Assembly: GCF_963675165.1 (NCBI RefSeq)
Contig: NC_087381.1
Location: 3,534,001 to 3,598,000, forward strand
Source of the DNA: Halichondria panicea
Taxonomy: Eukaryota; Porifera; Demospongiae; Suberitida; Halichondriidae
Reading direction: 5' to 3'
Length of the DNA stretch: 64,000 nucleotides
The notes below the pieces were generated by a model, which did not search any database, was not told where the DNA came from, and was given only the letters and a program-made list of their open reading frames with translations. Within the stretch, counting starts at the first letter, position 1. Every line of letters begins with the position of its first letter. Below, in pieces: positions 1 through 64,000 of the stretch. Both the position numbers and the translations under genes were made by a program.

Positions 1-94
1 TCGTCCAGCTCGCACAAATTTCAATTTCTGTTGCTACGCACCAAACCTAGCTTTTTATAACCATGCCTCTCGAGCATGCGCAATGAAGTCCAAG

Positions 95-240
95 TTAGAT
101 AGACCACACCCACTCGTAGAATATGCGTCTTAGTAACCACCTTGGTTACGGTTAAATTCCCTCGGCTTTGCACCTCGGGCTAACCGCAACCGCGGAGGTT
201 ACGTAGACGCATATTCTACTCTTAGGTGTAGTCTATCCTA
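95..240. repeat. Inverted-repeat element (MITE-like)
   Basis: The arms near 96-132 and 203-239 are imperfect inverted copies sharing AGAATATGCGTCT and its complement, with a short GC-rich centre. No coding potential. It lies in the intron upstream of the first visible sushi exon. Confidence 0.7.
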
Positions 241-362
241 TACATCACATGCACTCTTTAGAATCCATTGTCTGTCTTTATGCTGTAAATTTGACGAAAC
301 ATGCACAAAATGTTCAGCTTCACAACTGCTTATTGCTTTTCACTAAACTTGTTCATGCATAG

Positions 363-3300
363 CAACCTGTCCCTCGTTGACTGCCCCTACTAATGGTGGC
401 ATCTCGTATGACCAGGCTTCTCTGGTCAATGGGGAGTATGGTGTTGGCGTGGTAGCCACGTTCTTTTGTGATAATAATTTTGATCTGTCTGGATCTGCCA
501 CCAGAACGTGCTTGGGGAACCACACCTGGGACAATAGCAACTCAACATGCCAAGGTATATAAGTACAGTATTGAAGAGGAGTGATTTATTGCATTTTGTT
601 GCATTGCCAATGTCAAGGTGACATGACATAGTTGTACATCCACCTAATCGAATAATTTATTGCATTTACATGCAGTACGTGGTTCATTGTCTATCTCCAT
701 GCTGTAAATTTGATGAAAGATGCACAAAATGACCAGCTTCACAGCTGCTTACTGCTTTACTAAACTTGTTCATGCATAATTATAGCAACTTGTCCCCCGT
801 TGACTGCCCCTGCTGATGGTGACATCTCATATGACGTCCCGGCTGCTCTGCCCAATGGGGAGTATGGTGTTGGCGTGGTAGCCACGTTCTTTTGTGACAA
901 TAACTTCGATCTGTCTGGATCTGCCACCAGAATGTGCCTGGGGAACCACACCTGGGACAATAGCGACTCAAGATGCCAAGGTAAGTACAGTCTTGAAATG
1001 CTAATGTGAATATTATTGCCTAGGACAGTAAGTGCATGGTTCACTGGTTAATATTCATTGTCTTCCTTCATCCTGTAAATTGACAAAACGTGCACCAGCT
1101 TCACAGCTGCTTACTGCTTCACTAGACTTTTTTTCATGCATGCATAGCAACCTGTCCTCCGTTGACTGCCCCTGCTGATGGTGGCATCTCATACGACGTC
1201 CCGGTTGCTCTACCCAATGGGGAGTATGGTGTTGGCGTGGTAGCCACGTTCTTTTGTGACAATAACTTCGATCTGTCCGGATCTGCCACCAGAACGTGCC
1301 TGGGGAACCACACCTGGGACAATAGCGACTCAACATGCCAAGGTAAGTACAGTCTAATGTGAACATTATTTTTTGCATTGCCTATGACAGGGTGACATGA
1401 CATAGTCATACATCCACCTATACAATTATAGCAATTTCTGATCGCCCTGATGTGTCATTAATTTGTTTGACTGCATGCATGTACGTACAGTAAGTGGTAC
1501 TGGTTAAAATCCAGTCTGTCTTCATGCTGTAAATCTGAAAAAACGTTCACAAAATGTTCAGCTTCACAGCTGCTTACTGCTTCATTAACTTGTTCATGCA
1601 TAGCAACCTGTCCCCCATTGACTGCCCCTGCTGACGGTGACATCTCTTATGACGTCCCGGCTGCTCTACCCAATGGAGAGTATGGTGTTGGCGTGGTAGC
1701 CACGTTCTTTTGTGACAATAACTTCGATCTGTCCGGATCTGCCACCAGAACGTGTCTAGGGAACCACACCTGGGACAATAGCGACTCAACATGCCAAGGT
1801 AAGTACAGTCTTGAAATGCTAATGTTTATTTGCATTGCCTATGACAGGGTGATATGACATAGTCATACATCCACCTATACAATTATAGCAATTTCTGAAC
1901 GTCCTGATGTGTTATTAATTTGTATGACTGCATGGTTCACTGGTTAATATCCATTGTCTGCCTTCATCCTGTAAATTGACAAAATGTGCATCAGCTTCAC
2001 AGCTGCTTACTGCTTCACTAGACTTTTTTTTATGCATGCATAGCAACCTGTCCTCTGTTGACTTCCCCTGCTGATGGTGGCATCTCATACGACGTCCCGG
2101 TTGCTCTACCCAATGGGGAGTATGGTGTTGGCGTTGTAGCCACGTTCTTTTGTGACAATAACTTCGATCTGTCCGGATCTGCCACCAGAACGTGCCTGGG
2201 GAACCACACCTGGGACAATAGCGACTCAACATGCCAAGGTAAGTACAGTCTAATGTGAACATTATTATTTGCATTGCCTATGACAGGGTGATATGACATA
2301 GTCATACATCCACCTATACAATTATAGCAATTTCTGATCGTCCTGATGTGTTAATTTGTATGACTGCATGCACGTACAGTAAGTCCATGGTTCACTGGTT
2401 AATATCCATTGTCTGCCTTCATCCTGTAAATTGACAAAACGTGCATCAGCTTCATAGCTGCTTACTGCTTCATTAGACTTTGTTCATGCATGCATAGCAA
2501 CCTGTCCTCCGTTGACTGCCCCTGCTGATGGTGGTATCTCGTATGACCAGGCTTCTTTGGCCAATGGGGAGTATGGTGTTGGCGTGGTAGCCACATTCTC
2601 TTGTGACAATAACTTCGATCTGTCCGGATTTGCTACCAGAACGTGCCTGGGGAACCACACCTGGGACAATAGCGACTCAACATGCCAAGGTAAGTACAGT
2701 CTAATGTGAACATTATTATTTACATTGCCTATGACAGGGTGATATGACATAGTCATACATCCACCTATACAATTATAGCAATTTCTGAACGTCCTGATGT
2801 GTTATTAATTTGTATGACTGCATGGTTCACTGGTTAATATCCATTGTCTGCCTTCATTCTGTAAATTGACAAAACGTGCATCAGCTTCATAGCTGCTTAC
2901 TGCTTCACTAGACTTTGTTCATGCATGCATAGTAACCTGTCCTCCGTTGACTGCCCCTGCTGATGGTGGTATCTCGTATGACCAGGCTGCTCTGCCAAAT
3001 GGGGAGTATGGTGTTGGCGTGAGAGCCACATTCTCTTGTGACAATAACTTCGATCTGTCCGGATCTGCCACCAGAACGTGCTTGGAGAACCACGCCTGGG
3101 ATAATAGCGACTCAACATGCCAAGGTAAGTAGTAGTACAGTCTTGAAATGGTACTGTGAACATTATTTATTTGTGAACATTATTTATTTGTATGACAGGG
3201 GGGCATACATAGTCATACATCCACCTATAGCAATTTCTGATCGTCCTGATGTGTCATTAATCTGCATGACTGCATGCATGCACATACATTAAGTGGTTCA

Positions 3301-3572
3301 CTGGTTAATAATATCCATTGTCTGTCTTCGTGCACAAAATGTTCAGCTTCACAGCTGCTTACTGCTTTGTTCATGCATAGCAACCTGCCCCCCATTGACT
3401 TCTCCTGCTGACGGTGACATCTCGTATGACCCGGCTGCTCTGCCTAATGGGGAGTATGGTGTTGGCGCAGTAGCCACATTCTCTTGTGACAATAACTTCG
3501 ATCTGTCCGGATCTGCCACCAGAACGTGCTTGGGGAACCACACCTGGGACAATAGCGACTCAACATGCCAAG
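363..3572 (+). repeat. Tandem array of eight near-identical sushi (CCP) exons
   Basis: Exons at 363-554, 786-980, 1148-1342, 1604-1798, 2044-2238, 2498-2689, 2933-3124 and 3381-3572 each encode one CCP/sushi domain of 64-65 residues and are phase 1-1. The core reads NGEYGVG, then ATF(F/S)CDNNFDLSG, ending TWDNS(D/N)S(T/R)CQG. The four Cys pattern and the Trp before the last Cys are kept. An NHT N-glycosylation site is present in all except copy 7 (NHA). The introns are also alike (each ends near TTCATGCATAG), so the duplicated unit is exon plus intron, about 360-455 bp. Alternative length variants have two (DQ) or three (DVP) codons after ISY. Copies 3 and 5 are the closest pair, as are 2 and 4. 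Confidence 0.95.
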
Positions 3573-6500
3573 GTATAAGTACATGCAGTCTTGAACTAGC
3601 AATGTAAATGATTTGTTGCATTACCAATGTCAAGGTGAAATAACTTAGTTGTATCCACCTATAACTAATTTTCTATCCTCCTGATGTGGCATTAATTACC
3701 CCGTGCGTATGCAGCGCACAGTAGAGGTAGAGTGATTGGTGTGTGTGTGTGCATGTGGACACAAAATGAGCTGTTTGTGCAAACTAGATACTTTCATGAA
3801 CTGCTTTAACTTCTAATGAGACGGTAGTTGCAAAATAATAGGACAGTGGCGGATCTATAGGATTCTTTCAGGGGGGTTCCCGTGGCAAGACAGGCCTCAA
3901 GCGGGGCGGACTCTGCTAAAATAAAAGGTCATCACTTCTATGGAACAGTACAGTCAGCGTGCGTATTACAACATTAGTCATAATTGTAGGTGCCAACCTC
4001 CTAAGAAAAATTTACGGGACAAAAAAATCGAGCAGGTTTAGCCCCATTTTGTAAAGACATTTATTATTAGCAGTTGCCACAAAACTGCAAAACATGTTTG
4101 ATCGTAGTGATAGACAGACTTAACTTTTGGCGTCGATCAACAATCATGTCGATTATAACCCACTCTTCAAGTTTCCCTGTGATTCTGGATTCCACCTGCA
4201 TGCAAAATTAATTAATGCAAAAATGTCATCATGATAAGTGTGTATAAAAGCAGCTTTATGTTGTGTAGCTTCGGCACCACCTCTGTGGTGCTTTCATTAT
4301 GTTAGCTATTCAAGAATGTTGTGCCAATTTGAAAGACAACCTCAGATCCCCTTGCAGGCACTTTAATATGTGCGCACACGCATATCAGCCCCCCCCCTTC
4401 TAAGCTCTTTGTACTATCCACTCTCTACTCTTTTCCTACACCACTGCTATGAGTGTCAACATATTCACATTTCAATTGCTAGCTATTAGTCTGTGTGATA
4501 GACCATGCAAGTACACACCTCTGGTACACCACTCTCCATGCATCTCATGTCTGTGGATTAGGCCTTACTGCAACCTTATATAGCTAGATCTGTACTAGTA
4601 CAGGCCAATTCTGCAAACTTAACAGAGACCACTCAAGTATATAGTTCTGCATGCATGTAGTCCATGTTTACATGTAGTTGGGCGTAGCCCAACCGTCCCT
4701 GACGGGAGGTCAGGTTTCAAGCCTATGTCAGGATTTGTCTTTCTGGATTATGTAACACGCTGATAGCAGCGACAAAAATCCAGAAGTGACACATCACTAG
4801 TAATTATCATTCTGAAGTGGGTGTTAACCAATTTTACCTTGCTTGCGGTTGCGCAACCGGACGTGACAGAGACCACATTAGAAAAGCTGCAACCATATTG
4901 CAGCTCAAGACAAATCCTTACACAGGCATGAAACCCGACATCCCGTCAGGGGCGGTCGGGCCACGCCCAACTAGTTTACATGTAGACTCGTAAACCACTC
5001 CTTTTTCTCTGATTGGACGGAGGCGGTCTAATCAGAGAAAAAGGAGTGGCTTGCAAGTCTAGTTTACATGTGGGTTAACAATTGTGTTCACCCCATTGTT
5101 GTGTGTGTGTTGCAAAGGTGTTTAAAACTGCTGTAACTTACTTTCCTCTTTTTTGTATCCAGTTGCAGCATGTCTGGGTCTCAATCTCCAGAATGGCATT
5201 GTGCAGTACTCCAATGATACTCAAGCTGAACCGTTTGATGAGGGTACGGAAGCACAATTCTCCTGTAATGAAGGCTACTCTCTCTTAAACGATAGTACTC
5301 TTGTGTGTGTCAATATCAGTGGACTTCTAACCTGGAGTAATGATCCTTCAATTTGCCAGCGTAAGACTTAAGTTTTTGTATGCCTTATTTTATTAACATT
5401 ATATATATATACCTTATGTAATACCAGGAGCACATGGGGAGCGCGCGTCTTACTATGACAAAATTATTATGGCAATGTTTGTACACAGTAGAACGATATC
5501 AAAACTGAGTAGTAAGATGCTCCATCTCCTCACGTACGTACTCCTGGTAATACTGCAATCTACTCTCACGTAATTTATCCTATACTAGAGCTATGGTTAT
5601 ATATATGTTTTGTATAACAAAGGGTTGAAGTAGACAACCAATCAGTGAACACACTCTTTCTTTGCTGTGCAGGTATCACATGTGATCCACCCATTCTGGA
5701 TCATGGAATGATTCGATACACTGCGGGCACAACGGCACCATATGATTATGGTACAATAGCTACTTTTTCTTGTAATGATGGCTTCGCCTTAGTTGGAAGT
5801 ACTGCCAGAACCTGCAGTGGAAGTGGACAAAGCGTGAAAGGAGTTTGGAACGAAAGCATCCCATATTGTAAGCTGCTGAGTCTTGCAGCCTCCAAAGATG
5901 TATGCATCCATGTGTTATTATGAGGCTTTTGTTTGCAAATTCATACTTAGCATGCTGCCAATCTTAATTTCAGGTGATGCTGGAGAGTGCACTTTTGCTG
6001 GAAATGAATTTCCATTTGTCAATGTGACAACTTTTCCAAACTTTCAGACACTCAATAAATCAGAAGACGTGACATCTGAACCTATCACTATACCGGACAA
6101 ATTAGTGTTTGGAGACAGAATAGTCGACACTGCATACGTGAGTTACAAATATATTGTTAGGGTTGATAAATTATGCTAGCATAATTTTGATCATAATTAG
6201 TACATTTTTTTTGGTTAGAATCATGATTTTAGAATAATAGGCAGGTTTTACAGAAATACAGGTCAGTACGAGTCATAGTATAGTACGAGTCATATAGTAT
6301 AAACATTTGGAAGTACTGCATGGTGCATGGTTAATTATCTTCTATATATATCATAGTGTATAATATAGATAGTTATGATTGTGGCAAGTTTAATGTTACT
6401 TGTGCGACGACATGATATGTGGTCTATATGTTGTGCTTTGGAGAAATAATCGGTGGGAATAATAGGTGATTTGAAAAGAATAATAGCCAATTTGAAAGAA

Positions 6501-9500
6501 TATATAATAGGTTGTTTACTTGAGCATGAAGGAATAGCATAATAGGTAATATCTCGATCATAATAATTATACCAACCCCTATAATTATATTGTCTTGTTG
6601 CAGTATTCACAGTATAAAGCTTTTAATTTTTGTTTCAGGTAAATGAAAATGGGGCTATCTCGTTTGATCAATCCTGGATGTTTTCTTCGCCTAAACGTTT
6701 TCCAACTGAAATACAGTCGATCGCGAATCGCTTGGTTGTAGCACCCTTTTGGAGTGACAATGATATTCGAAAAGAAGGGTCAGTAAAATTTGCTACCTAC
6801 TCCACTGAAGAAGAGGGCACTAACCCTTTGGGAGCTGAACTTATGGCAAACCTCACCAGGTATATTCGCAGTCTCGGTGACGAAGTGGACTTTGAGGGCA
6901 GGTGGTTTCTCGTTGCTCATTGGGATAGGGTACACCCTAGCCCACATGGTGGAGAAAGTACTAATGGAATTCATCAGTCCGATCTGGATTTGGTGAGTTG
7001 ATTTTATAATAACTGTCAAATTAGCCCCGTTTACATGAGGCCTTTAATCCGGGTTGGAATCTGGATTAAACTTAACCGCGTTCGTGTAACCGGGCCTTAT
7101 CCGGGTTCTAATATGGATTAGCCAACCCACCTCTGGATGTGGTTCAGATTGTATCAGAAGCAGTTTTGCTGTGAGTAAGCACAATAGAGTACTAATTCTG
7201 AGATGTTGTAAATGCATGTTTTTGTGGGTGTTCCTAGAGTAAGCCTGTAGCTTCCTACAGTATCAGCCAATTTTTGCAAATGCAATATTAGTGGTCATAA
7301 ATTTACTCTGCCCACTACTCAGAAAAGTCTGTGGATTCAATCCTGATTCGAATTCGACCCGGATTAGGTGTCGTGCCGTTATAGTTTTTAGCGCCCGCCC
7401 CTCTAGTTCGCCTAACAGGTACTAAGCTTGGGTATGGAGAGGGTGGTTGTGGTGCCTGTACAGTAATGCTATCCTGGTGTCAGGAGGGCCTGGTTACAAA
7501 TGCTGCTGTCAACGCTTTCTGTAAAGGATAAGAGCCGCTACTGTGTATTTGTTTTAGCTATTTGTCCATATGGTTTTCCTACCATTGCCCTATATTATAC
7601 CATATTGCTATCCTTTTATCAGCGTATTAATTTTCAGGTGAACAATTATCAAGCCATCATTGTTAGTGGAGTGGTTCGTGCCTATGCTGTGTTCTCGTAC
7701 ATTTGTGGGGAGATGCAGTGGAGCTCCGTTGGTGCAAATGATTTAGCTGTAGTGGGATTCAATGCAGCTGGTCCATTTAATGGAGTTAATGATGAACTTT
7801 CATTCAAGAATTACCGGCTGTCTGGTCTGCCAAACGTTGGTGTGACTATTTCTTGTGAATACGAGCCAGTAACAAATCTGATCATTCGACTGCCATCAAC
7901 CGAAGCTCAAAGGAGAAAGTTGGAATGCATTCAACAATTAAAAAGAGACATGGATATTTTACAAGGTGAAACTACTTACACCGAATTGGCAGATATGCTA
8001 ACACAGTGCCCTTGCTCAAGAGATCAATGTCTTCAGGATGAAGCTCGTTTTATTAGGCAAGAAAGTATTACGGATCGTGAATGCTACATCACTACAAATC
8101 CTATTGAAATGCAGATTGGAGAGCAATATCTTACTATTACACAGCAGTGTTGCTACACCTCAAACAGGTGATTTTCTCACTAAACTGTCATAATGATATC
8201 CTTGTATGAATTAACATAATTATTTTACTGTCATATTTAGAGCTCTGTACAAAGATCCTACTGGATCACATGCTGGAACAATGCTTTTATTTCATCCAAT
8301 CAAAGACCCTGACAACTATAATCGTGTCGATAATGTGTTGAGAGAGACATGCTGCAGTAATAATCAAGGGTTTTGTGAACGCTTTCTTCAGCAAAGGATA
8401 GTTAACAACTGTGACAATTTTCAGGGTCCTAAAGTATGTAAGTAAATCTATATCTATATAGTAACTCTAGAACTCAAGACACGTCATTTATCCCCATGCA
8501 AGGCTTACTAGAGAAAGGGGTTGTTTTCAGTGCTTCTACATGATTATTCTGTATGAGCCTAAGTTTAGAGAAACTCTTGTTCTTGCCCAGTAAAATTAAT
8601 GGATAGATAATTGTGTTCTCTCTCTGCATGTAAGGAGAGATTCAATCTATTGCCGCCATGATGATTTAATTATGTAATTTTAGGTAGTGGTACTGGAGAC
8701 CCTCATTTCTGGACAATGGACCGAGTGTACCACACTTTCAATGGAAGGGGTGATTTTATCACCATGGAGATTGAATCTGAAGATGGTACAGAAATGGAAT
8801 TTGCTCTGCAAGCAAGGATGGCTAATGAGAGATTTTGGAGGGTCACCATTCAACGCGGAATTGCGTTCGGAAATGAAAAACTAGCATTCCATGTAAGTTT
8901 AAAAGGTGTAATACAGCATAATAATTAAGAACTGAAGAACCTCAGAAATTTAATAATGGTTCCATATAGAATTTAACTTGTCAATCATTGCTATCATAAT
9001 AATATTGTTCTTTGCACAACCACTTTTATCTGCAGTTTGGAATGCCTCCTGATGGATTTAAAGTGTATCAAACTAGACCAGGGCCTACTGAAGACATTAC
9101 TGATCAGTTGCAAAACGGACAACCTTGGCTACACAGTTCAAAAGATGCTCTGCTTACACGAAATGGCAACACTCTCAAAGCTCTAATGTTTGAAGCCGGG
9201 ATTGCTGTTGAAGGCAGTGTTAACTTATATAGCGATATTTACTACATGAATGTGAGGATGAAAGTTCCACCAACATATGGTAGTCGCCCGAGGGGATTTT
9301 ACGGTTCTCCAGACGGGAACAACAGAAACGATTTGTATGCAAGGAATGCAACGTCCCCTATTTTGCCACCGTATTCCGATCGCCAACTGTATCCATATTT
9401 GTTGACATGTAAGTGGATCAGTGTGTTGATAATTATTTTAGTAGATAGCATGCTGTATGTTGTGACCTGTATAATTATTATAACAACTGTAACTAGTGTT

Positions 9501-12500
9501 TTTAGAGGTTGTCTTTTAGTGCTAATAGTTACGAGTAACATTTCTTCGTACGGTAGGGAAGGTTCGTGATGAAGAGAGTCTGTTTTATGTTCCTGAGGTA
9601 CCCACTACACTGCCACCAGTTACCTTTGATGCACTCACTGACATGCCATCAAGTACTGAACCTCCAACTGAAGAAGAGTGGGTGCCAGTCTTTGTTGACG
9701 ATCTAGACTTTACTCCAGAGCAAAAAATGGTTTGTGGTGAAAACTTGCAGTGTCTTTTTGACTTGAACGTTACCGGTGAAATGGATATTGCAATGGAAAC
9801 TTTGAACCATGGCCAAGAAACTGAAGAAACCAGAGATACTATAGGTAAGTGACATTTTACACCACCTTAAGTTGTTTCTACAACATAATAATAGATCTAC
9901 TTCAGCACAGGAACCAATGCATTAATAATTCATTATTAAACCCTCTGATAGATAACTTTCCGCCGAATATCACGGCTGAAAGAATTCTCAGAGTGAATCT
10001 CGGAGAGGAATCGGTATTGCTGATCTCAGTGATAGATCCAGGAGATAACTTCACTTTGTCTCTCGAAGGAGGAGTTCCAGAAAATGCTACACTTGAAGAA
10101 CTTGAAATTGGTGAATATGGCTTTAGATGGACACTTCATCATATTACAGATCGAGTTTTGGAGTTTGTTGCAACTGACACGAGAGGTGCCAGTTCTACAT
10201 TCATGCCACGAGTTGAGCTGTGTTCTTGCGTGAATGGTGGAGAGTGTACTCTAAATGGAGTGGTGTCTGATTCTGCAACCATCACAATGAATTGTCTCTG
10301 CTTAGAAGGTGATTGCAATAGTTATACTAGTATATACTGTATTCTATAGTATTATGCTCAGAAGATAATTATGATTGCAATTAATACTTGTATTCGATTT
10401 GTAAAGAAGAATCATTGCATAACACCTGCATGTGTAGGGGTTGGTAGATTATGCTCGAGATATTACCTATTATTCTCCCTTTTATTCTTTTCAAATTGCC
10501 TACAAATCGCCTATTATTCTCACATTATTCCTCCAAAGCACAACATAGGCCTCATGTCGCCACACAAGTAACATGATTCAAACTATAAATAATTGCCAAG
10601 TAACTCTTATAGAATTGCAAGGAGATAATTCACCACCAGTATTTCCAAATGTTTATACTATGACTCGTACTGACCTGTATTTCTGTAAAACCTGCCTCAT
10701 AATTGTTATAATTGTTCCTATTATGCCAGTATAATTCTCCCCAAAAAATGTACCTATTATGCTCAAAATTATGCAAGCATAATCTACCAACCTCTACACC
10801 TGTGACAGTGCATGTTATGAAATGTAAAACCTGATCGCTATTTTTGTTAAGCTTATACTGGAGGGTTTTGTCAAGAGGATCGCGATGGATGTACTGAGAT
10901 CCAGTGCTTTGAAGGAGTTGAGTGTATCGACGTCCCTGCTCCCGGTGTGGGGGCTGAGTGTGGACCCTGCCCTGATGGGTTCACAGGGAACTCTCGGAAG
11001 TGTTACGGTTCGCCATCCAATAGATATAACAAGTGTATGTTTAATACTGCATGATTTCCGGTGTGTAGATATTGACGAATGCGCTCAGAACAGTACTATC
11101 TGCTCTCAAATCTGCATTAACACCCGAGGAAATTATTTCTGCTCTTGCTACAATGGGTTCCAACTCATTGAAGGAACCAATCAGTGTGAAGGTATAACCA
11201 TGCATGTATGTCTATATAATAATATTATTCATAGAAACTATTTTCTATGCATGCATGTGTATATATGTAATAATTATATCCTAGTTGCACATCCAATAGA
11301 GCCTTGTGCTTCATTTTATTCTTAGATGTTGACGAATGCAATGACATCAATGATTGTCAGCAAATCTGTGAAAACAACGAGGGCTCATATGTCTGCAGTT
11401 GTAAGGCAGGATTCACTCTTTCTGAAGACAACAGCACATGCAACGGTATAGGTGTATTTGTCTACTCTCCATGTATAATACACGAAAGTTGTACTGAAGA
11501 ATCTGATGAAGAATTCATATTGTCACTGCCAAGTGTTATTATAGTACTGGCAGGCTATATAGAGCATATTTTAATTACTTACAAAAATGTTTAAATTTGA
11601 GCATGTTATAATTATCACGTATGATTACTTTCCAAAGCTGATGAACCATGTGCTGGAGAATGCTCTTTTGGTTGTGCTGTTGTAAACGGTTCTGAACAGT
11701 GCTTCTGTCCCACTGGATATGAGTTAGCATTGTCTAACAAAACCGAGTGTGTGGGTGAGTGAATGTTTCAGCATTTAACACAATTATTCCCATCCATTGA
11801 GCTACATAAACTTTAAGCCACTTTTCAGATATTGACGAATGCGCATCTGCTAACGCTCCATGTGACCAGCTCTGCAACAATACTGGTGGATCATTTCACT
11901 GTGAATGCAATAGAGGTTACAGCTTAGCAGATAATGAAAGAACATGTGAAGGTATAATTATAATTATACAAATAAAGCGTTATTGCTTATTGTGCTGCTA
12001 TAGATGTTGATGAATGTTTTGAGGCTGCTCTAAGAGATGAAGAAGTTTGTGGAAGAAATGGTCAATGTCTGAACAAAGAAGGGTCATTTGAGTGTGCTTG
12101 TGTCACTGGTTTTGTTTGGATGAATGAAGCCTGCCAACGTGAGTTGAACCTTTCGTACTAAGTATGAGCGTATCATTTGTCATCAGCATAATTATTACTA
12201 CACAGTATGTTATAATTATGAGATGCATCATCGTATTTTAGTGTCAGAAATGTATGTCATTTCTACATCAAATTTCAAAAGATGCGTTTCATTTAACATG
12301 TTTTATGTTACTGTAGCGAATATGTTTTTACTGTGCACAGGTATTTCCTGTGATAAGCTTGGTCTCAACAATGGAGTGATTTTATATACACCTGACTCTG
12401 CAACACCGTATGTTACCGGTACCATTGCAACTCATAAGTGTGCTGAGGGATTTGCTCTGATTGGTGAATCAATGAGAACCTGTGAACTGACCAATGTCAC

Positions 12501-15500
12501 ACAGGGAAGGTGGAGTGGACTAGCTCCAACTTGTGATCGTAAGTATATAATTGAATTAAGCAACTGTTGATATAATAAATCGCTTTCCACAGGAATTGTA
12601 TGTCCAGTACTGACGTCCATTGGAAATGGATCAATTTCCTATGTAGATGATGCAGACAGTAGAAGTCCATACGATTTTGGCTCTATAGCCAATTATTACT
12701 GTCATTCGTTATTCCATTTAGTAGGGGATGCAATACGAGTGTGTGGAAATGGTGAAGGTCTCATTGGAGAGTGGAATGGGACAGATCCAACATGTGAACG
12801 TGAGTTTGTGTTTGTCTTTTACCTGATAACCACTACTCATTCTTCTCTCAATTCGTGTAGCAATCCTTTGCTATGAGCAGCTGACACTGAATAATGGATG
12901 CATTGACTTCTTTAATTTTAATTACGGTTATTATTATCGCCAATGTGTGCCTGGTTATGAAAGACCCCCTGCACATAAACTCAATAGTATTGCTATTCAC
13001 TATTGCAATGACGGATACTTTCGGGATGGAATTTCTTTCAGAAATTGTGATGATGTAGGCAATGGCCTTATTGGAGAATGGGATGGTGTTCCTCCCACCT
13101 GTCAACGTAAGCATTATAATTATACTTTATTAACGTCAATGTGAAAAGTGTATACACATACATACCGTATAGCGGGTACTTTTCATTGGTGCAAATTTTC
13201 GGATCAACAGCCATTTAAATATTCATACAGCTCAGGATAGTTATGTTGAACGTATATATTGCAGTAGAATAAATTTCATAGTTTTAATTTTCATATAATG
13301 TTCTACAATACGAAATAATAATACGAAAATTTCCACCATACCAAAAGAACCCGCTTTATACTGTAATTATGTAATTGGTCCTTTGGCACCGTTGATTTGA
13401 CACTATGTACGTAACTGTTCTCAATGCTGCTTTTCCAGCATTGTTTTGTCCTGAATTAAACCTCATCAATGGAATGATTGAGTACATTGGAGATGAAGAT
13501 GATCAGGCTCCATACAATTTCAGTACTCTTGCCATACACAACTGCAATGAGGGGTATGCGTTAGTGGGTCATGCTGAGAGAAACTGCAGTTACAGTGTTG
13601 GAAGTAATGGCAGATGGGATGGTTTATCTCCAACTTGTGACCGTAAGTAGTAAATATGAAGACTTTGGGATGAATTACAATTATGGTAACCAGAGTTGCT
13701 TCACTATGTTCTCGCGTTCATAATGCCTTTTTCCCGCACAGCAATATTCTGTGATGCACTTGAGCTCATTAATGGTCAAGTCTCTTACTTAAATGATACG
13801 GGACCTCCTTTTGAGTTCAACACTCTGGCCTCCCTTAGCTGCAATGAGGGCTACTCTCTTATTGGAAGTGAATTTACCATATGCCGTGGAAATGGAAATA
13901 GCACTGTTGGAGAATGGAGTGGAAATAACACTTTCTGCCATATAGGTATAATTATATATAAGTAGTTCTTGAAGTATCCAGGCGTCATAATGAGCCACAA
14001 AAAATATTTGTTTCAGCATAGCTTCTTTTATACAGATTCTATGTGCCCTCATATTCCTGATCCAAGATATGGGCAAATATATTTTACTGAAGACAATGTA
14101 GCACCATTTGAGGAAAACACCAAGGCTACTTACAGCTGTGACCTGGGCTATGGACTGGTGGGAGGTGATAGTTTGAGAACTTGTGAAATGAATGAATCCA
14201 ATGTGAATGGTGTATGGAGTGGAGAGGCACCATCCTGTGGAGGTAATTCTAGGTACCTTATTGTTACTATTATAGTAATTATAGCGAATTTGTAATTAAC
14301 GCTAAATTAAGTACGCGCTAATAATAAAATGCAATTAAAAAAATTAATTATGAATCTCGTAAAAAAAATGCTAAGCAAGCTAGCCCTTTATCTGACTCCA
14401 AAACTTTCCATACAACCTTAAAACTCGTACATGTACTTTTACATCTTTTTACTCAATATAATATTATTGTGATAATGAATTTGCTACAAATCCGCCAAAA
14501 TTAGTACCAGAAAAATCTGAAAACGCTATAAAAATTACTACCCGTCTAGTAACATTAAGGTATAGTAATAAATATACCTTAAGGTGACATATTTTCGCGT
14601 GTATTAATTTCTGCTATTTCTGCGAATGAGAGTAAAATCGCAAAAATTAGTACTCGCATATAATTGGCCGCCCTCTTGTTTAATGTATCCAGATCGACAT
14701 TTCACAAAAAATTATACCGCAAAATGTACAAAACTGTAAAAACGCAAACAAATCTACCTGTGAAAATATGTCACCTTAAGGTATAGCACCGTCGTTATAA
14801 ATTGTTTTCTTTTCAGCTATTATGTGTTCTGGACTGCTGGATAGTGCGAAAGGATCTAACATTAAATACAATGTCAATGCAAGCATCAGTGGAGACTATC
14901 CATTTGGAACAAGAGCCACTTACACATGCATAAAAGGTTTTGCACTGGTAGGAGATACAGCAAGAGTGTGCTCAGGAAATGATAGTAGTGCTTCTGGTTA
15001 TTTTGATGGAGCCCCTCCTACTTGTGAAGGTATAATTATTTATTCGTATAATAGGCCTTTATGGACGCAATAATTCTTACTTGTTGCAGAAATAACATGT
15101 GTGCAACTAAAGGCCCCAAGCAATGGATGGATTATTTACAACGGCAGCCTTCATGAAGATGATAACTTGGCATTCAATGTAAATGCTTTTTACAGTTGCG
15201 ACTTTGGCTATGCGTTGGTCGGACAAGAAACTAGGAGGTGTGCTGGAGATGGGAGTAGCACAACTGGTGCTTTTGAAGGGGCTAGTCCAACTTGTGAATG
15301 TAAGAGTTCATATTTTCGTTAAGAATCAGCATTATCTTTTTGCCTTTTCACAGTGATAATGTGTACTGATCTTCGCGATCCGTCTAATGGACAGATACAC
15401 TTTACTACTGATGACCTTGCTCCATTTGAGCTGGGTACTATGGCAATGTACAGCTGTGACCCAGGGTATGGCTTGGAAGGTGTACCCACTGTGAGAAAAT

Positions 15501-18500
15501 GTGAGAGTGATGGATCCAGTTTGGTGGGCAATTGGACCGGAGCAGCACCCTCCTGTGAAGGTATTGTCAAATAAATGGTGCTAGGTATTAAAGTTGTTCG
15601 TTTTGTTTGTCCAGTTACTTACATAATTATATCCTTTGCAATGTTGCATGCATGTGGAGGCATCACACTGCAATTCCAGTTACTACGTATTTTTATTGAA
15701 CAGGTATCGTTTGTGCTCCATTGGTTGAATTAGATAATGGTCATATCTACTATAATCTTGCTGCTGAGGAAAACGGCAACTTTCTCTTTGGAACTGTGGC
15801 TACGTACACTTGTTCATTGAGCTACAGTCTTGTTGGCTCTAGCACGACAACTTGCAGTGGTGATGGGAACAGCTCCATCGGTGCTTTCGAGAGAATTGAT
15901 GCACCAACCTGTGAAGGTATAATTATGTATATATATAAGGTACATGTATATATATAAGTTGACGGTGTACGTCAATGAGTAATATCATGACGTAGCTATA
16001 TTCTGGCACTCAATTTTCATGGTCTATATTAAATAAATGCATAAACTCTCTGATTATTAAGCTCCAACGTTGTGTATAATTATGCATATACACTCAATAT
16101 GACATGCACTATTCACTATGATTATGATTTTATGCCACCAGCTATTGTATGTCCATCGTTGGAGCTCTTCAATGGCGATATAATTTACTCCACTGAATTT
16201 GAAGCAAACGCTACAATATACACAATTGGAACTGAAGCTATTCAAACTTGTAATGCTGGGTACACTCTAGCTGGGAGTACAGTTAGAGTATGCGAACAAG
16301 TCAACGAGAATGGGATGTGGAGTGGAATTGCTTCGTTTTGTCAGCGTAAGTGGCTAGACTAGCACAACTCAAATACATTTAGTGGTTTCAACTTTTGTTT
16401 CACAGCAATTGAGTGTCCAACCCTAAATGCGCTTCAAAATGGACAAATCTCGTACCGTAACAATTAACTCTCCATATTAAGAACGATTCTTAGAGTATAT
16501 AATTATATAGTGAAAAGACATTGAATGTAATGCTGAACTTAGTATATACTTTTTGCTGCTCTCATAAAAATGTTGTTTTTGCTGTACTTCAAACAACTGT
16601 GTACAACCCAGTAAAATTAATGGTTCCTGATTTTTCATACGAATGAAGGTATAGCCTTCATCATGAGGCAACTATGCTAATTTTGAGTCACTGAAAGGTA
16701 ACTTTCTCTCACGTGCAGCGATAGTTGAGTTTGGACTTGACACGATGGCTATGTATCAGTGTGATACAGGGTTTACCCTCGTCGGAGACGTCAACAGGAC
16801 GTGCAAGATCAGCAATCAGACTACCTTTTGGGATGGAATGTCTTCATATTGTCAATGTAAGTCCTTTAGTTAATGAGAGTGTTGTCAATTATTTTCAATC
16901 AAATTAGTAATTACATGTGGTGCCTTGGACACTCTACTGGATGGAGATATAGAATACACTATGGATAATGATACTTTACCACCGTTTGATATTGGCACTG
17001 TGGCAATATTTAGCTGTCATGATGGATCTGTGTTGATTGGATCAGATCAGAGAGTTTGTGAGCTTACAGACACAAGTGCTGATTGGAATGAAGACCAACC
17101 AATCTGTGGATGTAAGCCAATCTATTGTTTAAAGCATAGCAATTGTGGCAACCCTTTGCTTTCATAAGTATGTATATAATGTAAATTAATACTAATAAGT
17201 GTCAACTATAGATCGAGTAGCACTCTATATAGTAGTGTGGTATTTCTTTTCTATGATTTTTCAGCTACATGCTCACCATTGGATACTCTGGCCAGTGGAA
17301 GTGTTAACTACACCGATGTACCAACGACTAATGGTGAATATCTTGCGGGAACTATGGCTACGTTCTTTTGTGAAGATGGGGCGAAACTCACTGGTGACAA
17401 CACAAGCACTTGCCAAGATGACCACACATGGACTGTCACTAATATATCATGTGAAGGTGTGTTTTACCCTGTGATATACTTGTTTATTGTACCTATAATT
17501 ATATAAGACCTAATGGTACCTATTATTATTATTATGGCTGGTTAAGATTATTATAGTAATGTGAATTGATCAATTTCCCAGGGAGAATATTCCTTCCTTT
17601 CTTGGATATTGTTGCGAATGATGGTGCTGTCTTGAAGAGCTTTGACTACATTGGGTGCTCTGACCTTGTCTTTATGAGCAGCGGATTACCTCTTGGATCG
17701 AGAATCGAAACCAAATTGAGGGTGAGTTTGATTACACTATCGATGAAAAATAACGTAGGAATAGCACTTCACACTTAACTAACACTAAATCTACAAATTT
17801 TGCTAAGCTATAGATCTATTATAAAGTTAATAATTATTACATGAGTATTGATGTTTTGTCTGTAGGTGTGCTCAAATGGAGTCATCAGTTTTGGCACCAA
17901 CCACTTCTATTTCTGGTACCCTGAAAGGTTTCCAAGCCCATACATTTTTATCAGACGCACCAATGTGCTTGCTGTATTCTGGAATGATCATGATCCACGT
18001 ACTGACGGAATAGTACAGTACAAAGTCTACTCCATTGGTCAAGGAAAACATGCTGAGCAGTACCTTAGCACTGTGAGTAACTATGTATCAAAACAACAAC
18101 TAAAAAACTTCACTGGAACCTGGATGTTAGTAGCGTATTGGAACCAAGTACCACCATATCCGTATGGATCAAATTACTGGGTAAGCCAACTAATCTATTA
18201 AGCTGGTACACCAGTACATTAAAATGCCTTTTGCTAAATACAATTATCCAAAAATTATTTTCTTGGCAGCGGAACTACTACTCGATCCGAGATTTACCTC
18301 AAAATTCCTACCAAGCAATAGTGATCACAGACAATGTAGATACTTTCTCAGTCTTCATTTACAACTGTGAACAAATGGACTGGACAAGACCTCCTTATTC
18401 ATACAAAGACGCGGTGATTGGGTACAACTTGAACTCAGAATACACAAATTTTGCATCGATTCCCACCTTCCGCAACCACCCTCTAAGTGGACTGTCTGAA

Positions 18501-21500
18501 GTGAATATGATCGCATGTACCAACAAGGACAAGGGAATAAACTGGTCTAACGTTGTATATCAGATTGGAGAGACAAATGATGCTAGACAGCTTGCTCGTG
18601 CAGAGTGCTTGCGAAGACGAAATCAAGATATCAAACTCTTTCATAACCTCAATCCCACTGCAAGATCAAATGCTCCTTGTCCATGTTCCGTTTGGCAGGC
18701 ATGGGGAGATCGTCGCTACTGGTACATGTCGTGGATCAACTACTACTTCTTTTACTACCAAGTTGGGTCTGAAGATGTACAGATACCTTACTATTGCTGG
18801 GCCTCGAGATTTCCAACATCTCTTAGTAACGGAATCAACCTCTGTTGCTACAGTTTCAGGTAAGTTCTTTCTCCATGAGGATGATAAGTAGCTTGCAACT
18901 GAACGCCTCGAGACAAAAGGCTATAAATAGTATATTATGCATGTATGTTATGCTGGTCACACCTGCTCATGCAGATATAATTATATTAAATTTGTCTTCA
19001 GCAATCAAAACTTTGGAGCTCTACTTGACAGTTCATTTGGTGCTGATGGAAGCACCCTGTTGCGATACCACCCTTACTGGCAATATAGCGAATTTGTAGA
19101 GTATGACTATAAATTTCAGCGCTCGTGTTGCAGAGATTCAGATCTATGTGAGGAGTATACAAGATTGAGATCCTCCGACAACTGTGATGCTTACAGACCT
19201 CCACGATGGTGTAAGTAGTAAATTTAAATACCGTATAGTGGGTATAATATTCGTGGGCAAATTGACCTCAACGAAAACTTTACCCAAGAAAACTTATAGG
19301 TGTGATTTACCAGAACGCATGTAAGGATTCAAATGAACTTTTTACTCACGAAAATCACCATTGTTCAATTAAGTTTAACATTTTTTACCCCACAAAAATT
19401 ACCTGCTATGCGATAGTGTAATGTCATGGCTACAAGCGTCTATAATTATGCATACTCAATCACGTATAATCATGTTCTAAGAAATAGGTGGATCCAAGTA
19501 AGCCTATAGGTACACAGTCATAATTTATAATTCAATATAGCATTCTTTAAACTGTATGCAAAGTACCAGGTATATACCCATTAAAAACTAGGCTGCCGCT
19601 ATATTACCACAGCTTTGGTCTGGGGTGATCCTCACATCACCACTCTGGATGGTCGTGTGTACACATTCAATGGATGGGGAGAGTACACTCTTCTGAGCAT
19701 TGACAGTGGAGACACCTCCTTCAGACTGCAGGGACGCACTCAACCAGTTGTGAATTCATCGGCCACACAGTTCTCAGCATTTGCCTTTGGTGTTCCTGAC
19801 ACATCTGCTGTCGAGGTATAATTATAATAATTATATGCTATACGGACTTGTGTAATATTTATATATATACTGTCTACAAATACACAGTTCTGAAAATAAC
19901 TCACATGTATGTCACATCGATTTTCTGTGTTACAGGTCTATCTGAATGAATCTACTAACAAAACATTCATTTTCTTAAACTCTGAGGAAATTACTGCAAA
20001 TGTGTCTAATGTGAATGACACTTTCAACTCACTAGAGCTCACAGTAGTGAGAGACAGTGAAAGTTCTCACACATTTAGCTTCCCCTGTGGAATTGGATTA
20101 ACAACGAGGGTATCTTCTGGTATCATGAGTTTTGTGCTCACAGTACCTGAGGAGTTGAATGGAACAACAGAGGGACTGGTTGGAAACTTCAATGGAAACA
20201 TCACTGATGACTTTACCTATCCAAATGGGACTGTGCTAAGCGATGGAGCAACAGACAGAGAGATACATGAATTAGGACAGGCTTGTGAGAATCCTAAGTT
20301 AACGTGGGAGCCTTTATTCCCTCATTGAATGACGTATATACATTATAAATTATAGTGTGTACAGAGTATGCTGAATTTCTTAGCATACTAATCAGTCAGA
20401 AGGCTGAGTGTGTTGTACTACTCACGGTTATAGTATCTATGGACCTATGGTGTGTGCTACGAAGGTTGTGATTATAGTTGCTGTTGGAGTATCACATGCA
20501 TTTTTTTCATAGGGGCTATAAATCTTGAGGAGTCACTTTTTAACTATCCCAATGGATTGAACGCTTCTGATTTTTTCCACCCTGATCACACCCCTGCATT
20601 CCTGGATGAAGTCGTCAACAATGCTAGCAAGGAAGTGCTTGAGGCTTGTGGGGATAATGTGGAGTGCATCTTCGATGCTTCTCAGACTGGAGACATTGGT
20701 ATTGGTCTGGAGACGATGGAAGTTGATACTGAGAATCAAATGGATCAGGCAATCACTGGTAAGTTTTATATATGCATGACAATCTTGTACACATATGCAC
20801 CTACATTGTATACAGGAAATAATCCCCCTCGAATAGCTGGACCAACCACTTTGTTGGTCAATTTGGGTGAGGTGGCAGAGATTCGACTCAATGTGACTGA
20901 CGACCGCAACATCTTTAACATTTCTGTGATTGGTGGTCTCCCTAGAAACGCAACACTGTCACAATCAGACGAGAAGTCGACTGAATTCACCTTTAAGTGG
21001 TTTTCAGATGATATTGTAAATATTTCTCTAACATTCGAGGCAAAGGATGATTTTGAGGCTATTTCAGTACATAATGTTCAAGTGCAACTGTGTGCTTGTG
21101 AGAATAGTGGGAACTGTACGACTGATGGACTGCTTATCGTCACTGGAAATACTCTTGTACTCAACTGTGAATGCCCAGAAGGTCAGTTATTGTATTATTC
21201 CGCCAGTGTATGGTTAAGTGTATGGTTATTAGCTTGTATCACAGGGATAGAATAATTATATGATTTTCTATCTCATCTGAATAACTTCAGCTTTAATTCT
21301 ACTGGTTATACTTTCACAATTATACAAACCTTGCATGGCTAAATGTCAGTTCTTTTTTCATGATTGTGCATAGCCTGGGAGGGAGAGTTCTGTACAGAGG
21401 ATGTTGATGGATGTACTGAGATCCAGTGCTTTGAAGGAGTTGAGTGTATCGACGTCCCTGCTCCCGGTGTGGGGGCTGAGTGTGGACCCTGCCCTGACGG

Positions 21501-24500
21501 GTTCGTCAAAGATGGAGAGAAATGTCAAGGTACAGTTGTAGATCTATATCCATGGTATCATTCGTGGCGCCCCTGAACAAACTGAGAGCAGCTTATATTT
21601 CTGCATGGGAGGATAGTATGTTGGAGTATTAAGAGTGTCCATCAATTTTGTAGTTGGGCGCACGGCACGGTTCAGTATGACTGAAATAAGCACTGTAACT
21701 GTAGCTATAATTATACATTACAATAATTATAACGAGTGCAATCTGGTTTAAAACTTAACCCAAACATTAATACAGATCTTGATGAGTGTTTGAATGGTAC
21801 TAATTCATGTCAGCAAGTCTGCATTAACACGGAGGGAAGCTATAAGTGTGACTGCAAAACAGGGTACTCTTTGAGCAACACTACACACTGCGAAGGTACG
21901 TATGCTGCATGTTTGCCAGTATTCTATTCTGAATTACCTCTCAATAGACATTGATGAGTGCTCCATGCTGAATGGTAACTGCCACCACACCTGTACCAAT
22001 ACTGGGGGCGCATTCTACTGCAATTGTCGAGAAGGCTTTGTGCTGACTAACAATAACAGAACTTGTCAAGGTACGTACACCTAGTATTGTAGTTGCATGC
22101 AGTAGATTGCATGCAGTAGATTACCCACCATTGCCTACATTTGCTGGTAGAGACACATCATTATACAGAAGTCATTATTACTAGCTTCGTAAATCATACG
22201 TTTTATTATTACTATATAGCTTTAGCTGTGTTTTCCTGTGATAACTCCACCAACTGCACTCAAAACTGCATCCGACTGTTTGGAGTGGACCAGTGCAGCT
22301 GTGATACTGGATACAAATTGGACACCGACAATGTGACCTGTTTAGGTACATTGCTGTCTTTTGTGGGAACACTTGCTCATACATACATTACAATCTATAC
22401 TATAGTGTAATCAAACATTAAAAAATTCACCTACAGTAATACCATTCAATCGGTAGTAGCGACGGGCAATGTGTACAAAGGGTAGGGACGTAAAATCAAT
22501 TTTCTTATATTATGGGCATGGTATCAAGCTGCAAATTAACGTTGAATATCACATTATACGACATAATTATAGCTATAGTGTTTACAATGTTACAATTTTA
22601 CAAGCACCTTTAAAATTGGCACGTGTAGATACCGATGAGTGCTTGCAAAACCCTTGCGGCCAGGTGTGCATCAATTTTTATGGAGGATTTGAGTGTTCTT
22701 GTACAGAAGGATACCTACTTGGTCCAAATAGGATGCTGTGCAATGGTAAGGAGAAATGTGTATCGCCAGACATAATTATTGCCTATGGCATGGAGTTTAC
22801 ATCATGTACATGCAAGAAGTACATGTAAGAAAATAAAAGTTTGAGATGCTGTAATTATTGCCTTGTGTCTGGTTCTGTTATGTAATAGAAAAAATGTATT
22901 TACTTTTCTTTAGACATTAATGAGTGTGTTCAGGCTGCTCTGGCTGGCACTGATGTGTGCCACTCCTCAATGATCTGTGTGAACCTCGTTGGTCACTACA
23001 GATGTGACTGCCCGGGGGGGACATTGCTGGTTGATGGCACTTGTCTGGAACCAGGTCAGCCAGCATAAAACTTACGATAAGAATTTTAATGTACATGATA
23101 ATCTGTACTGAGAGAGAGCGTTGTTTAATACATTTCACATCGATAATTTTTTTACAGAGCTTGTTACTACTGCTATTCCGACCACTTCTTCTACCACCCG
23201 ACCTACAACTGATGTTTTATCTGAAACTACCACCAAGCCTACAACAGTGCGGACTACTGAAGCAACCACAGCAACAGAAAAAACCATTGGACCCACGACA
23301 GCGCAGACTACTGCTGCAACCACCGGACCCACCACAGCGCAGACTACGGAAGCAACCTCCGGACCTACCACAGCTCAGACTACTGCAGCAACCACCGGAC
23401 CCACCACGACACCAACTACTGCAGCAACCACCGGACCCACCACAGCGCAGAGCACTGCAGCAACCACCGGACCCACCACAGTGCAGACTACTGCAGCAAC
23501 CACCGGACCCACCACGGCGCAGACTATTGCAGCAACCACTGGTCCAACAGCAGCTCAGATTACAGAAGCAACAACCGGACCCACAGCAGCGCAGACTACT
23601 GCAGCAACCACCGGACCCACCACTGCGCAGACCACTGCAGCAACCACCGGACCCACCACAGCGCAGACTACTGCAGCAACCACTGGACCCACCACAGTGC
23701 ACACTACTGCAGCAACCACCGGACCCACCACAGCGCAGACTACTGCAGCAACCACCGGACCCACCACAGCGCAGACTACTGCAGCAACCACCGGACCCAC
23801 CACAGCGCAGACTACTGCAGCAACCACCGGACCCACCACAGCGCAGACTACTGCAGCAACCACCGGACCCACCACAGCGCAGACTACTGCAGCAACTACC
23901 GGACCCACCACAGCGCAGAGCACTGCAGCAACCACCGGACCCACCACAGCGCAGACTACTGCAGCAACTACCGGACCCACCACAGCGCAGAGCACTGCAG
24001 CAACCACCGGACCCACCACAGTGCAGACTACTGCAGCAACTACCGGACCCACCACAGCGCAGAGCACTGCAGCAACCACCAGACCCACCACAGCGCAGAC
24101 TACTCAATCAATGTATTCTTCCACTGAAACAAATTCTGAATCTACAGAACAAATATCCTCTAGTCCAACTGATTTAATAACTAATCGTACTACTGGTGGC
24201 ACAACTGCATATGAAACATCGCCAACAACAACGGTATCTCCTGAAGTTGTAGTATCGGCTGTCCAAGTCAGCTTATCACAGTACACAGCAGATACAGTAA
24301 GTTTGAATAGCTACAATTAAGAAACACAATGAGTTGTTAGTTAGTTTGGTTCAATTTTTGTGCGTTAGCGAATGCATGCATGTGAGTGTGTAATTGAAAT
24401 GGCTTATTTGGTTCACAGTTTGATGTGGGGGCTCAGCAGATATTCAGAGAAGCAACAGCCTCAGTGATCAACATGTATTGTGCTCAGAGTGTTGATAAGT

Positions 24501-25461
24501 GTCAACGGTCACAGGAAATAAAGTGAGTATACCAGCTGTAGAACATTGATATTTGCTATTAATTTTATTCATGTACAGGCGACAAGCTGGAACAGTCACA
24601 GCTGATGACATCATCCTAACAGACATACGGGACAATGAGCAGGGAATGGTGATGTTTACTATGCATGTTCAATTGGAAGCAGGGTTACTGATGGCTACTG
24701 ATCTTCAACAAGCTATAGAGGTAGGAACATTTCACTCAGTAATTCAGCAAAATTAATGGCTTACAAGACATTAATCTGCCATGATGCCTTTACATAATTA
24801 TGTGACTTAAATCATGGGAGTCCCCGGGTAAATATGTACATGCACTCCATAGGAAGGAAGGAATATTTATGCTGACACTGGATTCTCGGGCTTGTCCTTG
24901 GAGGTATTGGTAACAGAAGCCCCTAGAACAACCAGTTTAACAGGAGGACAGATTGCTGGGATAGCAGTAGGGTTCCTCATGCTCACAATCATATCCATCA
25001 TGATTTTTGTTGCTGTTCTGAGGTTAGTTAAAGTTATTTCCCAACTGTACAATACATACAATTATAATATAATTATACTCTACAATACTATTTGTGCATT
25101 AACTAGTACATAAATCTCTTTATTTTCCAGTTACATAAAGTATTGTCGCCACTACAAGAAGGGTGTGGACCTTACGTCAAGCTGTGTCGAGTATCAAAAT
25201 CCACTAGCCACTGTAAAAGCCGACCACTCAAAAATCCAACCAGCAACTGTTGAAAGAAATGAAGAAACTGTGATACAAGAAGAACAACTTATTGCAAAAG
25301 ACCAAGAAATCGATGGTAAGAAAAAAGTTGGATTGGAGTGCAGTTTGCTTCGAGACCAAGGGCGTATCAACCCCAATTATCGAGACGCAGGAACGGTTGA
25401 TGAAGATGAAGAGTTCCCCAACCTCTCGCAACTCACCATTGAGAGTGAGGAGAGGAACTGA
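363..25461 (+). CDS. Giant sushi/NIDO/AMOP/VWD/EGF mucin-like transmembrane protein (5' partial)
   Basis: A predicted cell-surface, mainly extracellular adhesion or mucin-type protein. Fifty-eight exons can be chained from 363 to the TGA at 25459-25461. Every junction has GT/AG borders and matching phase, giving about 4,400 codons. Most domain exons are symmetric phase 1-1, the class suited to exon shuffling. Order: CCP1-8 (363-3572), CCP9-10, NIDO1, AMOP1, VWD1, cadherin-like 1, EGF-type exons, CCP11-24, NIDO2, AMOP2, VWD2, cadherin-like 2, EGF-type exons, Thr/Pro repeat, juxtamembrane domain, TM helix, tail. NIDO-AMOP-VWD in series is the signature of mucin-4; SUSD2 has AMOP, VWD and sushi. 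No signal peptide is visible because the first exon begins mid-codon, so the 5' end is outside the window. An annotation might split it in two near 12.2 kb, but the intron phases continue and no stop or start intervenes. No mutation breaks the frame. Confidence 0.9.
4675..4973. mobile_element. MITE with ~65-bp terminal inverted repeats, TAG...CTA ends
   Basis: The element begins TAGTTGGGCGTAGCCC and ends GGGCCACGCCCAACTA. The inverted arms run about 65 bp. It is flanked on both sides by the 9-bp direct repeat GTTTACATG (4666-4674 and 4974-4982). Long arms with a 9-bp target duplication point to a Mutator-like element by family knowledge. No transposase ORF. Confidence 0.85.
4983..5061. mobile_element. 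79-bp palindromic MITE, TAGACTCG family
   Basis: An almost perfect hairpin from TAGACTCG to CAAGTCTA with the arm CTCCTTTTTCTCTGATT. It is flanked by GTTTACATG at 4974-4982 and 5062-5070. The left copy is the same one that bounds the neighbouring element. The same family makes the ends of the 764-bp element at 50135-50898. Confidence 0.88.
5163..5867 (+). other. CCP9 and CCP10 exons of the giant gene
   Basis: Exons 5163-5360 and 5673-5867 encode two sushi domains diverged from CCP1-8. CCP9 starts [15 protein letters not shown]10 starts [11 protein letters not shown] and contains [15 protein letters not shown]. The last Cys codon of CCP10 is split by the intron (T|GT) and completed in the NIDO1 exon. 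Confidence 0.92.
5423..5548. mobile_element. Intronic inverted-repeat element
   Basis: The arms begin ACCAGGAG and end CTCCTGGT, with further imperfect pairing inward (ATGGGGAG versus CTCCAT). About 126 bp, non-coding, in the intron between CCP9 and CCP10. Confidence 0.65.
6159..6580. mobile_element. Intronic MITE, GGTTGGTAGATTATGC family, copy 1
   Basis: It begins AGGGTTGATAAATTATGC and ends ACCAACCCCT. The interior shares long stretches with 10436-10795 in opposite orientation, including the ACGAGTCATAGTAT block and the TTGAAAAGAATAATAG block. No ORF. Confidence 0.8.
7419..7531 (+). pseudogene. Captured xanthine dehydrogenase 2Fe-2S exon fragment
   Basis: After an acceptor-like CTAACAG the reading is [18 protein letters not shown], then VTNAAVNAF, ending at TAA 7529-7531. 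This matches the N-terminal 2Fe-2S signature of xanthine dehydrogenase/aldehyde oxidase. In that family the motif is [10 protein letters not shown]; here the first ligand Cys is Tyr. It lies in the NIDO1 intron 6993-7637, has no donor and is stopped, so it is not expected to be functional. It was probably carried in by a mobile element or recombination. Confidence 0.72.
8684..9844 (+). other. VWD1 domain and post-VWD segment of the giant gene
   Basis: Exons 8684-8892, 9036-9408 and 9557-9844. The VWD opening is [11 protein letters not shown]...[10 protein letters not shown], diverged from the usual GDPHI..DG..Y.FNG.GEY. Near the end, [20 protein letters not shown] replaces the usual GNWNGN.TDD. 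The post-VWD part has W[13 protein letters not shown] and [15 protein letters not shown], the pattern also seen after VWD in mucin-4-type proteins. More diverged than VWD2. Confidence 0.88.
9952..10308 (+). other. Cadherin-like segment 1 with Cys-rich end
   Basis: One phase 1-1 exon of 119 codons. It opens [10 protein letters not shown] and contains [19 protein letters not shown] and [11 protein letters not shown], a pattern of Ig/cadherin-like beta domains. It ends with Cys-rich [13 protein letters not shown]. It is the clear counterpart of exon 20816-21181. I cannot assign it to a named family with certainty. Confidence 0.75.
10436..10795. mobile_element. Intronic MITE, GGTTGGTAGATTATGC family, copy 2 (inverted)
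   Basis: It begins AGGGGTTGGTAGATTATGC and ends GCATAATCTACCAACCTCT, which are clear terminal inverted repeats. The interior is an inverted copy of 6159-6580. It lies in the intron before the EGF-type exon 10852. Confidence 0.85.
10852..12138 (+). other. EGF-type exons, first series
   Basis: Exons 10852-11034 (alternative donor at 11007), 11069-11191, 11326-11445, 11638-11754, 11829-11951 and 12004-12138, all phase 1-1. Four begin with the calcium-binding signature D(I/V)DEC. The exon at 11638 ([14 protein letters not shown]) lacks it. The first, [14 protein letters not shown], contains a 92-bp stretch identical to exon 21374-21529. The intron between the last two exons is only 52 bp. Confidence 0.9.
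13163..13365. mobile_element. Intronic MITE, TACCGTATAGCGGGTA family
   Basis: It begins TACCGTATAGCGGGTACTTTT and ends AACCCGCTTTATACTGTA. Related elements lie at 19229-19420, 27768 onward, 41701-41888 and 45711-45886. Confidence 0.8.
14575..14783. mobile_element. Intronic MITE, CCTTAAGGTGACATATTTTC family
   Basis: Its ends are TACCTTAAGGTGACATATTT and its complement, each containing the palindrome CCTTAAGG. TA at both ends fits a Tc1/mariner-type target. A second copy is at 33892-34091. It sits in the intron between CCP16 and CCP17. Confidence 0.85.
17582..19210 (+). other. NIDO2 and AMOP2 domains of the giant gene
   Basis: Exons 17582-17721, 17866-18180, 18270-18859 and 19002-19210 have the same phases as unit 1 (1-0, 0-0, 0-2, 2-1). 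NIDO2 shows [34 protein letters not shown] and [15 protein letters not shown]2 has [21 protein letters not shown] and [14 protein letters not shown]. The identical exon boundaries and phases are the strongest evidence that units 1 and 2 arose by duplication. Confidence 0.92.
19229..19420. mobile_element. Intronic MITE, TACCGTATAGCGGGTA family
   Basis: It begins TACCGTATAGTGGGTATAAT and ends ATTACCTGCTATGCGATAGTG. It lies between AMOP2 and VWD2. It is closest to 41701-41888: both share the GTGGGCAA.(T/C)TGACCTC and TTTACTC(A/C)CGAAAATCAC blocks. Confidence 0.75.
19613..20758 (+). other. VWD2 domain and post-VWD segment
   Basis: Exons 19613-19815, 19936-20284 and 20513-20758. Canonical VWD motifs: [20 protein letters not shown] and [20 protein letters not shown] place the donor at 20285 (GCTT|gtgaga), because the next exon then reads W[14 protein letters not shown], matching unit 1. 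[16 protein letters not shown] follows. Confidence 0.92.
20816..21181 (+). other. Cadherin-like segment 2
   Basis: One phase 1-1 exon. It opens NNPPRIAGP, contains [15 protein letters not shown] and a Thr/Asn-rich strand pattern, and ends with [14 protein letters not shown]. It is the counterpart of 9952-10308. Confidence 0.75.
21374..23054 (+). other. EGF-type exons, second series
   Basis: Exons 21374-21529, 21776-21895, 21948-22070, 22220-22345, 22629-22745 and 22914-23054, all phase 1-1. DLDEC, DIDEC, DTDEC and DINEC mark calcium-binding EGF domains. The 22220 exon lacks the motif, and a second in-frame acceptor six bases downstream (22226) could give a variant two codons shorter. The 21896-21947 intron is 52 bp. 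Confidence 0.9.
23158..24296 (+). repeat. Mucin-like Thr/Pro tandem-repeat exon
   Basis: A single 1,139-bp exon (phase 1 to 0). From about 23300 to 24100 a 36-bp unit encoding [12 protein letters not shown] repeats about 22 times with few substitutions. Thr-rich repeats with Pro are typical O-glycosylation stalks of mucins. The flanks are Thr/Ser-rich non-repeat sequence. The low divergence suggests a variable-number repeat. The antisense frames are open only because the period is a multiple of three. Confidence 0.93.
24419..25461 (+). other. Juxtamembrane domain, TM helix and cytoplasmic tail
   Basis: Exons 24419-24522, 24579-24720, 24853-25022 and 25131-25461. The first three encode a roughly 110-residue globular stretch ([45 protein letters not shown]). 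It sits where SEA domains occur in mucins, but I see no GSVVV-type cleavage site. About 24951-25018 encodes a hydrophobic helix ([20 protein letters not shown]). The tail is about 110 residues, acidic at the end. It contains EYQNP, a YxN motif that could bind SH2 domains if phosphorylated. TGA at 25459-25461. No clear AATAAA just downstream. Confidence 0.88.
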
Positions 25462-26340
25462 AAAATATACTGCTGAAATCACTAATAGACATCCTACAGA
25501 AGTTAGTTAACAATAATATTATTTTTAAGTTAGGACACTGCATCATAATAACTGTGTTTAAAGTTTTATTCTTGCTAGACTAAACTGCTATAATCATTAT
25601 AATACCAATAATATAGTTGTGCGTATACACAATAGATCATGTAAAGCTATTGGTGGTATAATATGGTTTCCTGGCATTGAAACGCGATTATTAGAATTAA
25701 CCCATGCATGCACAAACATTTCTGCTGAAGGTTCTTGAGCCAAAATTAATAGCAAAAAATTTATGTCCCGCTATACGGCCTTATAAATGATTGTAGAGCA
25801 ACACACACACTACCGTATACCCACGGATTTTACAATCCACGGTATACCTCGCTTGCGCAATGCGTACCGATGTCATAGGCACGAGTGACTCCCCCAAATA
25901 ATGACTCCCGGTCACTCCTACACTGTAAAAAATGATTGAAAAAAAGTGCGGTGGACACACTAAAACCGTCGCATATAGCACGCTTTTTTGACCTTTTTCA
26001 ATCATTTTTTATAGTGTACCTAGTCACCAGTGACCCCCGGTCACTCACGCCTAGGAATAAATGACTCCCCCGATCACTGACTCCTAGTCACGAATGACTC
26101 CCCCAAATTTAAAACTTTGACAGCGGAGGTCGAGGGCTACTAAGTATACATCCTCAAAAGACTGCATCATGCAGTGACTATATACTATAATTATACAGAT
26201 TCAAGTTCAAGACTGTTATCTGTGAGAGGACTGTTATCTGTGAGAGGCCTGTTAGCCTGTCTACAAGTGATATAGCTTTTTTTGTCTATAATTATATAGC
26301 TGATGTTCCTTAGCTATCGTTACTTCACTTAGTCAAACGT
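25462..26340. other. Intergenic, low-complexity and tandem repeats
   Basis: No gene seen. From about 25880 to 26105 a short unit with GACTCCCCC(A/G) and GTCACT repeats imperfectly. Within it sits the element 25919-26018. Confidence 0.6.
25919..26018. mobile_element. 100-bp mariner-type MITE
   Basis: It begins TACACTGTAAAAAATGATTG and ends CAATCATTTTTTATAGTGTA, with about 27-bp inverted arms and TA at both ends. Inserted in the GACTCCCCC tandem tract. Confidence 0.82.
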
Positions 26341-27900
26341 AACTGGCAAGTATGTGATCCAAAAACTCCACTGAGGCACTGCCATGGCATCAGCACACGC
26401 GGTGCTTTTATATACCCATACATGCAGCACAGGTAATTTTATGGTCTCTAAAGTTGAACTGGACAAGGTTGGCTCATCTGTTGAGACAAGCATATGTCCA
26501 TGCAAATCTTGTCAACAGTCTGTATGCAAGTATATACCAACATTGAATTCATGCATGCATATGCATGTATAATCATAACACCATTATTTTATATACAACG
26601 ATTGCATCATTACCGTATATATATGGCACTCTTTGATTGAGATGCTCAGCTGAAACACTACTTTTAATAAACCGTTTTGATATTCGACTGGAGCTGCATG
26701 AGAAGGGAATGCTGAACAAGTTCAAATGGCAAAGAAATCGTCCCAGGCATACAATCAGTATTATGTATTATAAAAAGAGTGCTGCTATATTTTGTACACA
26801 GGTCCTATAATTATATACACGAGTATCAATTCGTGCAGAATCGTGCTACCATCATCTGTTTGACTGATTCAATATGCGGATAACAAAGACTCCCTAGGGC
26901 CCCTATACCCCCTCCCCCCATCCAAGCAAAACATACAGTCATGAACAAAGGAATTACTAATTAGTATGCTAGGAATCATGCAAGCAGTGCAATCCATATA
27001 ATACATGTACATATACTGGTTAGAAACATGCAAGCATGCTAGCTGTTATTCAGCTACAATATATGTAGGGTTTTGTTTTTCACTATTAATATGCATGGTG
27101 GCATGGGCGCAGTCATGCATCGCAGATTGAATTACACAACATTCAGTTTATGAACATTCACACATCACAATAATTAAAAACAGTGTTTAATCACGTTAAT
27201 GAACAAGTGATGAAAACCACTGCCCCAGTCTTGCTCCGAAGCCAATGATGGATTTGCCTGCAGCCACTGTCTCCTTTACAGGCTGTGTGACAGCCATTTT
27301 GAACTCTTCTCCGGCTAGCTCGGACCTCACCCTCTCAATGTTCACTTTATTAGTAGGTTTAGTCCTTGTCTTGGTTTCAGCTTGTGATTTGTCAGTGATA
27401 ACAACTGAATTATAGAAAAAACAAATTAAATTTGTTACCAAAATGTATAAATAATACTTACAGAAATTTCCTTTGAATTTGAGGCTTTTCATATCCATGC
27501 AGCCCTTGATTCTTCAAAAACACTTCTGTTTTCACAGAAACTGATTGGTCTCCCCGTGTTTTCTACCAATTATCCTTGCTATGACCATCTTGCATTTTTT
27601 AGTAAGATTTTTAGAGAAGATTGTTTGGAAAAAATCTTTGGCAAAGAAACTCCAATAGTCCTCAGTACTCAATCGGGAGATAAGAATCTCGATGTCTTTT
27701 ACAGCTTGGGATAATTTCTATGGCACAAAGAATAATATGCGAGTGATATTAGGTGTATAATTGTAGGTACCATATAGCGGGTAATTTTTTTTGATGCAGA
27801 TTTTTGTACGAACGACCCATTAATTTTTCATTTTCGTACAGCTAAGATAGTCGAATCGAATCTATTGAAGTAGAATAATATTGATTTTCGTATGATAATA
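26340..27900. repeat. Segmental duplication, copy 1
   Basis: Shares long matching stretches in the same orientation with about 44440-45886: the CCTCCAC(C/T)GAGGCA block, GGTTGGCTCATCTGTTGAGAC, the AAAGAGTGCTGCTATA block, the two 3' exons of an unknown gene, and the TATAGCGGGTAATTTT MITE at the right end. Boundaries are approximate. Confidence 0.8.
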
Positions 27901-27999
27901 AACTGCTCAAGACAGTTAATGGCCACTGCAAAGAAAACGAAGAGAGAGCTCACAAGACTCACTGTATTGGAGATAAAAGACTATTCTAGCTAGCAGCTT

Positions 28000-29580
28000 C
28001 CCTTCTGACCACAGTAATATCATAATACATGTATAAAAGTGTCTTCGTTAATGATTTCATAATAAATTAATGACATCCATTAATCCGGAAATTTCATGTA
28101 TTCAGATGGGGTTTGGTCCGGCTCTATCCGGATTAGCGAGGTTCTACTGTATTGTCAAAATTGTTAAATCCCAGGGGGGAAAGCTAGGCCCAGGGGGGGG
28201 GGGGCGAAAAAACCCCCTCAATGCAGCCCTGCATACCACATATGGCTTGTGCATGATTATAGAGCTATGAATAATATCTGCCATGAATATCATTACTAGT
28301 AATTATTATTATGCCTCGGTGCGCATGCGCAAGCGAGGTATACAGTAGTGTGTTTGTGTGTCTGTGTAGACCACTACAGCTGCTCAAGGATCAATCAAGT
28401 GCAAGTAAGAGTTTCTATAGGCTTCTAGTCATGTTTACTTGGATTTTAATTCGTGGATTTGCAAAATAATGCTTTGTTCTCGAGTTATGCCTAGTTTTGC
28501 TTACTTGGAATGCTATTGCAGCCTTTTCAGAAGAGTCCGTAGCAAAACTTGTTCACCGAGTGTTACTACTCTACTTAGTAGTTAGCTCTGCACTAGAACG
28601 CTAGCTGCAAGAGTGAGCAGAGAGCTGCAAGGCTCTGCTGACTTGCAGCCATTAATTTTTAGACTTGAACTTTTGGCATTGATCGTTTTTAACAACAATC
28701 ATGGTCGATCATTACCCACTATTTGGTTGATTGCATCATAGATTGAAGAGAGAGGGATAGGAAACGGAGTGGTGCACGTGATGATTTTACATTGAATCTG
28801 CAGTGGAGCCTCGAAAATTATCCGCGCTACGCCCTATGAACGAGGCTATTAAGCACACTTTTGCCGGGTAACTCCCAAAGCTGTGTTTCCTCGAGACATA
28901 ATCTCTTTCAGCAACTTAAAACACGCCTAGTCCATGAGCCACGTGTAGTACTTGCTAATGACTGACCACACCCAGTAAAAAGAGACTTTCCAATAAAGTT
29001 ATATGTTCCCAAGGCTGTTTTAGAGCTATTGGAACATGTAACGTGTAAGCGTGCTGGTTATGACTACTACAATAGGTATAGACCTTGAAATATAAGTGAG
29101 TTGCACGGACTAAGCACAGTTACTTGTAGTTTATTATGCACTGAGTGTAGAAATAGATATTGTTGTGATGGCCTCGATTAAACCGCACCGTAGCGCGAAT
29201 GTTACTCGAGATACAAACCGTTTCCTATCCCTCTAACTCTTCAATCTATGATTGCATGCAGCAAAATTCATCATGATAATTATAATCAATGTGTGTATAA
29301 AAGCTAGCTATTAGTAGTTTTGTGTTATGTAGCTTTGGTACCTCCACTGAGGCATCAGCACCCGTGGTGCTTTCATTATGACTTGGCATTAACTGCCTTT
29401 TCGTGGTAAAACATTTCGTTTGCTTCATTACGAGCACTATACTGCATACGTTGCAATAAACCACGCCTAGGTTTTAATGCGGAATATTTTTATCGAGGTT
29501 GGCTTGCTCACGAAAATTACCCGCTATACAGTCATGTATAATTTTACAGTAGTAGTATAAACTACAACTAGTGCAACCAT
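28000..29580. other. Transposon-rich DNA
   Basis: Contains a pogo-like right end near 28080-28150 (TCCGGATTAGCGAGGTTCTAC), G-rich hAT-like debris at 28170-28240, and an inverted copy of the GAGGCATAAT repeat family (28310-28480). An inverted pair at about 28735-28776 and 29214-29256 shares TCATAGATTGAAGAG. No supported exon. Confidence 0.6.
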
Positions 29581-29584
29581 AGTA

Positions 29585-29883
29585 CAGTAGAACCTCGATT
29601 ATCCGGACACCTTGGTTCCAGAAGCAGGCCGGATAAGTGAATATGCCGGATAATCGAATAGATAAACCACGCCTTGATCCACCCACTTTATTGATAAACA
29701 GCAGTACCACATGGTTGTCTGCGCATGCGCAGAAGATAAGCAGGCATGTCTCCATGGTAACAGCTGCAACGCGCATGCGCGTTTTAGGGACACGCCCATT
29801 TTCTGATCTGATAACAAGAAAACTGCCAAGCCGGATAATCGAGGTTCCGGATAATGGAGGGCCGGATAATCGAGGTTCTACTG
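29585..29883. mobile_element. 299-bp pogo/Tigger-like MITE, copy 1
   Basis: Bounded by TA, with ends CAGTAGAACCTCGATTATCC and its complement. The interior includes two GCGCATGCGC-type palindromes. An inverted copy of about the same length is at 57940-58239. The CAGT...ACTG ends with a TA target fit the pogo branch of Tc1/mariner. Confidence 0.88.
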
Positions 29884-30331
29884 TACAAATAATTACCTTT
29901 CTTGAGATCTCCTGATAGACTCTGCCCCCTTCCATTACCTTATACGTCATTACAGGAGCAGAAAAATCAGTTCGACTGGTTTGCACGGCTATAGAATCAA
30001 AGATTTTACAGTCTGCATTCCTCAAAGCAAGTGTTCAAAGGGAGTTATGACTTACATCAGGATGTTCCAAGAGACTACAGATTTGATCAGTTGTTAGATC
30101 AAAGATTTCAACTCCATGTATTCTGTTGAAAACTCCAGATACTTGGGTGCCTGCAGAGACAATCATTTACTTGATATGTCGTTTACATTATTGGCTACTT
30201 ACCAAGGATACCCACTTTGTAAGCTCTTTCCATATTTTTGTTTTTCTGCTGAGGAGTTGTAGATCTACATGTAAGAGTTCTTGGACCGGTGTAGAAGCGA
30301 TATGGGGCTCCCCCCGTTTTCGGGGCCTCCC

Positions 30332-31345
30332 CCGGTGTCATAAAATTTTAGGCCCCCCATGAGATTGGGCCCCCCAGGCCTAGAATTTTAACATTTTAGG
30401 CCCCCTCTTAAAATTTTAGGCCCCCCATTAACAGCGCAACAGCGGTAACATTATGTGACAGTGCATTCTCAAAATACACCAATGCAGTCTTCTATGGTCT
30501 TCACAGTCTATGCAGTGCCAGTTACTGAATGCAGCTCTCCTCACACACACACACATTTCATGCATGTACAGTAGTATACCACTGGTCTCACAGCCATCAC
30601 ACTGCACCATGTCGAATCAGGCCTCATGCAGCACGAAGCACATAGGTGCCAACTGTCCTGAATTGGTCAGGACTGTCCAAGATTACCCTTGTCCCGAAAG
30701 GAAACTGCTATATTGTGATTCCACCATGATACAACAGTTTCTCTCTTGACTTCTATCTGTGATTCCACATTACTTGAGAGCTGAGCCAGTGATGCTATTG
30801 GAGCATCCCCACAACAATTTACATCTTCTATGTATAGGAAAACATAGAGGAAGATATGAATTGTTGTCTTTGCACTGAAATTGTGTGTTTTATACTTTTT
30901 TGTCCTGAAATTTGGCTGAGAAAGTAAGCACAAAGTTGCAAATATGGCGATAGCTATGCAACAACATCAATTGTCTTACAGGCAGATCCAACATTGCAGA
31001 GCTGCATCAAAGCATTTAACTCTTATAGGTAAAGCATGAGTAACTTGAAAGGTAAATCTTCCTTCACTTTGAATTCCATGATAGAATAATAATGCAAACG
31101 TTTTTGCTACTTTGATACAGAGTCTTTGCATGCATGCAGTCTCTTTGATGCTTTGTCAACTAATTAATAGAGCTAACCTTACCATATTATTATATCTCTT
31201 TGACTTCGTTCTATCGTGCAGAAAAGGATAGCAGAAGAGGGGGCCTAGAATGTTAACAGTTTGGACCCCCTGGGGGGCCTAAACTGTTAACATTCTAGGC
31301 CCGGGGGGCCTAAACATGGGGGGGCCCAAAATTTTATGACACCGG
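30332..31345. repeat. 1-kb segment bounded by G/C-rich inverted repeats
   Basis: The left end CCGGTGTCATAAAATTTTAG faces the right end AAAATTTTATGACACCGG. Both sides then carry blocks of GGCCTAAAATTTTA and GGCCCCCC in several orientations. Probably a composite of related non-autonomous elements. Confidence 0.65.
30530..30655 (-). pseudogene. PHD-finger-like remnant
   Basis: On the minus strand a short frame reads MVQCDGC, then HEMC, then SNWHCIDC. These match the second half of a PHD zinc finger (C-x2-C, H-x2-C, W-x-C-x2-C). A stop lies just upstream in the same frame and there is an insertion between CDGC and HEMC. It may be a transposon fragment; compare the intact PHD at 49 kb. Confidence 0.4.
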
Positions 31346-31449
31346 CCCTAAAACGCTAGCGATTTGGGGTGTTAGGGGGGGGGCCTATTGCGCTAGTGAT
31401 ATAGGCCCCCCATAGTGATTTAGGGCCCCCCTCGAGATAGCAACGCAAT

Positions 31450-31930
31450 GTTCTACCATGTAGTCTACCAGGAGAGAAAGGTGCCTCATCGTGCAACCTC
31501 TGAAGGTGGCTTTCAGTTCTACCTATGACCACGGTTTCAGAGATGCACCCTGTATTTGTTATGGCTGGCCGCTGCCATCAACCCCAACTAAGTGCAACTG
31601 TGGCTCAGCCTTCTCAGCAAACCATGCATGCGCAATGATTTTTACCAAAGGGTGACTTCCCAACTAGAAGGCATAACGAGCTACGTGACCTGACTGCTTC
31701 ACTTCTCACTAAAGTCTGCCACAATGTTGCCACAGAACATGAGAACCCCGACTACAACCACTAAGCGAGAATCTTTATCCCACCGCTCAGCCATTTAACC
31801 ACTGACAATGCCCGCTTAGACATCCGTGCAAGAGGTTCTGGTTTGCTGTTCAAAACACATATTTTGATGTACCCGAATGCACCCAGCAACAGCTCCAGAA
31901 CCATCAAAGCTGCCTACAAGAAACATGAGG
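31450..31930 (+). pseudogene. Non-LTR retrotransposon ORF fragment
   Basis: In shifting plus-strand frames I read RHNELRDLTASLLTKVCHNV, NARLDIRARG and NAPSNSSRTIKAAYKKHE. This string of motifs (RHNE.RD, ARLDI, AP.N...YKKHE) is one I associate with the C-terminal region of invertebrate non-LTR reverse-transcriptase polyproteins. Stops (for example after CNL and NH) and at least one frameshift show it is dead. Assignment from memory of the motif only. Confidence 0.55.
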
Positions 31931-32057
31931 TACAAGAAACATAACATAATAGTATATATCTACATATTAATTGACTGTGCCTGATCACAAAATTAATGTC
32001 AGGACAATTATAATTATACATGCCATACATGCCATACACGTGGCTGACAGAAGTTAC

Positions 32058-33147
32058 CTTTTGACTCTTAGGTACAGACTGATTAGACTTTCGTCTCTTA
32101 GGTGGTGGTGGACAGTCTAAGGGGACATCAATTGGTTGCAAATGGGTCACCACAGGTCCATGTGTAAGGCTCACGTCTGGTATTGAGCAAAGTGGCATCT
32201 TTTGCTGCTCTTTGCCCATCACAGAACTTTGTGGCAAGTCTGGAATATACTTAGTGAGATGATAATTATACCCACACGCAGTTTTAGTATACACGCATGT
32301 ATAATAGTTTTACCATATATACCTTGAGGGTGTTGTTTTCTCATATCGTAGATCCATTGACATAGTTCATTGACTTGACCACAAGTGCAGGTTAGGTATG
32401 TTTTACCATACTTTTTTGTCAGGAAAGTACCAGACTGGGGGTGTTGACGGATGTAGAAATGTAACAGGCTGTTCATTTCTAAGTAGCTGATGTCAGTGTT
32501 TTCTGCTTTTTTGAAGTCGTCAAACTGATTGTGAAGGAGTGAATTGACGACCACGAAGTCAAATGCTTCAACTAAGTCTGGTTGATGGGTGTATGCTCTG
32601 TAAGCTAGCCACAGTGCCACATCAGTATCTTTGCTCAAGCCATACTTGTGCTTGTTTTGAAAGAGGTACGATAACTGCAATGGAGAATTGTCAGTAATCT
32701 ATATAATTATATACTACATGAAATTTAAGTGTTAAAAATGTACAATACAATACACTTAATATAGCAGTGAACTTACATTAAAATCATCATCCTCCTCACT
32801 TCTGTACAGATGTGTAGAACCTCCTGTTCTGTACAGTCTCAAAAGGCTTGGATCAAACAGACATTCCATCAGAATAGGATCATCAAACCCACTGGAAACG
32901 TATTCTGAAGAGAGGCCAGGCGTATTATCCGGGAGTGTGGAATTATTGGAAATCTTTGCAAGAGAATGGCTACTACTTTGCATACGAGTATGAGCATAGA
33001 TAGTAGAGGGGAGGGATTGGAAACATCTCAGGTGACCAATGTATTGCCCTAGAGAATTCTGACACCATGCGTGTTGCATTCCGCAAGTATTGATTGCGAT
33101 TGATTGCGAGCCAGATGCAAAGACAAAAGAGAAGAAAGTGAAGAAAA
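32058..33147 (-). CDS. Hypothetical protein, three exons (partial both ends)
   Basis: Unrecognised. The exons 32777-33147, 32323-32674 and 32058-32239 join in consistent phases (0, then 1) with GT/AG borders, giving about 301 codons. Middle exon: LSYLFQNKHKYGLS, DTDVALWLAYRAYTHQPD, YLEMNSLLHFYIRQHP and LTCTCGQVNELCQWIYD, with a CTC..C Cys group. The third exon ends with basic CPPPPKRRKSNQS, perhaps a nuclear signal. No ATG fits exon 1 well; it probably begins at an acceptor (CTTACTGCAG), so 5' exons are missing. Downstream no stop exon is clear, and the region runs into the retrotransposon remnant. The basic Lys/Arg end followed by an intron resembles the 49.9-kb element gene, a weak hint that both come from mobile elements. 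Confidence 0.55.
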
Positions 33148-34753
33148 CTGCAGTAAGCACTGGCAGAGCTAGTCTGTATGTACATTATCCATAGTAAATG
33201 TATGGTTTACATCATTTACCTAATTTATTTGATCATCAGAGCTCCATGTTACACTGTTTTACATGTATTTAGCTAAGAATTGGTAAGTAAGAAACTTTGT
33301 GGGGGGATATCTTGAGCTAGGAAGTAGTCATGGTTGCTTGAGAGTGATCAGAGTGTAGAGGGAGCATTGAAATATGCAGTAGGCATAGCCAAGTTGAGCA
33401 TTATGCTGTTTAATGTTCAATATTTGCTTTTAAGTGTGAAAACAAGGATTCAAAAGTAAAGTAAATTTCTAAAGGGACCTCCATAAAACGGACACCATTG
33501 GGGAACAGCCTTTTGGCCGTTATAGAGAATTAAGTGGTCTTCCTGGTTCTGTGAAGTTATTTTCCATTGCTAAAGCTAGTTGGGGACTAGAAAGCTGCTT
33601 GTGCTACGAAAAATATGCTGTATTACAGATTTTTAATGACCTGAATTACGGACCAGCTGTATAATTATGCTTAGTCCATGTAGGATGCCATTCTTGTAGA
33701 TCTATAACCACACCCTTCGTCTGTTATAGGCGGTTAATTCTTGCACTGTATCTTTCGTGCCAGGCTGTTGTCTGTAGTTTAGAGGTGTCCACTATAATTA
33801 TATTCGGGGTTGCAAATAGATAGTAAAAGCAGTTGGTACAAGGCATGCTGTCCGCTATAACAGATAAAGGGGTCCACTGTTCAGTTGTACGCCTTAAGGT
33901 GACATAATTATTTTCAAAGGTAGATTTGTTTGCTGGTGTTAAATTCTGCTAATTCTTGCTAAAGTTGTAAAATTAATGTTATAGTTTTAATGAGCAATTT
34001 TCAATTATCTGTGAGTACAAATTTTTGCAATTTTACTCTCATTTGCAGAAATATCAGAAATTAATACTCGCGAAAATATGTCACTTCAAGGTACAATCAT
34101 ACTGCATGTATATAATCATTATGATCAAACACGCACATGCATGTTATTGTTTTGTTGGGTACATGTTATTGTTCTAGACTGCACTGTTGCATGGTTACGA
34201 GAGCCTAGTGATGTAACTAATAATTATTGATTATCATGATTTATTGTACATGCAGGAGGTGTGAGAAGTGTGGTCACTGGCTTGAACTGGTGAACTGATT
34301 ACACATCAGCTGTCAAACTGTACAGAACACTCATTTAGAGGACCAATTATACTCCCTGTAAAATAGGTCTATAATGTTGCCTACTCTAATGCCATGCACA
34401 AAGGTGGGAAGCTAGGTGATTCCTGCCAAAATAATATGATTTTTTTGCATCGGGGGAATTTTTGTATGAGGTATGTTTTCCTGTATATAATTATGTTGAT
34501 GTTTTTTTTTATGAGGAATGTGTTTATGTATTATAGTCATTTCATGGTTATGAGTGCCACAAGCTGTTTATGATGCCTCGAGGCGTAGCCGCACTCGGGA
34601 TACGGTCCGTTATGGGAGCTCGAGGTTCCACTGTAATTAAAACTCAATGTGTAATTAATACGGATACGTGTAACTATGAAGTGACTTAAATCACAGCTGA
34701 AACTGGATAAAAAACAAACATGATCTAAAAAATCCTAACCTAGTTATACAGTT
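33148..34753. other. Non-coding stretch with MITEs
   Basis: No exon supported. It holds the MITE at 33892-34091 and degenerate GGACACC/GGTGTCC inverted-repeat debris at 33475-33880. Near 34570 there is a fragment of the GAGGCGTAGCCGCACTCGGG family. Confidence 0.55.
33892..34091. mobile_element. MITE, CCTTAAGGTGACATATTTTC family, copy 2
   Basis: It begins CCTTAAGGTGACATAATTAT and ends GAAAATATGTCACTTCAAGG. It shares TACTCGC/GCGAGTA and ATTTTTGCAATTTTACTCTC with 14575-14783, partly in opposite orientation. Confidence 0.78.
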
Positions 34754-37700
34754 TCACGCATTATTTTGCGGTATTTTTTTGTCAACTTTCTGAGACTCCT
34801 CCATGGCCTGGTACTGTTCTGAACCACCTTGATCAGACTTGAGCTCCCCAAAGTAGCGAAGGTTGAAGTACACCTGCAGTGAGGGTAGTATAACAGGCAA
34901 CAGTAATTATTATTAATGACTATAATTACCCAGGCGTTTGTTTCTTATTAAGTTTCTGAGGTGAGGAGTTTACATGGAACTGGCGTTTGGTCATGCATGA
35001 CATATCAGCTTACTATATAGAATCGGCCGGTGCTTTGTTTCATACCTGACGTTTATAGTAAAACGTGTGCTCGTATATAATATGAGCTACCAATGAGCTA
35101 TAACCAGCTGAAACGTAGTAAATTCATGGAAAATTTACTAGATAGCTTTGGCAGGGCCACGCAAAGAGATAAAGAAGGTGAATGAAAGCTCACAGGAGAT
35201 TGGCTCTGACAGCCATTTTAAGCATACATATTCTTGAATTTTAGAAAGAAAAAACGTCAGGGTTTCATACAGAGGGGGGGGGGTGGGGTGCCCTGGGATT
35301 GATTTCCCGCTAGAAATCTGAAAATTAATGATGTCATAATAAAAATGTATGACTTTTCTCCTTAAAAATAGACTAGTAATTATAAAATGTGTGGTTTGAA
35401 GCACACAAAAACCCAAATTGCACCTCAGATAACCATTCCTCAAAACATTTTCCTGGAGAGGACCCCCAGACCCCCCTCAATTAAACGTTTCTCCCTCCCA
35501 GCTAAAAATCCTGTATGAAACCCTGAACGTTTCTTGCTGACCTCCAGTATGGTAAAAGGCATTTATAAATAGGTATAACTATTGGGGCGAGCCCTGAGGT
35601 GAGTCCCATAGTTTCGAGTACTAGCTGTAGAGAAAAGCTCAGCGACCGGATATCCGTCTGTCTGTCTGTCACTTGAAGCTTTTTAGCATGACAATCGCTC
35701 CATTTGCACGCTTTTTAGCGTGGCGATCTGTTTGTCTCGAACTTTAGCGTGACGATCGCTGCAAGACATTAAATTTTATTTCTACTCGAACTCACTGCAT
35801 GCTGATACAGCTCAATAACTAGGCAGTGAGGCAATGGCATTGGGATATCAAACACACCATCTGCTGGCAAGACTATAAGGGAAGTTTGACAACAAAAAGA
35901 AGCTAATGAGACAGAAGCTCAGCTCGTCTGTCGTCTGTCTGAAGAGGAAGAGAGAACAGTTAGAGAGACCTTTATGAAACAGTAAGACATTTACTGGATG
36001 AAACTGATACAGCTCAACAACTAAGGGAATGGCGTTCCCTATACGCCATATCAAAGACACCATCTGCTGGCAAGGCTAAGGCCACTCCAAATCAATTACT
36101 TGTTTCTCATCCCCCTGCCGTACCCTACTTTGAGCCTGGTCAATTTACCTTGAAAACATACCGGTTGCTCATCACAAGACTTATTGTTGACCTTTGACCT
36201 GCTACTAGCAGTGATATAGTCAAGCACGTGATCTAGCACATGGCCATAGCTATAGGTCTGTAGAAGACTGGCTGCTAATCATCTTGCGAAGGACTTGTGA
36301 TTACAGACACTCATAGTACATTTGTACACTACTGGTCTACTGTATATGATGCCTGAAACTTTAGCAAGAACAAATATCCAATAATGTTGCGCATGCGCAA
36401 GCAGTCAGTAGCAGGCCTTCTCTTCAGGGGAGGCCAGTGAAGGAGGCTAGTTAGTTAGCTGCCAACGTGCAAGTTCAAGCTTCTTAGCTTTTGCTCGACA
36501 AAGAAGCTTTAACATCAAAATCTGCCACTATTTAAACCAAGATATTGTTGTGTGAAAGCTATCCATGCTGTAAACGCAGTGCTGTGGCATCCAGGTGAGT
36601 AGAAAAGGCTATCACAAACAAGTAAACTAGAGCACTAAAGTGCAAACCCTCGGCTGATGACATGATTGTAAGAAACTAGTATGTATGTCTAGGACAGCAA
36701 CTCAGGAGCAATAAAACTATAGAGTGAACTGGAGTTATGAGGCTCTATATGAGATGTACTGTGGAGTAGGATCACAGCAAAGAAGCCAGGAGTGTTAGAG
36801 AAGTATGGCTTCTTGGTGCTGGATTCAGACTCAAGCAAAGAGCTAACAACGAGACACAATTGTAGCTTTCTACCTTAGTGACCCTTTTCCACACTCATGG
36901 TCAAGGTTTCTACGCTTTTGAGTTGTCTCGGGTGATTCTATGCTTCGATTTTTGATAACACGCTCATGCTCAAGCTTCCTACGCCTTTGAGTTGTCTCAG
37001 GTGATTCTACGCCTCGATTTTTGATAATACGCTCATGCTCAAGCTTTCTACGCTTACAAGTTGTTTCAGGTGATTCTTCACCTCGGTTTTTGTTAGCGCG
37101 CTCACACTCTTGCTGTAGTCGTTGTTGAGCTTTGCTTGATGTTTCTAAAGCTCTATGTACCATCGTACATGCTGCATTTCGCTTTCTACGTACAGTAAGG
37201 GACTTACTATTCCGTAGAACATGGTCACAATTTGGACACCTCAGTGTCCTGATGTGGACCTCATCCCCACATTGGGGACAAGGTTTAGAGAAGGGTATAG
37301 TGATCTCTTCGGTCCAAGAAGTCTAGTCTGTCCTTTCTTCAGGCTTTCACAAAGTTTTCAGTCATAAACCAACTAGTGTTCAAGCTGGCGCTGTGCTAAT
37401 GCCTCTCGCCATGATTTGCTTTCGCTCAAAAGTATAGAAGAGAAAGTATAGAAGAGGAAAAAGTGTATAAAATAATCTGTCTAAAACTGACTTGCAATTG
37501 TATAATTATGGTATCATTGTTGTGTTTTGTGGCTGCTTATACCAGGACCTCAAGGATCTAGGAAGCAACAAAGAAGAAGATTTTGTTTTCAATTAATTAT
37601 AAGCGGAAGTGCATAATTATTTCATAAAGTTAGCTTATCTATATAAAGTCACTGAGAAGAAAAGACTTATTACATGCATCTATTGTTGTATTATGTGGCT

Positions 37701-40700
37701 TTAATACCAGGACCTCAAGAAAGAAGAAAATTGGATCTGTAGTTCATGCAGTGTATAATTATAATATTTAAGAAGAAAAGACTTGTGTACATGCATATTG
37801 TTATCTATAGTAGTGTTTTGTGGCTTACCAGGCCCTCAAGAAAAATATGATTCTGCCAGGAGGATCTGGATCTGGGGAATGAGCGCGCATGCGCATTACA
37901 TCCATAGGAATAATTAAAGGGTGTGTCCAAAGAGATCAATTTCACAAATGGCTACTGCTAGCTAGCTGTTTTAACAGGTATTTTCTGAGTCTTGTAGCTA
38001 ACAAAAAGCTAGCGCTTTAGTGCAAGGCTAACTCATATGTTGAATAGAAAGTTTGTGCGGACAGATGATGCTATGAAAGATTCTGAAGAGACTGCAACAG
38101 CCTTCAATGTGAGTCAAACTAGCCATAACTCGAGAAAGAAGCTTTAGTTTGCTAATCCACGAATCAAAATCCAAGAGAACGTGGCTAGAAGCCTATAGAA
38201 GCTGTTAGTTTTCGTCGCATTGCAACCGTTGAGCAGTTACAGCTGGAACAGACACACAGACACACAGACACACAGACACACACAGTCAGCTTTACCGTAT
38301 CCCTCGTGCGGCTACGCCTCGAGGCATAATGATTAAAACCACGTGGATGGGCTTGGTTATAGCCATAGTCTAGTAGGCCAATTGTTCCTGGTACGGGATC
38401 ACTTCAGCTGAAAATAGGTAATGAAGCCTTGACTACGTATTTGCAACTGAAGTGATCCCGTACCTTGACTCAAGGCCATGTGCAAGTTTAGCTTTTGCTC
38501 GCTTTTATCCGACAAAGGAGCTTTAACATCAAAGTCTGCCACAATTTAAAACAAGATACTGTTGTGTGAAGGCTATCCATGCTGTAAACGCAGTGCTGTG
38601 GCATCCAGGTGAGTAGAAAATCCCATCACAAACAAACAAACAGACAAACTAGAGCACTAAAGTGCAAACCCTCGGCTGGTGACATGATAATAAAGAAACC
38701 AGAAGAGTGATAATGCAGTGCATGTAGCATGTATGACTAGCATGCGCTAGCACAGCAACTCAAGAGCAATAAAACTAAACTAACAACGTACATGCATGAG
38801 ACATGCACTATGGACTGGGATCACAGCAAAGAAGCCTGGAGTCTTAGACTAAGAGAAGTATGGGCTGGAGTACGTATAGGATCCAGAGTCAGTCAACAAC
38901 CAGTCACAATTCTACTTTCTTGACAATTGTTCCTGGTACGGGATCACTTCAGCTGAAAATACATAATCAAGCCTTGACTACGTATTTTCAGCTGAAGTGA
39001 TCCCGTACCTTGACTCAAGGCCATGTGGCAAGTTTAAGCTTCTTAGCTTTTGCTCACTTTTACTCGACAAAGAAGCTTTAACATCAAAATCTGCCACTAT
39101 TTAAACCAAGATATTGTTGTGTGAAGACTATCTATGCTGTAAATGCAGTGCTATGGCATCCAGGTGAGTAGATATACTTGTTACAAACAAACAAACAAAC
39201 AGACAAACAAACAGACAGACTACTATAACCCGTGGTCGCCCACGTGCCTCGGGTTAACAAACAAACAGACAGACTACTATAACCCGTGGCCGCCCACGCG
39301 CCTCGGGTTAACTAGAGCACTAAAGTGCAAACCCTTGGCTGGTGACATGATTATAAAGAAACCAGAAAAGTGATATAATGCAGTGTATGTAGTGATGTTG
39401 TTATCATGTATGTCTAGCACAGCAACTCAGGAGTAAACCAGACTGGATGAAGAACAGGTAATGCTGAGAACAGGTAGTGGTACTATAGGATATATGCACT
39501 GTGGATTTATAGGATCACAGAAAAGAAGCCTGGAATCTCAGAGAAGTAGGCTCCAGGTTCTGCATGGAGTAGGATCTAAATTGGCTAAGCAGCAGGAGCT
39601 ATAATTCTAGCTTTCTAAGTGACCCTGTTCCATTGTTCCTAGTAGGTACAGGATCACTTCAGTTATAAAAGCGTGCGCTTGCTAATGCCTCTCGCCATGT
39701 TTTTGCTTTCGCTCCAAAGTATTAGAGTGTTATAGAAGAGGTAAATAATTTGCAATGTGCTTTGATTGTTTCACAAGAAAGGGGTGTCCATAGTTAATAG
39801 TGCATACTGATCATTTTAAATGGCCTGTAGCCAAACAGTGGGAGCAAACGTTTGTCAAAGGCATAGTCAGTAGTCTGTGAGATAAGCAGAATTCAATCAC
39901 AGAAAGTAGTATCAGTCTAAAAAGAGTTATCTGGTTTGTGGATTACCAGGACAACAAAGAAGTGGTATTGAGCGCGCATGCGCATTACATCCAGGAATAA
40001 GGTTCAATAATGGCTACTAACTTCTTTAGCAGCTTTTTCTGACTCTTGTAGCTAACAAAAAGCTAGCGCTTTAGTGCAAGGCTAACTCATAAGTTGAATA
40101 GAAAGTTTGTGCGAACAGATGATGCTATGAAAGATTCTAAAGAGACTGCAACAGCCTTCAATGTGAGTCAAACTAGCCATAACTCAAGAAAGAAGCTTTA
40201 GTTTGCTAATCCACGAACCAAAATCCAAGAGAACGTGGCTAGAAGCCTATAGAAGCTGTTAGTTTTCGTCGCATTGTAACCATTGAGCAGTTACAGCTGG
40301 AACAGACACACAGTCAGCTTTACCGTATCCCTCGTGCGACTACGCCTCAAGACATAATAACGCATGTGCCAAGCTCTGTTCAAGCTACATTTTGCTCGCT
40401 TTTACTAGACAACGAAGCTTTAACACCGAAAGCTGCCACTATTAGAAGTACTGACTTGTTGTGTGGAGGCTACCCATGCTGTAAACGCAGTGCTAGAGCA
40501 TCCAGGTAAGCAGACCCAGTCACAAGCTTCTTAGTTTTTGCTCGTTTTAATTTGACAACGAAGGTTTAACATCAAGTTCTGCCACTATTAAAACTAATAA
40601 CTTGTTGTGTGTAAAGACTATCCATGCTGTAAACGCAGTGCTGTTGGCATCCAGGTGAGTAGATTCACCCAACTACTATAACCAGTGGCCGCTCACGCAC

Positions 40701-43700
40701 CTCGGGTTAACAAACCAACAGACGACGACTATACCTGTGTGGCCGCCCACGCGCGCCTCAGGTAACAACATTTGGTTGGCCATTAATGGCCAACCAAAGT
40801 CTTGTTTGCTCTGATGCCTGAACTATTTGTATTTTGTGAACTGAACAGCCTTCACTGTAAGTAAAACTAGTCATAAAACTCGTGCAAACCCACGTATAAA
40901 AATCCAAGAGAACATGGCTAGAAGCCTACAGAGCTGTTAGTTTTTGTCGCATTGCAACTGCTGGAATAGACACAAACACAAACAGTCAGCTTTACGTATT
41001 CGTCGTGTGGCTACGCTTCGAGGCATAATAATCTTCATAGCGGTGATGTAATGGTAGTTGACTCACCACAACGAAGGCAACGGCTCCCCCAATGATCCAG
41101 CCACTTAGCACGTCAGTAGGGTGGTGCTTGTTGTCAGAGATACGAGAGAGCCCAACCAGCAGTGCTAGCATAAACGAGAACAGCATCAACATGAGCTTGA
41201 AGGCAGAACGCTGATAAGTCGACCGAACACAGGACAGGTACAGCTGTACAAGGAGATACAACCCGTCAATATACATAATTATAGCTACAAAAAGTCAAAT
41301 TTGTAAAAGCTCATAATATAGACTTGCAAGCTGGAGAAAAGGTATGGGATATCCACAGGTGCTTAAGATAAAGATAATTGTGCAGAATGGACGGATGTGT
41401 TCAAACGTTAAAGTATAACAGGAAAGTATAGGTTAAACGTAGGTGTATACTGCTTCATTGCCCCAAAAAAGTGCCGAGGTCTAGATGCTTAAAGTGTTAC
41501 TCCGAACTCACAGCGAGAAAAATGAAGGCATAAGCACTCATTGAGGAGTGTCCAGAAGGCCAGGAGACTCTGTGCAATGAGAAATGAGAACAAGTCAACA
41601 ATTTCTAATTACTACATTTTTTGGCTCATTTCATTTTGTAACCACAGCAGGTAATAATTATGTGATTAATGTGATTTAAGCACACCAACCACAAGTTCAC
41701 TACTGTATAGCGGGTATTTTCGTGGGGGTTATTTTCGTGGGCAAGCTGACCTCCATGAAATTTTAATGTAGGTGTGGCTTACTGGAACGTATGAATGCAG
41801 TGCGGGCAATGAACTTTTTACTCCCGAAAATCACAGTTTTCGAGTTAAACGAATTGTTTACCCCACGGAAATTACCCTCTATACGGTAATTGTTACACGC
41901 ACTTTCAAATCTATTCTATGCACCTTGACGCAGCAACAGTGGAGTTGTCTCCACGACAGACATAGTCCTGTACATAGCGCGGGTTTCCGTACGGATCTGT
42001 ACAGTTGAACAGGGAGAAGTCAGGATCACACACGTCCATGAAGTTGGGCCTCAGTCTACCAACCACTATCTTGCCAGCATCGGTGATGATCAACGTAATG
42101 AGATAGCCTGTGAAACATAAGTTGTTGTCTTGGGATGTGCACATAAGTATTAAACTAAACCACACATGTAATAACATTTGCAAAAAGTGAAAGTTGCTGG
42201 AGTAAACACCAAAATGCATGCTTGGAAAAAATGAGCATATAGGAGAACTGCATGTCAATCGGTCACAATGTTATTCAAATTCATGCACGTGCATTTCATA
42301 AATGTCTACATATGCCTATTAACAATGCAAAATGGTATTCATAACATGCAGTAAGCACTGGCTGCATAGAATTATGACAATGCTGGTGTCTGGGCCAATC
42401 CAGCAACTTTTAATTGCAACTAAAACATCCGCAAACAGTAATCAGAGTGAAAGACAACAACAGTTGAATTTTGAGCAGTCAAATGGATATAAAATTATGT
42501 ACTACGAGGAAAACACGTAATACTTGATTACAACGTGTAAATAACTACTACCGAGGACTTACACTAATAGCATGTGAAACGGATGGGGGAAGAGTGTATC
42601 AGGACGTGATTTCAATTCCCTCCAGATCCTAACACTAAAGGTGTATATACGTAGGGGCACTTACTCTGAATTGTTATGGTATTCCAGAAAAAATCCGTGT
42701 CACACACAAAGTTTAGCTAGCTAGGTATAGTGAAACGCTTCCCTTTGTGTTTGACTACAAGCTTTAATTAATCGAGGTACTGACAATAATAGAATCACCA
42801 GCTAGTAGTTTGTGTTTAGTTTGACCTACCGACAAGGTACCATCTGAACTCGTAGCAAATCCTGACGATCCAGTATGGAATGAGGCAGGACTGGGACTCT
42901 GCCCCACATGGATGAAACTGTTTGCCTGGTTTGGACTTGTGTGAGACAAAACGCTCCCATAGATTACCTCCAATCAACTGCAAGGAACAGTTAGTCTCAT
43001 TAAATCAACGGAACTCATAAGCTAATTGTCTCAAAGCTCAGAGCTGTATTTCCTCTCAGAAACTGTAAAGGACAAAGCAGCCACACCCCTTTTTAGACTA
43101 CAGATCTAGCGGCAGGACCCGCCCTCCCCGCAGTAGAAAGAACATGGTACAACGTCATCGGTGAGTAATCACTCTAGAGTCCAGACACATTGCTACATGC
43201 AGAGTAATGTGTCCAGGGGGACACCAAGCGGAGACACTTCACTCTGGAGTAATTGGTCTTGGGGGGACACGTTACTCTGGAGAAATGTTTTCCGGGGTAT
43301 ATACACCTTGCCACCTTGCTTCAGAATAATACACTCGCGGGCTGTCACTTTTTCACAGCAAAAAGTAGAAAACTCCTTGCAGAATCTTGTGCAAGTATAA
43401 TAGCGGCAGCTCAAGTGGCTAGAACGCATGCGGATACCACAAGATCATTGATAAGTTGAATGCAGAGTATCAGCTCACCACCATAGGCACTAGCATAGCT
43501 ATACGTACTAGAATACTTGTTGTGTAGTGTAGCTAAAATCTAAGTGTCACGGCCGTCACAAAAAACACAGCCACTTAGAATCTCATCTGATGTGCTGACT
43601 GTGTAACACAGGATTCTATAATTATACGGAGTTTGACCAGTCTACTTTTTGTCGTGCAAAAGTGGCGGCCCGCCCGCGAGTCTACCGAAGTAAGTGTCCA

Positions 43701-44126
43701 AGGGGGACAAGATACTCTAGAGTAATGTATCCAAGGGACACTTTACGCTGGAGTAAAGTGTCCAAGGGGTAATATTATTATACTGCGGGGGACACTTTTA
43801 CACTGTATAGATATATATATATCTATACGTACACGTACGTATCTAGCGAATAATTTTTGCTTCTAATTTTTAAAACACGTCTTTGCCAGCCAACTCACCA
43901 CAAAAAGAACTAGCAGAATACCCACAGTAACAAGTGCCTCAGCAGGCACTGTGCTGGGCTTGGCAGGGAACCTAATGGACGAGTCATCACAGTAGAAACC
44001 TCTCCTCACAATGGAACCCACTCGTTCGGCTATGACCAACCCAAGAAACAATATGAACAGGATGGCAATCACCACAAGATCAAACAACGTTCTCCACCAG
44101 GCTTTCAGCACCGACAGGCAACTCAT
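34754..44126 (-). CDS. Phospholipid phosphatase, PAP2 family (PLPP/LPP-like)
   Basis: An integral membrane enzyme that dephosphorylates lipid phosphates such as phosphatidic acid and lysophosphatidic acid at the outer leaflet. Six exons: 43899-44126, 42830-42977, 41924-42107, 41512-41569, 41067-41243 and 34754-34873. All phases agree and the protein is 304 residues, normal for the family. The start is MSCLSVLKAWW. All three PAP2 motifs are present: KIVVGRLRP (exon 3), PSGHS (exon 4) and SRISDNKHHPTDV (exon 5), with the catalytic His residues. Hydrophobic segments include LVVIAILFILFLGLVI, VTVGILLVLFV, and the stretch before SRISD. NCT and NST glycosylation sites lie in the luminal loop. The last exon (VYFNLRYFGELKSDQ) is 6.2 kb away across a repeat-filled intron. 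The stop is TGA at 34754-34756. Metazoan paralogue (PLPP1/2/3) cannot be assigned. Confidence 0.93.
35258..35525. mobile_element. MITE, CAGGGTTTCATACAG family, 5-bp target duplication
   Basis: Ends CAGGGTTTCATACAG and CTGTATGAAACCCTG, with AACGT on both sides (35253-35257 and 35526-35530). Related to 59015-59219. Lies in the last PLPP intron. Confidence 0.85.
35795..36085. repeat. Imperfect direct repeat
   Basis: CTGATACAGCTCAA(T/C)AACTA to CACCATCTGCTGGCAAG occurs twice, near 35801-35873 and 36004-36076. The second copy has an extra GGCGTTCCCTATACGCC palindrome. Non-coding. Confidence 0.65.
36870..37322 (-). CDS. Zinc-ribbon ORF with SPE repeats, transposon-related (partial)
   Basis: A 150-residue frame follows an acceptor-like ACAGACTAG, so it is probably one exon of a larger unit. 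A zinc-ribbon pair (CPQCGDEV then RCPNCDH) is followed by a basic stretch and three copies of a roughly 22-residue unit: KNRG-ESPETT-RRKLEHER. Such (E/T)SPE-type repeats often occur in invertebrate mobile-element genes, by general knowledge. It lies in the opposite-strand position of no other gene but inside the PLPP last intron, same strand. TAG stop at 36870-36872; a GT donor at the end (AAGGTAGAAAG) is possible. Confidence 0.5.
   Translation of the reverse strand, partial: TSWTEEITIPFSKPCPQCGDEVHIRTLRCPNCDHVLRNSKSLTVRRKRNAACTMVHRALETSSKAQQRLQQECERANKNRGEESPETTCKRRKLEHERIIKNRGVESPETTQRRRKLEHERVIKNRSIESPETTQKRRNLDHECGKGSLR
38388..39010. repeat. Two hairpins with GGTACGGGATCACTTCAG arms
   Basis: Near-perfect inverted arms GGTACGGGATCACTTCAG and CTGAAGTGATCCCGTACC occur at about 38391-38464 and 38935-39008. 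A half copy lies near 39650. Each hairpin is about 75 bp with a TTGACTACGTATTT centre. Confidence 0.8.
39183..39310. repeat. Short tandem duplication
   Basis: AACAAACAGACAGACTACTA plus the following CCCGTGG(T/C)CGCCCACG and CCTCGGGTTAAC segment is duplicated head to tail. A degenerate copy lies near 40670-40765. Confidence 0.75.
41701..41888. mobile_element. MITE, TACCGTATAGCGGGTA family
   Basis: It begins TACTGTATAGCGGGTATTTT and ends TTACCCTCTATACGGTA, in the PLPP intron between exons 3 and 4. Confidence 0.78.
43128..43795. repeat. Inverted GTGTCC/ACTCTGGAGTAA repeats in PLPP intron 1
   Basis: Clusters of GTGTCCA(A/G)GGGGACA and ACTCTGGAGTAA at 43155-43290 and 43697-43760 lie between inverted ends TCCCCGCAGTA (43128) and TACTGCGGGGGA (about 43781). 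Likely one non-autonomous element of about 660 bp. Confidence 0.6.
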
Positions 44127-44440
44127 GATGGGGCTAACGCTTGCTCTGCACTGCACTACAGGCTCTCAAAGCTAGCTGATATTAAAACAAGGCCGATTTT
44201 TCACTATGTAGAACAGGATGAAAAATCATAGCCTTATTTTAGAGACAGCTCGGCCAGTGTCAGGCTATAATTATAATAATACGCATAATTATTATGCGTA
44301 CATGTATGACCTCTAAATACGTACATGTTTATTTTTTCTTCCACATTATAATTTTGACCATTAAAAAAAAAGCCTGCTTTGAGTCTATAAAATCATGGTC
44401 GGTCAGCAAAATAATTAATGCAAAAATGTCCATCATGATT
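44127..44440. other. Upstream region of the phospholipid phosphatase gene
   Basis: Promoter and 5' UTR are expected here but no defined element is clear. There is an AT-rich palindrome at about 44268-44300 (TACGCATAATTATTATGCGTA). Confidence 0.4.
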
Positions 44441-45886
44441 GTATGTTTAGTTTATGTAGCTTTGACACCTCCACCGAGGCATTAGCACCCGCAGTGCTAC
44501 ATGCAGCACAGATAATTTTATCATTTTATATTAATTTTATCCTTTATGTTAAACTGGATGAGGTTGGCTCATCTGTTGAGACGAGCATAATTATGTTCAT
44601 GAAAATGTTGCCGACAGTCTGTATGCACGTACTGAATTCATGACTAATGAAAAAAATCGACCTGGGACCGAGGCTAGTAATCTGTAAAAAGAGTGCTGCT
44701 ATACATGGTCCTATAATTATATATACACGAGTACGAGTATCAATTCGTGCAGAATCGTATTACCATCATGAATCTGTTTGACTGATTTAATAGGCCTCAT
44801 TCATCATTCAGGGATAACAAAGACCCCCCCCCCCCTGGCCCGGGGCCCACATCCATACATGAACAAAATTAGTGCAGGGGGAATTATGTTAGAGCATATT
44901 TATGCTATAAATCATTCAAGCAGTGCAATCCATAGCTGTCAGTGCAATTCATGTATACATATTATTATACACTTCTGGATAGAAACATGCACAAGCATGC
45001 TGTTTAATAATTCATGCCGCATGGCGGCATGGGCGCAGTCATACATTGCAGATTGAGAAAAGCTCAAAATTGAGTTTATGAACATTCACACATCACAATA
45101 AAAAACAATGTTTAATCACATTAATGAACAAGTGATGAAAACCACTGCCCCAGTCTTACTCCGAAGCCAATGATGGCTTTGCCTGCAGCCACTGTCTCCT
45201 TTACAGGCTGTGTGACAGCCATTTTGAACTCTTCTCCAGCTAGCTCGGACCTCACCCTCTCAATATTCCCTTTATTAGTAGGTTTAGTCCTTGTCTTGGT
45301 TTCAGCTTGTGATTTGTCAGTGATAACAACTAAATATAGAAAAAACAAATTAATTTTTGTTACCAAAATGTATAAATAAAAAAAATACTTAGAGAAATTT
45401 CCTTTGAATTTGAGGCTTTTCATATCCAGCCCTTGATTCTTAAAAAACGCTTCTGTTTTCACAGAAACTGATTGGTCTCCCCGTGTTTGTTTTCTAACAA
45501 TTATCCTTGCTATGACCATCTTGCATTTTTTAGCAAGATTTTTAGAGAAGATTGTTTGGAAAAATCTTTGGTAAAGAAACTCCAATAGTCCTCAGTGCTC
45601 AATCGAGAGATAAGAATCTCGATGTCTTTTACAGCTTGGGATAATTTCTATGGCACAAAGAATAATATGCAATGATGGGGAGGGAGTGATATTAGGCATA
45701 GAATTGTAGGTATGTATAGCGGGTAATTTTCGTTGGTGCACATTTTCGTATGAACGACCCATTTAATTTTTCATTTTTGTACAGCTAAGATATAGTCGAC
45801 GTCGAATCTTGATTTTCGTATGTGCTCTTCAATAATACGAAATATACGAAAATTTCCACCATACAAAAATAACCCACTAAACAGTA
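44440..45886. repeat. Segmental duplication, copy 2
   Basis: Matches 26340-27900 in the same orientation, including the flanking CCACCGAGGCA block, the unknown-gene 3' exons and the MITE 45711-45886 (TATAGCGGGTAATTTTCG to CCACTAAACAGTA). So the MITE was present before the duplication, or moved with it. Confidence 0.8.
45121..45647 (-). pseudogene. Second copy of the unknown gene's 3' exons, differently damaged
   Basis: The same C-terminus (GFGVRLGQWFSSLVH, TAA at 45121) and the same exon 4 as at 27.5 kb. Here the exon 4 donor reads CTAAGT instead of GTAAGT, so the intron cannot be removed normally, although it happens to stay open in frame. An A is missing from a run of six early in exon 4, shifting the frame. 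The four-base deletion of copy 1 is absent here. No exons 1-3 are found upstream. Dead copy, most likely. Confidence 0.7.
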
Positions 45887-47619
45887 TTATACACTAAACT
45901 CTCGCTAATCCAGCTCTCTGAATTATGGTCATCTCATCGATATTTGCTAGCTAGAGATCATTACTGCATAAAATTCGCCCTGAAATGCGGCCCACCTCAC
46001 TATTCCGTACACTGCATGGTCAGTTCTAATAGTCTCAAACCAGATTTTTATTAATAATACGGCCGGATATATGACGTTTACCATACCCTTGCGAAAATAC
46101 ACCCAACCTTTTCTGCAGGATTATTAGGGGACTGGGCGTTTAATCGTGAACAGCAAGTTTTCACTCGAATATAGGCCCACCCGTGGCCTCAAATCGGGGC
46201 TTATACTTGGTTCTATGACAATAGCTATAGCGTTCTAGTGCAGAGCTATATATACTAAGTATAAAGTAGCAACATGCACTCCGGGCCAAGTTTTGCTATG
46301 CACTCTCTGCAATGGCATTCCAAATAAGCAAAACTATAGGCATAACTCGAACCAAGCATTAATTGCAAATCCACGAATGAAAAAAATTAAAGCCAAACTT
46401 CATTGATCGTTGAGCAGCTGTAGCAGCCATTTAAATAGAGACAATATAGTCAGATTGATCCTCTTTATTTGCACTTTTACTAAATTCTGTGTGTTGCGTA
46501 AAGCGTCGTCAATTGCGAGTTTGACAGGATGTCGCGTTATTTTATGCACAGTGTTTGTGTGTACTGCATGTTGATGCCTCGGAGACAGAACTTCTAAACT
46601 AGCCATTGGATTCGAGGTATGAAATACAGCCACCTTGCTAATGCGGCCAAACTACACTGTCCTGCATGAGGGTGACCGGATTAACGAGAGTTTACTGTAT
46701 ACCAGGCTGCATCCAGGATTTTGGGTCAGGGGGGCAAATTGGGCATATAAAATACATATAGGGGGGGAACCAACTTTGCCTCCGACGCGAAGTTGGTGCA
46801 TGCCAAACTACAGGGGTCCGGGGGGGGCATGCTTCCCCCCCCTGGAAAAATTTGGATATTTGGGAGCTTAGATCACTTCTGGCGCAATTTAAGCTCATAA
46901 TTATGTAGCTAAATTATAGTACAGTTTAATGAATATTCCAGATATAATTATCATCATTACATGATTGTTGTAAATTATAGTGTTAGGTGCGCAGAATAGT
47001 TATTTAAAACTAAACTGACTACCACCTCAGCTTCTATATGTCTGAATGCATATGTCCATTCTAATACTGAAATACTACAGTAGAACCTCGCTAATCCGGA
47101 CCCCTTTAATCCGAAACCTCGCAAATCTGGACAAAATGCAAACTGAAAAAGAGGAGGGGCTGTCAGTAGAAGAGATTACTGCGCATGCTCAATCCATATT
47201 GCTTTGCTGAATCAGCAATAATTTTACTAGGAGCATGCAGAGCATGTTTGGGGCGAGCGAGCAATTTTGTATTTGTTGTACAGTCATTTGGTACAATGTG
47301 GTAATTTTAAGTATATTATTTATTTATGAATCGAATGAAATGAACAGTGATTGTGAATAACCGAGTAGTCCATGTAGACGACTTTCCTGTGCCAGCTGTA
47401 TACCCGTGACAATTATTCTGTCAGAGTGGTGTAGGGTTGTTGTCTTTGACTGTGCATGGTGTAACATGAAGTTGACTTACTAAGAGTGAAACATAATTAT
47501 ATCTATGAGTGAAAGTTCAGCACGAAAGAGCTGGCTGTATAAACTAAGCAAGGAGATATTATCACTTTTTGCTGGACCCAAATTACAAGGCTATAGTATA
47601 CTGTCAGTGTAAACAATCC

Positions 47620-48015
47620 TTAAAGCTACTCTGACCTGTTGTAAGCGTGCCTGTGTGGCCTCAGAAGTTTCCATCTGAGCTGATCTGACCTGCCGTAGTG
47701 CTGTATTGTCTAAAGGTTCCTGTGCAACTTCAGAAGTCTTCACCTGAGCTGCTCTGACCTGTCCTAGTGACTGGCATCGATCTCTGTTTTGTCCTGTTGA
47801 GCTAGCAGGTTTATTATCACAAAAACGCAAGACTTGGAAGTGAAACATGGCAAGTAAGCTGCTGTGACCTCCTGCAGGCGTGCCTGTGTGATCTTAGGCT
47901 CAGAAGGTCCCCATTTGAGCTGCTCTGACCTGCTGTAGGCGTGCTTGTAGCCTCAAGCGTCTTTGTGTCTTGTCTGAGCCTTTGTTCCGGAGTGTAGCTA
48001 GCTCTTGTGCCCATG
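47620..48015 (-). repeat. Degenerate coding-type repeat (LQQVRAAQ unit)
   Basis: The minus strand has several imperfect copies reading (L)QQVR(A/S)AQ(M/V)-TSE(A/V), each about 54-70 bp, in broken frames. A similar ETPEATQARLKQ reading lies near 52205-52245 on the plus strand. Looks like dead repeats from a mobile-element protein. Confidence 0.45.
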
Positions 48016-48354
48016 CGCAGCTTTCACGTAAAAGTTGGTAAAGGGTCATGAGTACAAAAAACAAATATCGTGCCGGTGTCACAGGACACGGCCTCCCCCA
48101 GGACAGGAGCTCCGGGGGGGGGGGGTTCCGTCCTTAGGATAAATCCTCCCCCCGGAGTTTCTGTCCTAGGACAAAAGCTCCTACCCCAGGACCAGAGCTC
48201 CCCCATTCTGCGGTGCAGGTGAAAGTCAGTCCACAGGTAATCTGAGAGGACTAGTCTAGGCTACGAAGTAAACAGCCATAGACAAAGCCTAACTAGATGC
48301 AATAGATTCTGTATCTATTATGTTATAGATCTCAATACTCAATATATACAACAA

Positions 48355-48960
48355 CAGGGGCGTAGCCAGACTTTTGAGACAGGGGTTTCTGCAGAAAAAT
48401 CAGCGGCGCAATAGCGCCGCGAAATTTTTGTGGCCACGCCCACTTCCGGTACCACACCCTCTTGATTGGGGCACACCTACTGTTATTGACTATTGTTCAT
48501 GACTTTTTTACATGTTTGTGAGAAGCTAGCTAGCTATAGACGTAACATACTAGGCATGCAGGTGCCAATTGTGTATTGCTAGTCTAGCTGAGCAACAATT
48601 AAATGTCATTTACCTGAGAGGTTTCATGTGGCTGAGATTGTTCTAAACTTGTACACTTCCTGAATAAAGTTGTGCTTAGAGCTGAGTCTGAGAATACTGG
48701 AGCATTCAGGATTGATACTAGATCTAGAACTTAAGTCTTGGTCTTCTTTGTTTGAGGTAGCTAGCTAGCTGAGACTAACTAGCTGAGACAAAGCCAAATT
48801 GAAACGCTTCACGATGCTGCTCTGATTATTGATTTGCAGCCACGTGTGAAAAGATGGGCAGGGCTGCATGATTTCAATTATAGGGAGCCCTGCCCAATTT
48901 TCTCAGCAGCTCCTGGGGGGGTTTCTGGGCAACCAGGAAACAATGGTAGCTACGCCCCTG
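48355..48960. mobile_element. 606-bp non-autonomous element, CAGGGGCGTAGC ends
   Basis: Ends CAGGGGCGTAGC and GCTACGCCCCTG, flanked by CAACAA on both sides (48349-48354 and 48961-48966). The ends resemble hAT-type termini. No transposase frame. Confidence 0.78.
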
Positions 48961-49994
48961 CAACAATGCAAGAGAAAGAAGTACAATAAATATAACCAAA
49001 AGTGCACAAATCATAAAGTGATGCAACCAGAACAAAACCAATTACCTACTGGTTCTTTGCGAAATTTGGCACAGCAATAGTGATACCACTCACTACATTT
49101 GTCACACATGACCATATCCTCAAAAGAGTCCGGTCTCTTGCACATGCAGTATATTGTAATGGCAATGGTTTGTGGTGTTGGTCTTTTGGGCATCGCTTTC
49201 TTTGTGCGAGGGAACCGTGAGAGTTTGCCCTTCTCAAAGCACTTAATGAGATGTGCTCTCATTTTGGCCTCATCAAACACTAGAGAATCCACATTATCGT
49301 TCATAGCAGCGTGATATGCAGCAGCAATGCTAAATAGTCCGCAGTTGTTAGCACCCTCTTGCTGCTGGAGAGCCACCACAGAAATCAACAGCCCATTGCA
49401 TTGAATTAATGGGCTATACACTTGTGCTATCTGGAGCTCAGTACTTGGGGAAAGCGTTCCATTGAAGCAGCTGTCGTACAAATACAGTTCACCCTTAAAC
49501 AGAGAAGTGGCAATCCAGTGCTGTCGTTCTTCAACAAAGAAGATTTGCACAGCTGCACGTGTACAAGTAAAATTATCATAATTACATAAACGTTGTCTTA
49601 CCTGGGCCTTGATTATTGGAAACTGGTGGAAATGCCTTTAATTGGGCCAAGAGAGTATTATAGCAGCCTTCAAACTTAAGGAATTGCATCGATAATAACT
49701 GGTGGGCTGCACGCATATGCTTGTCGGAGAGCATACCACCTATTGCACTCAACACTTGTTTGTCAAAGAGGTTTAGATCTAGGGTCTTCAGCCACATCGT
49801 TCCCTATAATCATATACACAGAAGTCTAAGAATTGTACAACATATATACACAGCTTATACAGAATATTCTACCAAGAAAATAGACATGTTATGATAATTA
49901 TATATTATTACCTGACTCTTTTGTTTCTTCCTAGGAGGTGACTTGCAAGGATCTTTTGTGTCAAGAGGACGCTTATCACGCTTATCTTGCTTTT

Positions 49995-50134
49995 GAGAGG
50001 GTAGGTCAGGCTTTTGGGAGGGTAGGTCAGGTTTTTGAGAGGGTACATCAGGCTTTTGAGAGGGTACATCAGGCTTTTGAGAGGGTAGGTCAGGCTTTTG
50101 AAAGGGTACATCAGGCTTTTGAGAGGGTATATCA
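49995..50134. repeat. 21-bp minisatellite encoding PSQKPD units
   Basis: GAGAGGGTA(G/C)(G/A)TCAGGCTTTT repeats about seven times here and about twice more at 50908-50945, beyond the inserted element. Read on the minus strand it is a 7-residue unit. It may be coding or intronic: a GT donor lies just after ISKQ. Confidence 0.85.
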
Positions 50135-50898
50135 TAGACTCGCAAGCCACTCCCTTTTCTCTGATTGGACGGGGGCGGGAGAAAAGGGACTGGTGACTCT
50201 GGGACACAGTTTGTGTCTCTACCAGAATTTGGGTAGAGATTATTCATTGATTTTTCCACGTGATTCAAAAATTGCGTGAGGTTAAGTAGAATTGCGTAGC
50301 CTGCAAAAGTGATCGCGGGCTACTTAGCTACAGTTTGAGAATGGATGCTAGTGCTAGAAAAGAGAAGATGGAGTAATAAGGACATCAGGCATTCAGCTAG
50401 GATATAGTCATCTAAGACACCAGCAGAGATTAGCTTGTTTTAGTTTTATGTGATGAGAACTGGCAGCCGAAAGTCATTGGTTGCCTAAAGCTTTTAATAA
50501 CCTGTACAATACAAGACAGATAATGGCAGAGGGCAGCAGTTGAATTGAGAGTAGTCAGACTTGTACAAGCTGTCTTAAATCGCTGCCACTCCTCGGTTCA
50601 AAGAAGGACTGCCAAGATTTCTACGTTCATCAGCTAGCTGTTCCATGCTAATCCACAAGTTGTGGCACAACAGACACTGGTACAAGGATCTATAATATCA
50701 AAAGGCTGGCTAGATAGATCTGTATACTAGTCTTCTGTGTGTCTTTAGGTTTTGACGCATCAGAATAAATTGGATAATTTGCACGTGACATTAATATTTA
50801 ATAGCATTCCTGATTTACAAAAGCTGTAGCCCAGAGTCACCAGTCCCTTTTCTCCCGCCCCCGTCCAATCAGAGAAAAGGGAGTGGCTTGCGAGTCTA
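50135..50898. mobile_element. 764-bp element, TAGACTCG family, 9-bp target duplication
   Basis: Ends TAGACTCGCAAGCCACTCCC and GGGAGTGGCTTGCGAGTCTA, with inverted arms of about 65 bp that also contain CTCTGATTGGACGGGGGCGG. Flanked by GGTATATCA at 50126-50134 and 50899-50907. Inserted inside the PSQKPD minisatellite. The interior has no convincing ORF. Same termini as the 79-bp hairpin at 4983-5061. Confidence 0.92.
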
Positions 50899-52088
50899 GG
50901 TATATCAGGCTTTTGAGAGGGTAGGTCAGGATTTTGAGAGGGTACCTGTTTTGATATGCGATAGGCATAAAGAGCAGCAGAGAGATGCTGATCCCAGTCA
51001 TCAGTACTAGAATCGATTACCTTCTTGAGAGTGTTCACTAGAGTCTGGTTGAAGCGTTCATCAAGGCCATTTGTTTGTGGGTGGTAAGCACTTGATACGC
51101 AGTGCTGTATGTCAGTCAACTGAAAAAGTCGGGTGTTGATTTCGTTGACAAACTCTCTTCCTTGGTCTGATTGAATCACTTTTGGCCACCCATGCCTGCA
51201 AAATGTGTCAAACAGAAATTTTGCTACACCTTCTGCTGATTTTGATGGGAGTGGGGCAGCCTCAGGCCACTTAGAGAAATAGTCGAGAAATAGTCTGAAA
51301 GGGTGATAATGTACTTGTTTCCAGAGCTTGTTTCAGGTAGAGGTCCTACCAAGTCAATACCAACTCAGTACCAGACCTTTGTCACAGGGATGGGGTGTAG
51401 TTCTGCTCTGGGCTTCTGCATGCAGTTGGTGATTCGTTCGTTGGCATTTGTCGCAGTGCTTGCAGAGCTGTATGACGTCAGCATGTAGGCCTTTCCAGTA
51501 GAAATCCTGAGCAACCTACATGCATGAAACAGATATAATTATACTTTATAAGATATGATGATAAATATACCTTTCCATAGGTCTTGTCTCTCCCAAAATG
51601 CATCCCATCCAGTCCATCGTGGCACATGTTTAGTATCCTGCTTTTCTCCTCTTGCTTCACCACAACTCGTCTCATTCTATGCATGCCAGTGCTGTCCTTC
51701 TCAGGCAGGTATAAGCATTGTTGCTGCAGAGCATAAATTATCTTTGAGCTTTGTCTCTTATACTTCTCTTGTCATTAGTGGAAAGCCCGTCTCTGTATTT
51801 CTTCTGGCCAGCATTGCTGGCAGCAGTCTTGTACAGCAGTATGTCCTCATACTCTTGTTGAGTAGCCATTCTGATTGCTAACAGTCTATACATTTCGCAT
51901 GCACGCACACGCTTATTATACTAAAGCCTTGACAGGTTTTGACAGGGTACATGTACCCGGATGATATATCCTGGGGGCGGGGATTCTGTCCTAGGACAAA
52001 ACCACCGGGGGGGAGGCATTGTCCTAAGACCGCAGGCTCCAGGGGAGAAACTGTCTTCCGGAGGTTCTATCCTATGACACCGGTCCAC

Positions 52089-52089
<1 letters not shown>

Positions 52090-52148
<59 letters not shown>
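52090..52148. repeat. CA dinucleotide microsatellite
   Basis: About 29 uninterrupted CA units. Confidence 0.97.
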
Positions 52149-52152
<4 letters not shown>

Positions 52153-52412
52153 TGCAACGTTCATCACTAGGAAGAGACTCGCTTCGCTCGCCCCAATTAC
52201 ACTTACAGAGACTCCAGAGGCCACACAGGCACGCTTGAAGCAATACATGCAGGCAGAGGCATATACAGAGTGAATCCCGATATGCCTCTATTTGAACAAT
52301 CTGCTGTTCAATCCAAGATGCTGTTTATATCTGCAGTCATGCCAATATAATGTCCATCTATCGATTACCACTTGGGCAATATGATACACAGGCCATGTCA
52401 TCAACCTGCCAC

Positions 52413-52958
52413 TAGCCTCGAATCCAGGCCGATTAAAATACTGGTACCTAATTGCATGGGTAATTAATTATAGGCGTGGCTGTCCACGCCCATGTACTAT
52501 ATGAAGCTTTTTATAGCCTAGCTAGCTAACTAGCTGTGGCCTTCTCTATGGTGTTGTGTTGAGAAGGCTTGCACACGAAGCCAGAAGAGGCTCTCATCTA
52601 CCTCTATGATGGTTGTATGGTCATCATGTTTTGAACTGGGTTTCTGACAGACTATGGCAAGTCTTTGACTCGACTTTGTGCTTCCAACTGCAACCATAGG
52701 ACCATCGTAGAGAGCCTCTTTGGCTTTAGACAAGTGTGTAAGCCTTCTTGACAACACAATAGAGGGCATAAAGCCACAGGAGACAAGTAATAATACGGAT
52801 AGAAACTAGTAAACAAACTAGTTTACGGTATAATTTTACAAAGGTCTACTAACGTGAACGAATTCCCCAGATTCTGGGGAACTCAGTTCGCGCATGTGCA
52901 CTATCACCCATGCAATAGAGACCAGGCCGTATTTTAATCGGCCTGGTCTCGAGGCTAA
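52413..52958. repeat. Segment bounded by TAGCCTCGA...GGCCGATTAAAATAC inverted arms
   Basis: The left arm is TAGCCTCGAATCCAGGCCGA, followed by TTAAAATAC. The right arm is its near complement at 52929-52957, itself part of a small palindrome (GACCAGGCC...GGCCTGGTC). Interior 52540-52720 also folds back on itself. Confidence 0.6.
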
Positions 52959-53921
52959 CCTGCCACAAGATGTGGTGTCATTTGCACAATATCTTTCAGC
53001 AGAGTTGGATGCGTCGCTTGCCCCATGGCGCTTGCGTCACCCTAGTAATAATATTATTATGCACAAAAATAGTAATTGGAGCTCACTGAGCAGTGCGCAT
53101 GCGCATTCTGAAGAAAAACTTTGTGGAATGGAGCGTTGTGAATTCCTACCTGTTTTTAATGCCCTGTTTTGCTGTGGAGTTTGTAGCAATGAAGCAATGA
53201 GCCATGCTTTTAAAGACTTTCCTTATTACTTTGTGCTAGACTACTTAGACTAACCATAGCCATAGGTATTTACGGACTGACCCTGTATGAGAGATTGGGG
53301 CACACACTGGCCAAATCTCCCAATGGTAGCTAAAAGCCATATTGGTTTATTTAGGCATGCAAAAACATGCCATCACGTACCTGAGGTAGAGTAAAGTATC
53401 AATTATCAGACAGAAAGTATAATCAGACAGCTACCAGAGGAGAACGGATGGGCGAAACAAGCTGATTTTTCACCCGACAATAGGTCTACCTATTAACAAC
53501 ATAACCTCCAAATATGATAGCCCAATTCTAAAATATGCATGAAATATACACCAAAATGTGGTCATGTCTGATAAATTGAATAATCATCCGATAATATCAA
53601 CTGAAGAGGCAGAGCCACAAGATTTAAGGTGTTTTTGGCAGCTAAAAGTCTCCCCTACAACATATCACAAAACAAAAGAGCTACATGTATCCTACGCATG
53701 ACAGCAGTTACAAAACCACTAACAGCTACAAGTATCAGACAGGCGTGGGATAGGCCCAGTATTGTAATGCGCATGCGTCTTTTATCTACAGTACAAGTGC
53801 ACGTGGGTGACACACAGTTCTTATCTCTGAGGTCGAGGGATCAGGCCAGGAGTGTGCACTGACTCAATCGTACTCGTACTCGAACTCAAACTCATACTCC
53901 TGCCAAAATCAAGAGTAGATC

Positions 53922-56900
53922 ATGTCTTCCAGTGACCAGGCAAGTGCAGCCACTTTGCCAGTTAAGAGAGGACGAGGAAGGCCAAAAGGTATTAAATCTA
54001 GGTGCATTGCTGTGGCATAAACTCTAGGTGCGTGTAGGTGTACCCGACCCATGCCAGCTGGTCGACAAATTGTGGCCAGTGTTCAAGATCTAGCGATCTA
54101 CAAGCTACATGTATTTGGGTTTTATCTATAACCCTAGGATTCGGAATAATTATGGTGCACGCAATAGCACAGCGGAAAATTTGGTGATGATGTTCATAGC
54201 ACACTATTATTTTGTCAAAATATGTGTAAGTATGAGTTGGGCCATGGGAGTCAGATACAGAGGCTGAGACTCTCAGAAGTCATTCAGAAAAAGTTAATAA
54301 ATTTGTTAGAGTGTTTTATAATTTGTAATTAGTACCCGTTTATAATAGTAACATTAAGGTGGATGAAATCCTGTGTAGATTTTAGTGTGCTGAAATGATA
54401 TTTTTATAGGGTCCAGGAACAAGCCCAAGGAGGTTGTCTCTGGAGGTAAAGAGAATGCCCCTGTGGCTAAGAAGCCACGCATCACCACAAAGACACCAAA
54501 GTAAGTTTCTTACACAGAAGCAAAATGAAGAGTTGCTGTGCAGTAAGCTGTAGTGCTAGATACTAACAGACGCAGGCTACAGACTAGTACTGATACCGAT
54601 CCTCAAAGAAGAAGAGAGTGGACTGCGCAGTAAAACGAAAGAATTGGGAGCCTACAGTACTGTTGGATATGTAGAAAGAAGAGCATGAAGAGCATAGAAC
54701 TTTGATCTCCAGTAGCATAAAAGTTCTTATGCTCTGGAACAAAGTGATTTTACAGATCCAAGGTAATGTAGGCTCCCAATAGACCTACGCTTCGTCACCA
54801 CTAATTGACTTCAAGGTGTAGAAAAATAACATACAGCCCCAGGCATGCGCAGTCTCAAGAAAGTAAGCAAACAGATAGGAGCCATGTGCTTGATGGTACT
54901 AAGACTCCAAGCGACGACAGAAACACGGAAGCTGTTCTGCTGCTCTCCAACAAGATGGCCAAGCCTACATGGTCCATGGGCATGGTTTAGATACATTTTA
55001 TCCAAGAAGAGCTTGCATGCAACTCCAGTAAGGGACGTCGAATGCACAACGCTTGGACCAAGGTAGCCTCGATTCCAGGCCGCACTTCACATCAGGGAAG
55101 TGGGCCTGGTATCGACTGCATGCGCTAAATCTCCCCGGTATCTGGGGACTTTGGATAACATCGTATATGCTCAGTAAAACAATGACATCATGGAAGTGGA
55201 TTGAAGGAAGTAGATGGAAAGTTCGATTGAAGGTTTCTAGCCCATCGGGTAGCATTCTCTGATAACTACCCTTAGCCTTCTACCGTATTACTAGAATATT
55301 TTGTGAGCATCAAACATTTGCGAACTTTGCGATGGTTGATCAATTCGCAACAATAAAATCCGCACTAGTAAATACACACGATCCTTGCCAGAACGCAATA
55401 GTTAGATCGCAAAGGGTCAATATTTCTGCTGATTTGGCTCATTCGCAAAGGTTTTTTTCACCAGCAAAATATCCTAGTAATACGGTATGTTAACGAAAGA
55501 CTCACAGCCTGCAACAGTGTAGATGACAATCGTCTGAACGGAGTGACGGCTGACAAGAGCCTATATGGACAGGCCACGCCCATTTAACACTAACTTTAGT
55601 GAATGTCTACGATACTACTGCTACTGACTCTATCAGAAAGAAAATAGCTGTACAACAAACCTACAGCTCTGTCTCTAGCTAGCTAGCTATATAGCTCTGT
55701 GTATGACTTTTAGGATATTTTCTCTGGTATTATAGGACATTTTATGGTGGGAAATATCTGCACACGCGCAAGCAGTCAGCACTTTTCTCTTCGAAGGTCA
55801 GTGAAGGAGGCTGGGAGACCAAGGAAGCTCCTGAGCAATACACTAACCGTGGCCTTGCCTCGAAGCACACTATCATATAGGTGTGGCTTCCGGTCACATG
55901 CATGCCTATCGCACATACACATCCAGTAGCATCCTGGTTCCACGTGCTAAAGTACAGCTGTTGTCAGCAAGCCACAGACAAATTGTTTGCTCAAGTCTTA
56001 AGCCTCCCACCCTCCCATTCACGGGGGTTTAAGACCTACATTTTCCATCCGACCCATGTTGATATACCGTTTGGGGGGGCTGAATGAGGGCCCCCAACAC
56101 TTACGTTCTTATTGCTAATCGCAGGCTCTCTCAGTACTCCCCTAAAACCTAATCGCAGTCATGTGACCCCCAACCTCTAGCTTGACAGAGATAAATGGGC
56201 ACCTGCCATCCGCTTAGACCGGTACTGCCAAAATATAGTAATATCCTTGCGTAGGATATGACGCATTACCTATAGACGCAATCATCTACTGCGATCTGTA
56301 CGACCATAATAATTTAAGGCTCTCTATGGACTGTGAAGTATTCATTCCAAGCTGGCTTCAGTAATCAACGCTTAGTTAGTTCCTAGTCCCAGCGCATCAT
56401 GACTTACGTATGCAGTATGCTGTTCACTCTAGATATTCATCAACTGTTTTTGACATTCTATACAACCACCCCAAGAGTGGCCAGATTCATAAATGCAGTC
56501 ACAAGATTCTCTGGAGAGTACTCGCCCCGTGCGTGTGCACGTTGGCGTAAGTGGCACATTACAGGCCACTAGTTCTCTTTTCCCTACAGCCTAGAATTGA
56601 GGTTAACATGCATAATTAGAATGATCATGACACGACGATCATATCAGGGAAAACACTAGCTGTTTTTGTCGCATCGTCTTAATAAGACTACATGTTTCAA
56701 ATATATTATTTTTAAACCACTGTTTGTTTTATTAGCAGTTAAAGAAGTCCATGAAAGTGTCTAGTTCGCTTAAGCAGCTCATTTTGTTGTCCTACCACAT
56801 TTAGATCATGTTTGCCATAAATACTGCAATTTGATTGGCTAAAGGAAGTGTTCTATCCAACTTAGAAAATCATGTAGAAAATCATGTACTTACTTAGAAA

Positions 56901-59900
56901 ATCATGTAGTAAAGATTAGATAAGAACATTCAAATCTGATTGGCTAAATACTCATGGTTGCTATGATCTAAAATGCTTAGACACTGTTTAGGAAGTTTCC
57001 ACATGATTTAGAAGTCCTCAGGGCTAGTAGAACCCTCACTGCGTTCGGGATACTACAACTAGCCCTTTGGGCTTCTAAATCATGTAGAAACTTCCTAAAC
57101 AGTGTCTAACTATTATACAGACACAAACGGACAGACACATCAATTATCACTCTACCTGCTGCGCAATGCGCGTACACACGGGGTAATTATCTATTTTTGG
57201 CATGGCATATGAACATAATTTCCCATTTTTAGGGCACCAATGACTAAGAAAACAGTTGATGAGCTCCTGGCCTCATTGGGGGTGCAGAACCTTGGAAAAG
57301 TATCTCGGTGTTTGAAGGCTGGGATACTCAACGGAGCGGTTAAACTGCTAACACCTGAAAATGATCCTGGAAATAAGTTCGGATTGAATCAAGTAAGCTG
57401 AACCTACTGAACTGTTCTGATGAGGAGATTCGTTTGAGTGTAATAAAGCTGTTTGTAGACCTTGCAAAGTACTAAATACTCATGATGTTGCTATGCTACT
57501 AATAGCAGGGCTCGCGCGAAAAATATTAGCATGACAGTCCAATTAATGTTTTGATCTGACAACATGTAATTTTGCTCTGACATGCAAAGTTGGCTAGGCT
57601 ATACAATTTCTATATTCAAAATCAGGCACACAAGTCATCGGTTCTTGTGCATGAGGCTGGCAGCATGATCTTCGAAGTTGGACTCTCGAATATTCCTTGA
57701 GCCATCAATAAACTCGTTTAGGCCTGATAGCTTATCATGAAACTTTGTAGAGAAAGACCCACCAGCCAAAGAGAGAGACCGACCATTCAGCCAGAGAGAG
57801 ATAATAAACTAAGAACTTCAGAGACAGTTCGCTTGCTCTCAGTTAGCTAACTACATTGAATGTACAGCCACGAGGAAATTTGTAATTCTTGATCATTTTC
57901 ACTGATCCATTTAATATCCACACTTCTTGTTCTGAGCTACAGTAGAACCTCCATTATCCGGCCCTCCATTATCCGGAACCTCCATTATCCGGCTTGGCAG
58001 TTTTCAGATTAAATAATTCAGAAAATGGGCGTGTCCCTAAAATGCGCATGCGCGTTGCAGCTGTTACCATGGAGACATGCCTGCTTATCTTCTGCGCATG
58101 CGCAGACAACCATGCGGCACTGCTGTTTATCAATAAAGTGGGTGGATCAAGGCGTGGTTTATCTATTCGATTATCCGGCATATTCACTTATCCGGCCTGC
58201 TTCTGGAACCAAGGTGTCCGGATAATCGAGGTTCTACTGTACAAGAACTCTGATAAGGGCTCTTACTAGTGCTAGAATAGCTAACCCCTATATAGCGATC
58301 TCTGGCTAGCTCTACATGTATGCTCTGACAAAATGTCTGACTAACACGTGCAATGATCGGACACGTGAACATAATGACCGGATTTTGTCAGGTGACAGAC
58401 TGTAATTTTGAGCCCTGTAATAGCTATCGTTACAGAGTTACTCCTAAAAAGTGCACGGCATTTGTTACTTAGCCTTTGTACTAAGTCACTAGCACAGTGC
58501 GTGTTTTAAATTAATGGCTACATTGCAGGGGGGCTGCATCCAGGATTTTGGATCAGGGGGGGGCGAATTGGGCAATTTAAAAATGTAGGAGGGGCGAAGT
58601 CATCATTATAGCAGTACAAATGATTCTGCCAGATCCTAGAGGGGAGCCCAGGGGGGGGGAAATTACCCCCCTCCCCCCTCAATGCATCCCTGCATTGTAT
58701 ATCCGCTTTTGTAACAATACAGTGGCTGCAGATCACTGTATCCAATGCAGGTGCTGGTGACTGACAGTTGCTGTTACGAATGTGGCGAGGACGTCACGTG
58801 CACAGTGCGAGATGTTCTGTACCAACCGGACTATGGGGGCAATGGCTATGGAGATGTGAGCTTTTGTTTAAATAATCTACATCTTAGATGACAAAATGTT
58901 AAGCCTGGCTTTATATTAATTTTATCATTGTCCTTTGTAAAGAGATTCTCCGGTATTGGAATCTTTTTTTGGAATTCCTAACACAGGCTTGATTGATAAC
59001 ACTGTTCATGTCAGCAGGGTGTCATACAGGGGGGAAGGGGGATACCCCCCCTAGCTCCAATCCCCCCCTTTTTTGCATTCAGGTACTAGTTGTATGACTG
59101 AGTGTCCATAGCTGAAAATTTTACATACTTATAACAGGGTATTGAAATAACAGTTGACCTTTTTTAGCAAAATTTTCTCTTATTTCCCCCTCTACTTCAA
59201 AATCCTGTATGACACCCTGGTCAGGAAATAATTTTTAACAGTGTCTCCATGGTAATGTGAATAGGGAGCATGATGGACTGTACTTCACTAAAATGTGATC
59301 AGGTCACAGTAGTGTTGCCTCCTTGTACAGGGTGCTCCTAACGCCACACTCAAGTGTGAGGGGGAGGACTGTGGGGGCATATTTGTGACTGAGATCTGCC
59401 GTGGTGTGTTTGGCTATGACAGTGGAAAGTTCTTCAACCACTGCACCAAGTGTCCACAATTTGGAAGGTGTCTTGGTAAGCAGCTGTATACAATCATGAC
59501 ACCCCAACTGCATGTAATTTTTAGGTAATGTATGTATGTTTGATAATTATGTATGGGTTATCTCGTTATCTTGCAGTTAATTGTGTACACGCACAATGCT
59601 TTATAATGCGTGGGCGGTCATGGGCTATTATAGTAGTTTGTTGATTCGTGTATTCTGCATGAGTTTGCCCACCTGGTTGCCATAGCACTGTGTTTACAGC
59701 ATGGATAGCCTCCACACAACAATTAAGTTATTAATTTGGGTGTTAAAGCTTCGTTCTCAAATAAAGGTACGTTACCTTGCACGTTGGCTGTACAGCTATG
59801 TAGCTACGTAAACGCAGCTATAGTTCGAGCCACGATATTGCACGTGCTTTATTGTGGGCTCCAGGCTTGTTCACTGATTCTGATCTATTTCTAGTGCCAT

Positions 59901-62149
59901 TGCATGTCTGACCATGCACCACTGCCGCCGTTGGACAGTACCTGGCATAATTATAGCCTCGCGAGCAGCCATCTAAGGGGAGAAGGACGTCTGGTTGAAA
60001 TGGCCGCTTTTCCATGAGCCTGTTTCAGAATGTTGTCGCACCAATCAGATTGCCAGGTTTCTATATCCTGGGTATGGTTTTACGTTACCTGTAGAAAGGA
60101 AGTGTGCGCTATAAAGATAAGCAGCTAGATCAGAAGCCTAGAAGCTAGATTACTCTGCACAAAAAATTAAGCTGCTGCTATTCGTGACAGTGTTGCTGTC
60201 ATAAAGTTAGGTTATAAGGAGCTCATAGCCTCGTTCCCAGGCTCTCCTTTTTCTGTTCTTAGTCGCAGTCGTTTAATAAGATAAAATATGGTATTGATTG
60301 GAGGAATAAAGAAAGAAATAGAGATAGAGTTAAGAAAAAGGAGAGCCGGGTATGCGAAGTTGCGTGATGGTAGAAGGGTGAAATTGAGCATGGGCATGTA
60401 GAGATTGAGATATTGGACTGCCCTCGATCCTCGATCTATGAATAAACTTTGTACAAGACTGGTGGACATGCATGGCCATAGACTTGGAATTGGCAAGCAG
60501 TTCAATTAAAATATACTGTGCTTTTCTACTTAATTAATCAATTGTATAGTGATGTGTTGTGATAAACACATCACATTCCTGAGTATCACGGAAAAGCGGC
60601 CACTTCGACCAGACGTCCTTCCCCCTTCTGACAGCTGCTCGCTAGACTTAACTTGGCATACATTTCGTATCTGATTTTCTTTGGGGTGCCGTTTGTGTCA
60701 AAACACGATGTGTAAAAGCTGCATGTTTAACTCACTGTATCGGTATCACGTGTCACTAAAGCGTGATGCCGATTTAGTAAAGCAAGAGGCCGATACAGTG
60801 AGTGGATTTTCAGTACATTATAAACATGCAGTTTTTACATATTGTGTTTTGACACGAATGGCACCCCATATTTCCTGTAATAATTATAGCTTTCATCAAG
60901 GATAAAAAAAAATTAGGAGGAAGATTTGGGCCCCGCGTAAATGCATCGCAAATGTTTGTCTATGCCAACTTTTGTTAATTACATCATCTAACGCATCAGA
61001 GTAGATCTACTTTATAGTTAATCATGTGATTACATCATAGATAGAATAGGAAGGGGATTGGAAACGAAAACGTTTGCGTGAAACACTCCGCGTTATAGGG
61101 TGTGACTAGAACTACAAAGGATTATTTTTATAGTCAGCATGCTCATTACCTACTGCTCTACAATGTGCTGTAGAAGCAGTGAAATTGACCATTTTTAATG
61201 TTGATTTTTCTAAGAGAATTTAGCTCTAAAAAGTCGGCTAAGCAACGCAGCCACATCACTAAACAAATAAATGCTATAAAAGAAGGAATAGCCCTTACTA
61301 TGAAGTCATGGGAGGTCAAGGCCCGTGGTGTGTCTAAAAGTATACTAAAGCAGTTTGAAGGACTATACTGCAAACGTCTATGAACAGTATAGCTTATCCA
61401 TAGCATGAAGCCATTATTATTTATATCCCGTTGCTACGTTGTTGCCAAGTGTAATATGTAGCATAATGCACTGCTGAAAGTCATAATGCACTAACCGCAA
61501 ACTCACAATGCACTAACCACAAAACGCCCCTCTGGCATTAGACAGACAATTAAATTAAATATTGTATCATGCATGAGTATCAAAGTAAGTCCAGCTATGC
61601 AGGAATATTCAGCACTGCTGGAGTTTCTTCTTTGCAACCATGCAGGTTTTAAAATTGTCCAAGGCTCATTTTGTGGAAGATTCTGTGTTCCTAGACCTAG
61701 TCCTCGACTTCGTGATGCATGTCAATTCTGCTTCACCATAATTATAGCACTAGAAGCGGCTCTTTTTGCTGGGGGCTTCACTGTGTAATAGCAGTATTAG
61801 CAATACTTTGCTAATAGCACTTTTTTGTGTAGAAAAGTAGGATAATAGCATTAATAGCAGGGTGCTATTAGGGGTTGCTATTATGCTAAAAGCCAATACT
61901 GCACCTATATAACACGTGCACTTGGGATGCATGGCATATATTGCATACATCCCTCGTGCCCGTGTTATAACTATAACCAGGAGTACTCCTGCTATAACAT
62001 GTGTGTATTAATTTTGTAATGTACCGTGTCTATCTTTGGCAGGTGACTATAGGGAGTGTCACTGTTCCAAGTGTGGTGACCACTTTTTCATGACTTCATT
62101 TGGGGGTGGCTGTTACACCTGTGACAAAAAACGCAAACGCCGAATTTGA
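53922..62149 (+). CDS. AT-hook protein with a novel cysteine-rich domain
   Basis: Six exons: 53922-53988, 54410-54500, 57233-57392, 58751-58855, 59331-59475 and 62043-62149. All phases agree (1, 2, 0, 0, 1), giving 224 residues. Residues 14-30 hold an AT-hook (KRGRGRPKGSRNKPK), then a Lys-rich linker and a helical segment (TVDELLASLGVQNLGKVSRC). The C-terminal half has about 16 cysteines in pairs: CCYECGEDVTC, LKCEGEDCGG, HCTKCPQFGRC, ECHCSKCGDH and CYTCDKKRKRR, consistent with two or three zinc sites. The AT-hook suggests minor-groove DNA binding in the nucleus; the basic KKRKRRI end could be a nuclear signal. I know no family with this Cys pattern. The start ATG follows AAGAGTAGATC. The long introns are filled with MITEs, but the coding sequence is clean, so it is probably a live gene. 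Confidence 0.85.
55281..55487. mobile_element. MITE, TACCGTATTACTAG family
   Basis: Ends TACCGTATTACTAGAATATT and ATATCCTAGTAATACGGTA. 207 bp, in intron 2 of the AT-hook gene. A different family from the TACCGTATAGCGGG elements despite the shared first seven bases. Confidence 0.85.
56978..57108. mobile_element. 131-bp foldback element
   Basis: Arms TAGACACTGTTTAGGAAGTT and AACTTCCTAAACAGTGTCTA (the right copy has the same bases in inverse), continuing inward over CATGATTTAGAAG and GGGCTAGT. Nearly a full-length hairpin. Confidence 0.85.
57940..58239. mobile_element. 300-bp pogo/Tigger-like MITE, copy 2 (inverted)
   Basis: TA-bounded, CAGTAGAACCTCCATTATCC to GATAATCGAGGTTCTACTG. Inverted copy of 29585-29883 with only scattered differences, including around the ATTAAATAATTC stretch. 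Confidence 0.88.
58524..58694. mobile_element. G-rich MITE with TGCAGGG ends
   Basis: Left TTGCAGGGGGGCTGCATCC, right AATGCATCCCTGCA. Interior runs of G and C. Similar to debris at 46704-46860 and 28165-28235. Confidence 0.6.
59015..59219. mobile_element. MITE, CAGGGTGTCATACAG family, 5-bp target duplication
   Basis: Ends CAGGGTGTCATACAG and CTGTATGACACCCTG, flanked by GTCAG at 59010-59014 and 59220-59224. Confidence 0.86.
59955..60650. mobile_element. ~690-bp element with GGACGTCTGGT inverted arms
   Basis: The left arm (about 59957-60015) has GCGAGCAGC, GAAGGACGTCTGGTTGAAAT and GGCCGCTTTTCC. The right arm (about 60590-60647) has the complement of each in reverse order. No transposase frame in between. 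Confidence 0.7.
60683..60867. mobile_element. 185-bp MITE with GGGGTGCC ends
   Basis: Left GGGGTGCCGTTTGTGTCAAA and right TTTTGACACGAATGGCACCCC, with about 46-bp arms. The centre holds a second inverted pair around CACTGTATCGG and CCGATACAGTG. Confidence 0.88.
60868..62042 (+). other. Intron 5 of the AT-hook gene, remainder
   Basis: No exon supported. A fragment of the TCATAGAT.GA.AGG...GGGAT.GGAAACG repeat lies at 61024-61062. The 61780-61900 region is rich in AATAGCA/TGCTATT units. Confidence 0.5.
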
Positions 62150-63118
62150 CTGAAGCCATGTCCATCAAAACTCACATAATTATTCTATAATTACATACCC
62201 ATTACTCATTTCATCAACTGTTACTCAAACTCAATCCTTCATTCTCTATTGACTCTACTCGTTTTATCAATCAACCGTTGTGTTGTGTTATCTTGTTATT
62301 CAGTTTGTACAACACGTACACTGAGGCATAAATATATTTATCACTGTTTATTGCTCCAGTCAATTCTGGTGGGTATACCACAAGGTACGGTATAACACTA
62401 ATTAAATTCAGCCTCGATCCACATGTACACATGCATCAAAAGGTTTGATCTATCAAGCAATGCTTTGCTGGTCTGGTCAGTGGTGGCCCATGCCTCGTGC
62501 GTGCTAACAGTTACGTGTATACAGTCCGTTACAACTTTATAAGAGTAAATTTGTCTCCCTGGAAATAAATCATAATAATTATATATAGTTCACACAGACG
62601 GATCAATTATAGGATCACAGCATAATTATGTCAGTTCAGGCAGCCAGAGACATTATCTATAACGAATGCTTGTAGCAATCATGGTATATACTATTACCGG
62701 GTATATATGCATATGCATGTATACATGTAATCATGTTCATTATTGCTTGCTTACATAATGTATTATCGTGATTTTTTGCTATTCAAGGATTCTCACAAAA
62801 TTCATGCCAGTTATACACATATCTGCATGGATTCAGCATGTAATCATGTTCATTATTGCTTGCTTACATGTATTATCGTGATTTTTTGCATTCTCACAAA
62901 ATTCATGCCAGTTATACACATAATATTATCTGCATGGATTCAGCATTGCACAACCAGTAGAAAGATGATAATTATAAGTGATATATAATATTGTGTGAGA
63001 ACACGGTGTCCACATAAATATAAGGTAACAAAAATGCACACAAAGGGAACAGGATTGTGGGAAAGTAATAAACATCATGACCTGCCCCAGTCAAAAAGCC
63101 ACTAATGCCAATTAATAG
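62150..63118. other. Intergenic between two convergent genes
   Basis: 3' UTR of the AT-hook gene at the left (GGCATAAATATATTTATCAC near 62330 may include a weak polyadenylation signal). The 3' side of the kinase gene is at the right. Contains the tandem duplication 62724-62946. Confidence 0.5.
62724..62946. repeat. Head-to-tail duplication of ~112 bp
   Basis: CATGTAATCATGTTCATTAT to ATCTGCATGGATTCAG occurs at 62724-62836 and 62837-62946, differing by small indels only. Confidence 0.92.
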
Positions 63119-63235
63119 TTACGATTTCAAATTCTCTGCCAGTTTTAGTCTGATTCTTGCCACTGTGGGTCGACCATCGGGTGAGGCTGACCAACATTCC
63201 TTCATTAGCAGGACAATATTCTGATAGAAGTGGAC
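63119..63235 (-). CDS. Protein kinase, last coding exon (5' part outside window)
   Basis: After the acceptor CTCATCTCAG the frame reads VHFYQNIVLLMKECWSASP, then DGRPTVARIRLKLAENL, ending TAA at 63119-63121. This is the C-terminal subdomain XI of the kinase fold; the C-W-x4-P-x2-RP pattern (here CWSASPDGRP) is typical of tyrosine and tyrosine-like kinases. A short tail after it suggests the kinase domain is at the protein's C-terminus. Upstream exons lie to the right of the window or in 63236-64000, where I recognise none. Confidence 0.8.
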   Translation of the reverse strand, partial: VHFYQNIVLLMKECWSASPDGRPTVARIRLKLAENLKS

Positions 63236-63472
63236 CTGAGATGAGAGAGAGAGAGAGGTTCCTCAGTCAACATTAATATGCCCCCAAATGTGTATATATA
63301 ACTGTACAGTCAGTACCCATGCATCAATAAAAGTTCCGTTTCTATAAAAACGCATGTATAAACGGTAGCGTTAAATCGGATGCAGAACGACCACTTCCCT
63401 CATTATAAATCAAAACAGTGACGTTATCATGAACAATTTAACACGATGATACTGTTTACAATGAGCTAGCTA

Positions 63473-63626
63473 CAGTGGAACCTCTGTTAACAATCGTCTC
63501 TGAATAAAGGCCAGTTGCTATATGAATGAATAGTTTGTGTACAAAACAACCTCTCAACAAAGGCCACCTCCGTATATAGGCCAAAACATTGTTCCCCAAG
63601 GTGTCTGTTCTAGAGGGGTTCCACTG
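63473..63626. mobile_element. 154-bp MITE, CAGTGGAACCTCT family
   Basis: TA-bounded with ends CAGTGGAACCTCTGTTAACA and TAGAGGGGTTCCACTG. Pogo/Tigger-like by ends, a different family from 29585. It lies in the presumed last intron of the kinase gene. Confidence 0.83.
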
Positions 63627-64000
63627 TATTACAGGTCACAGATGACTTGCATGGAGGGCCACTTAGTCTTAGGGCTGATGCAACCGAGAACAATTGGGCA
63701 ACAGTGCACTGTTGCAAAATAGCACTTCTAAGCCAACTAAAGCACTAGACAATCAGCAATTAATACTAGTACTGTAGCACACAAGCTAGCTACACACGAG
63801 CACAAGTTAACGAATCTGCTCACTCAGTAATTTTCTGCATATGCGTGAAAATGGTAGCATTTTTGCATAATACAATGCGTTCATTTTATGTGTTTAAACG
63901 GGAAGAGTAGGTTTTACGTAAACAGAATGGGAACGTTTTACTGTAAATACACCACTATAAGAATAGTAATAGTAATACCACTACCGTATATAGAACGAGT

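Follow-up and report, generated by a model that had tools for sequence, protein, structure and literature searches.

A predicted MUC4/SUSD2/Mesh-type membrane protein with a probable internal duplication of its NIDO-AMOP-VWD module in the sponge Halichondria panicea

Two homologous units, each consisting of an eight-exon core and six EGF exons, lie in one open frame with matching intron phases in the analysed window, a 64,000-nucleotide stretch of the Halichondria panicea genome. They probably belong to a single gene for a giant, predicted type I membrane protein of the same kind as MUC4, SUSD2, and Mesh, in which a 14-exon module would have been duplicated internally. The product is best read as a membrane-bound adhesion or barrier protein and an unusual variant of a known protein kind. 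The gene model comprises 58 exons in a single frame from position 363 to a stop at 25461, with no start codon assigned, and contains the following features.

363..3572, + strand: tandem array of eight near-identical CCP (Sushi) exons, each of phase 1-1, with a period of ~435 bp
5163-5360, 5673-5867, + strand: two further CCP exons before unit 1 (Sushi matches)
5974-6137, 6639-6992, running on into 7623-8167, + strand: unit 1 NIDO exons (PF06119, 70.9 bits, cut-off 25)
7623-8167, 8241-8437, + strand: unit 1 NIDO end and candidate AMOP (PF03782, 23.9 bits, E 5.1e-5, just below the cut-off of 25)
8684-8892, 9036-9408, + strand: unit 1 VWD with GDPH (PF00094, 29.8 bits, cut-off 22.9)
9557-9844, + strand: unit 1 C8-3, mucin-4 type (PF23263, 31.0 bits, cut-off 25)
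9952-10308, + strand: unit 1 Ig/cadherin-like beta-sandwich exon (38% identity with its unit 2 partner)
10852-11007, 11069-11191, 11326-11445, 11638-11754, 11829-11951, 12004-12138, + strand: unit 1, six EGF exons (EGF_CA, cEGF)
12341..17456, + strand: fourteen CCPs in 15 exons between the units (CCP12 split into 16406-16456 and 16719-16856)
17582-17721, 17866-18180 (hand-set), running on into 18270-18859, + strand: unit 2 NIDO exons (PF06119, 69.2 bits)
18270-18859, 19002-19210, + strand: unit 2 NIDO end and AMOP-like segment (homology to unit 1, z 23.7 and 16.7)
19613-19815, 19936-20284, + strand: unit 2 VWD with GDPH (PF00094, 68.7 bits, profile positions 3-156 of 156)
20513-20758, + strand: unit 2 C8-3, mucin-4 type (PF23263, 44.7 bits)
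20816-21181, + strand: unit 2 Ig/cadherin-like beta-sandwich exon (predicted structure and Foldseek)
21374-21529, 21776-21895, 21948-22070, 22226-22345, 22629-22745, 22914-23054, + strand: unit 2, six EGF exons (EGF matches)
23158..24296, + strand: Thr-rich mucin-like stalk of 12-residue (36-bp) repeats, 22.9 copies
24419-24522, 24579-24720, + strand: juxtamembrane exons (gene model)
24853-25022, + strand: transmembrane exon (hydropathy peak 2.83 over 19 residues)
25131-25461, + strand: cytoplasmic tail with stop (gene model)

The left end of the gene probably lies beyond the left edge of the window, as no start codon was found. A weak candidate for a signal-peptide-like exon occurs at 4449-4548, and the gene could start there, after the upstream CCP array. 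On the right side, the first poly(A)-like hexamer follows the stop at a distance of 595 nt, and a tblastn search of 25462-64000 with the model protein without its stalk gave no match at E<=0.01.

In total, 24 CCPs are found within the window. The 14 CCPs that the initial annotation had placed between the units were recovered, 13 of them passing the Sushi profile singly; the extra intron that splits one of them had not been described. The ten upstream CCPs are likewise additions. The eight array exons share 83–97% nucleotide identity when compared with 60-nt flanks, all pass the Sushi profile, and TRF reports a repeat at 1029-3575 with a period of 435. A Pfam query that combined one array CCP with the exons 5163-5360 and 5673-5867 returned three Sushi stretches.

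The C-terminal part agrees with the mucin stalk and transmembrane helix annotated before. The 380 residues of the stalk are composed of 43% T, 18% A, 8% P, and 6% S. The juxtamembrane segment has no Pfam match at E<=10; a SEA domain, which one class of transmembrane mucins carries between stalk and membrane, may be present there but has no profile support. There is one transmembrane helix; a single other hydropathy window above 1.6 occurs in the model, which is weak (1.66) and located in unit 1.

Unit 1 (5974-12138) and unit 2 (17582-23054) each take up 14 exons, and all phases match. Both cores show the phases 1-0, 0-0, 0-2, 2-1, 1-0, 0-1, 1-1, and 1-1, and each is followed by six EGF exons that are all of phase 1-1 (10852-12138 and 21374-23054). 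The exon order, number, and phases claimed in the initial annotation are thereby reproduced, with several boundaries of unit 2 set by hand. The automatic exon scan called all eight core exons of unit 1 and only D, E, and F of unit 2 in full; in the latter unit, A and B were missed, C was begun late, and G was merged with H. Exons A and B, the start of C, and the G/H split of unit 2, as well as EGF1.1–EGF1.3, were set from candidate splice sites with unit 1 in view. Because unit 1 was known at that point, the phases of the hand-set exons are not independent evidence. The intron between G and H of unit 2 spans 57 bp, is free of stops, and has a length divisible by three, and may therefore be exon. 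Poorly scoring donors in the model include 11007 and 11445.

Homology of the units is illustrated by a comparison of all core exons against each other (8×8), in which the in-register z values are 0.7, 28.7, 23.7, 16.7, 14.5, 5.0, 12.2, and 32.3. Seven of the eight pairs resemble each other in register (z 5.0–32.3), with an off-register maximum of 3.1 (n=56); the first pair, A, shows no similarity beyond chance. The cores are 31% identical. For five of the eight exon ends the alignment column coincides, trivially so in one case, where the alignment itself ends; the other three lie 2, 10, and 10 columns apart. EGF exons 1, 2, 4, and 6 of unit 1 have their best match in register, unlike EGF 3 and 5, and the EGF tree leaves eight of its nine inner forks open.

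The NIDO-AMOP-VWD composition that had been annotated holds for NIDO and VWD in both units. AMOP remains just below the cut-off of 25 in unit 1, where it covers profile positions 15-86 of 143, and the AMOP-like segment of unit 2 gave no match at E<=10 in the Pfam AMOP search. Each unit additionally harbors a C8-3_MUC4 domain, which had not been noted. A drift of unit 1 had been proposed earlier. It is visible in the VWD and C8-3 domains, which score higher in unit 2; the VWD of unit 1 matches its profile in two stretches, the best covering 45 of 156 positions, and the good match is confined to the first 45. NIDO scores are nearly equal, and the only AMOP score comes from unit 1. A uniform drift was rejected in favor of drift per domain. 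The last core exon, H, had been called a cadherin domain. The assignment is reduced to an Ig/cadherin-like beta-sandwich: the predicted structure of 20816-21181 is of modest confidence (pLDDT 73.5) and consists mainly of strands, its 49 Foldseek matches at E<=0.001 are a mixture of Ig, Siglec, and cadherin folds, and neither copy has a Pfam match at E<=10. The fold of the unit 1 copy is taken from unit 2.

The first EGF exons of the two units share a further feature that the initial annotation did not contain.

10884-10975 and 21406-21497, + strand: candidate conversion tract pair, 92 nt identical, in the first EGF exon of each unit

The silent sites are also identical across this tract, and the adjoining introns are unlike. 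The same codon is used at 37 of 40 shared residues, as compared with fractions of 0.27–0.64 in the 13 remaining pairs of exons; the binomial value is 1e-11 at p 0.41 and 7e-8 at p 0.53. The identity is best read, from the sequence, as a recent gene conversion between the units. It is very unlikely to stem from an error in the assembly or from selection acting on the peptide: the peptide does look like a thrombospondin-type EGF, which is a conserved kind, but such a reading fits poorly with the shared codons and with an identical run that stops within the exon on both sides, next to introns of 25% and 34% ungapped identity.

The tract also bears on the ancestry of the units. Modules of different origin could have been joined by exon shuffling, so that their similarity would merely reflect a common family. 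A core identity of only 31%, the opposite direction of drift between domains, and the dissimilar first exon pair would suit this explanation, which is nevertheless unlikely given that order and phase agree for 14 of 14 exons (some hand-set) and that the putative conversion points to an exchange of DNA between the units. By the simplest route, the module NIDO-AMOP-VWD-C8-3-Ig-like-EGF6 would have been duplicated through unequal exchange between phase-1 introns. Such a duplication keeps the frame because the block starts and ends in phase 1.

Two tandem genes, a single-module gene ending at ~12.2 kb and a second one starting in the CCP array, are improbable to a greater degree than shuffling. 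The intron after 12138, if kept, gives a stop after seven residues and could thus yield a shorter product ending at this point, and several introns carry poly(A)-like hexamers (e.g., three in 14243-14816). However, six of the 16 introns between the units exceed 150 bp (within 12139-17581) and none contains a signal-peptide-like first exon, all 15 CCP exons have an acceptor and a donor in the model and are of phase 1 at either end, and the first gene would be left without stalk or transmembrane segment in this model. Less doubtful, although still not favored, is a scenario in which two entire tandem copies of a gene were fused, the first having lost its stalk and transmembrane segment and the second its signal peptide. 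CCP14, which lies directly 5′ of unit 2, clusters with the array of CCPs that precedes unit 1 (support 95/87), and the repeated segment may therefore extend upstream of NIDO. Against this, no clear relic of juxtamembrane, transmembrane, or tail exons was detected between the units (one match at E<=1, with E 0.085), no second stalk-like repeat was found in 5000-26000, and the duplication of a phase-1 block alone suffices. The single gene with an internal duplication is hence preferred.

The GDPH motif is kept in the VWDs of both units, and the presence of two such sites extends the earlier description. The precursor may be cut twice, at both putative sites. Cleavage of each VWD between Asp and Pro would yield three chains instead of two, the first with at least 1073 residues and the following ones with 2051 and 1269. 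Judging from the cysteine positions, neither VWD has a pair that tethers the first strand; the pieces would therefore depend on non-covalent contacts or on disulfides elsewhere to stay together, and could be shed one after another. Cleavage in unit 1 is doubtful because of the limited profile match of its VWD. In FCGBP, a change of Asp or His in GDPH prevents or inhibits cleavage, and the strand-1 disulfide is absent from some VWDs, according to passages of PMC10880436. SUSD2 is cleaved at GDPH, for which the authors prefer an enzyme over autocatalysis in the text available from PMC6696261, and the corresponding cleavage of MUC4 is described as putative in that of PMC8660890. An extended scenario, which is speculative and rather unlikely, would be a surface protein that is cleaved in two stages: the doubled mucin-4 core, with its two GDPH sites, would give three chains without a tethering VWD disulfide, the outer and then the inner module could be shed, and conversion would keep one EGF identical for a shared partner.

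Scored against the MUC4/SUSD2/Mesh type, the model shows NIDO (a trait of MUC4 and Mesh), VWD with GDPH (a partial profile match in unit 1), a mucin-4-like C8-3 following VWD (a trait of MUC4), and a single-pass transmembrane segment near the C-terminus. MUC4, as far as the passages on it go, combines NIDO, AMOP, VWD with GDPH, EGF, a tandem-repeat region, a transmembrane segment, and a tail, and the matched C8-3 profile (PF23263) carries the name mucin-4-like. Unlike MUC4, the predicted sponge protein has a doubled module and 24 CCPs in the window; its stalk adjoins the membrane, whereas the MUC4 tandem repeats are placed in the N-terminal subunit in the available part of PMC8660890. SUSD2 shares AMOP, a GDPH-cut VWD, Sushi, and a single transmembrane segment but comprises 822 residues with somatomedin B, and the passage of PMC6696261 names neither NIDO nor EGF. 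Drosophila Mesh and rootworm DVSSJ2 share NIDO, an Ig-type (TIG) domain, AMOP, VWD, Sushi, and a single transmembrane segment; they differ in that their TIG follows NIDO and precedes AMOP in the listed order, and EGF or a mucin stalk are absent from the domains listed in the excerpts. Cnidarian mucin4-like proteins combine NIDO, AMOP, VWD, varying extra domains, and a transmembrane segment, the extras being CUB, ZP, FN3, or SEA; sushi/CCP is not named in the main text of that paper as available. FCGBP resembles the sponge protein in carrying several GDPH-bearing VWDs per chain (11 of 13 D assemblies), but these assemblies contain C8, TIL, and E domains and strand-1 disulfides, and NIDO and AMOP are not named in the passages of PMC10880436.

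According to the initial annotation, the core occurs a single time in known relatives. This agrees with the descriptions at hand for SUSD2 and Mesh/DVSSJ2; the MUC4 passages give one NIDO and one AMOP, and those on the cnidarian proteins give no count. Pattern searches of genome contigs matched 34 stretches when the core was the query, none from a relative, and 18 when VWD-C8-3 was the query, the one relative being a bacterial VWD; viral contigs searched with the core gave 50 stretches and no relatives. Among the papers retrieved on AMOP and sponges or Porifera, no title concerns sponge AMOP proteins, and none is found in the available portion of PMC8260672. In the broader literature retrieved, no title pointed to a doubled core; absence from print or databases is not claimed.

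Proteins with an AMOP-VWD core function at epithelial barriers and junctions, as Mesh does, and at mucous surfaces, as MUC4 does. The mucin-like stalk would hold the sponge protein away from the cell surface, and the protein may act in adhesion or barrier formation. As a natural double-core form, it would make it possible to study the role of each copy, whether Asp-Pro cleavage happens twice in one chain, and how units within one gene exchange sequence.

The predicted gene comprises 58 exons that are held in a single frame from position 363 to the stop codon at 25461, and the model, in which no start codon is assigned, encodes 4393 residues plus the stop. The main parts are as follows.

363-3572, forward strand: upstream array, which takes the model towards the window's left edge through eight CCP (Sushi) exons
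5974-12138, forward strand: unit 1
12341-17456, forward strand: spacer between the units
17582-23054, forward strand: unit 2

It is quite probable that these parts form a single gene for a membrane protein of the MUC4/SUSD2/Mesh kind, in which a 14-exon module has been duplicated internally. Exons were called by a splice-aware Viterbi scan, for which eye-picked exons served to train the codon scores, and the output was refined by checking acceptors, donors and frames. The automatic scan recovered all core exons (A-H) of unit 1; of those in unit 2, it failed to call A2 and B2, started C2 late, and fused G2 to H2. A2, B2, the C2 start, the G2/H2 split, the EGF exons EGF1.1 to EGF1.3 of unit 1, and exon CCP12a were placed by hand. 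Confidence in a single gene with a duplicated module is slightly reduced by these hand-set exons and by the intron separating G2 and H2, which could be exon. The domains of the model have no further match at E≤0.01 elsewhere in the window. A signal-peptide-like exon candidate with a weak donor lies at 4449-4548, the sole one in the 27 introns >150 bp and the left-edge stretch scanned; it could mark a gene start downstream of the CCP array.

The match in exon number and intron phase described in the initial annotation is borne out by the gene model, in which each unit has eight core and six EGF exons with identical phases. In register, core pairs B to H reach z values of 28.7, 23.7, 16.7, 14.5, 5.0, 12.2, and 32.3, and the exon A pair only 0.7; among the 56 off-register pairs, z reaches 3.1 at most. 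Global alignment puts the identity of the core pairs at 24-38%. EGFs 1, 2, 4, and 6 of unit 1 find their best partner in register, EGF 3 scores slightly higher with the second EGF of unit 2, and EGF 5 clearly higher with the third. The tree of the 12 EGFs leaves eight of nine inner forks unsettled.

A single match (123 nt, 93%) is found between the units by blastn (plus strand, E≤0.001). Within the first EGF exon pair, a run of 92 nt is identical (10884-10975 and 21406-21497) and is bordered by diverged exon ends. These exons use the same codon at 37 of 40 shared residues, compared with fractions of 0.27-0.64 in the remaining 13 exon pairs, and their flanking introns show ungapped identities of 25% and 34%. 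Judged from the sequence, a recent conversion within the gene, between its two units, would best account for the identical run.

The NIDO-AMOP-VWD naming of both units holds for NIDO and VWD and is less secure for AMOP. In whole-unit Pfam scans, each unit shows NIDO and C8-3_MUC4, and unit 2 alone shows VWD; the VWD of unit 1 is recovered from the isolated segment (29.8 bits, best over the first 45 of 156 positions). As isolated segments, the AMOP of unit 1 falls marginally under the Pfam cut-off and that of unit 2 has no Pfam match at E≤10, so that the name is given there by homology to unit 1. At E up to 1, the two-row core profile matches 25 distinct PDB sequences; these are VWD regions, from FCGBP, VWF, and gel-forming mucins. 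Exon H, folded alone with two rows, is predicted to be predominantly strands with a poor tail (pLDDT 73.5); in Foldseek (E≤0.001), this model matches 49 times in the PDB, and the matched folds are a mixture of Ig, Siglec, and cadherin types. No eukaryote relatives were found in the collections searched, namely genome contigs (core and VWD-C8-3 queries) and viral contigs (core). A Trueperaceae MAG (L001:6789-9587) encodes a 932-residue protein whose VWD (53.5 bits in Pfam) carries GDPH and scores 75.5 bits to unit 2 versus 39.7 bits to unit 1. By eye, its segment following the VWD resembles the mucin-4 C8-3; Pfam reports only RGM_C there, at 21.5 bits, below the cut-off of 27.

The spacer holds 14 CCPs, 13 of which pass Sushi singly in Pfam. 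At 16406-16856, a single CCP is interrupted by an extra 262-bp phase-1 intron, a split that neighboring CCPs do not have. CCP14, adjoining unit 2 on its upstream side, groups with the upstream array (95/87) in a tree of 24 CCPs that has good support for three of 21 inner branches. The tandem stretch of that array (1029-3575) repeats a CCP exon and intron with a period of ~435 bp in 5.7 copies, and exons with flanks are 83-97% identical in nucleotides. It looks like a recent tandem expansion and may vary in copy number. Elsewhere, predicted minus-strand fragments (50819-51294 and 49094-49552), by eye integrase core- and Ulp1/PHD-type-like, are likely transposon remains.

There are exactly two GDPH motifs in the 4393-residue model. 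In unit 1, a Cys lies five residues upstream of the Asp and the next Cys after the Asp comes no earlier than +248; in unit 2, no Cys is present between -14 and +113. In FCGBP, changing the Asp is described as blocking cleavage and changing the His as inhibiting it, a Gln near the site is of partial importance, and the disulfide retaining strand 1 is reported to be absent in some VWDs (PMC10880436). SUSD2 is reported to be cleaved at GDPH, for which an enzyme is preferred by the authors, and its fragments to be held together by disulfides involving cysteines outside defined domains (PMC6696261). For MUC4, cleavage at GDPH is described as putative (PMC8660890). By comparison with these three proteins, the present protein may be cut at GDPH, once or twice.

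Mesh-type proteins are described as part of smooth septate junctions and required for gut barrier function (PMC4964579), MUC4 is placed at epithelial surfaces (PMC8660890), and cnidarian mucin4-like proteins are reported to carry variable extra domains (PMC9080433). From such kin, the sponge protein would most likely serve as a membrane-tethered adhesion or barrier protein.
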